Positions 1-62,121 of a stretch of 62,121 nt of DNA are shown here, one piece after another; within the stretch, counting starts at the first letter, position 1; every line of letters begins with the position of its first letter. The stretch is from Clostridiales bacterium (lineage in GTDB: Bacteria; Bacillota; Clostridia; Oscillospirales; Oscillospiraceae): contig JALFVN010000061.1 of assembly GCA_022787565.1 (NCBI GenBank), positions 1 through 62,121 on the forward strand, given 5' to 3'. The notes beneath the pieces are model-generated. The model searched no databases. It saw nothing but the letters and a program-made list of their open reading frames with translations, and was not told the DNA's origin. The position numbers and the translations under genes are program-made.

Positions 1-45
1 CAATTCTGCGCTGTATTTCTTGTTCTTGTGTCTCCTTCTTGGCAT
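1..45 (-). CDS. IS orfA, N-terminal fragment (15 codons)
   Basis: This is the start of the IS orfA reading frame (MPRRRHKNKKYSAEL), with ATG at 45-43 on the minus strand. It is identical to the first 15 residues of the full orfA at the right end of the window. The gene continues past position 1, so it is partial only because the sequence stops. Confidence 0.9.
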   Translation of the reverse strand, partial: MPRRRHKNKKYSAEL

Positions 46-117
46 AACAATAGTCCCCCTAGTTGTAGTCTCGAATTTTTACGTTTTTCGAGTGTCTACT
101 CTAAGGGGACTATATCA
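1..117 (-). mobile_element. Left end of an IS3-family (IS150-group) element, cut by the window edge
   Basis: Positions 117 down to 1 are identical, as reverse complement, to positions 60551-60667 of the complete IS copy at the other end of the window. The part present holds the left inverted repeat (outer end at 117), the leader hairpin and the first 15 codons of orfA. The element points leftwards, away from the cas genes. The outer boundary is set by comparison with the right copy, where identity begins exactly at TGATATAG. No target duplication can be tested because the other end is outside the window. Confidence 0.93.
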
Positions 118-178
118 TTTCCGGGCGGGCTTTATTTTGGAAAAAAGCTGTTTTTTCTCCCGTTTTCCCCTGAATTTT

Positions 179-499
179 TCAGAAAATTGAGAGCTGCTCA
201 CACTGGAAGGGCTGGTCCTCCTCACAGAGCCGGCCCAGCAAAATGTCAATGGACTCATACTGCTTTTCCGTGATGACCAGCAGCCTGACGGAGCCGTTGT
301 CCGGCAGGTTGTTTTTGACTCTTGCCCGGTGCTTTTCCACGGCGTCAGCGCCGTTGCACACCCGGGCATAAACCGAATACTGGATCATATGGTATCCGTC
401 GGTCAGGAGAAAGTTCCGGAACCTTGCCGCTTCCCGGCGCTCCTTTTTGGTTTTTACCGGCAGGTCAAAAAACACCAGTATCCTCATAAACTTATTCAT
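179..499 (-). CDS. cas2: CRISPR-associated endoribonuclease Cas2 (type II)
   Basis: Cas2 is the structural partner of Cas1 in the spacer integration complex. The protein is 106 residues, normal for the family, and begins with the typical ferredoxin-fold first strand MRILVFFDLPV carrying the conserved Asp at residue 12. The start at 499 lies inside the last codons of cas1 (8-base overlap), so the two are translationally coupled; Met5 is an alternative start. It is the last gene of a cas9-cas1-cas2 unit. Only 61 bases separate its stop from the outer end of the left IS, and no CRISPR repeat is visible in that gap. Function is by family resemblance and context; the catalytic relevance of the Asp is unproven in most Cas2 proteins. 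Confidence 0.95.
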   Translation of the reverse strand: MNKFMRILVFFDLPVKTKKERREAARFRNFLLTDGYHMIQYSVYARVCNGADAVEKHRARVKNNLPDNGSVRLLVITEKQYESIDILLGRLCEEDQPFQCEQLSIF

Positions 500-1388
500 A
501 GCTGTGCTTCAGGTCCAGAAGCTCCGGCAGCATCAGCGCTGCCTCCCCCTTTTCCAATGAACGGGCCAGACTGTGTACCAGCCGCTCCATGGCATAGGCC
601 GTGCTGTGCCGCTGGCCGCCGGAGAGAATGTCCAGATTCAGGCAGTTGAACAGCTGCCTTTTATTTCCCGGACTTAAAACCGCCTCCCCTTCATAGCAGA
701 CCGAGACCAACAGATCCACCAGCGGGCGGAAGGGTTCCATCAGGTCGTCCGCCAGATTGAAGCTGTTCAGCTCATTCCTATGGTGCAGACCCAGCGCCGG
801 GAGGAAGCCGTACACCGCCAGACACCGGGCCATACAGCCCCTCAGCACCGCGTAGCCGTAGTTCAGGGCGGAATTGATGCCGTTTTCTCCGTTTCTGGTG
901 AAGCCCTTTCCGAAAAGGGCGGGGAAATACCGGGCTGCGGCAGCCGCCTCCGTATTGCCGATGTCCCCGGAGCGCACGGAGGCCGCCATCTGCGCCAGGC
1001 CCTCCGCCGCTTCTTCCCTTCCGCAGAGCCGCAGACATTCCGCCTGGTTGCTGATTTTGGCCTTGACAATGCTCTGCCACAGGCGTTTTTTCAGCACCTC
1101 CCCGGCAGCGAGCTGGCTTTGCAGCACCCCAAGCTCCCTGCTGTGCCGAGCAAAGCCGGTGAGCACCGCGCAGGGCAGGTGCTTCTCATCGCAGACATAA
1201 AGAGCACAGCCGCGCTGTCCCAGTTGGGACAACGCGGCTGTTGTGATGGTTGACTGGTTGCTCTCCAATAAAACGGCGGAGATATCCTCCAGCGGCAGGC
1301 TTCTCTCTGCGTCTGTGCGTATGACAAGCTGACGGTTTTTCACGCTGATGTGGGCCGGGCTCTCTACGATTATGTTGCGAAAAGCCAT
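492..1388 (-). CDS. cas1: CRISPR-associated integrase Cas1 (type II)
   Basis: Cas1 is the integrase that inserts new spacers at the leader end of a CRISPR array. In the numbering of the longer frame (TTG at 1394), the expected metal-site residues are Glu149 (in NTEAAAAARYF), His204/205 (GLHHRNELNSF) and Glu220 (ADDLMEPFRP), so the enzyme looks intact. Start: ATG at 1388, preceded by AAAGGAG at a 7-base spacing, is better than the TTG at 1394; it gives 298 residues. The start lies inside the end of cas9 (19-base overlap), and the stop overlaps cas2. There is no csn2 or cas4, which together with the Cas9 size places the locus in subtype II-C. The retained adaptation genes suggest the system was recently able to acquire spacers. 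Confidence 0.96.
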   Translation of the reverse strand: MAFRNIIVESPAHISVKNRQLVIRTDAERSLPLEDISAVLLESNQSTITTAALSQLGQRGCALYVCDEKHLPCAVLTGFARHSRELGVLQSQLAAGEVLKKRLWQSIVKAKISNQAECLRLCGREEAAEGLAQMAASVRSGDIGNTEAAAAARYFPALFGKGFTRNGENGINSALNYGYAVLRGCMARCLAVYGFLPALGLHHRNELNSFNLADDLMEPFRPLVDLLVSVCYEGEAVLSPGNKRQLFNCLNLDILSGGQRHSTAYAMERLVHSLARSLEKGEAALMLPELLDLKHSYE

Positions 1389-4300
1389 TTCCAAGCTCCT
1401 TTCCCGCCGAAGCCCTGTCTCTTTTCCTCTTTTACTGTGTGGACTTCACCCAGGACATCCACTGTGCATTTTTCCAGCCTTTCAAGGGTCTTTATCCCCA
1501 GGCTTCCAATCTCATAGGAATTATCATGCGTTATACATCTTATCGCACCGGTATTTATGTTTGCAGCTAAATAATATAGCAGCAACGTTTTCTCTTCCCG
1601 TACTGGCGGCAGCGAGCCCTCCTTGAATACTTTGGTCAGCTTCAGACCCCGCTTGTGGGTCACTCTGATCAAGTCGTTGGGATAAAGGGAGAAGATAAAG
1701 TCCTCATCCTTCATCTCTTTCCAATCCTCGTATGGTTTAGCTGCCACACAGGCCCGGTTGGGCAGCACCGGCTTCAGGGTGTCCGCCACGTAGATAGGTA
1801 CGAAATAATAGCCGTCCCCCTCTACATGGAAAACGTCAATGCGTACCATGGAGTCGTTGTCCGCGATGGCTGTGTCTTGCTGTACCGGGACATTGAGGGT
1901 AGTGGGCTCGCAGAGCTTCACCTTGTTCACCAAGGGGCCGGGTGTGCCGTCACGCTTCGGCTTGTAAAAAGGCTCGGCAAAGGCTTTTGTGCCGTCGCCG
2001 CCGAACTGCCGCAGTCTGGCTTTCAGCGCTTCATACAGCAATCTGTCGCTCTGGGGCATGTAATAGCCCGCAATCTCCCCCTCCTTGTCCAGCTTCAGGG
2101 CCGTCAGGGGCCGCTTGACAATGGCAAGCCCCTTATCGGCTGCCTTTGCGCTCTTTACCGTATCCTTGTGGGCAGCGCCGGTCACTTTACGCCGGGGCAT
2201 TCTTGAGACAAACAGCGGCCGGACCTCCGGCGCGTCCTCCTCCATGTAGAAAGGCAGGCGCAGCCCGGCGATCACCCGGGAGGGATCGTTACAGAGCCGG
2301 GCTTCCAGCTCCTTGCGGAACTGAGGCCAGGGATAGGGGAATTGGCGCAGCACCTCGCCGGTTTGGGGATCAACGGCCAGGCTGCCCGCCTCCGTCTGGC
2401 TGTATTCGCACTCCCTGAAAGCGGTGTAGCGGGAGACCTGCTGGATCATGCCGTCGGTAGTGCAGGCAATGACCACCGCGTCCACCGCGTGGTGCAGGTC
2501 CCCGTCCTCCCTGATCTTTGTTATGCCCCAGCGCTTGCGCATATAGGAAGTCACCGCGCCGTTTACCGCCGTGACCCGCTTTTTCCGCCCCTTATCTGAG
2601 GGGGCAAATCGCAGATTGTCCCGAATATAGTTGAGCAGGAAACGGGACATGGTCTTGGTGTCCTGCAAATTCCGTTCTTTGAAATTCTGCTCATCCTCCG
2701 GGGTAAAGCCCTCTTTCAGCAGCAGCCGTTTCTTCCGCTGATCTCTGACCGCGCTGTTCACCCAGACGATAAAGTTCTCTCTCCGCTGTCCGGTCAGATA
2801 TTGCAGGGGCAGACGGTTCCCTTTGTTCCGGTTCTCCTCCGTCAGCACCAGCACCTTGTTTTTATAGCTGTCGTCAAAGCTGAGGCTGTATGGCACAATG
2901 TGGTCCACCTCGGCATAGTTGGGCGAGAAAAGCCGGGCAAGAGACATCTGCTTCTGGGAATAGGCGCAGACGCCGCCCTGCTCCTCATACAGCTTCAGCT
3001 TGACCAGATCCTGGCCTGTGGCGTCCGTCTTGCCGTATTCGTTTCTGATCCGCTCCATGGCCCGCTCATTTTTAGCCCGGTTTTCGTCCATCTCCTTTTC
3101 CAGCTTCTTCCGCTCGGAAAAATCCCTGGCCATCTCTCTGGCCAGCTCGATATTGATATAGGTGGGGCTTGTCCCTTGCTTGCGGATTATGGCGTTGACC
3201 ACCTTGATGGTCTGGGAAACAGCACGGAGAACCACCGGACTTGTGATCTCGTTCTGGTCATCGGGCAGCGGGGGCAGCGTAAAACTCTTTTCGTTGCCGT
3301 TATGTCCCCGGAAATCATAGCCTGCGGCGGCGCAGGCGTCATTATAATTCATTCCCTGTTCCAGATAAGGGATCAGCCTGTCGCAGGCTTTCACGGACAG
3401 GTGGCCGAACTTGGAGAAATTCAGTCCCTCGAACTGGTCGATCAGGATCTCCGGGATGCCCGCGTCAGAAAGTCCTTTCCGCACATTTTCTGTAGTTTTA
3501 TAGATACTCAAAACCGTCCCGACAGCGTTTCTCTGCTCCCGGCTCAGTAAAGCAAAGCTGCCCTTACTGGCCCGTTCCGCCGCCCGGCGCATCTGGTGAT
3601 AGGCTTTCAGAAAGCAGAATTTTTCTTTTTTCTCCACCGTCTCCGGGCCGTCATCCGCAGAATAGCGCAGGGTGTTGAAGCGCTCCTCCGGGGACAGGCC
3701 CAACTCTTTTCTGATCTGCAGATAGTTCAGATTCTCCGTTTTGTGGGCCAGCTCAGCAAGCTTTTTCCGCTCGCTGTCGGTAAGGGCTCTGCTTTCTCCG
3801 CCCCGGAGGATGCGGATATGGTTGATCTTCTGCAGCAGGGTGAAATATTCAAAGGAATAGCTGGCTCTGGCTGCCCGAAGCTCTCCCTCCTCGAAAGTGC
3901 ATTTGCCGATCATCTTCCATATCTGGCTGCCGCCGTAGGGGCTGTTTCCTCCCGGCCCCTCGTCAAAGGAGCGCTGGCTCAGCAGGATTTCCAGATAGGC
4001 TTCCTCCAACTCCGCCCCGGCAAAGTCCGCGCCGAAGCTCCGCTGGGCCGCGAAGATTTTTCTGGCCTCGTCCTCCGTCATGTCCCGGGTAATGGTGGCG
4101 ATATACTGCCCGCCCTTGTTGCGCTTATATTGGGCAAATGCCTCGTCCTTCAGCAGCATCTCCCCGGCGGTGCGGTAGCCCATGGCCTCCATGCGTTTTT
4201 GGTTCTCGCCCACCGCCTCCAGCAGCTTGCCTTCTTCTTTATCACCGGCGTTCTTCCGGTTGGAACGGAAACCTCTCCGCTGGGCCAGATGGAGCAGCAC

Positions 4301-4660
4301 CCTGGCAAATTCTTCCCGGCTCAGCTTCTTGTCCAGAGCTTTCACCCGCAGGGCGTAGATATCCGCCAACTGCCCGTCGAAAAGGCTGTTCAGCTCCTCC
4401 CGCCCCAGCAGGCCGGAGGAGACGACAAGTTCCCTTATGCGCTCTTTTCTGTGCCTGTGCCTGCGGAGGCGGCGCCTTGCGCTTCTGGCCTCCCGGCGGG
4501 GCAAAGCAAGTGACGCGCCGGTTTTCGGATGCTCTGCCGCGTCGAAGATCCGGCTGCCCATGTCGATAATCCCCCGGGGCTTCTCCTCCCCGTCCAGAGC
4601 CAGGACAGCCCAGCCCACTGAGGTCACGCCGATATCCAAACCGATGCCATAGGGATGCAT
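1370..4660 (-). CDS. cas9: CRISPR-associated endonuclease Cas9, subtype II-C
   Basis: RNA-guided double-strand DNA endonuclease of 1096 residues, a compact type II-C size. Visible parts in order: RuvC-I (GIGLDIGVTSVGWAV, Asp9), arginine-rich bridge helix at about 53-75, recognition lobe to about 490, RuvC-II (INIELAREMARDFSERKK, Glu505), HNH domain (YAEVDHIVPYS, Asp586/His587, with Asn610/Asn612 downstream), RuvC-III (HHAVDAVVIA, His724 and Asp727), then a C-terminal wedge and PAM-interacting region of about 300 residues. All nuclease residues are present, so both strands should be cut. The start has a GGAGG ribosome site 5 bases upstream. It lies about 40 bases downstream of the predicted tracrRNA hairpin, so tracrRNA and cas9 may share a promoter. 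The PAM cannot be read from the sequence. Confidence 0.97.
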   Translation of the reverse strand: MHPYGIGLDIGVTSVGWAVLALDGEEKPRGIIDMGSRIFDAAEHPKTGASLALPRREARSARRRLRRHRHRKERIRELVVSSGLLGREELNSLFDGQLADIYALRVKALDKKLSREEFARVLLHLAQRRGFRSNRKNAGDKEEGKLLEAVGENQKRMEAMGYRTAGEMLLKDEAFAQYKRNKGGQYIATITRDMTEDEARKIFAAQRSFGADFAGAELEEAYLEILLSQRSFDEGPGGNSPYGGSQIWKMIGKCTFEEGELRAARASYSFEYFTLLQKINHIRILRGGESRALTDSERKKLAELAHKTENLNYLQIRKELGLSPEERFNTLRYSADDGPETVEKKEKFCFLKAYHQMRRAAERASKGSFALLSREQRNAVGTVLSIYKTTENVRKGLSDAGIPEILIDQFEGLNFSKFGHLSVKACDRLIPYLEQGMNYNDACAAAGYDFRGHNGNEKSFTLPPLPDDQNEITSPVVLRAVSQTIKVVNAIIRKQGTSPTYINIELAREMARDFSERKKLEKEMDENRAKNERAMERIRNEYGKTDATGQDLVKLKLYEEQGGVCAYSQKQMSLARLFSPNYAEVDHIVPYSLSFDDSYKNKVLVLTEENRNKGNRLPLQYLTGQRRENFIVWVNSAVRDQRKKRLLLKEGFTPEDEQNFKERNLQDTKTMSRFLLNYIRDNLRFAPSDKGRKKRVTAVNGAVTSYMRKRWGITKIREDGDLHHAVDAVVIACTTDGMIQQVSRYTAFRECEYSQTEAGSLAVDPQTGEVLRQFPYPWPQFRKELEARLCNDPSRVIAGLRLPFYMEEDAPEVRPLFVSRMPRRKVTGAAHKDTVKSAKAADKGLAIVKRPLTALKLDKEGEIAGYYMPQSDRLLYEALKARLRQFGGDGTKAFAEPFYKPKRDGTPGPLVNKVKLCEPTTLNVPVQQDTAIADNDSMVRIDVFHVEGDGYYFVPIYVADTLKPVLPNRACVAAKPYEDWKEMKDEDFIFSLYPNDLIRVTHKRGLKLTKVFKEGSLPPVREEKTLLLYYLAANINTGAIRCITHDNSYEIGSLGIKTLERLEKCTVDVLGEVHTVKEEKRQGFGGKGAWKWLFAT

Positions 4661-4699
4661 ATTTTCTCCTCCTGTCTTTTATTCATTTATGCTGATAAG

Positions 4700-4789
4700 A
4701 GATAACGCCCCGCGAAGCGAGGCGTTAGAGCTCTTCGGTGTACTACCTTATCATAGTAACCTGAATCGTTCTTGGTATGGTATAAGAAC
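4700..4789 (-). ncRNA. Predicted tracrRNA of the type II-C system
   Basis: On the minus strand just upstream of cas9 a predicted RNA starts near 4789, about 7 bases after a TACAAT box. The first part (about 4785-4753) reads TTATACCATACCAAGAACG followed by ATTCAGGTTACTAT, which looks like an anti-repeat to a II-C repeat ending in TTGGTATGGTATAA. It is followed by GATAAGG, a motif at the nexus of many tracrRNAs, a short stem region, and a perfect 10-bp hairpin at 4726-4704 (AACGCCTCGC, loop TTC, then its complement). There is no long U-tract after the hairpin, so the 3' end is uncertain and transcription may run on into cas9. The call rests on position, anti-repeat look and hairpin; without the array the pairing cannot be tested. 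Confidence 0.8.
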
Positions 4790-4795
4790 AATGGT

Positions 4796-4824
4796 ATTGT
4801 ACAACAGTATTCCTGATTTATCAA
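4796..4824 (-). promoter_or_regulatory. Sigma-A-type promoter for tracrRNA (and possibly cas9)
   Basis: On the minus strand TTGATA (4824-4819) and TACAAT (4801-4796) are separated by exactly 17 bases. The expected start, near 4789, falls at the first base of the anti-repeat, which supports both the promoter and the tracrRNA call. No other comparable promoter was seen between this site and the cas9 start. Confidence 0.75.
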
Positions 4825-4863
4825 GTATTATTTGTGGTTTTTTTGTGATATATGCTGTATTTT

Positions 4864-6093
4864 TTACACCACCTGGAAGATATAGAACTTCAGATAATCC
4901 GTCTCCGGCACGTTCCAGAGGATGGGGTGGTCGGGGGCCTGCTGGCGGGCTTCGATCTGGCGCAGCTCCACCCCCGCGTCCAGGGCGGCGGAGCGGAGCA
5001 TCTTCACAAACAGCTCCGAGGGCATGAAGTGGCTGCAGGAGGCGGTGGCAAAATAGCCGCCCCGGGGCAGCAGCTTCAAGGCCCGGAGATTGATCTCCTT
5101 ATAGCCCCGCTCGGCACTGTTCACGGTCTTCCGGGACTTGGTGAAGGCGGGCGGGTCCAGAATGATGAAATCATAGGGCGCTTTGCCCTTGGCGGAAAGC
5201 TCCGGCAGCAGGTCGAACACATCGGCGGTGATGAAGTCCATTTTCTCCTCAAGGCCGTTTCGGCGTGCGTTTTCCCTGGCCATCTCTATGGCGGAGGCAG
5301 ACACGTCCACCGCCGTCACATGCGCCGCCCCGCCCTTTGCGGCGTTCAGGGCAAAGGAGCCGGTGTGGGTGAAGCAGTCCAGCACCCGCCGCCCCCCGGC
5401 AAGCCGGGCCACCGCCAGACGATTATATTTCTGGTCCAGGAAAAAGCCGGTCTTCTGCCCGTTTTCCACATCCACACGGTAATAAATGCCGTTTTCACAG
5501 ATCTCCGTGACGGCACTCTCCGGGTGGCTCTCCCCGGAAAGGGGAAACCAGCCCTTGTTCTGCTCCATGCCCTCCAGGGCGCGGATAGCCACGTCGTTTC
5601 TCTCATAAATGCCCCGGATGTCCTGCCCGTCCTCCCGCAGCACCTGCGCCAGCAGAGGAAAGAGCATGGGCTTGATTTTTTCCATGCCCACAGACAGCGT
5701 CTGGGTCACTAAAATATCCGAAAAGCGGTCCACCGTCAGGCCGGGAAAGCTGTCCGCCTCGCCGAAGATCACCCGGCAGCAGGAGATATCCTCCCCCATG
5801 ACCGTTTTGCGGTAGTCCCAGGCGTATTGGATGCGCCGCCGCCAGAAAGCCTCGTCAAAGCGGTCGTTTGCGTTGCGGGAGAGGAGCCGGATGCGGATCT
5901 TGCTCTCCCGGCTGACAAAGCCGGTGCCCAGATATTTGCCCTTTTCGCTGACCGCGTCCGCAAGGGCGCCGTTTTCGCAAATTCCCTCCTCCCGGATCAC
6001 CTCGTCCGCGTAGATCCAGGGGTGCCCCTGCTCTACCCAGCGCGTGCCTTTCTGGGTGATGATAAACCGGGGAAACGCTCTCTCTGCTTTCAT
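4864..6093 (-). CDS. rlmI: RlmI-like 23S rRNA (cytosine-C5) methyltransferase, class I SAM-dependent
   Basis: Predicted rRNA m5C methyltransferase of 409 residues. The N-terminal ~90 residues match a PUA RNA-binding domain (TRWVEQGHPWIYADEV), followed by a Rossmann SAM-binding core (VLDCFTHTGSFALNAAKGGA, AVDVSASAIEMARENARRNG) and the family motif ILDPPAFTKSR. A Cys in TASCSHFM is the likely second catalytic position. Length and domain order are typical of the RlmI/YccW family. The gene ends at 4864, about 40 bases upstream of the tracrRNA -35 box, so it is transcribed into the CRISPR locus unless terminated; no clear terminator was seen. Its own promoter is visible at 6126-6154. The exact modified base is inferred from the family. 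Confidence 0.85.
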   Translation of the reverse strand: MKAERAFPRFIITQKGTRWVEQGHPWIYADEVIREEGICENGALADAVSEKGKYLGTGFVSRESKIRIRLLSRNANDRFDEAFWRRRIQYAWDYRKTVMGEDISCCRVIFGEADSFPGLTVDRFSDILVTQTLSVGMEKIKPMLFPLLAQVLREDGQDIRGIYERNDVAIRALEGMEQNKGWFPLSGESHPESAVTEICENGIYYRVDVENGQKTGFFLDQKYNRLAVARLAGGRRVLDCFTHTGSFALNAAKGGAAHVTAVDVSASAIEMARENARRNGLEEKMDFITADVFDLLPELSAKGKAPYDFIILDPPAFTKSRKTVNSAERGYKEINLRALKLLPRGGYFATASCSHFMPSELFVKMLRSAALDAGVELRQIEARQQAPDHPILWNVPETDYLKFYIFQVV

Positions 6094-6125
6094 ATAAATC
6101 CAATCCTTTTTTCAAAACTGGGCAC

Positions 6126-6154
6126 ATTGTATCACAAGGAAAAACAAAGCTCAA
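6126..6154 (-). promoter_or_regulatory. Promoter of the rlmI-like gene
   Basis: Minus strand TTGAGC (6154-6149), 17-base spacer, TACAAT (6131-6126), about 33 bases upstream of the rlmI start. The region to the right holds the divergent rlmA-like gene. Confidence 0.6.
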
Positions 6155-6220
6155 TAAAAAGACTCTGTATTTTATTGCACTGCTGTGTTAAAATAGGTCA
6201 TCAAACACGGAGATGTGAAC

Positions 6221-7039
6221 ATGAGCGATTTTATCTGCCCCGTCTGCGGCGGGGCGCTTACAAGAAATGAAAAGACCTATTCCTGCGGGAAAGGCCACAG
6301 CTTCGACATTGCGAAAAGTGGTTATGTAAACCTATTGCCCAGCTCCGGCAAAGGCAAGCGCCATGGGGACGACAAGCTGATGGTCCGCGCCCGGACGGCG
6401 CTGTTCAGCCGGGGGCATTACGACAATCTTTCCGACCTGATCGCGGACTTTGCCGATGAATACGCGGAGAAGGGCGTCCGGGTGCTGGACGCAGGCTGCG
6501 GCGAGGGGAAATATACCTGCGACGTTCTGAGCCGTTTGACCCGCGCCGGGAAAGAGCCGGTGGTCATCGGGGTGGACATCTCCAAGGATGCCCTGATTCA
6601 GGCCGCCAGACGTTCAAAGGAACTGCGCCTTGCGGCGGCCAGCTCCGCCGCGCTTCCTCTGCCCGACGGGAGCATTGACCTGATTTTGAACATTTTCTCC
6701 CCCTTTATGGGCGGGGAGTTTCACCGGGTGCTGCGCCCGGGCGGAAAGCTGATCCGGGCCTATCCGCTGGCCCGGCATCTCTGGGAACTGAAAGCGCTGA
6801 TCTACGACAGACCCTATGAAAACCCGGTGAGCGACATGGAGGAGGACGGTTTCCGCATCATCGACCGGCGGGAGATCCGCTACCCCATCCACCTGTCCGA
6901 CAGCGAGGAGATCATGGCGCTGTTCCAGATGACGCCCTACTATTACAAAACCGGCGCGGCAGATCAGGCCAAGGCACAGAAAGCCGAAACGCTGGACACC
7001 ATGCTGGAGTTCGGCGTGGTGGTCTATGAAAGGAATTGA
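6221..7039 (+). CDS. rlmA: RlmA-like 23S rRNA (guanine-N1) methyltransferase
   Basis: SAM-dependent rRNA guanine N1 methyltransferase family (RlmA, G745/G748). The N-terminus has the family's zinc finger (CPVCGG near the start, then CGKGHSFD), followed by the hallmark stretch AKSGYVNLLP and GDDKLMVRARTALF. The SAM site is VLDAGCGEGKYTCDVL. Length of 272 residues matches the family. ATG at 6221 has GGAG 8 bases upstream, whereas the GTG at 6215 overlaps that site, so 6221 was chosen. It is divergent from the other rRNA methyltransferase and its stop overlaps the upstream part of the next frame, suggesting an operon through 8772. Some members of this family confer macrolide-type protection; nothing here distinguishes that role. 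Confidence 0.85.
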   Translation: MSDFICPVCGGALTRNEKTYSCGKGHSFDIAKSGYVNLLPSSGKGKRHGDDKLMVRARTALFSRGHYDNLSDLIADFADEYAEKGVRVLDAGCGEGKYTCDVLSRLTRAGKEPVVIGVDISKDALIQAARRSKELRLAAASSAALPLPDGSIDLILNIFSPFMGGEFHRVLRPGGKLIRAYPLARHLWELKALIYDRPYENPVSDMEEDGFRIIDRREIRYPIHLSDSEEIMALFQMTPYYYKTGAADQAKAQKAETLDTMLEFGVVVYERN

Positions 7040-7049
7040 GGTGATCTCT

Positions 7050-7958
7050 GTGGACAAGCAGGCCGCCGCAAAGGCAAAGGTCATTCTGTCAATGTTTATT
7101 TACGGCACCATCGGCGTATTCGTGCGCTATATTCCCCTGCCTTCCTCCCTGATCGCCATGGTGCGGGGGCTTCTGGGCGCGCCTTTTCTGCTGCTGGTGA
7201 TGCTGGCGCAGAAAAAGCGGCTTTCGGGCGCGGCGATACGAAGGAATCTGCCGCTTTTATGTGTTCTGGGCGTCCTTCTGGGGACGAACTGGATCCTTCT
7301 TTTTGAGTCCTACCGCTTTACCACCGTGGCCACGGCTACCCTGTGCTACTATACCGCCCCTATCTTTATTGTGGCGGCCTCGCCCTTTCTGCTGCGGGAG
7401 CGGATGACGGTGAAGAAGCTTCTCTGTGTTCTCACTGCCCTTGCGGGCATGGTGTTTGTCTCCGGCGTGGCGGAAAAGGGCATCCCCTCCCTTGCGGAGT
7501 TCCGGGGCGTACTGCTGGCTCTGGGCGCGGCAGTGCTCTATGCGGCTATCGTCATGCTGAACAAGAAGCTGAGAGACATCTCCGCCTTTGACCGCACCAT
7601 CATGCAGCTGGCCATCTCCGCGCTGGTATTGCTGCCCTACAACCTGCTGGGCGGCAGCTTTCAGGGCATATCCCTCAGCGCTTTTTCCGCGCTGATGCTG
7701 CTGGTGGTGGGCGTGGTGCACACCGGCTTTGCCTATTACCTGTATTTTGGCTCCATGGAGGAGCTGAAGTCACAGACTCTGGCGATTTTAAGCTATATTG
7801 ACCCGGTGGTGGCGGTCATCCTGTCGGCGCTGATCCTGGGCGAGGAGCTGGGTCTCTTCGGTCTGACCGGCGCAGTGCTGATCCTGGGCGCCGCCGTTGT
7901 CAGCGAGCTGCCGGAAAAACAAACTGTAAAAGGAGTGAAAACCGATGGCGACCTTTGA
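7050..7958 (+). CDS. EamA-family (DMT superfamily) transporter
   Basis: Predicted inner-membrane exporter of about 302 residues with ten hydrophobic segments in two EamA repeats. The first starts at VILSMFIYGTIGVFVRYIP and the second at RGVLLALGAAVLYAAIVML. The substrate cannot be told; the superfamily exports amino acids, purines and other metabolites. Start: GTG at 7050 preceded by GAGGTGAT at a 5-base spacing is preferred over an ATG at 7026 that lies inside the upstream gene. Its end overlaps the start of csaA by 14 bases, so the two are coupled. No other partner gene suggests the substrate. Confidence 0.85.
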   Translation: MDKQAAAKAKVILSMFIYGTIGVFVRYIPLPSSLIAMVRGLLGAPFLLLVMLAQKKRLSGAAIRRNLPLLCVLGVLLGTNWILLFESYRFTTVATATLCYYTAPIFIVAASPFLLRERMTVKKLLCVLTALAGMVFVSGVAEKGIPSLAEFRGVLLALGAAVLYAAIVMLNKKLRDISAFDRTIMQLAISALVLLPYNLLGGSFQGISLSAFSALMLLVVGVVHTGFAYYLYFGSMEELKSQTLAILSYIDPVVAVILSALILGEELGLFGLTGAVLILGAAVVSELPEKQTVKGVKTDGDL

Positions 7959-8274
7959 TGATTTTATGAAACTGGATATCCGCGTGGGCACCATTGTCAG
8001 CGCGAAACACTTTGAAAAGGCCCGGAAACCCGCCTATCAGCTGGAGGTGGACCTGGGCGGGGAGCTGGGGATCAGGCGCTCCTCCGCCCAGATCACTGAA
8101 CAGTACCGCCCGGAGGAGCTGATCGGCAAGCAGGTGCTGGCGGTAGTGAATTTCCCGCCCCGGCAGATCGCCAATTTCTTTTCCGAGATTCTGGTTCTGG
8201 GCACCTACAGCGAGGGCGGCGTAGTGCTGATAAGGCCGGACAAGCCGGTGAAAAACGGCGACAAGCTGGGCTGA
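7945..8274 (+). CDS. csaA: CsaA-like tRNA-binding-domain protein
   Basis: 109-residue protein consisting of one tRNA-binding OB-fold, as in CsaA and the C-terminal domain of methionyl-tRNA synthetase. Features typical of CsaA are DIRVGTIVSAKHFEKARKPA near the start and VNFPPRQIANFFSEILVLG in the middle. In Bacillus CsaA is described as a secretion-related chaperone; tRNA binding is a structural inference. A good AAAGGAG site precedes the ATG. It overlaps the DMT transporter gene and is 18 bases upstream of the next gene, so all three are likely cotranscribed. Confidence 0.88.
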   Translation: MATFDDFMKLDIRVGTIVSAKHFEKARKPAYQLEVDLGGELGIRRSSAQITEQYRPEELIGKQVLAVVNFPPRQIANFFSEILVLGTYSEGGVVLIRPDKPVKNGDKLG

Positions 8275-8292
8275 ACGAAAGGAGATAAACGG

Positions 8293-8772
8293 ATGAAATA
8301 CGAAATGAGACGGGCAAAGCAGCGGCTTTCTCCGGAGGAGAGCCTGGATATTCTGAATAAGGGCAGCTCCGGTGTGCTGGCCCTTTGGGACGGGGAAGAG
8401 CCCTACGCCGTGCCCTTGAGCTATGTTTACCACGGGGGAAAGCTCTATTTTCACTGTGCCAGAGCCGGGCGCAAGCTGGAGTCCATAAAGGTCTGCCCCC
8501 GGGCCTCCTTCTGCGTTGTGGCGGCGGACGATGTGATTCCGGAGAAATATACCACCGCCTACCGCAGCGTGATCGTGTCCGGCCCTCTGCGCATCCTTAC
8601 GGATGAGGCGGAGATGGTCCCGGCCCTGCATCTGCTGGCAGAAAAATACAATCCGGGCCACAGCGAGGACGCGGAAAAAGAAATCTCCGCCGGACTGTCG
8701 CACATGCTCATGCTGGAGCTCCGCGCCGATGAGATCAGCGGCAAGCAGGGGAAAGAGCTATTGAACCAATAA
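8293..8772 (+). CDS. Pyridoxamine 5'-phosphate oxidase family flavoprotein (NimA-like)
   Basis: 159-residue member of the FMN-binding split-barrel family. The N-terminal RRAKQRLSPEESLDIL and the core SSGVLALWDGEEPYAVPLSY and YFHCARAGRKLESIK are characteristic of the Clostridia NimA/PNPOx-like group. Such proteins bind flavin and may reduce small aromatic or nitro compounds; some relatives are annotated as nitroimidazole-resistance factors, but that activity cannot be inferred here. AAAGGAG ribosome site; last gene of the operon, followed by a strong bidirectional terminator. Confidence 0.8.
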   Translation: MKYEMRRAKQRLSPEESLDILNKGSSGVLALWDGEEPYAVPLSYVYHGGKLYFHCARAGRKLESIKVCPRASFCVVAADDVIPEKYTTAYRSVIVSGPLRILTDEAEMVPALHLLAEKYNPGHSEDAEKEISAGLSHMLMLELRADEISGKQGKELLNQ

Positions 8773-8778
8773 AAAACC

Positions 8779-8802
8779 AGCGCCCGGATTTTTCCGGGCG
8801 CT
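8779..8802. terminator. Bidirectional terminator between convergent genes
   Basis: Stem AGCGCCCGG (8779-8787) pairs perfectly with 8794-8802 across a T-rich loop. A run of A precedes and a T-rich stretch follows, so it can serve the PNPOx-like gene on the plus strand and the patatin gene on the minus strand. Confidence 0.8.
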
Positions 8803-8813
8803 GAATCATTTTG

Positions 8814-9893
8814 TCAGGCTTTTCTTTTTTCCGTTTCAGCGAGCAGTTCCCTGTCGGTCAGAATACGCTGGTTATCTATGCCCAGGGCCTCGGCCTCCCG
8901 CTCCAGAACGGCGATGAACAGCTCGTAATAATCCCCGCCGGACACATCCAGACGGCGGGCGATCCGGGGCAGTTCCCGTTCGCACAGGCGGCGGAGATTC
9001 CCGTTTTCATCCGCCCGGTCGATAAGCTGGAGCAGAGCATCCCTGTCGCTCATGCTGCGGTCGATATAGTACCTCTCCCCATACAGACCGTAGAGCACCC
9101 GTTTTGCGTCCAGATAGCCGATGAGCATGTTCCGCCGCGACTGCTCCGCGTCAAAATTCAGCACGCCGCCCAGGTCGGAGTTGGTGCTGATGAGGGTGAT
9201 ATTCACATCCTCGGGGATGCGGAAGCGCCGCTCGATCCCGTGGCCGGGGATGCGCACGGCAATAATGTCCTTATATCCGTTTTCCACCAGCACATGCAGG
9301 GGCAGCGTGTCCACAAAGCCGCCGTCGGCGTAATACTTTCCGCCCAGCTTTTCCAGGCGGAAGCTGGGGTGGTAGGCGCTGGCCAGCAGCATATCGCAGA
9401 TCTCGTCCTCGGGCAGGTCGTTTACCTTTATCTCGAGGCTCTTTTTGTCCGTAAGGGAGACGGTGGAGACGAAAAACTCCACATCGGACACTTTGATTTT
9501 CTTCTCATCCACCACCTCGTGGACCCAGGCGCGCAGGGGCGCCACGTCCAGTCCCCGGTTGCGGATGATGTCCAGGGCCTGGGGGATCAGCTCCTGGATA
9601 TCGTGCAGGTCCACCTCGCCGTTCAAGACCTTGTGCAGGTTCTCCTCCTGATCTCCCTCCAGGTCGATCACGTCGGAAAGGCGGATATCCTTCCAGGCCC
9701 TTACGGCCCCCTCCATATCCCGCATGACCATCATGGCGCCGTTGAGCGCGCCCACAGAGGTGCCGGATACGGCGTTATATCTGATCCCGGCCTCCTCCAG
9801 CGCCTGCCAGACGCCCACCTCATAGGCGCCCTTCGCGCCGCCGCCCTCCAGGGCGATGGCATAGGTTTTTGTGTTGTCAAGCTTCAGCTCCAA
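8814..9893 (-). CDS. Patatin-like phospholipase / acyl hydrolase
   Basis: Cytoplasmic serine hydrolase of 359 residues with a patatin domain at the N-terminus: oxyanion loop EGGGAKGAYEVG (17-28), nucleophile elbow GTSVG with Ser46, and the catalytic Asp190 in YADGGF. The Ser-Asp dyad is therefore complete. The remaining ~130 residues, likely a C-terminal helical extension, were not assigned. There is no signal peptide. The start is a TTG at 9893 placed 6 bases after GGAGG. The upstream azlD stop is close (9909), so it may be the last gene of an azlC-azlD operon. The lipid substrate is unknown. Confidence 0.87.
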   Translation of the reverse strand: MELKLDNTKTYAIALEGGGAKGAYEVGVWQALEEAGIRYNAVSGTSVGALNGAMMVMRDMEGAVRAWKDIRLSDVIDLEGDQEENLHKVLNGEVDLHDIQELIPQALDIIRNRGLDVAPLRAWVHEVVDEKKIKVSDVEFFVSTVSLTDKKSLEIKVNDLPEDEICDMLLASAYHPSFRLEKLGGKYYADGGFVDTLPLHVLVENGYKDIIAVRIPGHGIERRFRIPEDVNITLISTNSDLGGVLNFDAEQSRRNMLIGYLDAKRVLYGLYGERYYIDRSMSDRDALLQLIDRADENGNLRRLCERELPRIARRLDVSGGDYYELFIAVLEREAEALGIDNQRILTDRELLAETEKRKA

Positions 9894-9908
9894 GCTGTTC
9901 CTCCTTTC

Positions 9909-10229
9909 TCAGAACACAAACTGTACCAGCAGCATATAGCAAACCGTCCCGCTGATAATACTCAGCAGGGTATTTCTCTTCCAGACATGGGCCAGCACTA
10001 CCACGGCGCAGGCGATCAGCTCCGGCAGATAATTGGCCGTGGCAGTAAAGGATATGCCTCTCAGGCAGTAGATTACCAGCATACCCATGATAGCATAGGG
10101 CAATACTTTTCCCAGATAGACAATATAAGGCGGGGTCTCCCGCTTTCCACTGAATACGAGGAAGGGCAGAAAACGCAGCATCAGCGTCACCGCCCCCGCC
10201 ACGGCGATGATCAGCGCGGCATGGGTCAC
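9909..10229 (-). CDS. azlD: AzlD-family branched-chain amino acid export subunit
   Basis: Small membrane protein of 106 residues with four hydrophobic segments, typical of AzlD (AAL...VTLMLRFLPFLVF, YIVYLGKVLPYAIMGMLV). It forms a transporter with AzlC. The start is a GTG at 10229 that overlaps the azlC stop in the pattern GTGA; a longer upstream extension of the frame lies inside azlC and is not real. Export of branched-chain amino acids is the family function, and specificity is inferred. Confidence 0.85.
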   Translation of the reverse strand: MTHAALIIAVAGAVTLMLRFLPFLVFSGKRETPPYIVYLGKVLPYAIMGMLVIYCLRGISFTATANYLPELIACAVVVLAHVWKRNTLLSIISGTVCYMLLVQFVF

Positions 10230-10921
10230 AGTACCGCCTCCTCTCTCTTCCGCATCAGGGTCAGGGCCAGGGTGATGGCCACCATGGAGGGGATCAGAAA
10301 GCTTCCGCTGCCGAAGATCACAAGGCAGAGCACCGTGGCGGCCAAGCCTACCAAAGCTGCGGCGTGGTCCTTTGTGCTGAGCCACTGCTCCACAAACACC
10401 GTGACAAACAGGGCCGTCAGAGCAAAATCCATGCCCTCGGTGTTGAATTCAATGACCGCACCCAGCAGAGAGCCCAGCACGCTGCCCAGCACCCAGTAAA
10501 ACTGGTCCAGTGCAGTGACGAGAAGGCAGAATTTGTTCCGCTCCCCCTCCTCCATGTCCATGTCCACACAGACCAGGGAGTAGGTCTCGTCGGACAGGGC
10601 GTAGATCATATAGGGCTTGGCCTTGCCCGCGTTTTTATATTTATCCACCATGGATATGCCGTAAAACAGGTGCCTTGCGTTGACCATCAGGGTGGTAAGG
10701 GCGGTGGTCAGCAGTCCCGCACCGCCGCAGATCAGGTCGATGGCCAGATACTGCATGGAGCCGGCGTAGATCACGGTGCTCATGGCAAAGGCCCAGATCG
10801 CCCCGTAGCCCTTGGATCTCAGAATAATGCCAAAGCCCATACCCAGCACCAGATAGCCCGCCATAATGGGCAGCGTGGCGGTAAAGGCTTTTTTGCGTAT
10901 GCTTTTGTTTTCCGCTTTCAC
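10226..10921 (-). CDS. azlC: AzlC-family branched-chain amino acid export permease
   Basis: Membrane protein of 231 residues with several hydrophobic segments and the AzlC signature region VNARHLFYGISMVDKYK and YALSDETYSLV. It pairs with the AzlD subunit encoded immediately downstream (overlapping stop and start). The start overlaps the hydrolase stop by four bases (ATGA), so hydrolase, azlC, azlD and probably the patatin gene form one minus-strand operon. Confidence 0.88.
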   Translation of the reverse strand: MKAENKSIRKKAFTATLPIMAGYLVLGMGFGIILRSKGYGAIWAFAMSTVIYAGSMQYLAIDLICGGAGLLTTALTTLMVNARHLFYGISMVDKYKNAGKAKPYMIYALSDETYSLVCVDMDMEEGERNKFCLLVTALDQFYWVLGSVLGSLLGAVIEFNTEGMDFALTALFVTVFVEQWLSTKDHAAALVGLAATVLCLVIFGSGSFLIPSMVAITLALTLMRKREEAVL

Positions 10922-11616
10922 TTTTCTTTCCTGCTCCGTCTGTTCAGAAAATCTTCCACCGCGGCGTTGAACTTTGCAGGTCTTTTCGCCGCGATAAAAT
11001 GATCGCCCTCGATGATCCTCAGCTCCGCGTCAGGAAGCAGGGCAGCGATCCTGCGTGTGTGGGCGTCTCTGATCATATCCTTTGTGCCCGCCATCACCAG
11101 GGTGGGCACAGTGATTTTTTTCAGTTCCTCCTCGGGAATATTGGGGTCGTTGACCATCAGGTTCATCATTTCGGCCTTTCGCCGGGCTTCTTCGCTCTTT
11201 TTCGCCGCGCGGCAGGCCATGCGCCAGCCCAGCTCGATGGGGATCTGCTCGCTGGGCCTGACACCCCGGGTATTCAGGTTCGCCCCGTCCACGATCAGCC
11301 GGTCCACCCGCTCTGTATAGCGGATGGCAAAGACCAGGGCAATATTTCCCCCGTCGGAAAAGCCCAGGATGTCCGCCTTTTCGATACCGCGTTCATCCAT
11401 AAAGTCCCGCAGGTCGTCGGCAAACTGGCGGATACTGAAGGGGGCCTCGCCTCTGGGCGAGCGTCCGTGGCCTCTGGTGTCCAGAGCGATCACCCGGTAC
11501 TGTTTGGAAAAATAGTCGATCTGATTGACAAAATATTCTCCGCTCTCTCCGTTGCCGTGGAGCAGGATCAGGGGCTTCCCGCAGCCTTTTTCCGTATAAT
11601 AAAGTTGAATGTCCAT
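10918..11616 (-). CDS. Alpha/beta hydrolase
   Basis: 232-residue alpha/beta-hydrolase fold enzyme with a complete triad: Ser87 in GFSDGG, Asp180 in AGTKDMIRD and His206 in EGDHFIAA. The oxyanion-hole motif LLHGNGESG is at 18-26. The substrate is unknown; close families include esterases and C-C bond hydrolases. AGGTGA ribosome site upstream of the ATG. First gene of the hydrolase-azlC-azlD unit, divergent from the radical SAM gene. Confidence 0.85.
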   Translation of the reverse strand: MDIQLYYTEKGCGKPLILLHGNGESGEYFVNQIDYFSKQYRVIALDTRGHGRSPRGEAPFSIRQFADDLRDFMDERGIEKADILGFSDGGNIALVFAIRYTERVDRLIVDGANLNTRGVRPSEQIPIELGWRMACRAAKKSEEARRKAEMMNLMVNDPNIPEEELKKITVPTLVMAGTKDMIRDAHTRRIAALLPDAELRIIEGDHFIAAKRPAKFNAAVEDFLNRRSRKEK

Positions 11617-11654
11617 TTAATCACCTGCCTGGAGAATAAGTATAACATAAAATC

Positions 11655-11683
11655 TTTTCAATGCAAATACCCCGTGATATAAT
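11655..11683 (+). promoter_or_regulatory. Promoter of the radical SAM gene
   Basis: TTTTCA (11655-11660), 17-base spacer, TATAAT (11678-11683). The expected start near 11690 lies downstream of an in-frame ATG at 11661 and therefore supports translation starting at 11703 or 11706. Confidence 0.6.
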
Positions 11684-11702
11684 GGGTTCAAAGGCGGGTG
11701 AG

Positions 11703-12569
11703 ATGATGCACTGTATTCAGGCCAAGGGAATACTGTCGGCAAGCAACGGGATGAATCTGTACAGGGGCTGTCAGCACGGCTGTATCTACTGCGATTCCCG
11801 GAGCCTTTGCTACAACATGCCCCACGCCTTTGAGGATATCGAGGTGAAGGAAAACGGCCCCGCGCTTCTGGAACAGGCGCTGAAAGGCAAACGGAAGCGC
11901 TGCATGATCGGCACCGGCTCCATGTCTGACCCCTATATGCCGCTGGAGGAGGAGCTGGGCTACACCCGCCGGGCGCTGGCGCTGTCTTACCGCTACGGCT
12001 TCGGTTTTACCCTCATCACCAAATCCGCCCGGGTTCTGCGGGATCTGGACCTGCTGAAAAAGATCAACGACAGCACCAAGTGCGTGGTACAGATGACTCT
12101 CACCACCTTTGACGAGACCCTGTGCCGGAAGCTGGAGCCCAATGTGAGTACCACGGCGGAGCGTTTTCTGGCCCTGGAAGTGCTCCGGGACGCGGGGATC
12201 CCTACGGTGGTCTGGCTCTGCCCCATCCTGCCATGGATCAACGACACGGAGGATAACCTCCGGGGCATTCTGGACTACTGCGTCCGGGCCGGAGTGAAGG
12301 GCGTGATCAACTTCGGCATGGGGCTGACCCTGCGGGAGGGGAACCGGGAGTATTTCTACCGGCAGCTGGACCGGCTCTTCCCCGGCCTGAAGGCCCGCTA
12401 TATCCAAACTTACGGGAATGCCTACGAGCTGGAAAGCTCCAACAGTCCAAAGCTGACGCGCCTGTTTCACCGCGTCTGCGAAGAAGAGGGCATCATGCAC
12501 GATAACGACAAGATTTTTGCCTATCTGAACCAATTCGAGGATAAACAGGAGCAGCTGAGCCTGTTTTAA
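11703..12569 (+). CDS. Radical SAM protein (SplB/Rv2578c-like)
   Basis: Radical SAM enzyme of 288 residues with the 4Fe-4S motif written as C-x3-C-x2-C at Cys23, Cys27 and Cys30 (GCQHGCIYC). Further family features are SMSDPYMPLE, GFTLITKSARVLRDLD and VWLCPILPWINDT, typical of the SplB-related group. The substrate is not known. It lacks the three extra cysteine-cluster motifs of an anaerobic sulfatase maturase, so it should not be taken as the partner of the sulfatases further on. Start at 11703 or 11706 is chosen because the predicted promoter excludes the longer frame. It is monocistronic. Confidence 0.82.
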   Translation: MMHCIQAKGILSASNGMNLYRGCQHGCIYCDSRSLCYNMPHAFEDIEVKENGPALLEQALKGKRKRCMIGTGSMSDPYMPLEEELGYTRRALALSYRYGFGFTLITKSARVLRDLDLLKKINDSTKCVVQMTLTTFDETLCRKLEPNVSTTAERFLALEVLRDAGIPTVVWLCPILPWINDTEDNLRGILDYCVRAGVKGVINFGMGLTLREGNREYFYRQLDRLFPGLKARYIQTYGNAYELESSNSPKLTRLFHRVCEEEGIMHDNDKIFAYLNQFEDKQEQLSLF

Positions 12570-12578
12570 TAAAAAACG

Positions 12579-12919
12579 CTGTCATCCTGAGGTACAACGC
12601 GACGAAGGGTCCTGTGAATGAGCTGCTGAACAGCTCCTCACGGGATCCTTCGCTGCGCTCAGGATGACAGCAAAAGTTTGGTGTCTTGTCTTTAAAATCG
12701 CCTGTCATTCTGAGGAGCGTATGCGACGAAGAATCCCGTAAATGAGATGCTGAACAGCTCCTCACGGGATCCTTCGCTGCGCTCAGGATGACAGCAAAAG
12801 TTTGCTGCCTTGTCTCTAAAAATCACCTGTCATTCTGAGGAGCGTATGCGACGAAGAATCCCGTAAATGAACTGCTGAACAGCTCCTCACGGGATCCTTC
12901 GCTGTGCTCAGGATGACAG
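12579..12919. repeat. Three tandem copies of a long palindromic (REP-like) element
   Basis: Three units at 12579-12670, 12702-12794 and 12827-12919, period 123-125 bases. Each begins CTGTCATYCTGAG and ends CTCAGGATGACAG, so each can fold into a ~90-base hairpin; the inner part carries GCGACGAAG and the complement-like CACGGGATCCTTCGC. A linker CAAAAGTTTGSTG follows each copy. Related single copies sit at 38807-38895, 44787-44880 and, truncated, 60531-60550. This array fills the whole stretch between the radical SAM stop and the isocitrate dehydrogenase stop and could act as a terminator for both. It is not a CRISPR: the spacers are alike and the units are palindromic. Confidence 0.9.
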
Positions 12920-12940
12920 CAAAAGTTTGGTGTCTTTTCT

Positions 12941-14080
12941 TTACAGCTTTTCCAGCAGATAATCGGTAAATTCCCTGCAGGTGGCGCCGTCCCGGTGGCC
13001 GGTGACCACGACCCGCTTTTCCGTCTCCGTACATTCTCTCATGGCGGCGGAGAGCCGGTCCGCCTTTTCTGCCAGAGCGATGTGCCGCAGCAGCATTTCT
13101 GCGGCCTTGAAGATGCTGGCGGGGTTTGCGTAATCCCCCTCGCCGTTTTCGATCTTCCGGGGTGCGGAGCCGTGGATGGCCTCGAACATGGCGTAGCTGT
13201 CGCCGATGTTGGCGCTTCCGGCGGTGCCTACGCCGCCCTGAATCTGGGCCGCCTCGTCGGTGATGATGTCGCCGTAAAGGTTGGGCAGCAGAAAGACCTG
13301 AAACTGGCTTCTGATCCGCTCATTGACCAGATTGGCGGTCATGATGTCGATATACCAGTCCTCCGCCTGGATCTCCGGGTAATCCTCCGCCACCTCGTGG
13401 CAGATGCGGGAGAACATGCCGTCGGTCTTTTTCATGATGTTGGCCTTAGTGACGACGGAGACGCTTGTTTTCCCGTTGGCCCGGGCGTAATCAAAGGCAG
13501 CGCGGGCGATGCGCCGGGTGCCGGCATCGGTGGTCACCTTGAAATCCATGGTCAGCTTGCCGGGCAGCTCTATGCCCCGGCTGCCCAGGGCGTATTCCCC
13601 TTCCGTATTTTCCCGGAAAAAGGTCCAGTCTATCCCCTCCTCCGGCATACACACCGGGCGCACGTTGGCGTAAAGATCCAGCTCCCGGCGCAAGGTCACG
13701 TTTGCGCTCTCCATGCTGCCGCCCTTGGGGGTGGTAGTGGGGCCTTTCAGCAGAACGTCGCAGGCCTTGATCTGCGCCAGCACATCCTCCGGCACCGCCT
13801 TGCCCTGGGCAAGGCGGTTTTCGATGGTCAGGCCGTCGATCCGGCGCAGCTCCACCCGGCCGCTCTCCAGTTCCTCCTTCAGCAGCTTTTCCAGCACCCG
13901 AAGGGCCTGAGCCATAATGATGGGGCCGATGCCGTCGCCGCCGATCACGCCGATCACGGTTTTTCCCGCCGTTGTATAATCCTTGGCCGGAGCGTTTTTC
14001 TCCATGCGTTCCTGCCGTGCCGCCTGCTGGCACAGCAGTTCACGAAACTGTTCTACCGCCGCATTGATATATTCATCCAT
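12941..14080 (-). CDS. Isocitrate/isopropylmalate dehydrogenase family, probably NAD-dependent isocitrate dehydrogenase
   Basis: 379-residue beta-decarboxylating dehydrogenase. Seen: IGVIGGDGIGPIIMAQALRV near residue 43, RRELDLYANVRPV, the tyrosine-bearing substrate loop TEGEYALGSRGIE, and the metal and cofactor region LYGDIITDEAAQIQGG and EAIHGSAPRK. Isopropylmalate and isocitrate dehydrogenases share these features. The operon with aconitase and (Re)-citrate synthase makes isocitrate oxidation to 2-oxoglutarate the likely reaction, and an isocitrate-binding serine/threonine pattern would need alignment. The start overlaps the aconitase stop by one base (TAATG). It is the last gene of the operon; the palindromic repeat array follows. 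Confidence 0.83.
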   Translation of the reverse strand: MDEYINAAVEQFRELLCQQAARQERMEKNAPAKDYTTAGKTVIGVIGGDGIGPIIMAQALRVLEKLLKEELESGRVELRRIDGLTIENRLAQGKAVPEDVLAQIKACDVLLKGPTTTPKGGSMESANVTLRRELDLYANVRPVCMPEEGIDWTFFRENTEGEYALGSRGIELPGKLTMDFKVTTDAGTRRIARAAFDYARANGKTSVSVVTKANIMKKTDGMFSRICHEVAEDYPEIQAEDWYIDIMTANLVNERIRSQFQVFLLPNLYGDIITDEAAQIQGGVGTAGSANIGDSYAMFEAIHGSAPRKIENGEGDYANPASIFKAAEMLLRHIALAEKADRLSAAMRECTETEKRVVVTGHRDGATCREFTDYLLEKL

Positions 14081-16002
14081 TACTGATTTCCTTCTTTCGT
14101 ATAATTGAGCAGTCCGCCTGCCCGGAGAATGGCCCGCTGCCGGGGGGAGAAGGCGCAGCAGAGCTCCATGCGCCGCTCTCCTGCGGTGAGGTACACAGTG
14201 CCGCTTTCCAGCCCCGCGTCAATGCCGGAAAGCGCCAGCATATCGCCCTGCTTCAGCGTGTCGTAATCCGCCGGGTCTTTGAAGGTCAGAGGCAGAATAC
14301 CCGCGTTTACCAGATTTGCCGCGTGGATGCGGGCAAAGCTCTTGGCCACCACCGCACGGACTCCCAGATACAGGGGCACCAGCGCCGCGTGCTCCCGGGA
14401 GGAGCCCTGGCCGTAGTTTGCGCCGCCGACGATAATGCTCTGTCCCGCCGCTTTGGCCCGCTCCGGGAAGCTGCTGTCACACACGCCGAAGCAGAATTCC
14501 GACAGCTTGGGGATATTGGACCGGTAGGGCAAAATTTTTGCTCCGGCGGGCATGATGTGGTCGGTGGTGATGTTGTCGCCCAGCTTCAGGGTCAGTTCCG
14601 CGCTGATGCTGTCCCCCAAGGGCCTGCCCTGGGGCAGCTCTTTGATATTGGGGCCCCGCAGGACCTGAACCGCCGAAGCCTCTTCCGGCGCTGCCGGGGG
14701 AAGCACGGCGCTGTCGTCGATTTTAAAGCGCTCCGGCAGGCTGACCTCAATCCGGTCAAGGCCCAGAGTCCTGGGGTCGGTGATTTCCCCGGTAAGGGCC
14801 GAGACCACTGCCGTCTCCGGCGAGACCAGATAGACCTTGGCATCCGCCGTGCCGCTGCGGCCCAGGAAGTTGCGGTTGAAGGTCCGCAGGCTGACACCGC
14901 CGGAATTGGGCGAGAAGCCCATGCCGATGCAGGGGCCGCAGGCACACTCCAACAGCCTTGCGCCGCTGGCCAGAATATCGGACAGCGCGCCGCTGTCCGC
15001 AAGCATGGTCAACACCTGTTTTGAGCCGGGGGATACGGAAAGGCTGACGCCCGGGGCGATGGTGCGGCCCTTCAAAAGCTTTGCCGCCTTCAGCATATCC
15101 AGCAGAGAGGAGTTGGTGCAGGAACCGATACAGACCTGATCCACCCTGGTGCCTTTCAGACTGCTGACTTTCACCACATTGTCGGGCATGTGGGGGCAGG
15201 CGATCAGCGGCTCCAGCGCGGACAGATCGATAGGGATCACCCTGTCGTATCTGGCGTCCGGGTCGCTTGCCAGCGGGGTAAAATCACCCTCCCTGCCCTG
15301 AGCTTTCAAAAACTTTCTGGTCTGCTCATCAGAGGGGAAGATGGAGCTGGTGGCTCCAAGCTCCGCGCCCATGTTGGTGATTGTGGCCCGCTCGGGGACG
15401 CTGAGGGTCTTTACGCCCTCTCCTCCCCACTCGATCACATAGCCCACGCCGCCCTTTACGGACAGGATGCGCAGGAGCTCCAGGCTCACGTCCTTGGCGG
15501 TGACAAAGGGCCGGAGTGCGCCCGTAAGCTCTACCTTGATCACCTTGGGCATGGTAATGTAATAGGCGCCGCCGCCCATGGCCACCGCCACATCCAGACC
15601 GCCGGCGCCAAAGGCCAGCATGCCCAGACCGCCGGCGGTGGGGGTATGGCTGTCGGAACCGATCAGGGTCTTTCCCGGCACGCCGAAGCGCTCCAGGTGC
15701 ACCTGATGGCAGATGCCGTTGCCCGGGCGGGAGAACCAGATGCCGTGCTTTTTCGCCACCGTCTGGATATAGCGGTGGTCATCGGCGTTTTCAAAACCGG
15801 ACTGGAGGGTGTTATGGTCGATATAGGCCACGGAGCGCTCAGTTCTCACCCGCTCCAGACCCATGGACTCAAATTCCAGATAGGCCATGGTGCCGGTGGC
15901 ATCCTGGGTCAGCGTCTGGTCGATCCGCAGGGCGGCCTCCTCGCCGGGGACCATGCTGCCGCCCACCAGGTGGGCAGCGATAATTTTTTCAACGATGTTC
16001 AT
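14080..16002 (-). CDS. Aconitate hydratase
   Basis: Aconitase of about 640 residues converting citrate to isocitrate. The 4Fe-4S ligands are visible: Cys297 in CIGSCTNSS and Cys357/Cys360 in CACGPCIGMG (numbering from the ATG at 16008). Other family motifs are GSDSHTPTAGGLG and, in the swivelling C-terminal domain, GGANYGQGSSREHAALVP with the active-site serine and arginine. ATG at 16002 has the better spacing to AAGG, so it is preferred over 16008. It overlaps isocitrate dehydrogenase by one base and follows the GntR gene closely. Homoaconitase/isopropylmalate isomerase relatives are split into two chains or shorter; the single chain and length favour aconitase. Confidence 0.9.
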   Translation of the reverse strand: MNIVEKIIAAHLVGGSMVPGEEAALRIDQTLTQDATGTMAYLEFESMGLERVRTERSVAYIDHNTLQSGFENADDHRYIQTVAKKHGIWFSRPGNGICHQVHLERFGVPGKTLIGSDSHTPTAGGLGMLAFGAGGLDVAVAMGGGAYYITMPKVIKVELTGALRPFVTAKDVSLELLRILSVKGGVGYVIEWGGEGVKTLSVPERATITNMGAELGATSSIFPSDEQTRKFLKAQGREGDFTPLASDPDARYDRVIPIDLSALEPLIACPHMPDNVVKVSSLKGTRVDQVCIGSCTNSSLLDMLKAAKLLKGRTIAPGVSLSVSPGSKQVLTMLADSGALSDILASGARLLECACGPCIGMGFSPNSGGVSLRTFNRNFLGRSGTADAKVYLVSPETAVVSALTGEITDPRTLGLDRIEVSLPERFKIDDSAVLPPAAPEEASAVQVLRGPNIKELPQGRPLGDSISAELTLKLGDNITTDHIMPAGAKILPYRSNIPKLSEFCFGVCDSSFPERAKAAGQSIIVGGANYGQGSSREHAALVPLYLGVRAVVAKSFARIHAANLVNAGILPLTFKDPADYDTLKQGDMLALSGIDAGLESGTVYLTAGERRMELCCAFSPRQRAILRAGGLLNYTKEGNQ

Positions 16003-16012
16003 TCCCATTGCC

Positions 16013-16675
16013 TTATATCTCCATACTCATAATACTGTCTCTGGCATTTTCCACATGCCGCACCGTCAGCTCCTCGGCCAGCTTTCCGTCCCGGGCTTTC
16101 AGCGCCTCATAGATGGCCACATGCTCCTGCAGGGAGTTGATCGCCCTGCTCTGCTTGCTTACGGAGGCCTTGCGGTACTTGGTCATCTTTTTGTGCATGG
16201 GCTGCAGGGTGTCCCGGTAGGCCTTGCTGCCGCAGCTCACATACAGCAGCTCGTGGAAGCGGGAGTCCAGATTTTTGATGTGGTCGGAGCTGTCTGCCGC
16301 CCCGCTCTGCTGCTTTTCGATGTAATAGCGCTGCAGGTCCAGAATGTCGCCCATCTCTTTCAGCTGCTCTTCGCTGATATTCTCCGCCGCCCGGGCCGCC
16401 GCGCGGCCCTCTATCCTCACGCGGATCTCGTACATATCCAGCATATCCTCCCGGGATATGCCTACCACCACCACGCCCCGTCCGGACTCCTCCAGAATGT
16501 GGTCCTGCTCCAGGCGGCGAATAGCCTCCCGGATGGGCGTGCGGCTGACGCCCATCTCCGTGGACAGGCGCATTTCGCTGAGCACTTCCCCTCTGGGGTA
16601 TTTACCGGTGAGGATCTCCCGCTCAAGCTGTTCGTAGATCTGATCCGCAATGGATATGCTCTTATGCTCTCTCAT
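16013..16675 (-). CDS. GntR-family transcriptional regulator (FadR subfamily, FCD domain)
   Basis: 220-residue regulator: winged helix at about 1-75 (ILTGKYPRGEVLSE, MGVSRTPIREAIRRLEQ) and an all-helical FCD ligand domain after it (DMYEIRVRIEGRAAARAA, LDSRFHELLY), where small organic acids, often with a metal, are bound. It lies inside the operon, its start overlapping the (Re)-citrate synthase stop by one base (TGATG). A perfect 24-bp palindrome with GTATAC at its centre covers the operon's -10 box, which is the kind of site this subfamily uses, so autorepression relieved by an organic acid (perhaps citrate or 2-oxoglutarate) is the natural guess. Confidence 0.87.
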   Translation of the reverse strand: MREHKSISIADQIYEQLEREILTGKYPRGEVLSEMRLSTEMGVSRTPIREAIRRLEQDHILEESGRGVVVVGISREDMLDMYEIRVRIEGRAAARAAENISEEQLKEMGDILDLQRYYIEKQQSGAADSSDHIKNLDSRFHELLYVSCGSKAYRDTLQPMHKKMTKYRKASVSKQSRAINSLQEHVAIYEALKARDGKLAEELTVRHVENARDSIMSMEI

Positions 16676-18054
16676 CAGTCATGCCTCCTGAGCTTTCCCC
16701 GGGAAAGCTCTTCTATTTTCTCTTCCAGCTCCTCAGTGGACAGGGAGGCCGTGCGCCCGCCCTCATACTGGGCGTCCACCCACAGCTTCAGTTCCTGCAC
16801 CAGTTCGTCGTGCTTTCCCACCATGTTTTCAGCCTTCAGCCGGTAATTCTGGTTGATCCAGTAGGCAATGCCCGCAAGGCCGGAGTTCTTGCTGATAGCC
16901 ACTGTGGCCGGCCGGTCAAGGAGCTTTTCGGTGTTGAAAATATTGTAGATCTCCTCGTCCTTCAGCAGGCCGTCGGCGTGGATACCGGCCCGGGTCACAT
17001 TGAAATTCCGGCCCACGAAGGGGGTCATGGGCGGCAGCTTATAGCCGATCTCGTTGGTAAAATAGTCCGCGATCTCCGTGATCACCGTGGGATCCATGCC
17101 GTCCAGGGAGCCCCGGAGGGAGGCATATTCAAACACCATGGCCTCCAGCGGGATGTTCCCCGTCCGCTCGCCGATGCCAAGCAACGAGCAGTTCACGCCG
17201 CTGGCCCCGTAGAGCCAGGCGGTGGCGGCGTTGGCCACGGCCTTGTAAAAGTCGTTGTGGCCGTGCCATTCCAGATACTCGCTCTGCACATCGGAGTAGT
17301 GCTGCAGGCCGTAGATGATGCCGGGCACGCTGCGGGGCAGGGCCACTTCCGTATAGGGCACGCCGTAGCCCATGGTGTCGCAGGCCCGGATGCGCACCGG
17401 AATACCCGCCTCCTGGGACAGCTTCATCAGTTCATTGACAAAGGGCACCACAAAGCCGTAAAAGTCCGCTCTGGTGATGTCCTCCAGATGGCAGCGGGGC
17501 ATGACCCCGGCGTCAAAGGCGTCCTTCACCGTGGCAAGATAGTGCTCCATGGCCTGCCGGCGGGTCATTTTCAGCTTTTTGAAGATGTGATAGTCGCTGC
17601 AGGAGACCAGAATACCCGTCTCCCGGATGCCCAGATCCCGCACCAGCCGGAAATCCTCCTTGCTGGCCCGGATCCAGGTAGTGATCTCCGGGAAGCGGAG
17701 CCCCAGGTCCATGCATCGCTCCACTGCCTCCCGGTCCTTTTTGCTGTAGATGAAAAACTCCGTCTGGCGGATAAGGCCGTAGGGTCCGCCAAGTCTGGCC
17801 ATCAGCTTATAAAGGTCCACGATCTGGTCCGGCGTATAGGGGTTTACGGACTGCTGCCCGTCCCGGAAGGTGGTGTCCGTGATCCAGATGTCCTCGGGCA
17901 TGTTCATTGGCACCCGGCGGTGGTTGAAGGCCACCTTGGGCACCTCGTCGTAGTTATACACATCCCGGTACAGGATCGGTTCCGGCACGTCCTGGAGCGA
18001 GTATCTATAGTCGTTCTCCTCCAGCAGATTGGTCTTGGGCGAAAGCTCCAGCAT
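16675..18054 (-). CDS. (Re)-citrate synthase (homocitrate/isopropylmalate synthase-like)
   Basis: 459-residue HMGL-like TIM-barrel enzyme. Features: ITDTTFRDGQQSVNPYTP (metal/acetyl-CoA site), GGPYGLIRQTEFF, CSDYHIFKKL, RCHLEDITRADFYGFVVPF, IRACDTMGYGVP, WHGHNDFYKAVANA (metal histidines) and NVTRAGIHADGLLKDEEIYNIF. This set matches the clostridial (Re)-citrate synthase first assigned in Clostridium kluyveri, often misannotated as homocitrate synthase. Next to aconitase and isocitrate dehydrogenase it would make 2-oxoglutarate for glutamate synthesis without a normal citrate synthase. The frame extends to 18105, but ATG at 18054 has AAGGAGGC 8 bases upstream and lies downstream of the promoter, so it is the start. 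Confidence 0.85.
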   Translation of the reverse strand: MLELSPKTNLLEENDYRYSLQDVPEPILYRDVYNYDEVPKVAFNHRRVPMNMPEDIWITDTTFRDGQQSVNPYTPDQIVDLYKLMARLGGPYGLIRQTEFFIYSKKDREAVERCMDLGLRFPEITTWIRASKEDFRLVRDLGIRETGILVSCSDYHIFKKLKMTRRQAMEHYLATVKDAFDAGVMPRCHLEDITRADFYGFVVPFVNELMKLSQEAGIPVRIRACDTMGYGVPYTEVALPRSVPGIIYGLQHYSDVQSEYLEWHGHNDFYKAVANAATAWLYGASGVNCSLLGIGERTGNIPLEAMVFEYASLRGSLDGMDPTVITEIADYFTNEIGYKLPPMTPFVGRNFNVTRAGIHADGLLKDEEIYNIFNTEKLLDRPATVAISKNSGLAGIAYWINQNYRLKAENMVGKHDELVQELKLWVDAQYEGGRTASLSTEELEEKIEELSRGKLRRHD

Positions 18055-18080
18055 CCCGTATTGCCTCCTTTTTGTGCTCT

Positions 18081-18124
18081 TGTATAATTGTATACAATTA
18101 TACACATCTCATTTCATTTGTCCA
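18081..18124 (-). promoter_or_regulatory. Promoter with a perfect 24-bp palindromic operator
   Basis: Minus strand TGGACA (18124-18119), 16-base spacer, TATAAT (18102-18097). Positions 18081-18104 are a perfect palindrome (half site TGTATAATTGTA) centred between 18092 and 18093, covering the -10 box and the start region. A repressor bound there would block polymerase. The GntR/FCD protein encoded in the operon is the likely binder. Confidence 0.78.
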
Positions 18125-18189
18125 GTATTTTTTTGCAAGAAAAAAAGCAGGCGAACCCGGAAACTTGTATGCCTTATGTAGGAAATAAC

Positions 18190-18399
18190 TTGACACAGAG
18201 TGTTTTTTGCAAGATAATTCAGACACTTGGAGGGAAAATGCCGCCGATAACCGCCATGGTCAGGCCTGTCTCATCAGGTGATGAGCCTGCGCCGGCCGGC
18301 CCGTACCGGGCAAGTGGTTCGGGGCATTGAAAGAACTGTTTTCCGCCCTTGTCCCTGCATGAGGGAGATGGCAGCGGAACGAAGAAAAAGAGAGGGTTA
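18190..18399 (+). promoter_or_regulatory. Promoter and ~175-base leader of the TSUP gene
   Basis: TTGACA (18190-18195), 17-base spacer, GATAAT (18213-18218). The leader that follows is structured: TCATCAGGTGATGA is a palindrome (18269-18282) and CCGGCCGGC-rich stems follow. It also contains a 30-codon open frame, ATG at 18238 behind GGAGGG, ending TGA at 18330, which could be a leader peptide. The 11 bases TTGACACAGAG at 18190-18200 recur at the ROK gene promoter (19209-19219). I could not match the leader to a riboswitch class I know. Confidence 0.5.
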
Positions 18400-19182
18400 A
18401 TGGACATTTTATTTTTTATCATCAGCTTTTTTGCCTCCATTATCGGGGGCATCTGCGGCATCGGCGGCGGAGTGATCATCAAGCCCACGCTCGATCTGGC
18501 CGGGCTTGCCGGTGTTGCCGCCGTCAGCTTCCTTTCAAGCTGCACGGTTCTGAGCATGTCGGCCTATAACGTGGGCAAAAGTTTTGCCGAAAAGTCGGCA
18601 GTCATCGACACCCACTCCGGAACGCCCCTGGCGCTCGGCGCGGCTGTGGGCGGCATTTTCGGCAACAAGCTCTTTTCTTTTCTGAAGCTTGGTCTGGGAA
18701 ACGACGCTGTGGCCGGTATTGCGCAGGCGCTGTGTCTGCTTGTTCTCACGCTGGGAACGCTGATTTATACCATCAACAAAAAGCGTATCCGCACCCGGAG
18801 TATTGACAGTGTTTTCGCCTGTGTCTGTATCGGCATTGCACTTGGTACGCTGTCCAGCTTTCTCGGCATTGGCGGCGGGCCGTTCAATCTTGTGGTACTT
18901 CACTATTTTTTCAGCATGGATACCAAGAAATCCGTATCCAACTCCCTGTATATCATCCTGTTCAGCCAGATTGCAAATATCGCGGTCACCCTTCTCAGCC
19001 ATACCGTACCGGATTTCACTGTGCCATCCCTGGTCTTGATGATCCTGGGCGGCATCCTGGGCGGGATCATCGGCAAAGCCATCAGCCGCCGGATCAACAG
19101 CGGCACGGTAGACAAGCTTTTCATCGCTCTCCAGACGGTAATTATCTGTATCTGCGTTTATAATGCAGCAAAATACCTCTGA
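18400..19182 (+). CDS. TSUP-family membrane transporter (TauE/SafE, sulfite/organosulfur-type exporter)
   Basis: 260-residue membrane protein with about eight hydrophobic segments and the two TauE/SafE glycine-rich signatures, GGICGIGGGVIIKP near the N-terminus and SSFLGIGGGPFNLVVLHYFF in the second half. The family exports sulfite, sulfoacetate or related anions, or takes up small organic anions. ATG at 18400 with GAGAGGG upstream is preferred to the longer frame from 18349. It precedes a sulfatase operon and shares a promoter element with that operon's regulator, so disposal of sulfate or sulfite released by the sulfatases is a reasonable inference. Confidence 0.82.
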   Translation: MDILFFIISFFASIIGGICGIGGGVIIKPTLDLAGLAGVAAVSFLSSCTVLSMSAYNVGKSFAEKSAVIDTHSGTPLALGAAVGGIFGNKLFSFLKLGLGNDAVAGIAQALCLLVLTLGTLIYTINKKRIRTRSIDSVFACVCIGIALGTLSSFLGIGGGPFNLVVLHYFFSMDTKKSVSNSLYIILFSQIANIAVTLLSHTVPDFTVPSLVLMILGGILGGIIGKAISRRINSGTVDKLFIALQTVIICICVYNAAKYL

Positions 19183-19208
19183 AACCCTGCCGCCTTTCGG
19201 CAATTCAG

Positions 19209-19238
19209 TTGACACAGAGAAACTTTTCCCGTTATAAT
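19209..19238 (+). promoter_or_regulatory. Promoter of the ROK regulator gene
   Basis: TTGACA (19209-19214), 18-base spacer, TATAAT (19233-19238), 44 bases upstream of the ATG. It shares the 11-base string TTGACACAGAG with the TSUP promoter, which may mark a common operator. Confidence 0.65.
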
Positions 19239-19282
19239 GAAGTACAGCAGCCCCATACCGTATCGATCAAGGAGATGTATGC

Positions 19283-20407
19283 ATGGAAAAAATCACCTCG
19301 GAGACCATGCGCAACTTTAACCGGCGGCAGATCTATAACTATATTTTTACCAACAAGCGCACCTCCAGGCAAGCAATTGCAGACGATCTGAACCTGAGTC
19401 TGCCCACGGTCACCCAGAATCTGAAGCTGCTGGAAGAGGAGAATCTGATTGAGCGCTGCGGCTTTTTTCAGTCCACCGGCGGCAGAAAGTGCGTTGCCTA
19501 TAGCTGCGTAAGTACAGCCCGGGTGGCTATCGGCGTCCACATTACGCCCCACAGTCTTCGGCTTGTGGCGGTAGATATGTACGGAAGCATCATCAAGCGC
19601 CAGCAGCTCAGCGAGGATTACCGCCACAGTGATGAATATTACCAGCGCTTCGGCGCCTATGTCTGCACTTTTGTAAAGTCTCTTAATCTTTCTGCAAAGC
19701 GCGTTCTCGGCGTGGGCATCGCTTTGACTGCCCTGCTGTCCAGAGACAGAAAACATGTCTCCAAAAGCCTTCTGCTGGGCTCAGATGAAGCCAGCCTTGC
19801 CGATTTTCAGGCGCAGCTGCCCTATCCCTGCCAGCTGTTCCACGACAGCGAGGCTGCCGCCGATGCAGAGCTGTGGTTTTCCCCGAACATCAACGACGCG
19901 CTCTATCTGGGCATCAATTACCACCTTAACGGCATGCTGATCATGAACAGGAAAATCCACGCCGGGAAGGAATACACCGGCGGTCTTGTGGAACATCTTA
20001 CGCTTTATCCGGGAGGCCGGGATTGCTACTGCGGAAAGAAGGGCTGCTTTACGGCCTACTGTTCCGGCCATGTCCTGTTTGACGAGGCGGAGGGCGCCTG
20101 CGAAAACTTCTTTGCCGCCCTGCACAGCGGAGACAAGGAGGCAATCACCAAATGGCAGCATTTCCTGTCGGATCTCTCCATTGCGATTGGCAGCCTCAGC
20201 GCCCTTCTTGACTGCGATATCATCCTGGGCGGTACGGTTGGCGCGTATATGACGGAAGAGGACAGGCTCCTGCTTCAGCAGCTTGTACGCAGCAACTATC
20301 ATTTTGCCCCGTCTTCGGACTTCATCTGTCTCGGCTACAAGGACATAGATATATGCGCATGCGGGGCAGCCCTCGCATATGTTGAGGAATTTATCAAAAG
20401 TATATAA
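19283..20407 (+). CDS. ROK-family transcriptional regulator
   Basis: 374-residue repressor of the NagC/XylR (ROK) type. The N-terminal winged helix covers about 10-70 (YIFTNKRTSRQAIADDLNLS, LPTVTQNLKLLEEENLIE). The sugar-kinase-like domain follows, with the ROK metal-binding cysteines in GGRDCYCGKKGCFTAYCSG. Such proteins sense a sugar or sugar phosphate. It stands between the TSUP gene and the TctABC-sulfatase operon, is followed by its own terminator, and is the obvious candidate regulator of both. The ligand is unknown but should be a pathway substrate or intermediate. Confidence 0.88.
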   Translation: MEKITSETMRNFNRRQIYNYIFTNKRTSRQAIADDLNLSLPTVTQNLKLLEEENLIERCGFFQSTGGRKCVAYSCVSTARVAIGVHITPHSLRLVAVDMYGSIIKRQQLSEDYRHSDEYYQRFGAYVCTFVKSLNLSAKRVLGVGIALTALLSRDRKHVSKSLLLGSDEASLADFQAQLPYPCQLFHDSEAAADAELWFSPNINDALYLGINYHLNGMLIMNRKIHAGKEYTGGLVEHLTLYPGGRDCYCGKKGCFTAYCSGHVLFDEAEGACENFFAALHSGDKEAITKWQHFLSDLSIAIGSLSALLDCDIILGGTVGAYMTEEDRLLLQQLVRSNYHFAPSSDFICLGYKDIDICACGAALAYVEEFIKSI

Positions 20408-20418
20408 TTTATTCATCG

Positions 20419-20457
20419 GGACGAAAGAACGGAGTATCCGTTTTTTCGTCCTTTTTT
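20419..20457 (+). terminator. Terminator after the ROK gene
   Basis: Stem GGACGAAAGAACGGA (20419-20433) pairs with 20437-20451 (one G-T pair), loop GTA, followed by TTTTTT. Confidence 0.8.
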
Positions 20458-20494
20458 ACAAAATGTTTCCCAATAAAATGGTGGATAATCATAA

Positions 20495-20523
20495 TTGACA
20501 GCACCAAAAAAACATGATAGTCT
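20495..20523 (+). promoter_or_regulatory. Promoter of the TctCBA-sulfatase operon
   Basis: TTGACA (20495-20500), 17-base spacer, TAGTCT (20518-20523). The ~65-base untranslated leader that follows has three TCGAAA-like copies (20549-20582), a possible regulator site. No other promoter of this quality was seen before 31198. Confidence 0.6.
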
Positions 20524-20595
20524 TTAAATAACTTATGCAAGGAGACTTGTCGAAAGTATCCTGCATCGAAAAATTATCGAAAGGAAAATGAGAAA

Positions 20596-21663
20596 ATGAA
20601 AAAAATTACAGCAATCCTTCTTTCCCTCGTTATGCTTCTTTCTCTGTGCGCATGCGGCTCGGGAGCCGCACAGCCTGCGCCCACAGCCCAGGAACCTGCA
20701 GCTTCCGATAGCGCAGCGGCTCCGGAAGCAGGCATTTCTGAAGCTGCCCAGAAGTATCCCAGCGAGAAGGTTATCACCTGGTATACCCAGGCCGCAGGCT
20801 CAGCTTCCGACGTAATTGCCAGAATTATCGGGCCCAAGCTTGGCGAGATTCTGGGGCAGAACGTTGTATATGAGAATCTGGGCGGCGCCGGCGGCATGAA
20901 CATGCTCATGCCCGTCTATAACAATCCCGCAGACGGTTATTCCATTGCAAGCCTCACCGTTCCCGCTCTGTGCATGACGCCCTTCTCTCCGGACTGTCCT
21001 TACACCTATGAAGACTTTTCTCCCCTTTACTGCGTGCAGAAACAGCCTCAGTGCCTGACTGTCCGCGCCGATGCTCCCTATACCACCATTGAAGAGTTCA
21101 TCCAGTATATTCAGGATCATCCCGACACAGTCCGTCTCGGCTCTCCCGGCGCAAGCTCCGTGCATTATATGGCTCTTGCCGGCTGGCAGCTGGAAACCGG
21201 ACTGCCCTTCTCCGTTGTTGCCTATGATGATGCGCCCACGCTGAACGCAGCGCTTCTCGGCGGTCATATTGAAGGTCTGGCCCTCGGCTATTCCGAAATC
21301 GCCCAGTATGTAAATTCCGGTGATTTCCGCATCTTGTGCTTTACTACCCACCACGAGCAGAAGCCCGCAGGCTATGAAGATATTCCCACCTTTGCCGAAT
21401 TGGGCTACAGCGCAATGGGCGTGGCCTTCCAGGGCATCTGTATCAAGGCCGGAACAGATCCCGATGTTTATAATATTCTGACCGACGCTTTCGAGCAGGT
21501 TTTTGCCGATCCTGAGATCATCGCTCAGCTCACGGAGGCAAATATCTGGATCGAAGGCACCTTTGAGGGTCCGGAAGCGTTCACCCAGACCATTATTAAC
21601 GACTACAATTATTACGAAAAGGTCCTGAACGAGACGGGTCTTATGCAGGAGCTCTACGGCTAA
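20596..21663 (+). CDS. TctC-type substrate-binding lipoprotein of a tripartite tricarboxylate transporter
   Basis: 355-residue solute-binding protein with a lipoprotein signal ending LLSLCAC (lipidated Cys20), a low-complexity Ala/Pro linker, then a TctC/BugE-like domain: YPSEKVITWYTQAAGSASD, LGQNVVYENLGGAGGMNML, RLGSPGASSVHYMAL and GLALGYSEIAQYV. These proteins bind carboxylates and other small organic anions outside the membrane. It heads an operon with TctB, TctA and sugar-catabolic enzymes including two sulfatases, so the ligand may be a sulfated or carboxylated sugar derivative rather than citrate. AAAGGAAAATG ribosome region upstream. Confidence 0.88.
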   Translation: MKKITAILLSLVMLLSLCACGSGAAQPAPTAQEPAASDSAAAPEAGISEAAQKYPSEKVITWYTQAAGSASDVIARIIGPKLGEILGQNVVYENLGGAGGMNMLMPVYNNPADGYSIASLTVPALCMTPFSPDCPYTYEDFSPLYCVQKQPQCLTVRADAPYTTIEEFIQYIQDHPDTVRLGSPGASSVHYMALAGWQLETGLPFSVVAYDDAPTLNAALLGGHIEGLALGYSEIAQYVNSGDFRILCFTTHHEQKPAGYEDIPTFAELGYSAMGVAFQGICIKAGTDPDVYNILTDAFEQVFADPEIIAQLTEANIWIEGTFEGPEAFTQTIINDYNYYEKVLNETGLMQELYG

Positions 21664-21706
21664 CGCGCCGGCGCAGCTATTATACAGATTCAAGGGGGCA
21701 ACGCCG

Positions 21707-22162
21707 TTGAAAGAAAAGCATATAAACATCGCCATTGCAACTGTGCTGATGTGCATTGACGCGGTCTTTTTATATTCCGCATTTACCGCCAGGGAATACA
21801 AGGGAGCGATCGTAGGTCCCTTCGATTTTGCCAAGTATCTTGGCATAATGCTGGCTGTGCTGTGCGTGATCATTATCATCCAGAGTCTGTTTGCAAAGAC
21901 AAAGGAGGAAAAGATCGTGATCACCCATTTTGACCTTGTGCTGATAACCGTGTCTGCAACGGCGTTGCTTCTTATTCTCTGGAAGTCCTTTGGTCTCTTT
22001 TATCTCTGGGGCCTTCTTTATGTGTTCGGCCTGTTTATTGCCTACTGCGGCAAGAGCGAGAAACTGACTTTGAAAAAAATGCTGGGATTGGGGATTCTCT
22101 CCGTTGCGGTCATGCTGGCGATCTTCCTGCTGTTCAGGATACTGATGGGCATCAATTTATAA
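21707..22162 (+). CDS. TctB-type small membrane subunit
   Basis: 151-residue protein with four hydrophobic segments (HINIAIATVLMCIDAVFLY, LGIMLAVLCVIIIIQSLF, LVLITVSATALLLILWKS, LSVAVMLAIFLLFRILM), as in TctB subunits. Starts at a TTG behind AAGGGGG. It lies between tctC and tctA in the usual C-B-A order. TctB sequences are poorly conserved, so position counts for much of the call. Confidence 0.82.
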   Translation: MKEKHINIAIATVLMCIDAVFLYSAFTAREYKGAIVGPFDFAKYLGIMLAVLCVIIIIQSLFAKTKEEKIVITHFDLVLITVSATALLLILWKSFGLFYLWGLLYVFGLFIAYCGKSEKLTLKKMLGLGILSVAVMLAIFLLFRILMGINL

Positions 22163-22174
22163 GGAGGACTGAAA

Positions 22175-23677
22175 ATGACTGTATTCGGCTTTGATATTCT
22201 TTCGTTGTTTCAGCCTTTGAATCTGTTTCTCTGTTTTGCAGGCGTATTCATTGGTCTGCTTGTAGGTGCGATGCCGGGTCTCGGTACGACCCTTGCCATT
22301 GCGCTGGTGCTTCCCTTTACTTACAAACTCAACCCCCTGACGGCCATACTGCTCTTGCTGTGTGTCTATCAGGGTGCAGAATACGGCGGTTCCATCTCCG
22401 CCATCATTCTGGGCATTCCCGGAACCGCAGGTGCGGCGGCCACCTGCCTTGACGGCAACATACTGGCCAAGGCAGGCAGACCGTCCGAAGCGCTCCGTTA
22501 TTCGCTCACTGCATCCACCATCGGCGGCCTGTTCGGCGCTTTTGTAATGCTGTTTTTCACCAGACCGGTCGGGGTTTTTGCGCTGCGTTTCTCCGCCCCG
22601 GATTACTGTATGCTTGGTCTTCTGGCCTGTATCGCCGTTATTTCCATGAGTAAGGGCAACTATATCAAAGGTCTGGTAAGCATCATTCTGGGACTGCTGC
22701 TCAGCCTGGTGGGCACCGATGTGATCAACGGTGCAGTGCGTTTCAACTTCGGACAGCCCGAGTTGTATGACGGATTGGATACCGTGTGCCTTATCGTGGC
22801 GGTCTTTGCCATTCCCGAACTGCTCTGCGTGATCTGTGACGACCTTAACATCCGTTATGCCGTATCCTCTCAGAAGAGCAAAGCGAACATCACAATAAAA
22901 GACCACATCAAAAATCTTCCGACAATGCTGAGCGGAAGCATTATCGGCACCATCGTGGGGATCTTCCCCGGTCTCGGCGGAGGCGTGGCCGCATGGATGT
23001 CCTATATGTTCACCTCGCGGACGGCAAAAAAGCCGGAAACTTTCGGAAAAGGCAATCCAAAGGGAATTTACGCACCCGAATCGGCAAACAACGCTTCTGT
23101 CGCCGGCTCCATGATTCCCATGCTCTCCATGGGAATCCCCGGCTCCAGTGCAGCGGCTCTGATCGGCGCCGCCTTCACCATGCAGGGGATCCAGGTTGGC
23201 CCCATGCTCTTCAATACCGATTCTCAACTGCTGTATGGCATCTTTTTTGGTTTCTTCCTTTCCGTAATCCTGCTGTACCTGCTGGGACGTCTCCTGACGC
23301 CGTTTTTCTCCAGGATCCTTGTTGTCCGGAACGCTTTCCTTGTGCCGATCCTTCTCATTCTCTGCATTATCGGCGGTTTTGCAACGAAAAAGCAGTTTCT
23401 GCAGTTGTGGATCGCCTTGGCTCTTGGAGTGCTGTTCTTCTTTATGAAGCGCAGCCATTATCCTCTTGCTCCGCTGATCATCGCTTTTATTCTTGGCCCG
23501 ATTATAGAGAAAAATTTCCGCCGCGCGCTTACCCTCTCCAACGGGAGTTTCTCCATTTTTCATCAAACAGCCTGTTCCCGCGTAATTCTTGTCATTCTGC
23601 TTGCCTTTGTTCTGTATCCGTTCATCAGGACTGCGATCAGCTTCTGGCGGGAAAAGCGGAATAAAACGGGCAAATAA
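22175..23677 (+). CDS. TctA-type large membrane subunit
   Basis: 500-residue permease with about twelve hydrophobic segments. TctA signatures are GLLVGAMPGLGTTLAIALVL, YQGAEYGGSISAIILGIPGT and, in the second half, IVGIFPGLGGGVAAWMSY and MLSMGIPGSSAAALIGAAF. It forms the sodium- or proton-driven channel part of the importer with TctB and TctC. AAGGAGG site upstream. The whole C-B-A set is intact and tightly spaced. Confidence 0.92.
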   Translation: MTVFGFDILSLFQPLNLFLCFAGVFIGLLVGAMPGLGTTLAIALVLPFTYKLNPLTAILLLLCVYQGAEYGGSISAIILGIPGTAGAAATCLDGNILAKAGRPSEALRYSLTASTIGGLFGAFVMLFFTRPVGVFALRFSAPDYCMLGLLACIAVISMSKGNYIKGLVSIILGLLLSLVGTDVINGAVRFNFGQPELYDGLDTVCLIVAVFAIPELLCVICDDLNIRYAVSSQKSKANITIKDHIKNLPTMLSGSIIGTIVGIFPGLGGGVAAWMSYMFTSRTAKKPETFGKGNPKGIYAPESANNASVAGSMIPMLSMGIPGSSAAALIGAAFTMQGIQVGPMLFNTDSQLLYGIFFGFFLSVILLYLLGRLLTPFFSRILVVRNAFLVPILLILCIIGGFATKKQFLQLWIALALGVLFFFMKRSHYPLAPLIIAFILGPIIEKNFRRALTLSNGSFSIFHQTACSRVILVILLAFVLYPFIRTAISFWREKRNKTGK

Positions 23678-23713
23678 CCGTATTCTACAACTTGCAGCGA
23701 TTTGGGGGGGCAC

Positions 23714-24646
23714 ATGAAACCAGCCATTTCAACAAGAATCTATATCCAGTCTTTCGGCCGTGAGCGGTACCGGAGCAATGTTGAAGTGATTGAAAAGCTT
23801 CACGAGCTTGGCTTTGAGGTCCTGGATTTCAATTTCAACTGGGGCATTGCAGAAAATATTGATTTCATTCTGCGGAAGGACGATTGGCAGCAGCAGATCG
23901 ACCTTGTTGCAAATACCGCTCAGCGTATAGGTGTCAGTTTTTCGCAGGCCCACCTTCCTTTCATAAAGGCTTGCTGCAGGCAGTGCGATCCCTCGTTCCG
24001 CAACAGCGGGTATGAAGAATACTTCAACGAATGTATGCGCAGAGCCTATATTGCCTGTGGAATGCTTGGCGTCAAATATGTGACCGCCCACCCCATCACC
24101 TGTATTGAGTGCAATTTTGAGCGGGAAGCCACTTTTGACGCCAACCGGAAATATTATGATCCCTATGTCGAACTGGGCATCCGGAACAATGTGGGAACAG
24201 CATTTGAAAACATGATGCCCTGCCTGGATGCCTCCCTTCCGGTAAGATACTGCCAGCACTATGACGAGCTGATCGAATTGGTTGACAGCTATAATGATCC
24301 TATGGTTGCCGTATGCTGGGATACCGGGCACGCAAACGGAATGATGCTTGACCAGCCGCGGGCCATACGCGTTTTGGGAAAACGCATTAAAAATCTGCAT
24401 ATCAACGATAACCATCGCTGCAGCCGGGATGAACACCTGCTTCCCTTCATGGGCAGTATCGACTGGTACAGCCTTATGGCCGCGCTGGCAGAGGCAGGCT
24501 ACAGCGGTGACATGACGCTCGAGTCTCATGTGGGCGACGACGCTGTCGGAAGTCTGCAGGAGGATATGATAAGGCTTTCCCGGAAGAGCGCAGAGTTCCT
24601 TATTGATATTTTCCGGGAAGCAAAAGGCCGGAAGTCTGTGAACTAA
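23714..24646 (+). CDS. Sugar phosphate isomerase/epimerase, xylose-isomerase-like TIM barrel
   Basis: 310-residue AP-endonuclease-2/xylose-isomerase-like barrel. Likely metal ligands are the Glu in NVGTAFENM, Asp and His in CWDTGHANGMM, His in LHINDN and Glu in MTLESHVGD. Proteins of this fold isomerise or epimerise ketoses, inositols or hydroxypyruvate. The ATG at 23714 sits behind a run of eight G. In this operon it probably reshapes the desulfated sugar or polyol before or after phosphorylation. The reaction cannot be named from sequence. Confidence 0.83.
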   Translation: MKPAISTRIYIQSFGRERYRSNVEVIEKLHELGFEVLDFNFNWGIAENIDFILRKDDWQQQIDLVANTAQRIGVSFSQAHLPFIKACCRQCDPSFRNSGYEEYFNECMRRAYIACGMLGVKYVTAHPITCIECNFEREATFDANRKYYDPYVELGIRNNVGTAFENMMPCLDASLPVRYCQHYDELIELVDSYNDPMVAVCWDTGHANGMMLDQPRAIRVLGKRIKNLHINDNHRCSRDEHLLPFMGSIDWYSLMAALAEAGYSGDMTLESHVGDDAVGSLQEDMIRLSRKSAEFLIDIFREAKGRKSVN

Positions 24647-24691
24647 GCAGCAGACATTCCGAAACATACAGGTTATTTAACGGAGAAAACA

Positions 24692-26152
24692 ATGAATACA
24701 GCACCCAATATACTCTGGATATGCACGGATCAGCAGCGTTACGATACGATCGCTGCTCTGGGAAACAGTCATATCCACACCCCGAACCTTGACCGGCTTG
24801 TCAGGGAAGGCGTCAGTTTTAACCGTACCTACTGCCAGAACCCCATATGTTCTCCCAGCCGCGGGAGCTTTATGACCGGGCGTTATCCCCGCACCACGCG
24901 TTCATTTATCAATGGAAATGACACATTTTCCAAAGACGAGACCCTGGTTACCAAACTTCTGGCCGACGGTGGATATCATTGCGGTCTTGTGGGGAAACTG
25001 CACCTCACTTCCCACTACCGCCGGATGGAGGAGAGGCTGGAAGACGGCTTCTGCTATTTTGAATGGAGTCCGCAGCCCTGCGACGACTGGGCTCCGGGCC
25101 TGAACCGCTACATGGAATGGCTGAAAGCCAAGGGCGTGGATTGGCATAAAGAGTATGTCATGCCCTGCGAGTGGCCGCCGCGCAACGGCTACAAGCTTCC
25201 CGAGCGAATAAAGGGAATGGAAGAGCAGTATCACCAGACCACCTGGTGCATGGAAAAGGCCATGGACTTCATCTCGGGCTATGACGGGACGCAGCCCTGG
25301 TGCCTCTGCATCAATCCCTTTGATCCTCACCCGCCTTTTGATCCCCCTGATTCTTACAAAGAAAGACTCAACATACAGGACATGCCGCTGCCCTTATGGA
25401 AAGAGGGCGAGTTGGACAACAAACCCTTCGCGCACAAAGACTGCTACCTCCACGGGTCCCAAAAGGGGATGGTGCGCGATACGGTCGGCATGACCGACGT
25501 GGAAAAGCAGGAAGTAACGCGGGATTACTATGCTGAGATAGAGCTTATGGACACGCAGATCGGCCGGGTCCTGGATTTTCTGGACGAGAGAGGCCTGCGG
25601 GAAAAAACCGTTGTCGTTTTTATGAGCGATCACGGGGAGATGCTGGGTGACCACGGGATCTATTGGAAGGGCGGTTACTTTTATGACAGCCTTATCCGTG
25701 TTCCGCTTATCATATCCTGGCCCGGTCATTTCCTGCAGAATGTTGTCAGCAATGCCCTTGTGGAGTTGGTGGACATTGCTCCCACTCTGTTGGAGCTTGC
25801 AGGCTTGCCCGTTCCCCAATACATGCAGGGAAAAAGCCTTCTTCCGCTGCTCAAAGGCGAAGTGGCTAAGGATTTTCATAAGGAACGGGTATATACGGAA
25901 TTCTATTTTTCAACGGTGCTGATGCACCAGATTTATGCCACCATGATGTTCGACGGGCGTTATAAAATCGTCGTGCATCACGGCGAGGAAATCGGAGAGC
26001 TGTATGATCTTCAGGAGGATCCGAAGGAATTTGACAATCTCTGGAACCGTCCCGGTTATGAGCAGCTTCAAAACAGAAAGATCAAAGAATGCTTTGACCA
26101 CACAATTTTATGCAATATAGACCGGGTCCTCGGTCGGCGTTTCAATTATTGA
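24692..26152 (+). CDS. Sulfatase, Cys type, cytoplasmic (CSPSR)
   Basis: 486-residue alkaline-phosphatase-superfamily sulfatase. The formylglycine motif is C-S-P-S-R with Cys53, followed by GSFMTGRYP. Metal-site stretches are ILWICTDQQRYDT (Asp13), PFDPHPPFDPPDSY and VVFMSDHGEMLGDHG. There is no signal peptide, so desulfation should happen inside the cell after uptake. Cys-type enzymes in anaerobes need a radical SAM maturase (anSME), none of which is in the window. Phosphonate monoester hydrolase and choline-sulfatase-like enzymes share this architecture, so the ester cleaved is open. It follows the importer and isomerase genes. Confidence 0.88.
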   Translation: MNTAPNILWICTDQQRYDTIAALGNSHIHTPNLDRLVREGVSFNRTYCQNPICSPSRGSFMTGRYPRTTRSFINGNDTFSKDETLVTKLLADGGYHCGLVGKLHLTSHYRRMEERLEDGFCYFEWSPQPCDDWAPGLNRYMEWLKAKGVDWHKEYVMPCEWPPRNGYKLPERIKGMEEQYHQTTWCMEKAMDFISGYDGTQPWCLCINPFDPHPPFDPPDSYKERLNIQDMPLPLWKEGELDNKPFAHKDCYLHGSQKGMVRDTVGMTDVEKQEVTRDYYAEIELMDTQIGRVLDFLDERGLREKTVVVFMSDHGEMLGDHGIYWKGGYFYDSLIRVPLIISWPGHFLQNVVSNALVELVDIAPTLLELAGLPVPQYMQGKSLLPLLKGEVAKDFHKERVYTEFYFSTVLMHQIYATMMFDGRYKIVVHHGEEIGELYDLQEDPKEFDNLWNRPGYEQLQNRKIKECFDHTILCNIDRVLGRRFNY

Positions 26153-26207
26153 CGGATACAGTGCGCACATTTGTGCGCTTCCCCTTTCCGGAAAAGAGGC
26201 AATACTG

Positions 26208-27149
26208 ATGGATTATTACATAGGAGTAGACTCCGGCGGCTCAAAAACGGAATGTGTTCTTGCCGACGAGTCGGGTCATGTGCTGCAGCGTTCTGTTGAC
26301 TGCGGCTGCAATCCGCTGGATATCGGGCCGTGCTTAGCCAGTGAGATCATCCTGAAAAACCTTGAGCAGCTCGCTGAACACGCCCCCGAACGGGTCAGTT
26401 CCATCTATGCGGGAATTGCAGGGGCAAATCATGTGGATATGCACCTTGCGGAGAGCATCAAACAGCGCTTTGACGGAGCAAAGGTTCGTGTCGAAGACGA
26501 CCGCCGCATTGTTGTCTCCGGCACACTGGGCCACGCAGACAGCTGCGGAATGATCTGCGGCACAGGGTCTTCACTCTCCATCATCATCGGAGACGAACCC
26601 ATACGCCAGGTCGGCGGCCTGGGCTATCTCATCGATACCGGAGGCAGCGGATACGAATTGGGCCAGGCCGGTCTGCGGCAGGTCTGCCGCTATCTCGACG
26701 GGCGCGGCGAATACACCGTGCTTGCAGAATTGATGACCGGTGTCCTGGGAAAGGAACCCTGGGACGCTCTTGCAGATATCTACGCCGGAGGGCGGCCTTT
26801 CATCGCCTCTCTCGCGCACACGGTATTCGAGGGCATGGATATGGGCGACACGGTCTGCAGACGGCTTGTGGAGGAATCGGCTTACAAGCTTTCAGAGCTC
26901 ACCTTCGCCGCCGAAAAGTATTTTGACGGAGAATTTCCGGTCGTCATGACCGGAGGAATCTTCAACGCCTACCCCAAATATGTTCAGCTGGTCTGCGCCA
27001 AAGCATCGCCGAAAGCAAAGATGATCATGGCGGAGGTGCCCCCGGTTTACGGAGCGCTGGTGGAAGCCATGTGGCAGAATGGGCAGATCGCGGATATGAC
27101 CGTGCGGAGCAATTTCATGCGCTGCGTTTCCCCTTCAATCAGCGAATAA
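26208..27149 (+). CDS. BadF/BadG/BcrA/BcrD-type ATPase, N-acetylglucosamine-kinase-like sugar kinase
   Basis: 313-residue ASKHA-fold kinase. N-terminal phosphate loop YYIGVDSGGSKTECVLAD, CNPLDIG, AGIAGANHVD, then CGTGSSLSIIIG and GGSGYELGQAGLRQ, and the adenosine motif VMTGGIFNA near 250. The set resembles N-acetylglucosamine/glucosamine kinases more than the CoA dehydratase activators of the same Pfam family, since the activator cysteines are absent. It likely phosphorylates the desulfated sugar. It lies between the two sulfatases in the same operon, which ties phosphorylation closely to desulfation. Confidence 0.83.
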   Translation: MDYYIGVDSGGSKTECVLADESGHVLQRSVDCGCNPLDIGPCLASEIILKNLEQLAEHAPERVSSIYAGIAGANHVDMHLAESIKQRFDGAKVRVEDDRRIVVSGTLGHADSCGMICGTGSSLSIIIGDEPIRQVGGLGYLIDTGGSGYELGQAGLRQVCRYLDGRGEYTVLAELMTGVLGKEPWDALADIYAGGRPFIASLAHTVFEGMDMGDTVCRRLVEESAYKLSELTFAAEKYFDGEFPVVMTGGIFNAYPKYVQLVCAKASPKAKMIMAEVPPVYGALVEAMWQNGQIADMTVRSNFMRCVSPSISE

Positions 27150-27153
27150 TCTC

Positions 27154-27188
27154 TACGCATCGCCGCAGTTCTGCTGCGGCGATGCGTA
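27154..27188 (+). other. Intercistronic 15-bp hairpin
   Basis: Perfect stem TACGCATCGCCGCAG (27154-27168) with 27174-27188, loop TTCTG. No T-run follows, so it looks like an mRNA-stabilising or attenuating hairpin between the kinase and the second sulfatase rather than a full terminator. Confidence 0.7.
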
Positions 27189-27213
27189 AGACTGTTTGAT
27201 AAAGGAGCATTCT

Positions 27214-28641
27214 ATGCACAAACGACCGAATATCTTATTTCTGTTTACCGATCAGCAGCGGGCAGACACCATTCATGCGCTGGGCAATCCGCGTATCTGT
27301 ACTCCCGCCCTTGACGCGCTGGCCGGAGAGTCAACCGTATTTGAAAACTGCGTAACACCCGCTCCGGTGTGCGTACCTGCCCGGTTTTCTATCTTCAGCG
27401 GGCTTTATCCGGCCCATTCCGGCTGCTGCAACAACAATTACGGCAGTGCATATCAGGGCGATGGCTTTTACAGCCGCTTCACGGAGCAGGGATACCAGAC
27501 CTGCAGCGTGGGTAAAATGCACCACACCGCGGATCTCTATGGCCCCATGGGTTTTGAAAAGCGTTTTACCCAGGAGGAAATGGCAGACCCCCGGGATGAT
27601 TATACCCAGTATATCAGCGGCGGCCCGTTCAAGAATGTGTTTGACTACAACGGCCAGCGAAGCGAGATGTACTATATTCCCCAGGTCTCTCAACTGCCTG
27701 CTGAGGCCCATCCCACCCAATGGGTTGGTGACCGGAGCGTAGAGTTTCTCTCCTCCTGCGACCCGGAGCGTCCTTTTTTCCTTGTGAGTTCCTTTATCCA
27801 TCCCCATCCGCCCTTCTCTCCCCCGGCGCCTTGGAACAAAATGTACCGCACCGTCTCGACAGACCCCTATATGCCCGCCGACCCCGGAGAATTCACGGCC
27901 TTTATGAGCGACCGGTTCACGCTGGACAAGATCGGGGTCAGCCGGCAGGATCTCAGTCTGCTGCGGAACTTCTACTACGCCTGCATTTCCTTCATCGACT
28001 ACCAGATCGGCCGGATCATTGCGGTGCTGAAAGCCCGGGGCATGTACGAAAACACCATCATCGTGTTTTCCTCCGACCACGGGGAGATGCTGGGGGATTT
28101 CGGAACCATGGGCAAGCGTTCCATGCTGGACGGTGCACTGCGGATTCCGCTGATGATCCGCCGGCCCGGCTTTGCAGGAGCACGCCGCCGGGATGTCTGC
28201 TCCCTGGTAGACATTGCGCCCACGCTTCTGTCCTGTGCCGGGATCGGCTATGACGGCAGCATGTTCGATGGTTTGGATCTGTTTTCCGGTGCCCGTCATC
28301 AGGAGGTTTTTTCCCAGTTCAGCACCGGGGCCAGCGGCGCCTACACGGTGGCAAGCGCACAGGACAAGCTGATATACCACGCCTTTGAAGACCGCTGGTA
28401 CTATTTCGACGTCAGCCCCGAAGACACCAACAAATACGATGAAAGCAACCCGCGGGTACACGCCCTCCGCCTTCTGCTGGAGCGCTATATGCGCGAGGAT
28501 CTGTGTACCGACGGAAGCGGCAGCGCCGATTTCTTCTCCAGCAGGAACAAGTTTCCTTACGGCCCCAAGCGGGGAGATCATCTGAACCGCAGGGACGAGG
28601 AGCTTGCCCGGATGCCGGAAGGCTACAATATTGATATATAA
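27214..28641 (+). CDS. Second sulfatase, Cys type, cytoplasmic (CVPAR)
   Basis: 475-residue sulfatase with the motif C-V-P-A-R, Cys53 at the same residue number as in the first sulfatase, followed by FSIFSGLYP. Other stretches are ILFLFTDQQRADTIHALG, SSFIHPHPPFSPP and VFSSDHGEMLGDFG. It differs widely from the first enzyme outside these motifs, so the two probably act on different ester positions or on successive intermediates. No signal peptide. ATG at 27214 has AAAGGAG upstream. The Ala in place of the usual Ser in the motif is seen in some Cys-type sulfatases; maturation by anSME should be checked. Confidence 0.87.
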   Translation: MHKRPNILFLFTDQQRADTIHALGNPRICTPALDALAGESTVFENCVTPAPVCVPARFSIFSGLYPAHSGCCNNNYGSAYQGDGFYSRFTEQGYQTCSVGKMHHTADLYGPMGFEKRFTQEEMADPRDDYTQYISGGPFKNVFDYNGQRSEMYYIPQVSQLPAEAHPTQWVGDRSVEFLSSCDPERPFFLVSSFIHPHPPFSPPAPWNKMYRTVSTDPYMPADPGEFTAFMSDRFTLDKIGVSRQDLSLLRNFYYACISFIDYQIGRIIAVLKARGMYENTIIVFSSDHGEMLGDFGTMGKRSMLDGALRIPLMIRRPGFAGARRRDVCSLVDIAPTLLSCAGIGYDGSMFDGLDLFSGARHQEVFSQFSTGASGAYTVASAQDKLIYHAFEDRWYYFDVSPEDTNKYDESNPRVHALRLLLERYMREDLCTDGSGSADFFSSRNKFPYGPKRGDHLNRRDEELARMPEGYNIDI

Positions 28642-28654
28642 GGGAGAACAGGCA

Positions 28655-29824
28655 ATGAACAAAGCCATTATCATCGGCGCCGGCCAGATCGGCCGCGGCT
28701 TTATCGGCATGGAGCTGGAGAAAGCCGGGTATCATGTCGTTTTCGCGGACATCAACATGGCCGTCATTGACGACCTGAACCGGCGCGGCGAATACACTGT
28801 CCATATGGTGGACACGGAGTGTGCAGACACCGTCGTCCGCAATATCTCCGCCATGAGTTCTCTTGATCCCGGGCTGCCGGATCTGTTCCGGGATGAGGAG
28901 CTGTCCCTCGTCTGCACCTCCGTGGGCCAGTCCGCGCTTGCCAGGGTAGCCCCAACGATTGCGAAGGGGGTCTCTCTGCGCGCCTCGGCCGGGATCAATC
29001 TGCCCATAAACATCATCGCAGTAGAAAATGCCGCCGGAGGAAGCACCCAGCTTCGCAAACATGTATTCGCTCTCCTCACGGATGCGGAGCAGAACTATGC
29101 CGGGCAATATATCGGTTTTCCCAACTGCGCGGTGGACAGAATCATCCCCAGCAATGCCCAGGGGACAAACGCCGCCGATGTGGTTGTGGAGAAGTATTAC
29201 GAATGGGACGTGGAGCGCGCCGGCGTTCGGGCGGAGCTTCTGCCGGTCGACGGGCTCAGTCTGGTGGACGATCTGGATGCCTATCTGGAGCGCAAATTCT
29301 ATACGCTCAACGGCCCCAATGCCGTAACCGCCTGTCTGGGTTATCTGAAAGGCTATCAGACCATAAAAGAATCTCTTGAGGATCAGGAGATCCGGAAGGT
29401 GGTCTGGGGAATGATGGAGGAGTGCGGGCAGATGCTGGAAAAACGCCACGGTTTTTCCGCGGAAGAGATGCTCTCCTACCGCAGCAAGCTGATGCAGCGC
29501 TTTCTCAATCCCTATATCATTGACAGCGTTACAAGAGTCGCCAGAGAGCCTATACGGAAGCTCTCACCGGCAGACAGGATCATTGCGCCGATGAATGCGG
29601 CGCTGGGTTACGGGATCGCCGTTCCCTGTTACTATACCGGCGCTGCAAGTCTGCTGCTTTACGATAACCCCGCCGACGAACAGAGTCAGGAACTCCGGCA
29701 GATGATTTCCCGCCTGGGCGTCCGTCCGGCTCTGGAAACAGTGAGCGGCGTCCCGGCAGGATCGGCGGCAGCCCTTGCCATAGAAAAAGAATATGTCAGA
29801 CTCGCGGAGAAGAAGAAAAAATGA
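28655..29824 (+). CDS. Mannitol-1-phosphate 5-dehydrogenase-like polyol dehydrogenase with altered active-site motif
   Basis: 389-residue member of the long-chain polyol dehydrogenase family. NAD site IIGAGQIGRGFIG at 6-18. The family's catalytic signature is K-x4-N-x2-H; here Lys214 and Asn219 are present but the final position is Asn222 (KFYTLNGPN). The surroundings (ITA/VTACLGYLKGYQTI) still look like MtlD, so the change is probably real and may shift substrate choice. It likely oxidises a phosphorylated sugar alcohol or reduces a ketose phosphate. Start ATG at 28655 has GGGAGA upstream. Stop overlaps the next gene's start (ATGA). Confidence 0.8.
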   Translation: MNKAIIIGAGQIGRGFIGMELEKAGYHVVFADINMAVIDDLNRRGEYTVHMVDTECADTVVRNISAMSSLDPGLPDLFRDEELSLVCTSVGQSALARVAPTIAKGVSLRASAGINLPINIIAVENAAGGSTQLRKHVFALLTDAEQNYAGQYIGFPNCAVDRIIPSNAQGTNAADVVVEKYYEWDVERAGVRAELLPVDGLSLVDDLDAYLERKFYTLNGPNAVTACLGYLKGYQTIKESLEDQEIRKVVWGMMEECGQMLEKRHGFSAEEMLSYRSKLMQRFLNPYIIDSVTRVAREPIRKLSPADRIIAPMNAALGYGIAVPCYYTGAASLLLYDNPADEQSQELRQMISRLGVRPALETVSGVPAGSAAALAIEKEYVRLAEKKKK

Positions 29825-31173
29825 CTGCTGAAGAAATCAAAAATACCGCGCTCTCCGCACTGGTGGAAATGGACGGCTTTGACTGCGCATGCGGACGCCG
29901 CCACAGCACGGCGATAAAACATGTCATTATCGAAGACGGTGCTGTACGCCGGCTTCCCGCCCTGCTCCGGGAATGCGGCAGCAAACGCCCCTTTATTCTT
30001 TCCGGTGCAGCCAGCTTCGCCGCAGCGGGCCAGCTGGTGGAAGAGCAGCTGGCATCAGCCGGTATAGGGTTTTCTGAATATGTCTTTCCTCAGCCGCCGG
30101 TTTCCCCCGCAGAATGGGCCGTGGGCAGCGCAGCAATGCACTTCGACGCCCGTTGCGATTCCATTCTGGCTGTAGGCTCCGGCGTGATCAATGACATCGC
30201 CAAGCTTCTCTCCTCCCTGACCGGACTGCCCTTCAGTATCGTCGCAACCGCGCCGTCTATGGACGGCTATGCTTCCGCCACATCTTCCATGGAGCGGGAC
30301 GGGCTCAAAATTTCCCTGCCCAGTACAGGGGCCTGGGCGGTGATCGGGGACCTTGACATTCTGGCCCAGGCGCCGCTTTCCCTGCTTCAGGCCGGCGTGG
30401 GAGATATGCTGGCCAAAACCATCAGCCTGTGCGAATGGAAGCTGGCAAACAGGATCACCGGCGAATATTATTGCCCCACCCTTGCCGCGATGGTGGAAGG
30501 TGCCCTTGAGAAAGTCGTCGCCGCCGCGCCCGGTCTGCTCAGCCGGGATCACGAAGCGGTAAAAGCGCTTATGGAGGGCATGGTGATTTCCGGGCTCGCC
30601 ATGCAGTATGCCGGTTTGTCCCGCCCGGCCTCAGGCATGGAACACTATTTCTCCCATATCTGGGACATGCGTGCCCTCGCTTTCCCGGAGGCGCAGGCCC
30701 GTCCGCACGGAATACAGTGCGGGATTGCCACGCTGTATTCACTCAGAGTCTATGAATGGCTCCGGAACATCAAGCCGAACCGGGAAAAGGCCCTGGAGCA
30801 TGCGGCAAGCTTTTCTTATGAAGCCTGGAGCAGGGACCTGCTGCAATTTATCGGTCCCGGCGCCAGGGCAATGATCGATGAGGAAAAACAGGATCCCAAA
30901 TACGCGCTTTCCGCGCATGCGCTGCGTCTGGAACAGATTCTCCGTCAGTGGGATGAGCTGACGGCCATTATGGACAGTCTGCCCTCATGTGAGCGCATCC
31001 TGGCCTTGATGAAATCCATCGGCGCTCCGGTGTCTGCGGAAGAATTTGGGTATACTCCTGCGGATCTTCGCAGAACCTTTACCATGACCAAAGACATCAG
31101 AAACAAATATATCGGCAGCCTTCTTCTTTGGGATCTCGGGCTTCTGGACAGGGCTGCGGACAGTATTTTTTAA
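29821..31173 (+). CDS. sn-Glycerol-1-phosphate dehydrogenase-like (AraM/EgsA) metal-dependent dehydrogenase
   Basis: 450-residue member of the iron-containing alcohol dehydrogenase fold, AraM/EgsA branch. Cofactor loop AVGSGVINDIAK (117-128), TAPSMDGYASATSS (143-156), and likely metal ligands Asp195, His275 (SGMEHYFSHIWD) and His296 (ARPHGIQCG). AraM from Bacillus is shorter (about 394 residues); the C-terminal ~60 residues here are extra. The family reduces dihydroxyacetone phosphate to glycerol-1-phosphate or acts on related compounds. It overlaps the polyol dehydrogenase gene, so the two oxidoreductases are coupled, perhaps forming a redox pair in one pathway. Last gene of the operon. Confidence 0.82.
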   Translation: MTAEEIKNTALSALVEMDGFDCACGRRHSTAIKHVIIEDGAVRRLPALLRECGSKRPFILSGAASFAAAGQLVEEQLASAGIGFSEYVFPQPPVSPAEWAVGSAAMHFDARCDSILAVGSGVINDIAKLLSSLTGLPFSIVATAPSMDGYASATSSMERDGLKISLPSTGAWAVIGDLDILAQAPLSLLQAGVGDMLAKTISLCEWKLANRITGEYYCPTLAAMVEGALEKVVAAAPGLLSRDHEAVKALMEGMVISGLAMQYAGLSRPASGMEHYFSHIWDMRALAFPEAQARPHGIQCGIATLYSLRVYEWLRNIKPNREKALEHAASFSYEAWSRDLLQFIGPGARAMIDEEKQDPKYALSAHALRLEQILRQWDELTAIMDSLPSCERILALMKSIGAPVSAEEFGYTPADLRRTFTMTKDIRNKYIGSLLLWDLGLLDRAADSIF

Positions 31174-31197
31174 CCGGCGCATGTCACCGGAAAATGT

Positions 31198-31237
31198 GTA
31201 AAAAGTTCCGAAAACGCAAGTTTTCGGAACTTTTTAC
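31198..31237. terminator. Strong terminator closing the sulfatase operon
   Basis: Perfect 18-bp stem (31198-31215 with 31220-31237) capped by a GCAA tetraloop, A-run on one arm and T-run on the other, so it should work in both directions, ending the operon and the convergent DUF5655 gene. Confidence 0.88.
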
Positions 31238-31318
31238 ATATTCATATTTTATTTTCATATATTTCATTCTGATTCCCGGCAAAAGCAGATTCTGTCTCCC
31301 TATAAGGGGTGTCAATCA

Positions 31319-31711
31319 TCAGCGCTTGCTCTCCGAAAAAATATATGCCTCCCGCAGCCAGTCCATCAGTTCGCTGTCGATCTGCTCCTCTTCCCAGACC
31401 GGAACATGGTTTGTCCAGCAGCCGGGATAGGGCTCCACGGTCACTGCCGCCCGGGGTGATTCCAGCCTGTACGGCAGTCCTATCGTCACAAGGATGCTGT
31501 GTTCAGGAAAGCTTTTTTTGCTTCTGGGCAGGGACACAGCGGCGAAGAGGTGCCGCCCGTAAAAGCTGATCTGGCTTTTCTGCACCTTCATGGTGCTTTC
31601 GGGAAACTCGGCCTCCATCTTTTTCATCAGTGCCTCATAAAGCGCCAGCTCCCGGGGTCTGCCGTTAAAAAAGAGGAAAAGATCCTCCTCATAAAATTGG
31701 GGTCTGTTCAC
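31319..31711 (-). CDS. DUF5655-like protein
   Basis: About 130-residue cytoplasmic protein resembling DUF5655 family members of gut Clostridia: ALYEALMKKMEAEF, KVQKSQISFYGRHLFAAVSL, VTIGLPYRLESPR and VEPYPGCWTNHVPV. Function unknown; the fold is described only as a transport/phosphoribulokinase-unrelated DUF, so none is offered. The start is uncertain: a GTG at 31711 with an upstream GGGGAG is chosen; the frame is open to 31744. No clear operon partner. Confidence 0.7.
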   Translation of the reverse strand: MNRPQFYEEDLFLFFNGRPRELALYEALMKKMEAEFPESTMKVQKSQISFYGRHLFAAVSLPRSKKSFPEHSILVTIGLPYRLESPRAAVTVEPYPGCWTNHVPVWEEEQIDSELMDWLREAYIFSESKR

Positions 31712-31808
31712 TGCCCTATTTCTCCCCTCAGCCCGTAGGCTCACGATCGGAATCCACTATAGCACAAAATTTCTGCCCCGTCGAGTGCTGTTCGGCTTTG
31801 CCAGCCTT

Positions 31809-32029
31809 TTATTCTTCTGTTTTTTTCGCGTTGTCGGAACTGCTGGAGGACAGACGCTTTTTTGTCTTCTCCACCGGCTCACCCACCCTGGCAAAGAGTT
31901 TTTCAACGCATTTGTCCGTCACCTTTTCAAAGCGCTCCACAACGCCGGTCTCGATTTTCTTATAGCCGCCTACGACGCCTTCCCCGATCTTTTTATAGCC
32001 GCCGACCACGGCCTCCGCGATTTTTTCAT
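31809..32029 (-). pseudogene. Small YKKI-repeat protein, frame broken by one base near the start
   Basis: The frame from 31809 to about 32009 encodes GGYKKIGEGVVGGYKKIETG, a repeat followed by FEKVTDKCVEKLF, a small amphipathic protein common in gut Firmicutes. In that frame there is no good start, and a stop lies upstream. ATG at 32029 with AAAGG upstream is a good start but is one base out of frame; a seventh A in the six-A run (plus strand T-run 32021-32026) would join them into a 73-residue protein beginning MKKIAEAVV. It is therefore a frameshifted or homopolymer-misread gene. Function unknown. Confidence 0.65.
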
Positions 32030-32213
32030 TTGCCTTTCAGCTTAAAAAAGGATACGCCGGACTTGTTTGGGAAAAGTTTGCAAGATGTTTGAAAAATATT
32101 AATCCGAAGCCCTGTTCACCGTCCCTCCAGCCCTTTCTTGCAGTAGATTATTGTCAGATGCTATGTTATAATGAAAAAAGCAGCAAAACCTATTCCCCAT
32201 GGGAGGCGGTGCA

Positions 32214-32420
32214 ATGATCCCGGTTAAAAAGAAAACCGCCTTTGCCTGGGCGGCTACCGCCGCGGCCCGGCTTGCGGGACTGCTCCGGCAGCTTGACGCC
32301 GCGGAGGATACAGGGACCGCCCGGCAGGTCAGGCAGGCCAAAAAGGAGGGCCTGATCGACCAGTTTATCTATGCCTCCATCAGCGCCAGTTACCTTGTGG
32401 CGCTGATGGACACATTATAA
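32214..32420 (+). CDS. Hypothetical small protein
   Basis: 68 residues, basic and alanine-rich (MIPVKKKTAFAWAATAAARL, LLRQLDAAEDTG, ending YASISASYLVALMDTL). I do not recognise it. ATG at 32214 lies behind GGGAGGCGG, and a TATAAT-like sequence is near 32166, so it may be expressed. It is 32 bases upstream of the SPFH gene and may belong to that operon. Confidence 0.5.
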   Translation: MIPVKKKTAFAWAATAAARLAGLLRQLDAAEDTGTARQVRQAKKEGLIDQFIYASISASYLVALMDTL

Positions 32421-32452
32421 ATTTATCATAATCAAAAAAAGGAGAAATTCAT

Positions 32453-33856
32453 ATGGGACTGATCAGAGCAGCATTGGGCTCCGCCGGCGGCGTACTGGCC
32501 GACCAGTGGAAAGAGTATTTTTATTGTGAGGCCATCCCCACCAACATTCTGGCGGTAAAAGGACAGAAGCGCACATCGGGGCGCTCCTCCAACACCAGAG
32601 GCAGCGACAACATCATCTCCAACGGCTCCGTCATCGCCGTGGCCGACGGCCAGTGCATGATCATTGTGGAGCAGGGCAAGGTGGTGGACCTGTGCGCCAT
32701 CCCCGGCGAATATACATACGACACATCCACCGAGCCTTCCCTCTTCTCCGGCGATCTGAGTGAAAACATCGGCGCGGTATTTTCCAACATCGGCAAGCGC
32801 TTCACCTTCGGCGGCGAGGCCCCCAAGGACCAGCGCGTTTACTATTTCAACACCAAGGAGCTGACCGGCAACAAATACGGCACGCCCTCCCCTGTCCCCT
32901 TCCGGGTGGTGGATCAGCGGGCCGGCATCGACATCGACATCTCCCTGCGCTGCTTCGGCGAATACTCCTACCGCATCACCAACCCCATGCTGTTTTACGC
33001 CAATGTCTGCGGCAATGTGGACACGGCCTATGACCGCAGAGAGATCGAAGGCCAGCTGAAGACCGAGCTGCTCACCGCCCTGCAGCCCGCCTTTGCCCGC
33101 ATTTCCGAGATGGGCATCCGCTACTCCGCCCTGCCGGGCCACACCCAGGAGCTGTCCGAAGCGCTCAACCAGGTGCTGTCCGCCAAATGGCGGGATCTGC
33201 GGGGGCTGGAGATCGTATCTCTGGGCGTCTCCTCCGTCAAGGCCAGCGAGGAAGACGAGCAGATGATCAAGGAGATGCAGCGCAACGCCGCCTTCATGGA
33301 CCCCACAAGGGCCGCCGCCCATCTGGTGGGCGCCCAGGCCAGCGCCATGCAATCCGCCGCCCAGAATCAGGGCGCGGGCCCCGCCATGGCCTTCATGGGC
33401 ATGAATATGGCCGGAAACGCGGGCGGCGTGAGCGTCCAGAGTCTGTATCAGCTGGGCCAGCAGCAGGCGGCAGCGGCTCCCGCAGCAAGCGGTTGGGTCT
33501 GCCCCTCCTGCGGCGCTCAGGCCACGGGCAAGTTCTGCCCCGAGTGCGGCGCCAAAAAGCCCGAACCCAAGCCCGCGGCAGACAGCTGGATCTGTCCCTC
33601 CTGCGGCACCCAGGCCAGCGGCAAATTCTGTCCCGAGTGCGGCGCCAAAAAGCCGGTCGTGCAGCCTGACGGCTGGGTCTGCGCCTGCGGCGCGGTGAAC
33701 AAGGGCAAATTCTGCCCCCAGTGCGGCGCCAAAAAGCCCGCAGGGGTGCCCCAGTATAAATGCGACAAGTGCGGCTGGGAGCCGGCCGATCCCACCCATC
33801 CGCCCAAATTCTGCCCCGAGTGCGGCGACCCCTTTGATGACGGGGATATCCGGTAA
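32453..33856 (+). CDS. SPFH-domain protein with four C-terminal zinc ribbons (YdjI-like)
   Basis: 467-residue protein. About 20-300 is an SPFH/virion-core-like domain (WKEYFYCEAIPTNILAVKG, VIAVADGQCMIIVEQGKVVD, VVDQRAGIDIDISLRCFGEY). After a Met/Gln/Ala-rich linker come four zinc ribbons: two with CPSC...CPECGAKK, one CAC-G...CPQCGAKK and one CDKC...CPECGD. Bacillus YdjI has the same SPFH core and links PspA to the membrane proteins YdjG and YdjH; the two genes that follow here resemble those. AAAGGAG site. No transmembrane segment was seen, so it should be cytoplasmic and recruited to the membrane. Confidence 0.85.
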   Translation: MGLIRAALGSAGGVLADQWKEYFYCEAIPTNILAVKGQKRTSGRSSNTRGSDNIISNGSVIAVADGQCMIIVEQGKVVDLCAIPGEYTYDTSTEPSLFSGDLSENIGAVFSNIGKRFTFGGEAPKDQRVYYFNTKELTGNKYGTPSPVPFRVVDQRAGIDIDISLRCFGEYSYRITNPMLFYANVCGNVDTAYDRREIEGQLKTELLTALQPAFARISEMGIRYSALPGHTQELSEALNQVLSAKWRDLRGLEIVSLGVSSVKASEEDEQMIKEMQRNAAFMDPTRAAAHLVGAQASAMQSAAQNQGAGPAMAFMGMNMAGNAGGVSVQSLYQLGQQQAAAAPAASGWVCPSCGAQATGKFCPECGAKKPEPKPAADSWICPSCGTQASGKFCPECGAKKPVVQPDGWVCACGAVNKGKFCPQCGAKKPAGVPQYKCDKCGWEPADPTHPPKFCPECGDPFDDGDIR

Positions 33857-33913
33857 ATCGCGGCAGCCATCCTGGTTCCTGTTCAGGCCAGGTCATTCTT
33901 TGGGAGGATGCTT

Positions 33914-35080
33914 ATGCCAACACAAATAACCGATTATAAATGCCCCGCCTGCACTGCTCCTCTTCGCTTCGACAGCAATACCGAAATGCTCAAGTGCGAT
34001 TACTGCGGCGAGAGTTACAGTACAGCCAGAATAGAAGCTCTCTACGCAGAAAAGGAAAAGGCGGCCGAAGCGGCCTTTTCCCGGGAAAAGAAAAAAGCCC
34101 GGAAAAAAGCGCCAGTAAGCGAAGACGAGGACGAGGGCGGAGATTGGGACCTGTCCGCCCTCTCCGGCGACTGGGGCGAGGACGCCCAGGGCATGCGGGC
34201 TTACAGCTGCCCCTCCTGCGGCGCGGAGCTGATCACCGACCAGACCACCGCCGCCACCTCCTGCCCCTACTGCGGCAACAACACCATTATCCCCGGGCAG
34301 TTTGACGGGACGCTGCGGCCTGACTATATCATCCCCTTCCGTCTGGATAAGGAAGCGGCAAAGCAGGCCCTGAAAAACCACTACCGGAAAAAAATCTTTC
34401 TGCCCCGGGCCTTTTCCTCCGCCAACCATCTGGAGGAGCTGAAAGGGGTCTATGTCCCCTTCTGGCTTTTTGACGCTGAGGCGGAGGCATACTGCAATTA
34501 TCACGCCACCCGCTCCTCCTCTTACCGGGAGGGGGATTACCGGGTCACCGTCACCAAGCATTATCAGATCCACCGGGCCGGCACCATGCAATTTGAGCAT
34601 GTGCCCACCGACGCCTCAACAAAAATGCCGGATGACTACATGGACTCCATCGAGCCCTTTGACTATCAGGGTCTGAAGCCTTTCTCCACCGCCTATCTCC
34701 CCGGCTACCTGGCCGACAAATACGACGTGACCGCCCAGGAGAGCGCCGGGCGCGCCAACAAGCGCTGTCAGGCTTCGGCCATTGAGGTCATGCGCCGCGA
34801 CGTGGTCGGATACGAGACGGTTTCCGTCGAAAGCGCCAGCGTCCGTCTTCACCGGGGCAAGGTGCATTACGCGCTGATGCCGGTATGGACCCTGCGCACC
34901 CGGTGGGAGGGCGAGGATTACCTGTTTATGATGAACGGGCAGACCGGCAAAATGGTGGGCAACCTGCCCATATCAAAGGCAAAGTCCCTGGCCGTTTTCG
35001 GAGGACTCTCTGTTCTTTTCAGCGCACTGACTCTCTGGGCCGGCGTGGGGCAGTGGCTCGCCGCCCTGTTCATGGGCTGA
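33914..35080 (+). CDS. Zinc-ribbon membrane protein (YdjG-like)
   Basis: 388-residue protein. N-terminal zinc ribbon YKCPACTAPLRFDS...LKCDYCG, a charged Lys/Glu/Asp stretch, a second ribbon YSCPSCGAELI...SCPYCGNN, then a conserved domain (YIIPFRLDKEAAKQALKNHY, LKGVYVPFWLFDAEAEAYC, YALMPVWTLRTRWEGEDYLF) and one C-terminal membrane helix (LAVFGGLSVLFSALTLWAGV). This matches the Bacillus YdjG architecture. ATG at 33914 is preferred to 33908 because GGGAGG lies 7 bases upstream. It follows the SPFH gene and precedes the TPM gene, as in the ydj operon. Confidence 0.82.
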   Translation: MPTQITDYKCPACTAPLRFDSNTEMLKCDYCGESYSTARIEALYAEKEKAAEAAFSREKKKARKKAPVSEDEDEGGDWDLSALSGDWGEDAQGMRAYSCPSCGAELITDQTTAATSCPYCGNNTIIPGQFDGTLRPDYIIPFRLDKEAAKQALKNHYRKKIFLPRAFSSANHLEELKGVYVPFWLFDAEAEAYCNYHATRSSSYREGDYRVTVTKHYQIHRAGTMQFEHVPTDASTKMPDDYMDSIEPFDYQGLKPFSTAYLPGYLADKYDVTAQESAGRANKRCQASAIEVMRRDVVGYETVSVESASVRLHRGKVHYALMPVWTLRTRWEGEDYLFMMNGQTGKMVGNLPISKAKSLAVFGGLSVLFSALTLWAGVGQWLAALFMG

Positions 35081-35093
35081 AGGAGGGATGAGC

Positions 35094-35891
35094 ATGAAAA
35101 AACTGATTTCCTTTCTTGCCGTCCTCACCCTGCTGACGGCGCTGTGGGTTCCCGCCCTGGCGGCAGAGCCGGAGCTGGGCTATGTCACTGATGCCGCTTC
35201 TCTGCTCTCCGACACGGAGTGGACGGCGCTGGAGAGCAAAGCGGAGTCCATTTCCGCCCGGTATGAATGCGGCGTCTACATCATCACCGTGGATGATTTT
35301 ACCGACTATGTCAACACATACGACATCTATGAGGCCGCGAAAGCCATCTACAGAGAGTATTCCCTGGGCTGGGGAACGGAAAAAAGCGGTGTGCTTCTCT
35401 TTCTCTCCCTGGCCGAAAGGGATTATTCCCTCATTGCCTACGGCTACGGCAATACCGCCTTCACCGACTACGGCAAAGACCGGCTGGCGGACCGGTTTCT
35501 GGACAATTTTGGGGAAGACGACTGGTACGGCGGCTTTGAAGATTACCTGAACATGTGCGAAAGCATGCTGCAATCCGCCAGAGAGGGCCGCCCGCTGGAC
35601 GTAGGCAGCGCTCCCGCAATCCGGCTGGTGGGAATTCTGATTTCCATCGCGCTGGGCTGCATTGCCGCCTTTATCGTCTGCTGTTTTCTCCGCCTGCAGA
35701 TGAGGTCTGTGGCCGTCAAGGCGGAAGCCGACAGCTATATCCGCTCAGACAGTATCAACTTTATTGCCCGGGAGGACCGCTTCTCCCACACCAGTCAGGT
35801 CCGCACAAAGGTGGAGAGCAGCTCCGGCGGCAGCGGGGGCGGCACCACCGTAGACAGCAGCGGTTTTTCCGGCAAAAGCGGCAAGTTCTGA
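35094..35891 (+). CDS. TPM-domain membrane protein (YdjH-like)
   Basis: 265-residue protein with a signal peptide (MKKLISFLAVLTLLTALWVP, cleavage after ALA), an extracytoplasmic TPM domain (YVTDAASLLSDTEWTALESK, GVYIITVDDF, SGVLLFLSLAERDYSLIAYG), one membrane helix at about 180-203 (LVGILISIALGCIAAFIVCC) and a Ser/Gly-rich cytoplasmic tail ending SGFSGKSGKF. TPM domains are found in photosystem repair phosphatase-like proteins and YdjH. With the two upstream genes it forms a YdjGHI-like set. ATG at 35094 has AAGGAGGG upstream. Confidence 0.82.
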   Translation: MKKLISFLAVLTLLTALWVPALAAEPELGYVTDAASLLSDTEWTALESKAESISARYECGVYIITVDDFTDYVNTYDIYEAAKAIYREYSLGWGTEKSGVLLFLSLAERDYSLIAYGYGNTAFTDYGKDRLADRFLDNFGEDDWYGGFEDYLNMCESMLQSAREGRPLDVGSAPAIRLVGILISIALGCIAAFIVCCFLRLQMRSVAVKAEADSYIRSDSINFIAREDRFSHTSQVRTKVESSSGGSGGGTTVDSSGFSGKSGKF

Positions 35892-35928
35892 TCTCGCCAT
35901 TGTAAAATACAGAAAAAGGAGGAAAAAC

Positions 35929-37131
35929 ATGCCATTTTGCAGCAATTGCGGCACCCAACTCCCGGAGGGGGCAAAATTCTGTACGGAGTGCGGGCAAAAA
36001 CTGGATACCGCCCCCCAGCCGCCCCGGGAGGAGCCTGTGCAAAGCTATACCCCTCCCCTTCAGCCCGAAGGCAGCGATTCCTGCACGCCGCCTGTTCAGC
36101 CTGAGAACAGCAGGGCCTATGTGCCGCCCCTTACGGCCCCGACCGCTGTCCAAAAAAAGTCCGATACCGTAAGGATAATCGCGCTCTTTGCCGTGATCGG
36201 CCTCCTTCTCGCTGCCGCGCTGCTTGTCCTTTTCACCGGCATCCTCGGCGGCAAGGCTGACGACCCCAATCTGGGCCGCTACGAGGGCATTTCCTGCGTC
36301 GTCCTGGGCGTGGATGTGGGTGCGGAGGAGGACTGGATCGAGCTGAAAACCGGGAGCAAGGCCACGGTCTTCCTGATGGGCGAGGAGTACAGCGGGAAGT
36401 GGACCCTGGAGGGCGAAAGCTTCACCCTGACCCAGCACGGCGACGAGTTTACCGGCACGCTGAAGGACGGAGTCCTTACAGTGGATTTCTCCGGCATGGC
36501 CTACACCTTTGCCAAGGACGGCGCCCAGGCCAACACGGCCCAGCCGTCCCCGGTCATAGAGAGTACCGGCCCCGCACCCGAAAGCGCCGCGCCGGCGCCT
36601 GGAGCCGCACAGTCGCCCTACGAATGGTGGGCCTGCACATGGTATGGCTGGGCAGTGGTCACCGACGCCGGAGGAGAATACACGGATTATATCGACAACG
36701 CCATTGACCTGGTGGCTGAGATCTCCCTGAACGCGGACAACACGGGGCATCTGACCATCATCGATATCTATGACTATCCGATCTGTGATGTGGACCTCAT
36801 CTTTACCCCCGGGCAAACGGAATACGGCACGATGACCTGCGGCGAGGGCTCCCTCTGGGATTTCTTTGCTGCCGAGCCCGATGAGTTCCCCATTTCCGCC
36901 GGGGACTGGACGATTGATCCCAGTCAGTCCATGGTCAGTGAATTTGACCATATGATCTGCATCAGCGACACCATCTATGCTGCCGAAAAGGGCTGGTTTG
37001 ATTACTATATCTTCCTCCGCCCCTGGGGCATGAACTGGGAGGATGTGCGCACGGCGGACACTTCCCAGATGCTCTATGACGACATGATGCCGCTGAACTA
37101 TGACGACTGGTATCTGCCTCAGCTTCCGTAA
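35929..37131 (+). CDS. Zinc-ribbon protein with one membrane helix and an extracytoplasmic domain
   Basis: 400-residue protein. N-terminal zinc ribbon CSNCGTQLPEGAKFCTECG (4-22), a Pro-rich linker, a membrane helix at about 82-105 (IIALFAVIGLLLAAALLVLF), then an outside region with two parts: a lipocalin-like strand-rich part (ATVFLMGEEYSGKWTLEGES) and a C-terminal part rich in Trp, Tyr and Asp. No function known. Last gene after the YdjGHI-like set, 37 bases downstream, AAAGGAGG site, so probably cotranscribed and part of the same envelope system. A strong terminator follows. Confidence 0.72.
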   Translation: MPFCSNCGTQLPEGAKFCTECGQKLDTAPQPPREEPVQSYTPPLQPEGSDSCTPPVQPENSRAYVPPLTAPTAVQKKSDTVRIIALFAVIGLLLAAALLVLFTGILGGKADDPNLGRYEGISCVVLGVDVGAEEDWIELKTGSKATVFLMGEEYSGKWTLEGESFTLTQHGDEFTGTLKDGVLTVDFSGMAYTFAKDGAQANTAQPSPVIESTGPAPESAAPAPGAAQSPYEWWACTWYGWAVVTDAGGEYTDYIDNAIDLVAEISLNADNTGHLTIIDIYDYPICDVDLIFTPGQTEYGTMTCGEGSLWDFFAAEPDEFPISAGDWTIDPSQSMVSEFDHMICISDTIYAAEKGWFDYYIFLRPWGMNWEDVRTADTSQMLYDDMMPLNYDDWYLPQLP

Positions 37132-37191
37132 TACCGTAACGGAAATTCCGCGCCCGGAGCTCCCTTTTTCCGGGCAAAATGAAAGGCCCCC

Positions 37192-37234
37192 ATAAGAAAG
37201 AACTCCCGGCTGTCAGCCGGGAGTTCTTTCTTAT
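37192..37234. terminator. Strong bidirectional terminator
   Basis: Perfect 20-bp stem (37192-37211 with 37215-37234), loop GTC. It ends the zinc-ribbon operon and overlaps the stop of the decayed transposase on the other strand. Confidence 0.88.
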
Positions 37235-37480
37235 ATTGTATACAATTCGTCTTCCCGCCATTTCAGCGGGTTTTCCTCAATATACTTCCGCACCTCGTAC
37301 AGCTCTGTTTCGCAGCGGATCACATGTTCATAGTAGTTCCGCTGCCAGAGCCGTTTTTCCTTGCGGCATTGCCCAGCATACAACGTTTTCCTGCACGCAA
37401 GCAGTCACGAAACAGGCTCCGTTCCGGGCATAATCGTAACATTTGAGACGGGTAGTCTTTCTTACAGGCCGTTCATTCAC
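37231..37480 (-). pseudogene. Decayed REP-associated tyrosine transposase (RAYT, IS200/Y1 type)
   Basis: Translated from the minus strand, the region begins [20 protein letters not shown], then GACFVTACVQENVVCW, the typical RAYT N-terminus, and after a frame change ends KEKRLWQRNYYEHVIRC, then ETELYEVRKYIEENPLKW, the typical C-terminus, with stop TAA at 37233-37231. The middle with the HUH motif is missing, and the two parts are in different frames, so it is a remnant with an internal deletion. It overlaps the glyA stop. RAYTs are known to move REP-like palindromes, and such palindromes are abundant in this window. Confidence 0.82.
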
Positions 37481-38718
37481 AGCTCCGGGTACAGCGGGAA
37501 CTTCTGGCAGAGCTCGATGACCTGCTCTCTGACCTGAGGGACAGCCTCATCCCCCTCCCGGAGCAGCCGGACGATAAGAGAGGCCACCCTGCGCATCTCG
37601 TCCTCCTTCATGCCTCTGGTGGTGCTGGCCGAGGTACCGAAGCGCATGCCGGAGGTCAGCTTCACCGACTGGGTCTCGAAGGGAATGGTGTTCTTGTTGG
37701 CGGTGATGTTTGCCCGATCCAGCAGTTCCTGAACCTCCATGCCGGTTTTGCCCATGCTCATCACGTCGGCCAGCATCAGGTGGTTGTCCGTTCCGCCGGA
37801 GACCAGGCGCACGCCCTCCCGGGTGAACTCGTCGGCCATGGCGGCGGCGTTTTTCACCACCTGGGTCTGGTATGCCTTGAATTCGTCGCTGAGCGCTTCC
37901 TTAAAGCACACGGCCTTGGCGGCGATAATGTGCATCAGCGGGCCGCCCTGAGTGCCGGGGAACACGGCGCTGTTGATCTTCTTTTTCAGCTCCTCCTTGC
38001 AGAGGATCAGTGCCCCGCGGGGCCCGCGCAGAGTCTTGTGGGTGGTGGTGGTGACCACATGGGCATAGGGCACGGGGCTGGGGTGAACCCCAGCGGCCAC
38101 AAGACCGGCGATGTGGGCCATGTCTACCATCAGGTAAGCTCCCACTTCATCGGCGATCTCCCGCATCCGCTTGAAATCAATGAAGCGGGAATAGGCGCTG
38201 GCTCCGGCGATGATGATCTTGGGCCTGCATTCCTCAGCACGCTGCAGAACCTGATCGTAGTCGATACGCTCGGTCTCCGGGCTCACGCCGTAGAAGCAGG
38301 CGTTGAAATACTTACCGGAGATAGATGCCCTGGAGCCGTGAGTCAGGTGTCCGCCGTGGTCCAGGTTCATGCCCAGAATCGTGTCGCCGGGCTGAAGCAG
38401 AGCCAGATAGACGGCCATGTTGGCCTGAGAACCGGAGTGGGGCTGAACATTGGCGTGCTCGGCGCCGAACAGCTCCTTGGCCCGGTCAATGGCCAGGTTT
38501 TCGATCTCGTCCACATATTCACAGCCGCCATAATAGCGGGCGCCGGGGTAGCCCTCGGCGTACTTATTGGTGAGATGGCTGCCCATCGCCTCCATCACGG
38601 CGGGGCTGACAAAGTTTTCGGAGGCGATAAGCTCGATATGGTCCTGCTGCCGGCGCAGCTCCCGCATCATGGCGTCGTATACCTCTCTGTCCTGCTGTCT
38701 GATGTTGTCGTAGCTCAT
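37477..38718 (-). CDS. glyA: Serine hydroxymethyltransferase
   Basis: 413-residue PLP enzyme interconverting serine and glycine with tetrahydrofolate. Typical stretches: [51 protein letters not shown]-like ([18 protein letters not shown]), [10 protein letters not shown] and the PLP lysine in [15 protein letters not shown]. Length is normal. ATG at 38718 with GGAGG upstream is the start; the longer frame reaches into a repeat element. The promoter lies at 38938-38966, so the ~210-base untranslated leader contains two palindromic repeats. Confidence 0.96.
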
Positions 38719-38751
38719 ATTTATTCCTCCGTTATAATAATCTCGCTTCTT

Positions 38752-38895
38752 TTCCTCCCCCGCAGGGGGAGGTGGCCCGAAGGGCCGGAAGGGGGCAAGC
38801 CCCTCGGTCATCCTGAGCGTCAGCGAAGGATCCCGTATGGAGCGGCTGAACGTTCTTTCCATAGGATTCTTCACCGCTGTGCGGTTCAGAATGAC
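38752..38895. repeat. Two palindromic repeat elements in the glyA leader
   Basis: 38752-38800 is a CCTCCCCC...GGGGGAGG / GGCCCGAAGGGCC element. 38807-38895 is a GTCATCCTGAG...TTCAGAATGAC palindrome of the same family as the triple array at 12579. Both lie between the glyA promoter and its start, so they are probably transcribed as a structured leader. Confidence 0.78.
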
Positions 38896-38937
38896 ACCAT
38901 ATTTTTTGCCGCCGCCCGAGCGCCGACAATTTATCCT

Positions 38938-38988
38938 ATTATATTACACCGTTTGTCACTTTTCAATAGGCCAGAAAGCTGATATAAT
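38938..38988. promoter_or_regulatory. Overlapping divergent promoters (glyA and exo/endonuclease-phosphatase gene)
   Basis: Minus strand (glyA): TTGAAA at 38966-38961, 17-base spacer, TATAAT at 38943-38938. Plus strand: TTTTCA at 38960-38965, 17-base spacer, TATAAT at 38983-38988. The two -35 boxes occupy the same bases, so the promoters should compete. Confidence 0.7.
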
Positions 38989-39021
38989 AGCCTCAGCAAT
39001 TGTAAAATGGAGGTCAATTCA

Positions 39022-40080
39022 ATGAAAAGATTTCTTAAAGCGCTGCTGATCCTGGTTCTGGCAATCGTCCTGGCGGCCGTGGGGCTGATCGGATGGCTGA
39101 GTATCGCGGAATATAAACCGGAGGCGGTGGAGGAGCTGGAACTCAGCGCCCGGGCGGAAAACGCCCCGTCTCTGCCCCAGGGGGAGAGCGTCACGGTGCT
39201 GAGCTGGAACATCGGCTATGCAGGCCTTGGCAGCAACGCGGACTTTTTCATGGACGGCGGCGAGAATGTGAAGTCCTCGGACCGGGCGCGGGTAGAGTCC
39301 AACCTGCAGGATATCCGGGAGCTGCTGTACGGCGAGGGCGCCCCGGACCTGATCCTGCTGCAGGAGGTGGACGTCAATTCCTCCCGCACCTATAGCATTG
39401 ACCAGAGCGCCTGTCTGACGGCCGGCAACGCCGCCCACGCCCTGAACTATTCCTGCCCCTTTGTGCCCTTCCCCCTGCCGCCCATCGGGAAGGTAAACAG
39501 CGGCGTGTTCACCACCACGGATTATGCCATTGACCGGGCGGAGCGCATTTCCCTGCCCTGTCCCTTCTCCTGGCCGGTGAGCACGGCCAATCTGAAGCGC
39601 TGTCTGTTGGTCAGTTACCTGCCCATTGAGGGCAGCGACAGGCAGCTGGTGCTGGTGAACCTGCATCTGGAGGCCTATGACGACGGGGAGGGCAAAATCG
39701 CCCAGACCAGGCAGTTGAACGAATTTATCCAGTCCGAGTATGAAAAGGGCAACTACGTTATTGCCGGGGGCGACTTCAACCAGATCTTCCCCGGAAGCCT
39801 GGAGGTCTATCCCAACACCCACCCGGAGCTGTGGGAGCCGGGGGTGCTTACGGAGGACATGCTGCCGGAGGGCTGGTCCTATGCCTATGACCTGAGCGTG
39901 CCCAGCTGCCGTCTGCTGAACCAGCCCTACGACCCGGCAGACACGGATAACACCCAGCATTACGTCATCGACGGCTTTATCCTTTCGCCCAACGTGACCC
40001 TGGAGAGCGTGGAGACCCTGGATCAGGGCTTCATCGCCTCTGACCATAACCCGGTGCTTCTCCGTGTCGCATTGAATTGA
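39022..40080 (+). CDS. Endonuclease/exonuclease/phosphatase-family protein, membrane-anchored
   Basis: 352-residue protein with an N-terminal membrane anchor (LKALLILVLAIVLAAVGLIG) and an EEP domain outside the cell. Catalytic motifs: SWNIGY, LLQEVDVNS (Glu), NLHLEAYD, GGDFNQ and SDHNPV (the final Asp-His). The fold serves nucleases, sphingomyelinases and inositol phosphatases; a surface-anchored member could act on DNA or on phospho-ester substrates. ATG at 39022 has GGAGGT at 8 bases, so the ATG at 39007 is not used. Single gene with its own terminator. Confidence 0.85.
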   Translation: MKRFLKALLILVLAIVLAAVGLIGWLSIAEYKPEAVEELELSARAENAPSLPQGESVTVLSWNIGYAGLGSNADFFMDGGENVKSSDRARVESNLQDIRELLYGEGAPDLILLQEVDVNSSRTYSIDQSACLTAGNAAHALNYSCPFVPFPLPPIGKVNSGVFTTTDYAIDRAERISLPCPFSWPVSTANLKRCLLVSYLPIEGSDRQLVLVNLHLEAYDDGEGKIAQTRQLNEFIQSEYEKGNYVIAGGDFNQIFPGSLEVYPNTHPELWEPGVLTEDMLPEGWSYAYDLSVPSCRLLNQPYDPADTDNTQHYVIDGFILSPNVTLESVETLDQGFIASDHNPVLLRVALN

Positions 40081-40090
40081 ACCTTGCAAA

Positions 40091-40122
40091 AACGCCTTTC
40101 CGGTTCCGGCCGGAAAGGCGTT
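40091..40122. terminator. Bidirectional terminator
   Basis: 13-bp stem AACGCCTTTCCGG (40091-40103) with 40110-40122, A-run before and T-rich after. It separates the plus-strand phosphatase-like gene and the convergent histidine kinase gene. Confidence 0.85.
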
Positions 40123-40127
40123 ATTCG

Positions 40128-41441
40128 TTACTTTATGGGGAGGGAGAACTCCGCGGCGAAATGGCTTTCGTCCCGGCGGGTGGTGAAGCTGCCATGCATA
40201 TGCTCCATGATTTTTTCACAGGTGCGCAGGCCGATCTTCGTGCTCTCCACCGGGTTTGTGAGCACCGCGATGTTGTTGGACATGCAGAAGCTCAGCCGCC
40301 CGCTGCTCACCTCGCAGATGAACATCACCGGCCGGGACCTGTCCGCGTATTTCCGGGCGTTGGACACCAGATTGTCCATGACCCGCTTTAAATACATGGG
40401 ATCCGCCAGAACGGTATACTGCCCCCGGAGATCAATGCGGTTCACCGTGAAGCCGGCGTCCAGCAGGTCAAATTCCGCCTCACCCATGAGCTGCTCCATC
40501 AGGATCCCTGCGTCGTAGTCCTCCAGCGCCATGTCCGGCCGGGAGGAGCCGAACATGAGAAAATACTTGAACAGATCGTCAGTCATGTCTTTGAGCTTCA
40601 TGGCTTTTTCAAAGGACATGGCCGCCAGCTCCCGCTCCCGCTCCGGCAGCGCTCCGCTGTCCCGCAGCAGTTCCAGATAGCCGATCATGCTGGTCATAGG
40701 GGTACGGATATCATGGGAAAGGGCGGTGATCAGCTCGGCATTGGCCTCCCAGGCTTTTTTCTCGCTGCCCATCCGTTCGATCACCGACCGGCGCATCGTG
40801 TCCATGTCCCCGGCCAGCATGGCGATCTCGTCCTCGCCACCGGCTTCAATGGGCCGCTCCAGATCTCCCGCGCTGACCTCCGCCGCCTCTCTGGACAGAG
40901 AGATGATGCGCATGGTAATCCGGCGCACATAGGCAAGCATTACCGCAATAAAGGTAACGCTGGCCAGCGCCACCGCCAGCACGTTATTGACCCAGTATTC
41001 CCGCACCTCGGATGAGTCGCTGATGGCGATCTGATAGGTCCCGTCGGCAAAGCGCAGGGGATAGAGCTTGCCGTATTGGCCGGAATACTGCTCCGGGGAG
41101 TTCATCCCCGGCTCGGTCGGCCCGTACTGGCCGCCTCCGGCGCGGAAGGCGCCGTCCTTGCTGCCGTAGACCAGAATGGTCACATATTCGTGCTTTGCCG
41201 TCCAGCGTGCAACGGCTGCGCTGTCCCTGCCGGAGATCTGGTTTGCGTTGACCCAGGAGCTGAAGCTGGAATAGATCTCCGCTTTCCGGGCCGAGACCGA
41301 CTCCTTGCTCATATACAGATGCTCCACCGTATAGCGCCCCACGCCGCTGACGGTGAAAAACACCGCCAATGCGCAGACCAGCGCCAGCAGCAGCGACAGC
41401 AGCACCTTGGCGCTGAGAGAGGCATTGATTTTCTTAATCAA
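40128..41441 (-). CDS. Sensor histidine kinase
   Basis: 437-residue two-component kinase: membrane helices at about 12-34 and 152-172 flanking a ~115-residue sensor region, HAMP linker, HisKA with phospho-acceptor His in ALSHDIRTPMTSMIGYLE, and an ATPase domain with N-box NLVSNARKYA. The usual DxGxG (G1) and ATP-lid pattern is replaced by SNNIAVLTNPVESTKIGLRT, a compact variant seen in several Clostridia kinases. The start is probably a TTG at 41441 overlapping the regulator stop by 8 bases, though the frame is open to 41501. The stimulus is unknown; the divergent sugar ABC operon is a likely target. Confidence 0.85.
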   Translation of the reverse strand: MIKKINASLSAKVLLSLLLALVCALAVFFTVSGVGRYTVEHLYMSKESVSARKAEIYSSFSSWVNANQISGRDSAAVARWTAKHEYVTILVYGSKDGAFRAGGGQYGPTEPGMNSPEQYSGQYGKLYPLRFADGTYQIAISDSSEVREYWVNNVLAVALASVTFIAVMLAYVRRITMRIISLSREAAEVSAGDLERPIEAGGEDEIAMLAGDMDTMRRSVIERMGSEKKAWEANAELITALSHDIRTPMTSMIGYLELLRDSGALPERERELAAMSFEKAMKLKDMTDDLFKYFLMFGSSRPDMALEDYDAGILMEQLMGEAEFDLLDAGFTVNRIDLRGQYTVLADPMYLKRVMDNLVSNARKYADRSRPVMFICEVSSGRLSFCMSNNIAVLTNPVESTKIGLRTCEKIMEHMHGSFTTRRDESHFAAEFSLPIK

Positions 41442-42123
41442 TCTGATAGCCCTTTCCCCACACGGTGCGGATGATTTTGGGGCTGGACGGATTGGCTTCA
41501 ATCTTCCGGCGCAGGTTCAGCACATGTACCATAACCGTATTGCCCGAGCCGGGCAGAAACTTCTCCTTCCACACCGCCTCATACAGTTCCTGGGCGGTGA
41601 CGGTCTTGCCCCGGTTGCGCAGCATGTATTCCAGGATAGCATATTCCGTATCGGTCAGCAGCACGGGCTTCCCGGCGCTGGTGACGCTGCGGGTGCTCAG
41701 ATCCACCTCCAGGTTTTCGATGGCCAGAGCCGCCTCCGGCTTGCCCCGGTATTCCTTATACCGGCGGAGCAGAGAGCCCACCTTGGCCAGCAGCTCCTCC
41801 TGGGAGAAGGGCTTGGAAAGAAAATCATCCCCGCCGCTGCTGTAGGCGGAGATGCGGTCCGACTGGGCAGATTTGGCCGTGAGGAACAGCACGGGGGCAT
41901 TGGAAAACTCCCGCAGCGTATCGCAGGTCTCATAGCCGCTCATGCCGGGCATCATCACATCCAGAATGATCAGGTCCGTATCCGGATGGGTCCGGAGATA
42001 ATCAACGGCGGCCATGCCGTCCGCCGCCTCGGTCACCGTATAGCGCTCCTGCAGAAGCAGGCGCAGAACGTTGCGGATATCGGCGTCGTCGTCAACGATT
42101 AAAATGTTGGATTTCGTGGGCAT
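41434..42123 (-). CDS. OmpR/PhoB-family response regulator
   Basis: 229-residue regulator: receiver domain with acidic pocket DDD (11-13), phospho-acceptor Asp55 (IILDVMMPGMSG) and Lys104 (FLSKPF), then a winged-helix DNA-binding domain (LTDTEYAILEYMLRNRGKTV, VMVHVLNLRRKIE, IRTVWGKGYQID). AGGTGA site upstream. It is coupled to the kinase gene and transcribed divergently from a sugar ABC importer. Tandem TTTAAG/CTTAAG half-sites at 42185-42200 are a plausible binding site. Confidence 0.92.
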   Translation of the reverse strand: MPTKSNILIVDDDADIRNVLRLLLQERYTVTEAADGMAAVDYLRTHPDTDLIILDVMMPGMSGYETCDTLREFSNAPVLFLTAKSAQSDRISAYSSGGDDFLSKPFSQEELLAKVGSLLRRYKEYRGKPEAALAIENLEVDLSTRSVTSAGKPVLLTDTEYAILEYMLRNRGKTVTAQELYEAVWKEKFLPGSGNTVMVHVLNLRRKIEANPSSPKIIRTVWGKGYQID

Positions 42124-42141
42124 ATGATCACCTCTTTTGGC

Positions 42142-42228
42142 ATTGTATCACATTTTTGTCTTTTCACAACGAAAAAAACAAAGATTTAAGAAACCTTAAG
42201 AGACAGCGGCACATAGATGTGATACAAT
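42142..42228. promoter_or_regulatory. Divergent promoters with a direct-repeat regulator site
   Basis: Minus (regulator gene): TTGTGA 42169-42164, 16-base spacer, TACAAT 42147-42142. Plus (ABC operon): weak GAGACA 42200-42205, 17-base spacer, TACAAT 42223-42228. TTTAAG (42185-42190) and CTTAAG (42195-42200) are one helical turn apart and abut the plus -35, as for an OmpR-type activator. The two -10 regions are inverted copies (CATTGTATCACAT against ATGTGATACAATG). Confidence 0.6.
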
Positions 42229-42363
42229 GCGGATTGTGACAGAAGCCCTGTCATTCTGAACGCCGGATGTTCTGTTTACGGAATCACCCGACGGCGTGCA
42301 GCACGGCGGGACTTTGTCCTTATAAAAAAGCAATATATAAATACCCTTTCAGGAGGATAAACA

Positions 42364-44778
42364 ATGAGAAAAGCAAAACGCATTCTGGCCCTTGTGCTGG
42401 CGGCGGTCATGCTGCTGGCTCTCGCGGCCTGCGGCAAGGACGGCGAGCAGGGCAGCACCCCCGGCACAACCGAAGAGACCCCCACGCCCGAATTTGTCTA
42501 CACCTCAAGCTACAAGACCCTCTCCACCGGTGCAAACGGCATGAACGCTCAGCTTTTTACCGAGGATGGCTTCTACTCCGTGGAATCCGAGAAGGTGGGC
42601 GAGAAGGAGCACGACCAACCTGCCGAGTACGAGGGCCAGTACGATATTTATGAGCAGGTCATCTACTTTGTAGGCTTCGACGGCAACAGGACCAAACTGG
42701 AGAACTACGAGCCTATTCGCCCGGACAGCGACACGGAAGGCCATGATTACGGCAGCTACATCAACGCCTTGATCCAGGGACAGGACGGCCAGCTCATCAC
42801 CCTGGACAACACCTGGGACAACTGGAACGACGCCCCCGAGGGCGTGGAGATGTACTCCGACGAGTGGTACAACTACTACCAATATGAGGAGCACTACTAT
42901 TTCCGCGTGCTGGATGCCACTGGCAAGGAGCTTTCCCGCAGCGAGCTGAATGTAAACACCGCTGACGGCAGCTACTTCTCCCCCTACTCCATGATCGCCG
43001 GTGAGAACGGCACCGTGATCTGCTGCTGCGATCAGGGCGTCATCGGCTTTGACCCCGCCACCGGCGAGCAGCTGTTCACCATTGAAATGAGCAACTACCC
43101 CGACAAGCTCATCCGCCTGACCGACGGCCGGGTAGTGGTCTCCAACTGGGGCGAGAACGGCAACCAGCTCACCGTGGTGGATGTGGCTGCCAAGTCTCTG
43201 GGGGAGAACATTCCCTTTGACGGCGACACCTATAACACCGTCAGCGGCAGCGGCGACTACGACCTGTATTTCACCAGCGGAACCAATTTCTATGGCTACA
43301 AGCTGGAAACCCAGGAAAAGACCAAGCTCTTCAACTGGATCAGCTGCGACGTGAATAACGACAACCTGTCCGGCTTCGCTGTCAATGCCGAGGGCCAGAT
43401 TCTTGGCCTGATCAACACCTGGGACAGCAATTACGAAAACTGCACCTGTGAGCTGGTCACCATCTCCAAGCAGCCCTATGACCCCAGCACGGAAAAGACC
43501 GTGCTGACTCTGGCCACCCAGTACGTCAACTGGAACGACCGGGACACCATTATCAAATTCAACCGCAACAGCGATAAATACCGCATTGAGGTGCTGGATT
43601 ACTCCGAGTACAACACCGAGGAAGACTACGAGGCGGGTCTGACCAAGCTCAAGACCGAGATTATGGCCGGCAATCTGCCCGACATCATCTGTCTCAACGG
43701 CCTGGACGGCGGCCTGCTCTCCGCCAAGGGGCTGATCGTTGACCTGTACCCCTACATGGACGCGGACAGCGAATTCAGCCGCGACGACTTCTTCCCCAAC
43801 GTGCTGAAGGCCGTGGAGGAAAACGGCAAGCTCTACTCCACCGTGGGCAGCTTCTACATCCAGACCGTGGCCGGTGCCAGCTCCGTGGTAGGCACTGAGC
43901 CCGGCTGGACCTACGCGGACCTGGAGGCGGCCCTGGCCACCATGCCCGAGGGCTGCGAGCCCTTTGACCACTACACCACGAGAGACGATATTCTCCAGAC
44001 CAGTCTGATGCTGGACATGGACGACTATGTGAACTGGAGTACCGGCGAATGCAATTTTGACTCTCAGCAGTTTATTGACCTGCTGAATTTTGCCAACAAG
44101 TTCCCCGCAGAATTTGACTGGGATAACTACGAGTGGAGTGAGGAGGACGACTCCTGGAACCGCATCGCCCAGGGCAAGCAGATGCTCATCAGCGCCAATC
44201 TCTCCGACTTTGACTCCTCCATTCTCCAGTATCAGACGATATTCGGCGGAGACGTGGACGATGTGACCTTCATCGGCTTCCCCACCAACAACGGCGTGGG
44301 CAGTATGCTGGGTATCGACTCCGGCTATGCCATCACCAAAAACTGCAAGGATCCTGAGGCCGCATGGCAGTTCCTGCGCAGCTTCTTTACCGAGGACTTC
44401 CAGAAGGGCCTGTGGAACTTCCCCAGCAACAAAAATGCCTTTAACGCAAAGCTCAAAGAGGCCATGACTCCCGAGTACATGACCGACGGCGAGGGCAACT
44501 ACATCCTGGACGAGAACGGCAACAAGATCGAACAGAGCCAGGGCGGCTTCGGCTGGGGTGACGGCGCGATGGTGGAAATCTACGCCATGACCCAGGAGCA
44601 GGCCGACAAGCTGATGGAGCTGATTGAAAGCACCGAAAAGGTGGCCAATTACGACAGCGCCATCTACGACATTGTCACCGAGCAGGCCGCAGCCTTCTTC
44701 GCCGGGCAAAAGAGCGCCGAAGAGGTAGCCAAGCTGGTACAGAGCAAGGCCAACATCTTTGTCAACGAGCAGCGGTAA
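42364..44778 (+). CDS. Large sugar-binding lipoprotein of an ABC importer with an extra N-terminal domain
   Basis: 804-residue extracellular solute-binding protein. Lipoprotein signal with Cys23 (LLALAAC). Residues ~25-370 are rich in Tyr, Asp and Trp and read like a beta-propeller (repeats such as ENGTVICCCDQGVIGFDPAT, TDGRVVVSNWGENG, YDLYFTSGTNFYG). From about 375 a family-1 solute-binding domain begins (KTVLTLATQYVNWNDRDTII, LKTEIMAGNLPDIICLNG, GVGSMLGIDSGYAITKNC). Family proteins are usually 400-450 residues, so this is a double-size form. Two permease genes follow; no ATPase gene is nearby, as is common for sugar importers sharing MsmK-type ATPases. AGGAGG site upstream. Confidence 0.87.
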   Translation: MRKAKRILALVLAAVMLLALAACGKDGEQGSTPGTTEETPTPEFVYTSSYKTLSTGANGMNAQLFTEDGFYSVESEKVGEKEHDQPAEYEGQYDIYEQVIYFVGFDGNRTKLENYEPIRPDSDTEGHDYGSYINALIQGQDGQLITLDNTWDNWNDAPEGVEMYSDEWYNYYQYEEHYYFRVLDATGKELSRSELNVNTADGSYFSPYSMIAGENGTVICCCDQGVIGFDPATGEQLFTIEMSNYPDKLIRLTDGRVVVSNWGENGNQLTVVDVAAKSLGENIPFDGDTYNTVSGSGDYDLYFTSGTNFYGYKLETQEKTKLFNWISCDVNNDNLSGFAVNAEGQILGLINTWDSNYENCTCELVTISKQPYDPSTEKTVLTLATQYVNWNDRDTIIKFNRNSDKYRIEVLDYSEYNTEEDYEAGLTKLKTEIMAGNLPDIICLNGLDGGLLSAKGLIVDLYPYMDADSEFSRDDFFPNVLKAVEENGKLYSTVGSFYIQTVAGASSVVGTEPGWTYADLEAALATMPEGCEPFDHYTTRDDILQTSLMLDMDDYVNWSTGECNFDSQQFIDLLNFANKFPAEFDWDNYEWSEEDDSWNRIAQGKQMLISANLSDFDSSILQYQTIFGGDVDDVTFIGFPTNNGVGSMLGIDSGYAITKNCKDPEAAWQFLRSFFTEDFQKGLWNFPSNKNAFNAKLKEAMTPEYMTDGEGNYILDENGNKIEQSQGGFGWGDGAMVEIYAMTQEQADKLMELIESTEKVANYDSAIYDIVTEQAAAFFAGQKSAEEVAKLVQSKANIFVNEQR

Positions 44779-44786
44779 TCAATAAG

Positions 44787-44880
44787 CTGTCATCCTGAGC
44801 GCAGCGAAGGCTCCCGTGTTCTGTGGCTCCGGTGTTCCCTCCACGGGATCCTTCGTCGCTTACGCTCCTCAGGATGACAG
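44787..44880. repeat. Palindromic (REP-like) element
   Basis: CTGTCATCCTGAGCG at the left and CTCAGGATGACAG at the right, same family as 12579-12919. It sits between the binding-protein gene and the permease genes and may lower permease expression relative to the binding protein, a known role of such hairpins in ABC operons. Confidence 0.85.
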
Positions 44881-44996
44881 CAGACTATTGGAAACAGGCC
44901 CAAGGGCCGCCCTGTGCGGCGGCCCTGAGGTCTTGCACGCGGAAGCTATATATAGTATAATATTCTTCAACGAAAACAAAAAAAGCGGTAAATGGT

Positions 44997-45884
44997 ATGA
45001 AAAAAATATCACCAAAACTGAATGACAGAGGAAAGGATTTTCTCAAAAGCATGTGCTTTCTCTCCCCCAGCCTTCTGGGGGTGGGCATTTTCTTTATCCT
45101 GCCCTTCTGCGTGGTGGTCTACTACTCCCTGATCGACGGGGTTGGATCGAAGAACTTTGTGTTTCTCCAAAACTTCATAAAGCTGTTCGATAACTCCGCT
45201 TTCCGGCTTGCCGCCAAAAACACGCTGACCTTCTCCGCCATGGCCGTGCCTCTGGCAGTGGTTTTGTCCATCGTCCTGGCTCTGATGCTGGAATGCCGCA
45301 TTCCCCTGAAATCCCAGTTCCGTACCTTCTTTTTAAGCCCCATGATGGTCCCCGTGGCCTCGGTGGTGCTGATCTGGCAGGTGCTGTTCAACTACAACGG
45401 CACCATTAACGAGTTTCTCATGCTTTTCGGTGCGGACAGGATCGACTGGCTCCAGTCCCAGTTCGCCCCGGTGGTGGTGCTGCTGCTGTTTCTGTGGAAG
45501 AACCTGGGCTACAACATGATCCTCTTCATGGCTGCCCTGAACAACATCCCCAAGGAGCTTCTGGAGGTGGCCGACGTAGAGGGGGCCGGCGAGATGTATA
45601 AATTCTTCGCCATCAAGCTGCGCTACCTGTCCCCCACGGTGCTTTTTGTCACTATTCTCTCTCTCATCAACTCCTTCAAGGTCTTCCGGGAGGTGTATCT
45701 GCTGGCCGGGGCCTATCCCTATGAGACGCTGTACACCCTTCAGCACTTTATGAACAACACCTTCGATTCTCTGGACTATCAGAAACTCTCCGCCGCCGCG
45801 GTGGTGATGGCCGTGGTGATGGTCATTATCATCGCCCTCCTGTTCAAGGCGGAGGACTGGTTCGGAAAGGATGTGGAGGGATGA
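44997..45884 (+). CDS. Sugar ABC transporter permease (MalF-like)
   Basis: 295-residue permease with six hydrophobic segments (SLLGVGIFFILPFCVVVYYS, FSAMAVPLAVVLSIVLALML, MMVPVASVVLIWQVLF). The loop that contacts the ATPase is EAA-like: NNIPKELLEVADVEGAGEMYKF. It overlaps the next permease gene by four bases (ATGA). The ribosome site is weak, which fits a regulatory gap created by the repeat element upstream. Confidence 0.92.
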   Translation: MKKISPKLNDRGKDFLKSMCFLSPSLLGVGIFFILPFCVVVYYSLIDGVGSKNFVFLQNFIKLFDNSAFRLAAKNTLTFSAMAVPLAVVLSIVLALMLECRIPLKSQFRTFFLSPMMVPVASVVLIWQVLFNYNGTINEFLMLFGADRIDWLQSQFAPVVVLLLFLWKNLGYNMILFMAALNNIPKELLEVADVEGAGEMYKFFAIKLRYLSPTVLFVTILSLINSFKVFREVYLLAGAYPYETLYTLQHFMNNTFDSLDYQKLSAAAVVMAVVMVIIIALLFKAEDWFGKDVEG

Positions 45885-46756
45885 AAAAGAAACGCTATTT
45901 TGGCCGGGGCGCCATGTTTTTGCTCTGCGCCTTCTTCGCTGTGGCCTTCCTGCTGCCCACGGTGCTGACCATCACCAACTCCTTTATGGCCGAAAGCGAG
46001 ATCAACGCCAACTACGGCATGGTCTTCTCCACTACTACCGGGGGATACGTCTCCGAAAAGGTGAATCTGAAGTTTATTCCGGACAAGGTCACCCTGTCCC
46101 AGTACATCACGGGCCTGATCAAAAGCCCGGAGTACCTGCTGAAATTCTGGAACAGCATCATTCTGGTGGTTCCCATTGTAATCTTTCAGGTGGCCATCGC
46201 CTCCGTGGCGGCCTACAGCTTCACCCGCTGGCGGGGCAAGATCAGAAGCGGCATTTTCTTCTTCTATGTCATTTTGATGCTGATGCCCTATCAGGTCACC
46301 CTGGTGCCCAACTACCTGGTCAGCGACTGGCTGGGTCTGCTGAATACCCGCTGGGCCATCATCTTTCCCGGCATGTTCGCCCCCTTCTCCGTGTTTCTGC
46401 TGACCAAGTTCATGCGCCGCATCCCCTATTCTCTCATCGAGGCCGCCAAGGTGGACGGCGCGGGCGAATGGGACATCTTCACCAAAATCTGTCTGCCCCA
46501 GTGCCGTTCGGCCCTGTATTCTATCGCCATTCTGGTGTTCATCGACTATTGGAACATGGTGGAGCAGCCCCTAATCCTCTTGCAGGACGCGGAGAGTCAG
46601 CCCCTTTCGGTGTTTCTCTCCAGCATCAATGCCGGGGAGATCGGTCTGGCCTTTGCCATGGCCACGGTGTACATGATCCCCTCCCTGCTGCTGTTCCTCC
46701 ACGGGGAGGAATATCTGGTGGAGGGCATTGCCAATTCCGGCAGCGTGAAAGGATAA
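45881..46756 (+). CDS. Carbohydrate ABC transporter permease (MalG-like)
   Basis: 291-residue permease with six hydrophobic segments (GRGAMFLLCAFFAVAFLLPT, ILVVPIVIFQVAIASVAAYS, FFFYVILMLMPYQVTLVP). The EAA loop is PYSLIEAAKVDGAGEWDIFT. Second membrane subunit of the importer, coupled to the first by overlapping stop and start. No ATPase gene follows; a repeat element and an unrelated exporter operon come next. Confidence 0.93.
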   Translation: MKKKRYFGRGAMFLLCAFFAVAFLLPTVLTITNSFMAESEINANYGMVFSTTTGGYVSEKVNLKFIPDKVTLSQYITGLIKSPEYLLKFWNSIILVVPIVIFQVAIASVAAYSFTRWRGKIRSGIFFFYVILMLMPYQVTLVPNYLVSDWLGLLNTRWAIIFPGMFAPFSVFLLTKFMRRIPYSLIEAAKVDGAGEWDIFTKICLPQCRSALYSIAILVFIDYWNMVEQPLILLQDAESQPLSVFLSSINAGEIGLAFAMATVYMIPSLLLFLHGEEYLVEGIANSGSVKG

Positions 46757-46762
46757 AGCAAA

Positions 46763-46914
46763 ATGCCTCCCCTGAAAGGGGAGGTGCCGAACGCAGTGAG
46801 GCGGAGGGGTTTAAAACGGCAGTGAAAGCCAATATAAACCCTGCGTTATCGCGGAGTTAACTTCGGCAAACCCTTCAGTCGCTTTCAGCGACAGCTCCCC
46901 TTTCAGGGGCGCCT
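46763..46914. repeat. MITE-like inverted-repeat element
   Basis: About 152 bases whose ends are imperfect inverted repeats: GCCTCCCCTGAAAGGGGAGG at the left, and the complement of GGCGCCCCTGAAAGGGGAGC at the right. Inner arms GGAGGGGTTT and AAACCCTTC also pair. It has no coding capacity and belongs to a second repeat family, related to 38752-38800. Confidence 0.7.
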
Positions 46915-46953
46915 ATATTGTATTATATTTCGATTTGACGAGGAGAAAAGCCC

Positions 46954-48618
46954 ATGGAAGTCAAAGTGAAAAACAGAGGATGGGTCAAAAACGCCGCCAT
47001 TATCTTTCTGGCGATAATGCTGGTACTGACCTTCTTCTCCAACACCTTTATGAACCACTCCCTGGCCGAGGTGGCCACCCAGAGCGTCACCAGCGGCTCC
47101 ATCACCGCCAAGGTGCGGGGCACCGGCACGGTGGAATCCAACGGCAGCTACCAGGTCAAGGCCGAGGCCACCCGGGAAATTCGGGCCGTTATGGTCAAGG
47201 TGGGCCAGGAGGTCAACCAGGGCGACGTGCTCTTCGTTCTGGGCGAAGGCCCCAGCGAGGAGCTGGACGCCGCCACAGAGCAGCTGCGCCAGCTTCAGCT
47301 CAGCTACCAGCGCACGGCGGTGAACATGCCCAGCTTTGACTATTCCCTGGACGAGCGGAACATTGTAAAAGCCAAGGAGACCCTGGCCAATGCCCAGGCT
47401 GCCGAAAACAGCGCCAAGGCCGCATTGGAACAGAACGCCAATGTGCCCGAAGACGAGCTGAAGGCCGCCCAGGCCCGGCTGGACAGCGCCGACTACAGCT
47501 TGACGCAGGCAAAAAATGATTTGCAGAAGCGTTACAATGAAGCTGTGGATAGCCAGAAAAAAGCCGCTGAGAATCTTCAGGAGCTCTTGAACAGTGCGCC
47601 TGTGGAAAGCCCCGCCCCCACGGAACCCGTTGAGGGTGAAGCGCCCGGTGAGACCGGCAGCGGGGAGGCCAGCTACCAGCAGCAGCTGGCCGCCGCGCAA
47701 GCGGAGCTGGACGCGGCAAACGCCCTGCTGGAGTCCCTTGACCCCAGTGTTGACCCCACCGTAAAGGCCGCCCAGGCCCAGGTGGACGAGGCCCAGGCCG
47801 CGCTGGACGCCATTCTGAACCGTGCCGGCCCCTATGCCGAGAGCTACAATCAGGCCGTAGAGGCCCGGAAAGTCGCCGAGGACGAGCTTTTCACGCTGGA
47901 ATACAACCTGAACCAGACAAGAATACAGAATAACAAAACCGCCGCTTCCGCCGCGCTGGAGCTGCAGGATCTGTCCCAGCAGATTGAAAAGGCCAAAAAA
48001 GAGCTGGCAGAACTCAGCGGAGGCGAAGATAACCAGATCACTGCCAATGTGGGCGGTATCATCGAGTCCATCGCCTACACTGCCGGCAGCACCGCCGCCA
48101 AGGACGAGGTGCTCTGCACCATTCAGGTGCCGGATCTGGGCTACTCCCTCAGCTTCTCCGTTACCAACGAGCAGGCCCGCCGTCTCCGTGTGGGAGACAG
48201 CGCCAGCGTTTCAAACTACTATTGGGGCAGCGAGATCACCGCTACCCTGACCAACATCAAAACCGATCCCAAAAGCCCCCAGACCAGCAAGCTGCTGACC
48301 TTTGACTTAAGCGGCGATGTGAACGCCGGTGCAGAGCTGACCATCTCCGTAGGCCAGAAGAGTCAGAATTACGAGACGGTCATCCCCAACTCCGCCATCC
48401 GCACCGACAGCAACGGCAGCTATGTGCTTGTTGTGCAGGCCAAAAACTCCCCTCTGGGCAACCGTTATATCGCCCAGCGGGTGGACATTGAGGTCGTGGC
48501 CTCTGACGATGTAAATTCCGCCGTCACCGGCGACCTGAGCAACGGAGACTTTGTGATCACCACCAGCAACAAGCCGGTACAGAAGGGCGACCAGGTGAGA
48601 ATGGCGGACGGCAACTGA
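46954..48618 (+). CDS. HlyD/MacA-family efflux adaptor
   Basis: 554-residue membrane-fusion-type protein: an N-terminal membrane anchor (AAIIFLAIMLVLTFFSNTFM), a biotinyl-lipoyl half (VRGTGTVESNGSYQVKAEAT, VKVGQEVNQGDVLFVLGEG), a long Ala/Gln/Glu-rich coiled coil of about 280 residues interrupted by a Pro/Glu linker (PVESPAPTEPVEGEAPGE), then the second lipoyl half and beta-barrel (GGIIESIAYTAGSTAAKDEV). Gram-positive adaptors of this type work with an ABC exporter. The gene after it is a permease; no ATPase lies in the operon. Confidence 0.86.
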   Translation: MEVKVKNRGWVKNAAIIFLAIMLVLTFFSNTFMNHSLAEVATQSVTSGSITAKVRGTGTVESNGSYQVKAEATREIRAVMVKVGQEVNQGDVLFVLGEGPSEELDAATEQLRQLQLSYQRTAVNMPSFDYSLDERNIVKAKETLANAQAAENSAKAALEQNANVPEDELKAAQARLDSADYSLTQAKNDLQKRYNEAVDSQKKAAENLQELLNSAPVESPAPTEPVEGEAPGETGSGEASYQQQLAAAQAELDAANALLESLDPSVDPTVKAAQAQVDEAQAALDAILNRAGPYAESYNQAVEARKVAEDELFTLEYNLNQTRIQNNKTAASAALELQDLSQQIEKAKKELAELSGGEDNQITANVGGIIESIAYTAGSTAAKDEVLCTIQVPDLGYSLSFSVTNEQARRLRVGDSASVSNYYWGSEITATLTNIKTDPKSPQTSKLLTFDLSGDVNAGAELTISVGQKSQNYETVIPNSAIRTDSNGSYVLVVQAKNSPLGNRYIAQRVDIEVVASDDVNSAVTGDLSNGDFVITTSNKPVQKGDQVRMADGN

Positions 48619-48619
48619 T

Positions 48620-49708
48620 ATGAAAGCTAAAGCACGGAAAAAAAGAATATTCCTGCTTGTGCTGGACACTGTGCTGGTTCTGCTGGCTCTGGTCTGTCTG
48701 CTGACTATCCGTGTTCTCTCTGCAGATATGGAGGCCCAGAAGGCGGCGGAGCGCTGGCAGGGCGAGAGCAGCACAGAATTCCGCCAGATCAGCTGTTACC
48801 TGCCCGTAGACGAAAAGCAGAGTCTGAACGACATGTACGCCTTTCGCTTCAAGCTGCTGGACGCGCTGCACAAGGCCGCGCTGGACATCGACACCGACGA
48901 AAGTCTGTTTGTAGACGCCTGGAGCGCCGTGGACAAGCTCACCGTTTCCAGCTCCCGGGCCACCGGCGAGGCTTCGGTCATCGCCGTGGGGGGCGAGTTC
49001 TTTCAGTTCCACCCCATCCGGCTTCTCAGCGGCAGCTATCTCTCTGAGGGCGATCTGATGCAGGACCGTGTGCTGCTGGACGAGGATCTGGCCTGGCTGC
49101 TGTTCGGCGGCACGGAGCTGACGGGAATGAGCCTGAAAATCAACGGCGTGCCCTTTGTGGTGGGCGGCGTCATTGAGCGGGAGCAGGATTTTGCCAGTAA
49201 GCGGGCCTACACCGTGGGCCAGGGGCTCTACATGTCCTACGACGCCTATGTGGGTCTGACGGGGAATGAGCAGTCCGTCACCTGCTACGAGCTGGTGATG
49301 CCCGAGCCGGTGAAGGGCTTCGCGCTGGACACCGTGAAGGAAAACTTCAATCTTGGCCGGGGCGAGGCAGTGGAAAACACCGGGCGCTTCGGGTTTTTGC
49401 GGCTGTATAAGCTGCTGGGGCAGACCGGCACCCGCTCCATGCAGGCCATGGGAATGATGTACCCCTATTGGGAAAACGCGGCGCGCTGCGTGGAGGACAT
49501 CTGCGTGATGCTGCTCCTGGCCGCTACCGTCTTTGCCCTTGTGCCTCTGGTGACAGCGGTTGTGTGCCTTGTCCGCCTGCTCATCAAGGGCAAAAAGGGA
49601 CTGGAGGAAGAGGTTCTGCCCAGGCTGAAGGACAGCGCGGAGGAGGCCGTCCGGGTACGGCAGCGCCGCCGCTGGGAAAAGAAGCACGGCCTGCACGAGA
49701 AAAAATAG
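48620..49708 (+). CDS. MacB/FtsX-like ABC permease, shortened
   Basis: 362-residue protein: an N-terminal membrane helix (IFLLVLDTVLVLLALVCLLT), a large extracytoplasmic MacB-core-like domain (VIAVGGEFFQFHPIRLLSGS, LLDEDLAWLLFGGTELTGMS, FVVGGVIERE), and only one clear C-terminal helix pair (VMLLLAATVFALVPLVTAVV) before a highly basic tail. FtsX/MacB permeases normally have four helices, so this form may be reduced and may not be a functional channel alone. It begins two bases after the adaptor stop, so the two are cotranscribed. Confidence 0.72.
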   Translation: MKAKARKKRIFLLVLDTVLVLLALVCLLTIRVLSADMEAQKAAERWQGESSTEFRQISCYLPVDEKQSLNDMYAFRFKLLDALHKAALDIDTDESLFVDAWSAVDKLTVSSSRATGEASVIAVGGEFFQFHPIRLLSGSYLSEGDLMQDRVLLDEDLAWLLFGGTELTGMSLKINGVPFVVGGVIEREQDFASKRAYTVGQGLYMSYDAYVGLTGNEQSVTCYELVMPEPVKGFALDTVKENFNLGRGEAVENTGRFGFLRLYKLLGQTGTRSMQAMGMMYPYWENAARCVEDICVMLLLAATVFALVPLVTAVVCLVRLLIKGKKGLEEEVLPRLKDSAEEAVRVRQRRRWEKKHGLHEKK

Positions 49709-49712
49709 ATTC

Positions 49713-49740
49713 AAAGACCTTTCCCCCGGGAGAGGTCTTT
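49713..49740 (+). terminator. Terminator after the adaptor-permease operon
   Basis: Stem AAAGACCTTTCCC (49713-49725) with 49728-49740 (one G-T pair), followed by TCTATT. Positions 49713-49740 end the plus-strand operon. Confidence 0.78.
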
Positions 49741-49797
49741 TCTATTCCCCGGATAATAAGGCCCTTTCTGAAAATTTCTTAATTTTTTAACTTTTTG

Positions 49798-49827
49798 TTG
49801 ACAAATTGTAACCTTTTGGTGTATCGT
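49798..49827 (+). promoter_or_regulatory. Promoter of the GH25 gene
   Basis: TTGACA (49798-49803), 18-base spacer, TATCGT (49822-49827), 36 bases upstream of the ATG at 49864. Confidence 0.5.
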
Positions 49828-49863
49828 ATAGTCACCATAATATTATACCCGGAGTATACAGCC

Positions 49864-51681
49864 ATGAACGAACTGAAAAACAAACTGAACATAGAAGGAC
49901 TCAAGCAGCTCCCCTGGAAGCGCATTGGCCTGATTGGAGCGCCCTGCGTGCTGATTGTGGCGCTGGCGCTGGTTTTTTCCCTGTTGGGGGATAAGCCCTC
50001 CCCCGCTCCCGTCCCGGAAGTGTCGGAGCCTGCGGTCGTCGTCCTGGATCCCTCCACCCCCAGCCCCTCGCCCAGTGCCGTTCCGGCAGCCGCGGAGGAA
50101 ACAGAGGGGATCAAGACCGTGCTGAAGCTCAGCTCCACGGAGGAGGATCTGCATGTCACCGTCTGCGACGAGAAGGGCGAGGCCATCACCGGCGTGGAAT
50201 TTGAACTGAAACTGACTTACCCGGACAAAACCGAGCACGCCTTCAAGACCGGCACCGACGGGCGTCTCTACCGCAGCAAGCTCTCTGCCGGGGAGTACAG
50301 GGTGGAGATGCTGGAAAAGGAAGGCTATGCGATTCCCAGCGCCCAGCGCATCACCGTGAAGGCCAAGCTTCAGTATGTCCCCATTGCCAACGTGTCTCAG
50401 CAGACGGAGGTCAAGCCCGTGACCCAGCTCCCTGAGGCGGAGACCAAACCCGCCCAGCCCCAGCAGGCTCCGGCGGCGGAAGCCGAGCAGATTACCACCC
50501 CCGAGAGCAGCGGCGAAATAATCATTATCGGCGGCACGGACCAGCCGGTGGTCAAGGATGACGGCAGCGGCAGCCTTGTACTGGAAGAGACCAAGCCCGT
50601 CCTGGACACAAACGGCCGCCCGGTTTACGATTACAGCTACGAGACCGGCGCCAACGGCTGCCTGCTTCTCAGCGAGACCGGTGCGGAGAGCGACGTAATG
50701 CCTGTTGAGGAAAATGGCCGTCTGGCCTACGGTATGCGCCGGGTCACCACCATTCTGCGCAGCGATGCAAACGGCGTGACCGAGGTCACCGAGATCCCTG
50801 CCGAACCGGAGGAGGGCGTGGAGTACATAACGGAAGAGAGCGCCCAGCGCGTAGAGATCATGGATACTGCCGGCGTCCCCTTCTCCGTCTACAAGATCAC
50901 CGCCACGCCGGCCACGGAGACCGTGACCACCCCTGTGGGCTGGCAGACGGAAAACGGCAAAACCTGTTATTATGATTTCAGCGGCAGCAAGGTCACCGGC
51001 CTGAAGAGCATTGACGGAAAGCTCTATTATTTTGATGACAACGGCGTGAAGGCCAGCTCCCTGGGCATTGACGTGTCCTATTTCAACGGGGAAATCGACT
51101 GGAACAAGGTAAAGGCCCAGGGCATCGACTTTGCCATTATCCGCGTGGCCGGCCGAACCTGGGGCAGCGGCACCCTGTTTGAAGACAGCAACTCCTACAA
51201 ACAGATGGAAAACGGCGGCGAGTATCTCCAGCAGGCCAAGGCTGCGGGCCTGAAGGTGGGCGTATATGTATATTCCTCCGCCATCAACACCAACGAGGCC
51301 GTGGAGGAGGCCAGTCTGGCTCTGAACATTCTGAACGGTACGGCGCTGGATCTGCCGGTGTACATCGACATGGAATACTCCGGCGACTACCCCAACGGCC
51401 GGGCCGACAAGCTGACGGCCCAGCAGCGTTTTGAAATTGTGGAAGCCTTCTGCTCCACAGTGAAAAACGGGGGTTACACGCCCGGTGTCTACGCCGGACA
51501 GTATTACTTTGAAAACGGGGCGCTGAATTTCTCTCAGGTGTCCAAATACAACGTGTGGCTGGCCAGCTACACCAAGGATCAGAAGCTGCCCGGCTTTACC
51601 GGCTACAACATGTGGCAGTTCACCTCCGCCGGCACGGTCAACGGCATCAGCGGCAATGTGGATCTAAATGTAATATTTTAA
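49864..51681 (+). CDS. GH25 lysozyme-type muramidase, membrane-anchored, with SpaA-like domain
   Basis: 605-residue cell-wall hydrolase. N-terminal membrane helix (IGLIGAPCVLIVALALVFSL) and Pro/Ser-rich linker, then a prealbumin/SpaA-like domain (EDLHVTVCDEKGEAITGVEF, YRSKLSAGEYRVEMLEKEGY), a low-complexity Ala/Pro/Gln segment, a short choline-binding-like repeat (GWQTENGKTCYYDFSGSKVT, GKLYYFDDNGVK), and the GH25 domain in the last ~205 residues (GIDVSYFNGEIDWNKVKAQG, YIDMEYSG with the catalytic acids, NMWQFTSAGTVNGISGNVDL). It should cleave peptidoglycan at the outer face. CGGAG site before ATG at 49864; the frame upstream of it is not used. Confidence 0.9.
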   Translation: MNELKNKLNIEGLKQLPWKRIGLIGAPCVLIVALALVFSLLGDKPSPAPVPEVSEPAVVVLDPSTPSPSPSAVPAAAEETEGIKTVLKLSSTEEDLHVTVCDEKGEAITGVEFELKLTYPDKTEHAFKTGTDGRLYRSKLSAGEYRVEMLEKEGYAIPSAQRITVKAKLQYVPIANVSQQTEVKPVTQLPEAETKPAQPQQAPAAEAEQITTPESSGEIIIIGGTDQPVVKDDGSGSLVLEETKPVLDTNGRPVYDYSYETGANGCLLLSETGAESDVMPVEENGRLAYGMRRVTTILRSDANGVTEVTEIPAEPEEGVEYITEESAQRVEIMDTAGVPFSVYKITATPATETVTTPVGWQTENGKTCYYDFSGSKVTGLKSIDGKLYYFDDNGVKASSLGIDVSYFNGEIDWNKVKAQGIDFAIIRVAGRTWGSGTLFEDSNSYKQMENGGEYLQQAKAAGLKVGVYVYSSAINTNEAVEEASLALNILNGTALDLPVYIDMEYSGDYPNGRADKLTAQQRFEIVEAFCSTVKNGGYTPGVYAGQYYFENGALNFSQVSKYNVWLASYTKDQKLPGFTGYNMWQFTSAGTVNGISGNVDLNVIF

Positions 51682-51687
51682 TTAAAA

Positions 51688-51720
51688 AGTTCCTCTCTTT
51701 CAGGCCGAAAGAGAGGAACT
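51688..51720. terminator. Bidirectional terminator
   Basis: Perfect 14-bp stem (51688-51701 with 51707-51720), loop AGGCC, A-run before and CTTCTTTT after, between convergent GH25 and DUF4317 genes. Confidence 0.85.
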
Positions 51721-51757
51721 CTTCTTTTATGGATCAATATAAAATTGGGCAGCCGCA

Positions 51758-52897
51758 TCAATCCTCCGTAATATTGACGTTCACGCCGTTGACCTCCACG
51801 CCGCTGTCTGCAGCGATGAGGATATATTTTCGCCCGTCGATCACCTTTGTCTGCACCAGATAGCTGAACTTGGGGTCCACACTGATTTTCACCTCCGGGG
51901 TGGCAATGGCAAAGCGGCGGCTGTCGATCAGGTTGGCGGGACGGAGCTCTGCGTCCTCCCCGAAGCTCTCCCGGCAGCGCTCCCGGAAATCATCTATCCG
52001 CTCTTCCTGAAGACCGCTGTTTTTCAGAATGTCCCCCATCTCGCCCTGGGAGATGGTCAGCGGCTCCGGATCCCGGCTCTCCTTATGGAGTTCCAGTCTT
52101 TCCCGCAGCTGCTCATGGACGGACTGGACCACATCATAGCTGCACTCCTTTTCCAGCGCCTGGCTCAGCGCCTCGTGGAAAGCCTCCCGCTGATGCCCGG
52201 CGGACATGGGCACCTGGGTGCGGAACACCGCGTCGATAAAATCCTGATGGATCTCCTCTGTGTTTTTGGAGTAGAACAGGGCGTTATAGATATTGGCTGC
52301 CCGGTCGTCAAAGCTGGGAAACATAAAGCCCAGCTCCGGGGCTGCTACGATCTGGCCGGGGACAAAATTCTGGAAACGGCTCTCCTCCGGGCAATAGCCG
52401 AACTGCACCTTTCCGGCCTTCACCGGGCAGATGCTGCACAGGATATAGCTGAACACCTGGTCTGACCCGTCTCTGTCCAGCTGCCCGTCCCTGCCCCGGT
52501 AGGGCACATCGTAGTTGTCGTGGGCCAGGAGGATCAGATAGCTGCTGTCCTCCATATTCACCGCGTCGATGACGCAGCGGTAAAAAGCGTTTCTCAGCTC
52601 CTCATCCTTCAGCTCGGTCTTTCTCAGCGCGGAAAGAAGCCTGTGCTCGTCGCTGTCCATGACCTGCTTTGTGGCAAAGGAGATGTCGATCAGATTCTTC
52701 CCCAGTGCCCCGGAAAGGGACTTTTTCAGCAGCTGGAGGTATTCTTCCGCCTCTTCCTTGCTAAGCAAACCCATGGATTCGTCAAAGGTGGAGATGATCT
52801 CCCGGCTGCTGTTGACATAGCAGCCGTAAATATGGCTGATGCTGCTCCGGTCAAGCCGGATGCGGCGGCGTATTTCATTCAGTTCCTTTTGATTCAT
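51758..52897 (-). CDS. DUF4317 family protein
   Basis: 379-residue cytoplasmic protein matching DUF4317 of Clostridia: MNQKELNEIRRRIRLDRSSI, HIYGCYVNSSREIISTFDES, LIDISFATKQV, HDNYDVPYRGRDG and CPVKAGKVQFGYCPEE. No known function; a role in chromosome-associated or stress processes has not been shown to my knowledge. ATG at 52897 is the family start; the longer frame to 52945 is rejected. It is the last gene before the LRR operon on the same strand. Confidence 0.85.
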   Translation of the reverse strand: MNQKELNEIRRRIRLDRSSISHIYGCYVNSSREIISTFDESMGLLSKEEAEEYLQLLKKSLSGALGKNLIDISFATKQVMDSDEHRLLSALRKTELKDEELRNAFYRCVIDAVNMEDSSYLILLAHDNYDVPYRGRDGQLDRDGSDQVFSYILCSICPVKAGKVQFGYCPEESRFQNFVPGQIVAAPELGFMFPSFDDRAANIYNALFYSKNTEEIHQDFIDAVFRTQVPMSAGHQREAFHEALSQALEKECSYDVVQSVHEQLRERLELHKESRDPEPLTISQGEMGDILKNSGLQEERIDDFRERCRESFGEDAELRPANLIDSRRFAIATPEVKISVDPKFSYLVQTKVIDGRKYILIAADSGVEVNGVNVNITED

Positions 52898-52996
52898 TGT
52901 ATTGCTCCGTTCTGCCAAGATCGTTTTCGTCTTATTATGCCACAAGGCAGTATAAAATTCAACCCGCCGCGAACTGATGGTCGCGGCGGGCGGGAT

Positions 52997-54814
52997 TCAG
53001 TCAAAGAGGATATTGCAATCCGGCAGGGCGGTGCGAAGCCGCTCGATCTGTGCGGGTTCAATATCGTTCCCGCTGAGGTTCAGCTCCTTCAGGCCGGTCA
53101 GCGTCATAAAGGGAGACACAGAGGTGATCTTGTTGCCCGAGATATCCAGTTTTTCCAGATCAGGCAGGTATGCGATGGCGGTAGCGTCGGAGATGTTGTT
53201 GCAGGCCAGGTCCAGCTCCCTGATTCCGCTGGTCCACTGGAAGATGTAGATGTTCTCCAGATTGTTCCCGCGCAGGTTCACCCGCTCCAGATTTTTAAAA
53301 AAGCTGAGGGCAGAGATATCCGTCAGTCCCCTGTTGCTCAGGTCAAGCTCTGTCACATCCTCACGGAAACTTTCTCCGCCGATCTGCATGGAGTAGACCA
53401 GATCATCATGGGTAATCTGGCAGGAGCCGATGCGGGACTGCAGCTGATCCACAGCTTCTCCCCCTAAATCAGGATTGTTGTAAATGCTCAGCAGCCGCAG
53501 ACTGGACAGGCCCTTCAGATATTCCAGATCCTCGTCCTGAAGGCCAGTCCCTTCCAGACCCAAAGTCTCCAGATTGGCGAGCTTTGCCAGCCCGCTGCAG
53601 TCATTCAGGGGATTATCCGCCAGATACAGCTCCTTCAGGCCGGTCAATGAACTCAGAGGCACCGTGGAACTGATGCCGTTTCCTTCGGCATTGATGCACT
53701 GGAGCGTGGTGAGTGCCATCAGCGGGCGTAAATCTGTAATCAGATTGTCCTTGATATACAGCTTTTTCAGCCCCGGGATATCCATCAGGGGTGTGAGATC
53801 GCTGATCTGGTTTCCGGTCAGGTCCAAGCGTTCCAGATTTCTGCACACAGACAGGGCGGAGATATCCGTGATCCCCAGATTGCTCAGATTCAGCTCCGTC
53901 ACATCGGATTTGAAGGTGACTCCGCCCAAGGTGATGTCCGCCGCCGTGTCCGGATCATTATCGCTGTGAATAGCGCAATTTGGCAGAGCTGCTGACAAAG
54001 CCAGGATCTGCTCATCGCTGATCTCCGTCCCCTTGATGCTCAGCGTCGTCAGGTTTTCCAGCATATACAGCGCCGAAAAGTCTCTGACAGGGTTTCTGTC
54101 CAGATAGAGTGTGCGCAAACCTTTCAGCTCTGCCAGGGCGCTGACATCGGAAATGCTGTTATCGGACAGATCCAACGCGGTCAGTCCGCCCAAAGTGCTC
54201 AGGGTACTGATGTCCGTAATGCTGTTGCCTGACAAGTTCAGGCTGGTCAGCGCATAGAGCTTTACGATCTGCTCCATGTCTTCATCCGTCAGGCCCATGT
54301 CCATCAGGCTGAGGGACGCTGTGTTCAGGGGATATTCCGTGCCGGAGATGGTCACTTTATCCGCACTGTTCAGAGAATCCCTGCGTCGTTCCAGAGCCAG
54401 GATGCGCTGGGCGACTTCCGGCTCCCGGGTATCCAGCAGCCGCAGCGCCTCCAGAGCCTTGTCCAGGTTCCCCTGCGCCCCATAACAGTCCGCCATCAGC
54501 ATCAGGCACTCCCGGGTCTGCTCAACCGAGGCTGCCTTGCGCAGGTCAGTGAGGGCGCTGTCGTAATCGCCGCTGGCATAGCTCTCCGCGGCGCGGCTGA
54601 AATAGGCGCTGTAGCTGCGATTTTCCGAGGCGGTACGCAGCACGAGCGCAATCAGCACCACAAGCGTCACCGCCGCGATGGTCACTGCCACATACAGCCC
54701 CCGCTTGGAAATATTCAGGTGTGTTTTCAGCCGGCCGAACTTGCCGGGACCGGAAACAGCCTCATGGCTGCCGGTGACCGTCTGTCGCATGCCGGGATCC
54801 TGCCTGTGTTTCAT
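52997..54814 (-). CDS. Leucine-rich-repeat membrane protein with TPR-like domain
   Basis: 605-residue protein: basic N-terminal cytoplasmic tail, one membrane helix at about 39-61 (GLYVAVTIAAVTLVVLIALV), a TPR-like helical region (YFSRAAESYASGDYDSALTD, LADCYGAQGNLDKALEALR-like), and then about 16 internalin-type leucine-rich repeats in three blocks (LTSLNLSGNSITDISTLSTL, LERLDLTGNQISDLTPLMDI, IRELDLACNNISDATAIAYL), separated by short linkers. The repeats are outside the cell. Such LRRs bind proteins; the partner is unknown. It overlaps the upstream membrane-protein gene by four bases. Confidence 0.85.
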   Translation of the reverse strand: MKHRQDPGMRQTVTGSHEAVSGPGKFGRLKTHLNISKRGLYVAVTIAAVTLVVLIALVLRTASENRSYSAYFSRAAESYASGDYDSALTDLRKAASVEQTRECLMLMADCYGAQGNLDKALEALRLLDTREPEVAQRILALERRRDSLNSADKVTISGTEYPLNTASLSLMDMGLTDEDMEQIVKLYALTSLNLSGNSITDISTLSTLGGLTALDLSDNSISDVSALAELKGLRTLYLDRNPVRDFSALYMLENLTTLSIKGTEISDEQILALSAALPNCAIHSDNDPDTAADITLGGVTFKSDVTELNLSNLGITDISALSVCRNLERLDLTGNQISDLTPLMDIPGLKKLYIKDNLITDLRPLMALTTLQCINAEGNGISSTVPLSSLTGLKELYLADNPLNDCSGLAKLANLETLGLEGTGLQDEDLEYLKGLSSLRLLSIYNNPDLGGEAVDQLQSRIGSCQITHDDLVYSMQIGGESFREDVTELDLSNRGLTDISALSFFKNLERVNLRGNNLENIYIFQWTSGIRELDLACNNISDATAIAYLPDLEKLDISGNKITSVSPFMTLTGLKELNLSGNDIEPAQIERLRTALPDCNILFD

Positions 54815-55509
54815 TTTACGTCTCCGGGTCTGTTTTCTTCGTTCTTTGCGTTTTGCTCGGGTTTTTCCGTTGCCGGGGTCTCCTCCGCCTTTTTGGGCGG
54901 GATGACCTTGGGCGCCTTCATTTTGGGCAGCTCCACCTCAGTCTGGGGCTTTTTCTTCTTCATGGCAAAGGCAGTGAAAAGCAGCGCCAGCATCACACAC
55001 AGGACAGAGATCTCCTGCAGGCCGGCGGAGAAGGTGACAGGATTTGTGCTGTCACGCAGGGCAGCCAGATCCTCTACAAAAATGTGGTACAAAAAAGGCA
55101 GACCGAACAGGGGCACCAGCAGCCACTTGGTGCGGATGATGCCGAAAACCGTGCCTGTATACAGTACCGCCACCAGCAGATACAGCAGGATGCACAGGAT
55201 CGTGTGCAGCCAGCTGTCGAAGGTAAAGGACTTGATAATGAAAAACACCACGCCCAGAATCACCGGCACTGAGGTGAGCCACAGGGCCTTTTTGCCCATC
55301 AGCACCAGGCAGAGAATAAAAAGGATGTTGCACATCAGGGGCAGAGCGATCTGGGTCGCGGCAAAAAAGGGCTCGTCCCATTTGCCCCAGCAGCCCACTA
55401 TGCGGAATACCGCGGACAGCGCCATGAAAATGATAGCCGTCTGCACAGCCCAGTGCTGCTGCTCCACAAAAAACTTCGCCCGCGGCGTATTTTTCTTTTC
55501 TTTTTCCAT
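54811..55509 (-). CDS. Hypothetical membrane protein
   Basis: 232 residues, about six hydrophobic segments (TAIIFMALSAVFRIVGCWG, ILFILCLVLMGKKALWLTSV, ILCILLYLLVAVLYTGTVFG, VLCVMLALLFTAFAMKKKK) and a charged Lys/Pro/Glu C-terminal tail. I do not recognise a family. It overlaps the LRR gene by four bases (ATGA), so the two are coupled and may form one surface complex. GAAAGG site upstream. Confidence 0.7.
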   Translation of the reverse strand: MEKEKKNTPRAKFFVEQQHWAVQTAIIFMALSAVFRIVGCWGKWDEPFFAATQIALPLMCNILFILCLVLMGKKALWLTSVPVILGVVFFIIKSFTFDSWLHTILCILLYLLVAVLYTGTVFGIIRTKWLLVPLFGLPFLYHIFVEDLAALRDSTNPVTFSAGLQEISVLCVMLALLFTAFAMKKKKPQTEVELPKMKAPKVIPPKKAEETPATEKPEQNAKNEENRPGDVK

Positions 55510-55541
55510 CTTATCCCGCCTTTCTGGTTAGATCCTGCCCT

Positions 55542-56774
55542 TCAGATGGCCCAGTCTCCGTTGCGGAAAATCTCCACCGTCTGTCCGTCAGCGGTGACGC
55601 CGCTGATGTTCAGGTCCGGCGCGCCGATCATAAAGTCCTCATGGATCATGGAGTCGTTGACGCCCAAAGCCCGTGCTTCCTCCACGCTGTACTGGTCAAA
55701 ATCTTTCAGACAGCTGGAATAGCCCATGCCCAGAGCCAGATGGCAGGAGGCGTTCTCGTCAAAGAGGGTGTTGTAAAACAAAATGCCGCTCTCCCGGATG
55801 GGGCTCTTATAGGGCACAAGGGCACACTCGCCCAGCATGGAAGCGCCCTCGTCCATGGCCAGCATCAGCTTCAGGGCCTCCTCGTTTTTCTCCGCGTGGG
55901 CCTCCACTACCCGGCCCTTTTCAAAGCGGAGGGAAAAATTCTCAATGAGCACGCCCCGATAGGACAGGGGCATGGTGGAATAGACCACACCTTCCGCATC
56001 GCCGCTTCTGGGGGTGGTGAACACCTCTTCGGAGGGGATGTTGGCGTTATACCACACTTCCTTGCCCGGCAGTTTTTCCGCCCCGCCGCAGAAGAGCATC
56101 TGAGGCAGAAGGCCCACAGAGAAGTCCGTGCCGGTGGACGCGCTTTTATAGATCAGGCGGCGCAGATTCAGAGAATTCAGCCACGCACAGCGGCGGCGCA
56201 GTCTCCCGCTGTGCTCCTCCCAGTCGGCGATGGGATCCTCCCCGTCGGCCCGGGCGCAGCTTAAAATGGCCTGCCACAGCTTTTCCACGGCCTCATCCTG
56301 GCCCAGTCCGGGGAAAACTTTTTTCGCCCATTTCACACCCGGCACAGCGGCCACACACCACTGGTATTTGTTCTCCATAGCGTCGGAGTAGGGGCGGGTG
56401 ATCTGATATCTGGCCTGCTGGGCTCTGGCCCACTTGTCCTGGTCGATGCCGGCCAGTCCGTCCGGGTCTTCGGAGCAGAGGTAAATGTTGGCAGGCAAAA
56501 GCTCCGTCTTCTTTTTCATCTTCTCCTCTTCCCAGCTCTCCACCCGGCCCAGGATCTCTTCGCTCTGATACCGGATGTCCAGACGGGTAAGGGGTTGGTA
56601 ACGCCATTCGACCAGTACCTTGGCTGCCCCGGCCAGGTAGCACTCCTCCGCCAGCAGCTCCACAAAATCCAGCTGCTCGGGAGCCGTGCGGATCACGGCA
56701 TACTGTCCCTGCTGTATATTCACGCCGGAGCGGGCGATGAGCCGCGCATAGCGCTGAAGGGTTTCTCTGTCCAT
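55542..56774 (-). CDS. M29-family aminopeptidase (AmpS/thermophilic metalloprotease type)
   Basis: 410-residue cytoplasmic metalloaminopeptidase. Family motifs: NIPSEEVFTTP (metal Glu), MLGECALVPYKSPI (Glu), NASCHLALGMGYSSC (His) and SMIHEDFMIGAPDLNISG (His, Asp). Length matches the family. ATG at 56774 lies 6 bases after GGAGG, preferred to 56792. It is not evidently coupled to the membrane-protein gene and probably acts in peptide turnover. Confidence 0.9.
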   Translation of the reverse strand: MDRETLQRYARLIARSGVNIQQGQYAVIRTAPEQLDFVELLAEECYLAGAAKVLVEWRYQPLTRLDIRYQSEEILGRVESWEEEKMKKKTELLPANIYLCSEDPDGLAGIDQDKWARAQQARYQITRPYSDAMENKYQWCVAAVPGVKWAKKVFPGLGQDEAVEKLWQAILSCARADGEDPIADWEEHSGRLRRRCAWLNSLNLRRLIYKSASTGTDFSVGLLPQMLFCGGAEKLPGKEVWYNANIPSEEVFTTPRSGDAEGVVYSTMPLSYRGVLIENFSLRFEKGRVVEAHAEKNEEALKLMLAMDEGASMLGECALVPYKSPIRESGILFYNTLFDENASCHLALGMGYSSCLKDFDQYSVEEARALGVNDSMIHEDFMIGAPDLNISGVTADGQTVEIFRNGDWAI

Positions 56775-56927
56775 TTTCATCCTCCAAAGCACGATAAAGC
56801 GTGCTTTTATTCGTTAAATTAATGTATTATACCATAGATATAGGGATAAGTCCATATTTTTTAACAAAATATGGGTTTCAAAGGGCAGATATCCCTTTTC
56901 CCGTTCCATGGCTGCCGTCCTGCCGCC

Positions 56928-57656
56928 TCAGGGCTTTTTATATTCGCAGTAGGCGTTGAAGCAGGGTCTGCCGTCCATGTGGATGCCCTGCACGGTGAAG
57001 CCTCCGTCTCTGGGGAGCGTGCCCATCCTGATGGTGTTGCCGGTGACGCACTCCTTGATATAGTCGATACGGAGTTTGGACAGCATACGGTATTCTCCGT
57101 CCCAATAGCCCGTCTCGCGGCAGACCAGCTCCGCGTAGTTGTGGAAGGCAAAGTGAGCGGCGTTTTTATCGCAGTCGTCCTTGGTGATGGTCTTTTCCGT
57201 GGTGTATTCCAGCTCTCTCGTCAGCAGGCGTTTGAAGTTGGGCACTTCGTTGAGGGGGCTGGTGGTGTAGAGCGGCTCGATGTCTTTGCAGGTCAGGCGA
57301 TTGCGCCCTTTCAGCAGAACGGGCATCATCACCAGGTCAATGCGGGCGGCAAGGACGCCATCCTTCATAAACTCGCCCCGCAGGACGTATTCCGTCTCGC
57401 AGTTCGTCCGGCCGGAGGCATAGCCGATCAGCTCATCCCCCAGAGAGAAGGGGAGATACTGCTCCAGCCTGATGCGGCGGAACATCCACACCGCGTTCAG
57501 CTTTGCCTTCAGGTTGCCCTTGCTGGCGCCCTCATTTTTATTCCGGAGAGTGGCAGCCAGAACCAGCTGCTGGATCAGTGCGCAGGGGCTCATGTAGCCG
57601 GTACTGTCCAGATCCTCTTCCGCCACGGTGTAGCGCATAGTCTCTTGCATATCCAT
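56928..57656 (-). CDS. Acyl-ACP thioesterase (hot-dog fold)
   Basis: 242-residue acyl-ACP thioesterase-like protein with two hot-dog domains: YTVAEEDLDSTGYMSPCALI, LNAVWMFRRIRLEQYLPFSL and, in the second half, HNYAELVCRE-like AAHFAFHNYAELVCRE and LRIDYIKECVTGNTIRMGT. It would release fatty acids from acyl carrier protein. The start is the ATG at 57656 with GGAGGAAT upstream. Monocistronic by appearance. The chain-length specificity is not readable. Confidence 0.83.
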   Translation of the reverse strand: MDMQETMRYTVAEEDLDSTGYMSPCALIQQLVLAATLRNKNEGASKGNLKAKLNAVWMFRRIRLEQYLPFSLGDELIGYASGRTNCETEYVLRGEFMKDGVLAARIDLVMMPVLLKGRNRLTCKDIEPLYTTSPLNEVPNFKRLLTRELEYTTEKTITKDDCDKNAAHFAFHNYAELVCRETGYWDGEYRMLSKLRIDYIKECVTGNTIRMGTLPRDGGFTVQGIHMDGRPCFNAYCEYKKP

Positions 57657-57797
57657 AACAAATTCCTCCAAAAAAATTTTTCTCTCAATTTGTTTATTTT
57701 AGCAGAGTTCGACAAAGAGAGCAATGTTTTTTTATCCGGTGGACACCGTCTGATTCGGTGAAAGCAAATTCCGGTCTTTCTGACCGCGAAAACGAAC

Positions 57798-57821
57798 AAA
57801 GCCGCTCCAAAGAGCGGCCTT
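57798..57821 (-). terminator. Terminator of hypB
   Basis: GCCGCTC (57801-57807) with GAGCGGC (57812-57818), flanked by AAA and CTT, followed on the minus strand by a T-rich stretch. Confidence 0.65.
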
Positions 57822-57835
57822 GAACAGTATTCGTT

Positions 57836-58504
57836 TTACCCGATCCAGTTTTTGATCTCTGTGCGGAGCCAGGCGGCCCACTCGTCGATGCCCTCGCCGG
57901 TGCGGGCGGAAATGGGGATGATCCTGATGTTGGGGTTCAGCCGCAGCACATGCTTTTTGCATGCCTCAAGGTCAAAGTCGAAATAGGGCAGCACATCGAT
58001 CTTGTTGATGAGCAGCACGTCGCAGATGGAGAACATCAGCGGGTACTTCAAGGGCTTGTCGTCCCCCTCCGGGACGGAGAGGATCATGGCGTTTTTCACG
58101 CTGCCGGTGTCAAACTCTGCCGGACAGACCAGATTGCCTACGTTTTCCAGAATGGCAAAGTCTACATCATCCACGCCCATGCCCTCAAGGCCCTGTTTGG
58201 TCATACCCGCGTCCAGGTGGCACATGCCGCCGGTGTGAAGCTGGATAACCTTAACGCCGGTTTTTTCAATGGTAGCGGCATCCACGTCCGAGTCGATATC
58301 CGCCTCCATAACGCCGATGCGAAATTCGTCCTTCAGTGCGGCAATGGTGGCCTTCAGCGTGGTGGTTTTGCCGGAGCCGGGAGAAGACATCAGATTCAGC
58401 AGGAATGTCCGATCCTTTTTCAGCTGGACGCGAAGCTTGTCCGCTTCCCGGTCGTTATTTTCAAATACGCTCTTTTTTATTTCCAGAACTCTGTAACCTT
58501 CCAT
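57836..58504 (-). CDS. hypB: HypB-like hydrogenase nickel-insertion GTPase, no His-rich tail
   Basis: 222-residue G3E-family GTPase. P-loop SSPGSGKTTT (40-49), EADIDSDVDAATIEKTG, GGMCHLDA with Cys95/His96 for metal, ENVGNLVCPAEFD and NKID. The N-terminal His-rich nickel-storage stretch is absent, as in many anaerobe HypB proteins. It would deliver nickel to a NiFe-hydrogenase or urease partner, but no hypA, hypCDEF or hydrogenase gene is in the window, so it is an orphan here. GGAGGT site upstream. Confidence 0.93.
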   Translation of the reverse strand: MEGYRVLEIKKSVFENNDREADKLRVQLKKDRTFLLNLMSSPGSGKTTTLKATIAALKDEFRIGVMEADIDSDVDAATIEKTGVKVIQLHTGGMCHLDAGMTKQGLEGMGVDDVDFAILENVGNLVCPAEFDTGSVKNAMILSVPEGDDKPLKYPLMFSICDVLLINKIDVLPYFDFDLEACKKHVLRLNPNIRIIPISARTGEGIDEWAAWLRTEIKNWIG

Positions 58505-58545
58505 AAGAGTACCTCCGAATCAATAGTGAAGTCATCTTACCACAA

Positions 58546-59673
58546 TCACTTCAACATTTCAAGGGCGGCCCGGAATCTGTGCTCAAACTCGCCGTCGCTG
58601 CGGAAAAAGCCGCTGTCCAGAGGCGGAAAATACAGCATCTCTTCGGAGAGCGAAAGCAAAGCGGTCTCGACCTCTCCCGGCTCCTCCGGCGCCCAGCCGC
58701 CAATCGCCGGGATCAGACCCCGGGTCAGGGCCAGGTCTGCCGCCCGTTGGGGCTGCAGCAGCCAGGATAGAAACTTGGCAATGGCCTCCTCCCGGCCGGA
58801 AAAGGGGCTGGTCACCGCAAGGCCCACCGCCCGGGCCAGACTGCCTGACACTCCGGGCAGTGGGTAACAGGCAAGACCCTCGTCCCGCTCCCCGGCAAGC
58901 CCCGTGGAGGCGACCAGGGCGCAGACCGGCTCTCCGCTTTTTACCAGAGGAAGCGCGGCGCTGTCATAGGCCGCAATACCCCCCTCGTAGGCCGCTTCGG
59001 CCAGCAGATTGTAGACCCGCTTATAGTCCTCGCTGAGCATATCCTGCTCCCGAAGGCCGGAGAAGCCGCTGCCCAGCGGACCCAGGGCGGCAGTAAAAAG
59101 GGCGGTAAAGGAATCGGCGGTGAAAAACACCTGCCCCTGCTGTCCGCAGGCGGCAGCCGCCGCGCAAAGTCCCTCCAGGGTGGAGAGGGAATTCGGGCCC
59201 AGAGCGCCGGCTTCGCTGCTCTCAAAGGCCGTGCCGTTTACCTCCAGAAGCTCCGTTTCCGCGCCGATGGGGAAGAAGGCGCGGCCCACGCAGTCTGACA
59301 GAGCCAGAAAGCTTTCGTTGTAGGCCGGGGGCTGGGAAAAGCCCGTTGAAACATCCCCCAGCCGGTTCTCTTCATACAGGGACACTGCCCGTTCATGGCC
59401 GCAGAGGATCAGATCCGGCCGTGCGCTGTCCAGCGCCGCGCCCAGTTCCGCCTCGTCTGCAAAGGCTCTCAGCTCCGTCTTCACCGGAAAAGAGGCGCTG
59501 TTGAACTGTTCCGAAAGTGTTCTGAGCTCTGCGGACAGCAGCGCGCCGTCCACGAACCAGATGCTGACAGTCTCCTCCTGCGGCGTTTCCACGCTCTCCT
59601 CACCGCAGGCGGAGAGCAGAAAGCAGGCGCAGAGAAGAAAACAGAAAAATCGGAAAATCGGACGGGTCTTCAT
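58546..59673 (-). CDS. Extracellular solute-binding lipoprotein
   Basis: 375-residue binding protein with a lipoprotein signal (FLLCACFLLSAC, Cys23) and a solute-binding fold: VSIWFVDGALLSAELRTLSE, RPDLILCGHERAVSLYEENR, AFFPIGAETELLEVNG and FLSWLLQPQRAADLALTRG. It resembles family-1 sugar-type binding proteins. ATG at 59673 is preferred because the signal sequence begins there. No permease or ATPase gene is beside it, so it is an orphan and the ligand is unknown. Confidence 0.75.
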   Translation of the reverse strand: MKTRPIFRFFCFLLCACFLLSACGEESVETPQEETVSIWFVDGALLSAELRTLSEQFNSASFPVKTELRAFADEAELGAALDSARPDLILCGHERAVSLYEENRLGDVSTGFSQPPAYNESFLALSDCVGRAFFPIGAETELLEVNGTAFESSEAGALGPNSLSTLEGLCAAAAACGQQGQVFFTADSFTALFTAALGPLGSGFSGLREQDMLSEDYKRVYNLLAEAAYEGGIAAYDSAALPLVKSGEPVCALVASTGLAGERDEGLACYPLPGVSGSLARAVGLAVTSPFSGREEAIAKFLSWLLQPQRAADLALTRGLIPAIGGWAPEEPGEVETALLSLSEEMLYFPPLDSGFFRSDGEFEHRFRAALEMLK

Positions 59674-59787
59674 TGATCGCTCCTTGTTGCAAAAAATGCA
59701 CTGATTCACCACTTGGCTGGAAAAATAACGTTAAAATTGGACTCTTTTCTCCATTTATACCACATTCCGGCCATAATAGCAAGACTT

Positions 59788-59816
59788 TTGCAATTACAGG
59801 GGAAATGGTGTATAAT
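59788..59816 (+). promoter_or_regulatory. Promoter of the HAD phosphatase gene
   Basis: TTGCAA (59788-59793), 17-base spacer, TATAAT (59811-59816), 53 bases upstream of the ATG. Confidence 0.65.
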
Positions 59817-59869
59817 ACCGGCGAAAAAATCCCCCGAAAAAGAAGGGGGGAGCGCAGGAGAATGAACCA

Positions 59870-60520
59870 ATGAAATACGATGCAGTTTTATTTGATCTTG
59901 ACGGAACGGTGCTGGACACCGTTGAGGATATTGCCGATTCGCTGAACCGGGCTTTGGAAAACCATGGCTTTGCCCGGATCAGCACTGCCCAGGCAGAGTC
60001 CTTTCTGGGCAACGGGACCCGGCGTCTGGTGGAGCTGGCCCTTCCGGAAAGCTGCCCGGAGAGCGTGAAAGAAGACGTGATTGAGGAATACCGGGGCCTG
60101 TACGACCGCTTCTGTCACGAGAAGACCCGTCCTTACCGGGGCATGGTGGAGCTGATAAAGGCATTGAAGGCGGCGGGGGTGAAAACCGCCATCGTCTCCA
60201 ACAAGCCGGACAGCATGGTGCAGACTCTGGCGACCGTGTATTACCCCGGCGTCCCCGATGTGGTTCTGGGCGAACGGGAGGGGCTTGCCCGCAAGCCTGC
60301 GCCGGATATGGTGCAGTTTGCCCTGAAGGCCATCGGCGCCGAAGCCGGGCGGAGCATCTATGTGGGAGATACGGAGGTAGACATCCTCACCGCGAGAAAC
60401 GCGGGTCTGGGCTGCATCTCGGTGCCCTGGGGCTTCCGCAGCCGGGAGCAGCTGGAAAAAGCCGGGGCAGATCCCATTGCCGATACCGTGGAGGAGCTTG
60501 CCCGGTATCTGGGGCTATAA
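59870..60520 (+). CDS. gph: HAD-IA phosphatase, phosphoglycolate phosphatase-like
   Basis: 216-residue HAD hydrolase with nucleophile Asp9 and acid Asp11 (VLFDLDGTVLDT), the cap domain (ALENHGFARISTAQAESFLG), motif II VSNKPD, Lys in ARKPAPD and motif IV VGDTEVDILTARNAG. Family members hydrolyse phosphoglycolate or pyrophosphate; substrate not certain. AGGAG site before the ATG. It ends 30 bases before the right IS, in a fragment of the dispersed repeat. Confidence 0.87.
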   Translation: MKYDAVLFDLDGTVLDTVEDIADSLNRALENHGFARISTAQAESFLGNGTRRLVELALPESCPESVKEDVIEEYRGLYDRFCHEKTRPYRGMVELIKALKAAGVKTAIVSNKPDSMVQTLATVYYPGVPDVVLGEREGLARKPAPDMVQFALKAIGAEAGRSIYVGDTEVDILTARNAGLGCISVPWGFRSREQLEKAGADPIADTVEELARYLGL

Positions 60521-60530
60521 GTGCAAAAAA

Positions 60531-60550
60531 CGAAGGATCCCGTATCTCCC
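60531..60550 (+). repeat. Truncated palindromic repeat at the IS boundary
   Basis: CGAAGGATCCCGT matches the inner part of the GTCATCCTGAG family (compare GATCCTTCGCTG and GCGAAGGATCCCGT at 38825). The IS begins at 60551, so it probably inserted in such an element. Confidence 0.65.
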
Positions 60551-60553
60551 TGA

Positions 60554-60618
60554 TATAGTCCCCTTAGAGTAGACACTCGAAAAACGTAAAAATTCGAGAC
60601 TACAACTAGGGGGACTAT
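60554..60618 (+). promoter_or_regulatory. IS leader hairpin that covers the orfA ribosome site
   Basis: ATAGTCCCC (60554-60562) is complementary to GGGGACTAT (60609-60617) and the inner CTCGAA (60578-60583) to TTCGAG (60594-60599), with GTAG/CTAC pairs between. In a transcript entering from outside, the GGGGGA ribosome site of orfA would be locked in the stem, a known way for IS elements to avoid activation by read-through. Confidence 0.65.
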
Positions 60619-60622
60619 TGTT

Positions 60623-61159
60623 ATGCCAAGAAGGAGACACAAGAACAAGAAATACAGCGCAGAATTGAAAATAGCGGTAGTAGAAGCGTATCTTTCAGGA
60701 AAGGGCAGCATGGAAGAACTCGCCAAAAAGTACGAGTTATCTGACGAAAGCCGTGTCAGAGACTGGCTGAAGTGTTATAATGGTCATAGAAAGTTCAAGC
60801 GGCCCAGTGCTGCGAGAGGAGCGCTTTATATGACCAAAGCAAAGAAAACAACACAACAGGAACGCGCAGAGATTGTTGCCTTCTGTCTGGAACACGGCAA
60901 GGACTATTTGCTGACCGTGGAACAGTTTGGGGTATCCTACCAGCAGATTTATTCTTGGGTTCGCAAGTATGAGGAAAAGGGCATAGACGGGCTGGCTGAC
61001 GGCAGAGGCCGTACAAAACCGGAAAGCGAAATGACTGATACAGAGAAGCTGCAAGCCCAGGTGCGGATGCTGGAGGCACAGCTGCGGGATAAGGAAATGG
61101 AGATTGAACTGTTAAAAAAAGTGAAGGAGTTGGAAGGAGGTGTTTGGTGGGAGAAGTAA
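60623..61159 (+). CDS. IS3-family OrfA (transposase DNA-binding part)
   Basis: 178-residue protein with two helix-turn-helix regions (KYSAELKIAVVEAYLSGKGS, EHGKDYLLTVEQFGVSYQQI) and a C-terminal leucine-zipper-like coiled coil (EKLQAQVRMLEAQLRDKEME, IELLKKVKELE), as in IS150-group OrfA proteins. It overlaps orfB by 16 bases. An A7 run at 61114-61120 is the likely -1 slippage site that makes the OrfAB fusion transposase. Confidence 0.9.
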   Translation: MPRRRHKNKKYSAELKIAVVEAYLSGKGSMEELAKKYELSDESRVRDWLKCYNGHRKFKRPSAARGALYMTKAKKTTQQERAEIVAFCLEHGKDYLLTVEQFGVSYQQIYSWVRKYEEKGIDGLADGRGRTKPESEMTDTEKLQAQVRMLEAQLRDKEMEIELLKKVKELEGGVWWEK

Positions 61160-62034
61160 GACAAGAACCGGCCTATCTGGCAATTGAATACCTCCATGAC
61201 ACCGAGAATTATCCCATTTCCAAATTGTGTACTGCTTTGCGCATTCCAAGGTGCTCCTACTACAAATGGCTGAAACGAGATAAAAACAGAAACGAGTTGT
61301 TGAATGAGCAGATTATTGAATGGATCAAGGCACTTTACATAGAACAAAATGGTATTTTAGGCTACCGACAAATGACAATTGCTATTAACCGAAACCACCA
61401 AACCCACTTTAACAAGAAGAGAATTCGCAGACTCATGCGCGCATTGCAGTTACAGTCTGTATGTCGAAAAAAGCGTGGCAACTACACACCATCTACCCCA
61501 GAAGTGACCGCCGAGAACATTCTGAATCGAGATTTCCATGCAGACAAGCCCAACGAAAAATGGCTGACCGATGTGACAGAATTCAAATGGTATAGCGGAC
61601 AAGAGGTACATAAACTATACCTCAGTGCAATTCTCGATTTATATGACAGACGGATTGTAGCATATAAAATTGGATCCAGTAATAATAACAAACTGGTATT
61701 CGACACCTTTGATGAAGCCATTGAGAGTAATCCCAACGCACATCCGCTGTTCCATAGTGACCGAGGATTCCAGTATACGAGTAAAATATTCCGAGCAAAG
61801 CTGGAGTCGGCCAAGATGGTACAGAGTATGTCTAGAGTTGGAAGATGTATTGATAATGGCCCGATGGAAGGATTCTGGGGAATCTTGAAATCTGAGATGT
61901 ACTATCTGAGGAAATTCACTGATGAGCAGGAACTGATCTCTGCTATTGAGCATTACATATATTTCTACAATACGAAACGTTACCAGAAGCGGCTTCATTG
62001 TATGACTCCTATGGAGTTTCACGCTGTCGCATAA
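61144..62034 (+). CDS. IS3-family OrfB (DDE transposase)
   Basis: 296-residue catalytic part with a complete DDE triad: Asp143 (KWLTDVTEF), Asp206 (HSDRGFQYTS) and Glu242 (GPMEGFWGILKSE), spacing 35 residues between the second Asp and Glu. N-terminal HTH_21 region (ILGYRQMTIAINRN). The TTG at 61144 has GGAGGTG upstream, but the frame is open back to the A7 slip site, so the active enzyme is probably the frameshifted OrfAB. All parts are intact, so the IS may be active. Confidence 0.93.
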   Translation: MVGEVRQEPAYLAIEYLHDTENYPISKLCTALRIPRCSYYKWLKRDKNRNELLNEQIIEWIKALYIEQNGILGYRQMTIAINRNHQTHFNKKRIRRLMRALQLQSVCRKKRGNYTPSTPEVTAENILNRDFHADKPNEKWLTDVTEFKWYSGQEVHKLYLSAILDLYDRRIVAYKIGSSNNNKLVFDTFDEAIESNPNAHPLFHSDRGFQYTSKIFRAKLESAKMVQSMSRVGRCIDNGPMEGFWGILKSEMYYLRKFTDEQELISAIEHYIYFYNTKRYQKRLHCMTPMEFHAVA

Positions 62035-62121
62035 TAAAGATGGTCCCTGCATGCACAGAGACCATCTCCATCTAAATATTCTTTTTGTTTTTTCTCTGTC
62101 TACTTGACAGGGGGCACTTCA

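Follow-up and report, generated by a model that had tools for sequence, protein, structure and literature searches.

All eleven genes of the preliminary description were recovered at the positions it had given, by gene calls and family profiles, within the window, a stretch of 62,121 nt (Table 1). The host is a Clostridia bacterium of gut type. Genes for a TSUP membrane protein and a ROK regulator are followed by nine genes; with the starts adopted here, the gaps between these are -4 to 64 bases. These nine had been described as an operon without a strong internal terminator, which was confirmed: strong hairpins only bracket the set, at both ends, and each plus-strand terminator-like site listed for the interval has a stem of 5-8 pairs. 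Neither kind of signal was more numerous in the region than in shuffled sequences (terminator-like sites, 14 vs 15.9; promoter-like sites, 10 vs 9.9), so that weight rests solely on the individually strong sites.

Table 1. Features of the locus in window coordinates; the starts at 18400, 23714, 27214 and 28655 are preferred starts, chosen by eye from ribosome-binding sites.
Feature	Position	Strand	Evidence
Promoter-like site 5' of TSUP	18190..18218	+	TTGACA-17-GATAAT, 11/12 consensus bases
TSUP (TauE/SafE) membrane protein, likely sulfate/sulfite exporter	18400..19182	+	Pfam PF01925, 95.6 bits
Promoter-like site 5' of ROK	19209..19238	+	TTGACA-18-TATAAT, 12/12 consensus bases
ROK-family transcription regulator (NagC-like)	19283..20407	+	PF00480, PF13412; winged HTH
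Intrinsic terminator-like hairpin between ROK and TctC	20418..20452	+	16 pairs and T-tract
Nine-gene operon, TctC to AraM-like	20596-31173	+	Bounded by two strong hairpins
TctC, solute-binding protein, tripartite tricarboxylate transporter	20596..21663	+	PF03401, 124.4 bits
TctB, small membrane subunit	21707..22162	+	PF07331, 29.2 bits vs cut-off 29.1 (marginal)
TctA, large membrane subunit	22175..23677	+	PF01970, 441.8 bits
AP_endonuc_2 TIM-barrel protein	23714..24646	+	PF01261, 79.0 bits; complete endonuclease IV metal-ligand set
Sulfatase S1, cytoplasmic by position	24692..26152	+	PF00884 (163.5 bits), SGSH_C; CSPSR
BadF/BadG-type sugar kinase (NagK/MurNAc-kinase-like)	26208..27149	+	PF01869, 73.9 bits
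Sulfatase S2, cytoplasmic by position	27214..28641	+	PF00884 (163.9 bits); CVPAR
Mannitol-1-phosphate-dehydrogenase-like polyol-phosphate dehydrogenase (MtlD-like)	28655..29824	+	PF01232/PF08125, 150.4 + 119.5 bits
AraM/glycerol-1-phosphate dehydrogenase-like enzyme	29821..31173	+	PRK00843, 176.7 bits; overlaps MtlD by 4 bases
Terminator-like hairpin at operon end	31196..31239	+	20 pairs

The three components of a tripartite tricarboxylate transporter (TTT), TctA, TctB and TctC, are encoded within the one operon, TctB barely above its family cut-off. The closest solved structure to TctC was 4x9t (E 2.8e-36), for which no ligand is named, and none of its solved relatives, BugD and terephthalate-binding proteins among them (E 3e-15 to 3e-36), was named for a sulfate ester.

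Both sulfatases contain the maturation signature of formylglycine sulfatases (C-x-P/A-x-R, here C-x-P-x-R) and keep catalytic residues of the alkaline-phosphatase fold (SDHG), and both scored above the PF00884 cut-off. The sulfatase core starts at about residue 6 in S1 and at residue 6 in S2 (counted from the 27214 start), which leaves no space for a signal peptide; the absence of signal peptides claimed earlier was thus corroborated, as read from the core position. S1 is rare: among 60 relatives at E 1e-60 the sole matching genome was the window's own, and a search of 358 genomes from the phylum at E 1e-120 gave the same outcome. The top solved match of S1 was 4upi, named just as a sulfatase family protein, with BT1918 and 6S-GlcNAc sulfatases ranked beneath it; the phosphonate monoester hydrolase 2w8s was also matched, and the PehA model gave 224.8 bits, below its cut-off of 900. 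For S2, the closest solved structure was 7oz8 (BT1918, a 3S-GlcNAc sulfatase). The N-acetyl pocket of such S1_46 (BT1918-like) sulfatases is formed, according to the available part of the published account, by two Tyr and an Arg.

ROK, TctCBA, TIM, BadF and both sulfatases were found together again in a Hungatella MAG (L101), in the order ROK-TctC-TctB-TctA-TIM-BadF-S1-S2, with 81% identity for TctC, 76% for TctA, 72% for S2 and 65% for ROK. An Oscillospiraceae MAG (L067) holds TctCBA, TIM and the maturase anSME with two S1-type sulfatases and a ROK regulator of 63% identity; S1 has counterparts of 75-76% identity in these two loci. Carriers of TctCBA with sulfatases include a MAG labelled Lapin and an alphaproteobacterial plasmid. 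Besides lying inside the L067 block, anSME genes were found near S2-like genes in four loci (L122, L124, L125 and L126). TSUP relatives (49, 42 and 36% identity) adjoin an anSME in L072, L125 and L126. A sulfatase is adjacent to the pair in the latter two loci, whereas in L072 it lies about 6 kb off; TSUP had no match within the Hungatella and Oscillospiraceae loci as cut. The window's own genome encodes one anSME above the cut-off, on a contig (C39) other than that of the operon. Around it lie four more sulfatases, two BadF kinases, two TIM proteins, an AraM relative and a SIS-domain protein, including relatives of the window's TIM, BadF, S2 and AraM genes.

Because the block recurs elsewhere, TSUP, anSME and sulfatase genes share loci, and the genome has an anSME, import with cytoplasmic desulfation and catabolism of a sulfated compound, as first proposed, stands as the best reading: the operon probably imports a small organic sulfate, desulfates it in the cytoplasm and catabolises the remainder. 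The accompanying suggestion that this was new in principle did not hold, since a pneumococcal locus has already been read so in the available parts of two papers (PMC3302838, PMC3283741).

The maturase context, and the joint occurrence of TSUP, anSME and sulfatase in three loci, also argue against an unlikely alternative, namely that S1 and S2 are phosphate or phosphonate ester hydrolases in an operon that degrades a phosphodiester such as a glycerophospho-sugar, with the TIM protein as phosphodiesterase and the AraM-like enzyme converting sn-glycerol-1-phosphate to dihydroxyacetone phosphate. This context is not decisive, because phosphonate monoester hydrolases use formylglycine too, and the matches of S1 to these enzymes and to PehA favour the alternative.

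As a first guess, the substrate is a sulfated (N-acetyl)hexose. Several observations hint at GlcNAc: the proximity of S2 to BT1918, the closest solved structure to the profile of three BadF paralogues (MurNAc/GlcNAc kinase 8zo3, E 1.1e-31), the NagC-like regulator (79.4 bits against the NagC model, under the cut-off of 650), and a nagA gene over and a nagB-like gene under their cut-offs elsewhere in the genome. In a special case of the best reading, the substrate would be N-acetylglucosamine with one or two sulfate groups, derived from mucin or heparan sulfate; the BadF kinase would produce GlcNAc 6-phosphate, and NagA and NagB would complete the route. The lower-ranked matches of S1 to BT1918 and 6S-GlcNAc sulfatases are consistent with this case, which is possible but rather doubtful: the similarity to BT1918 is distant, the route leaves TIM, MtlD and AraM without a place, and mannose is indicated by a GH92-looking gene (by eye) close to the S2-like sulfatases of L125 and L126 and by GH38-type genes close to the L072 sulfatase. 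Neither the window's cluster nor that on C39 had a recognisable GlcNAc deacetylase or deaminase.

The TIM protein had been labelled an isomerase; the barrel fold was upheld, but the isomerase role is now doubtful. With the ligand list given for CpEndoIV in the available part of PMC13113976 and E. coli Nfo as reference, all nine endonuclease IV metal ligands were present in 20 of 20 aligned TIM proteins, the window's included, and in the isomerase/epimerase controls UlaE, YcjR and Hyi 5/9, 5/9 and 4/9 were found, respectively. Whole-sequence models placed epimerases ahead of endonuclease IV, although the protein remained under the curated epimerase and isomerase cut-offs (best NCBIfam model D-psicose 3-epimerase, 39.7 bits vs 300), and the nfo family model had no match at E 0.001 across the whole genome. 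The closest solved structure was MJ1311 (1e-16), with psicose epimerases at 5e-8 and endonuclease IV entries from E 3e-4. The metal site of ketose 3-epimerases and sugar isomerases consists of Glu, Asp, His and Glu and lacks the additional ligands of endonuclease IV, a pattern from which the window's protein departs with its full set of nine. Judged by its ligands, the metal site is of the phosphoesterase type and the protein is perhaps a metallohydrolase, a point in favour of phosphodiester degradation.

The MtlD-like enzyme, which had no second copy in its genome at E 1e-60, fell under all nine M1PDH (PRK02318) cut-offs (best model 345.8 vs 368). In the K-N-H catalytic motif of mannitol-1-phosphate 5-dehydrogenase, K and N are kept and the His, present in 15 of 15 relatives, is replaced by Asn. 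The AraM-like enzyme did not reach the curated PRK00843 cut-off of 413 bits; it retains D195, H275 and H296, which we take to be the metal ligands of glycerol-1-phosphate dehydrogenase (AraM/EgsA). Of 20 loci fetched for AraM relatives, seven had GDPD-type genes nearby and three had adjoining glycerol-kinase-like FGGY genes, as read by eye; a single genome (G331) contributed three of the seven. Pfam confirmed GDPD in all five submitted of the seven, and NCBIfam confirmed GlpK in the one submitted of the three. These neighbours favour the breakdown of a phosphodiester, whereas the Hungatella version argues against it, as AraM is missing from the 17 kb around that locus. MtlD is likewise missing there, and the two dehydrogenases therefore look, from these 17 kb, like an add-on to the block.

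The same absence weighs against a sulfated polyol substrate or route, in which the kinase would yield an alditol phosphate, and the MtlD-like enzyme would oxidise one end and the AraM-like enzyme the other, beside the phosphate, in a redox-neutral conversion to fructose 6-phosphate. The 4-base overlap of the two genes, the last of the operon, fits such a route, as do two related TIM loci (L070 and L073) with a zinc alcohol dehydrogenase and a PfkB kinase (best model fructokinase), both far under their cut-offs. Since no other MtlD was found in the genome at E 1e-60, the AraM relative on C39 occurs without MtlD, as does that in L100; together with the lost catalytic His, this makes a polyol route quite improbable. 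Its analogue is the L-sorbose pathway, in which sorbose-1-phosphate reductase and glucitol-6-phosphate dehydrogenase form a redox-neutral pair linking a ketose phosphate with fructose 6-phosphate; the enzyme families differ from those found here, import is by a PTS, and no sulfatase takes part.

A compound that is both sulfated and a phosphodiester has a slim chance of being the substrate. A sulfated glycosyl-glycerophospho compound would be imported by the TTT, desulfated in the cytoplasm and cut by an MJ1311-type TIM phosphodiesterase with the endonuclease IV trinuclear site, the glycerol-1-phosphate being oxidised by AraM and the sugar being processed by the BadF kinase and by MtlD in its altered form. 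If true, this would join desulfation to sn-glycerol-1-phosphate catabolism through a phosphodiesterase of a new kind.

In the best reading, import and cytoplasmic desulfation of an organic sulfate, the substrate would most likely be a sulfated hexose or N-acetylhexosamine released by other gut bacteria, entering as an anion via TctCBA. S1 and S2, matured by the anSME of the other contig, would act at two positions or on two substrates, and the freed sulfate would leave via TSUP. The BadF-type kinase would phosphorylate the desulfated sugar, and the TIM metalloenzyme and the MtlD-like and AraM-like dehydrogenases would pass the product to triose- and hexose-phosphate metabolism, with ROK repressing the operon until sugar or sugar phosphate is present.

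Research on gut desulfation centres on Bacteroides, and a 2022 review of glycosaminoglycan (GAG) use, in its available part, states that no putative GAG locus of gut Firmicutes has been characterised (PMC9067506). If the TTT feeds cytoplasmic sulfatases, Clostridia would take sulfated monosaccharides whole, keeping carbon and sulfate release private, and would compete for or cross-feed on material released by Bacteroides. The locus also offers three enzymes with unexpected active sites: TIM with trinuclear hydrolase ligands, MtlD altered at a catalytic position, and AraM, which may be catabolic.

Among the systems compared, a plasmid cluster of the alphaproteobacterium Falsirhodobacter algicola (L139), whose record gives no function, has TctB-TctA-TctC directly before two sulfatases. 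The first sulfatase is 53% identical to S1, whereas the second is 34% identical to S1 vs 32% to S2 and TctC just 27%; no kinase, TIM, MtlD or AraM is annotated in the 20.6 kb opened, for which the gene table is incomplete. The Bacteroides loci of BT1918, BT3177 and BT4656 share S1-family formylglycine sulfatases with the operon, but their enzymes, as described in the available parts of the reports (PMC10154612, PMC10154620), are mostly periplasmic, some surface-located, and are encoded in polysaccharide utilisation loci alongside further carbohydrate-active enzymes. Another comparable system is the PTS-sulfatase island SPH1922-1929 of Streptococcus pneumoniae with its ROK-type regulator (PMC3302838, PMC3283741), for which the authors of PMC3302838 proposed in 2012 that sulfated sugars are taken up and the sulfate is removed and exported. 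According to the available parts of these papers, activity of its sulfatase on 4-methylumbelliferyl sulfate was not detected, and a ComA-like protein, likened in the other paper to ManNAc-6-phosphate epimerase, is also encoded. Both systems have a ROK regulator, a sugar importer, a sulfatase, a sulfatase-modifying enzyme and a TauE-family exporter, all in one locus in pneumococcus, whereas here the maturase lies on another contig, a TTT replaces the PTS and there are two sulfatases instead of one; the BadF kinase, MtlD and AraM present here are not mentioned for the island in those parts. By analogy, the operon may work like a pneumococcal-type sulfated-sugar uptake island, and its novelty lies in import by a TTT and in the enzymes downstream.

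All the genes named in the preliminary description were borne out by gene calls and family models, and the features of the locus and its surroundings are listed in the table. Downstream of the hairpin that follows the gene for the ROK regulator, the gene order is TctC, TctB, TctA (the tripartite tricarboxylate, or TTT, transporter), TIM (an AP_endonuc_2 TIM-barrel protein), S1 (the first sulfatase), BadF (a sugar kinase), S2 (the second sulfatase), and the MtlD-like and AraM-like genes, with intergenic gaps of -4 to 64 bases in the nine-gene operon (starts as used). The region-wide totals of terminator-like and promoter-like sites were at the level of shuffles, and thus only individual strong sites carry weight. 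No shared ROK operator is claimed from the upstream sequences, which were scanned by eye.

Features of the operon region and of the remainder of the window
Feature	Position (nt)	Strand	Remark
Cas9	1370-4660	-	cas_Csn1, 815.9 bits
Operon of isocitrate/isopropylmalate-type dehydrogenase, aconitase, GntR-like regulator, homocitrate/isopropylmalate-synthase-like enzyme	12941-18105	-	resembles a pathway for a 2-oxoacid or for 2-oxoglutarate
TSUP (TauE/SafE membrane protein)	start 18400	+	start chosen from ribosome-binding site; good promoter-like site ahead
ROK regulator	19283-20407	+	NagC-like; own good promoter-like site
Strong hairpin 3' of ROK	20418-20452	+	
20-pair hairpin closing the operon	31196-31239	+	
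Protein matching leucine-rich internalin-type models	52997-54814	-	far under the model cut-offs

The two sulfatases had been described as lacking signal peptides, which agrees with the sequence, as the catalytic core of each starts within the first few residues. The motifs were intact (CSPSR in S1, CVPAR in S2, and SDHG in both), and S1 and S2 are therefore read, by sequence, as cytoplasmic formylglycine-type enzymes. The sulfatase motif was found in 30 of the 31 rows compared, six from the window's own genome and 25 from other loci, two of the latter being the same contig entered twice (L074 and L102). S1 proved rare: at E 1e-60 it was matched in one of 60 relatives (36 of them other members of the genus) and at E 1e-120 in one of 358 genomes of the phylum, in both cases the window's own genome, and S2-type sulfatases were detected at E 1e-100 in 7 of 391 genomes of the class, own genome counted. 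The G+C content was 46-54% from TSUP through S1 and 57-58% from BadF through AraM, as in the flanks (57-58%). Rarity and base composition suggest that the front part of the locus may have been gained horizontally. In the viral scan, S1 had two distant relatives (29%), and two large IMG/VR contigs (L137 and L138) carried genes resembling sulfatases, with about 28-29% identity to S1 or to a sulfatase of C39, another contig of the window's genome.

The operon probably serves the import and cytoplasmic desulfation of a sulfated small molecule, a confidence trimmed slightly because the TctC comparison, in which no sulfated ligand was named among the solved relatives, gave no support for such a ligand. 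The parts are present in the locus, and the steps are proposed as follows: TctC would capture an anionic sulfated sugar for import by TctAB, S1 and S2 would remove sulfate in the cytoplasm, TSUP would export the freed sulfate, BadF would trap the desulfated sugar as a phosphate, and TIM, MtlD, and AraM would complete the route. The export direction of TSUP was adopted because of a proposal made for pneumococcus and the gene neighbourhood. As for the sugar, among solved structures the closest to the BadF-type kinase was a MurNAc/GlcNAc kinase and the closest to S2 was the 3S-GlcNAc sulfatase BT1918, the regulator is NagC-like, and the genome contains nagA and a nagB-like match below the cut-off. 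In contrast to these GlcNAc hints, mannosidase-type genes were located near sulfatases in other loci. Surprises are most likely to come from the enzymology of TIM, MtlD, and AraM.

TIM had been labelled a TIM-barrel isomerase, of which the barrel stands and the isomerase label is doubtful. In an alignment of 20 TIM proteins, including that of the window (those of loci L105, L108, L109, and L127 were left out), with E. coli Nfo, the nine endonuclease IV ligands were complete in all 20 and in Nfo, whereas the control proteins UlaE, YcjR, and Hyi keep 5, 5, and 4 of the nine, respectively. The nearest solved structure was MJ1311, in whose alignment to the window TIM eight of nine ligands are visible, the first preceding the aligned stretch; MJ1311 presumably retains all nine. 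An ordinary epimerase of the psicose/tagatose type was set aside on the ligand comparison, although whole-sequence comparisons still favour epimerases over endonuclease IV: the top NCBIfam model was D-psicose 3-epimerase (E 4.7e-10, far below cut-off), and psicose-type epimerases (E 5e-8) ranked above endonuclease IV (from E 3e-4) in the comparison that placed MJ1311 first. We lean, from the residues, to a trinuclear hydrolase for the window TIM. The ligand list agrees with passages of a 2026 structure paper (PMC13113976), and a phosphodiester-cleaving enzyme within the superfamily, CbiR, is described in part of another report (PMC7733943); the window TIM matched the CbiR model weakly (E 1e-4).

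In the window MtlD, the K-N-H motif reads K-N-N, the His being present in all 15 other class genomes matching at E 1e-60, and the protein scores under all nine M1PDH cut-offs. The window AraM was 43-49% identical to 20 relatives with the presumed metal ligands kept, and a few residues past the Asp it has Thr where the 20 have Tyr. A GDPD-type gene was located within two genes of the AraM relative in 7 of 20 loci (L036, L037, L040, L042, L048, L052, and L054), a single genome accounting for three of the seven; these calls were made by eye, and Pfam confirmed all five submitted. A glycerol-kinase-like gene adjoins the relative in three loci (L039, L045, and L046; the one submitted was confirmed), and a TIM with all nine ligands occurs in two of the 20. 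These neighbours suggest that the AraM relatives belong to a catabolic glycerol-1-phosphate dehydrogenase family, and the GDPD (glycerophosphodiester phosphodiesterase) and glycerol-kinase neighbourhoods possibly serve to process sn-glycerol-1-phosphate derived from lipoteichoic acid or phosphatidylglycerol. AraM was rejected as a marker of the pathway, since the 20 regions around its relatives were without a sulfatase match. In eight loci, a protein of the FAD_oxidored type is encoded in the vicinity of genes for TIM, AraM, BadF, or a sulfatase; Pfam bore this out for L040, L071, and L100, and those of L044, L051, L099, L104, and L143 were read by eye.

Six sulfatases were matched in the host genome (2.63 Mb in 77 contigs, completeness 99%). 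The window holds two of them and C39 the other four, and C39 also carries the only one of five matches to the sulfatase maturase (anSME) above cut-off. C39 encodes two paralogues of TIM (47 and 49% identical to the window TIM), two of BadF (44 and 42%), one of S2 (48%), an AraM relative (30%), a SIS-domain protein, and, by eye, a DeoR-looking regulator and an apparent sugar ABC importer. The genome thus has two sulfatase gene sets with different importers; common to both are TIM, BadF, a sulfatase of the S2 type, and an AraM relative.

In the gene-neighbourhood survey, the set of TctA, sulfatase, and kinase recurred, but MtlD and AraM had no match in the 17 kb fetched around one example, L101 of a Hungatella sp. 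MAG. The order there is ROK-TctC-TctB-TctA-TIM-BadF-S1-S2, with S1 and BadF reversed relative to the window (identities: ROK 65%, TctC 81%, TctB 50%, TctA 76%, BadF 63%, S1 76%, S2 72%). Its TIM is of another subfamily than the window TIM and is 30% identical to a C39 paralogue. One scan of genome contigs with three TIM proteins as queries gave eight named loci, of which five had a sulfatase match (L067, L071, L072, L073, and L074, the last from another contig of the L101 genome) and three did not (L068, which starts 1.3 kb from a contig end, L069, and L070). L067, from Oscillospiraceae (isolate name Lapin), contains TctCBA-TIM-anSME, ROK, two S1-type sulfatases, and a zinc alcohol dehydrogenase. 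An anSME match was found in four of six non-own S2-type loci fetched (L122, L124, L125, and L126), of which L125 and L126 also have TSUP; TSUP is likewise beside anSME in a third locus, L072, whose sulfatase lies about 6 kb off. In L074, a single open frame of 1152 residues (10912-14370) matches a C39 sulfatase (48%) and runs on into an unidentified region.

Among plasmids, the best S1 relative (53%) was that of Falsirhodobacter algicola, located directly 3' of TctB-TctA-TctC and followed by a second sulfatase. The second sulfatase is not an S2 orthologue, and TctA and TctC are 48% and 27% identical to those of the window, so that orthology of the whole cluster was dropped despite the close S1. 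Six S1-type stretches were opened out of 786 plasmid records with a match, and only this one had a TTT system; the others had sugar ABC genes in three by annotation and in one by our own gene calls, and other ABC genes in one. Plasmid scans with S2 and TctC gave nothing at 60% identity or above, only relatives below. On a Chelativorans plasmid (L142), an S1-type sulfatase is near a sugar ABC importer, a formylglycine-generating enzyme, an L-rhamnose mutarotase, a sugar phosphate isomerase/epimerase, and a Gfo/Idh gene, a set that may be a sulfated deoxysugar pathway. In summary, the locus of the window is judged to be a genuine operon for a small sulfated molecule, one that recurs but has a patchy distribution.

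The preliminary claim of a new pathway holds for the TTT importer with its downstream enzymes and not for the principle. Among the matches listed from open PubMed Central full texts, most subscription journals being outside, no operon combined a TTT importer with sulfatases, nor was a like operon found in the portions covered of the candidates PMC7029141, PMC10838667, and PMC8379841; the TTT version is therefore new as far as these searches go. Parts of two reports (PMC3302838 and PMC3283741) describe an island in pneumococcus that combines a ROK regulator and a PTS with a sulfatase, a maturase, and a TauE protein. As read by the authors of PMC3302838, this island takes up sulfated sugars, followed by sulfate removal and export, so that the principle has been in print since 2012. 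In these accounts, the importer of the pneumococcal island is a PTS, whereas the window operon has a TTT importer and downstream enzymes of its own.
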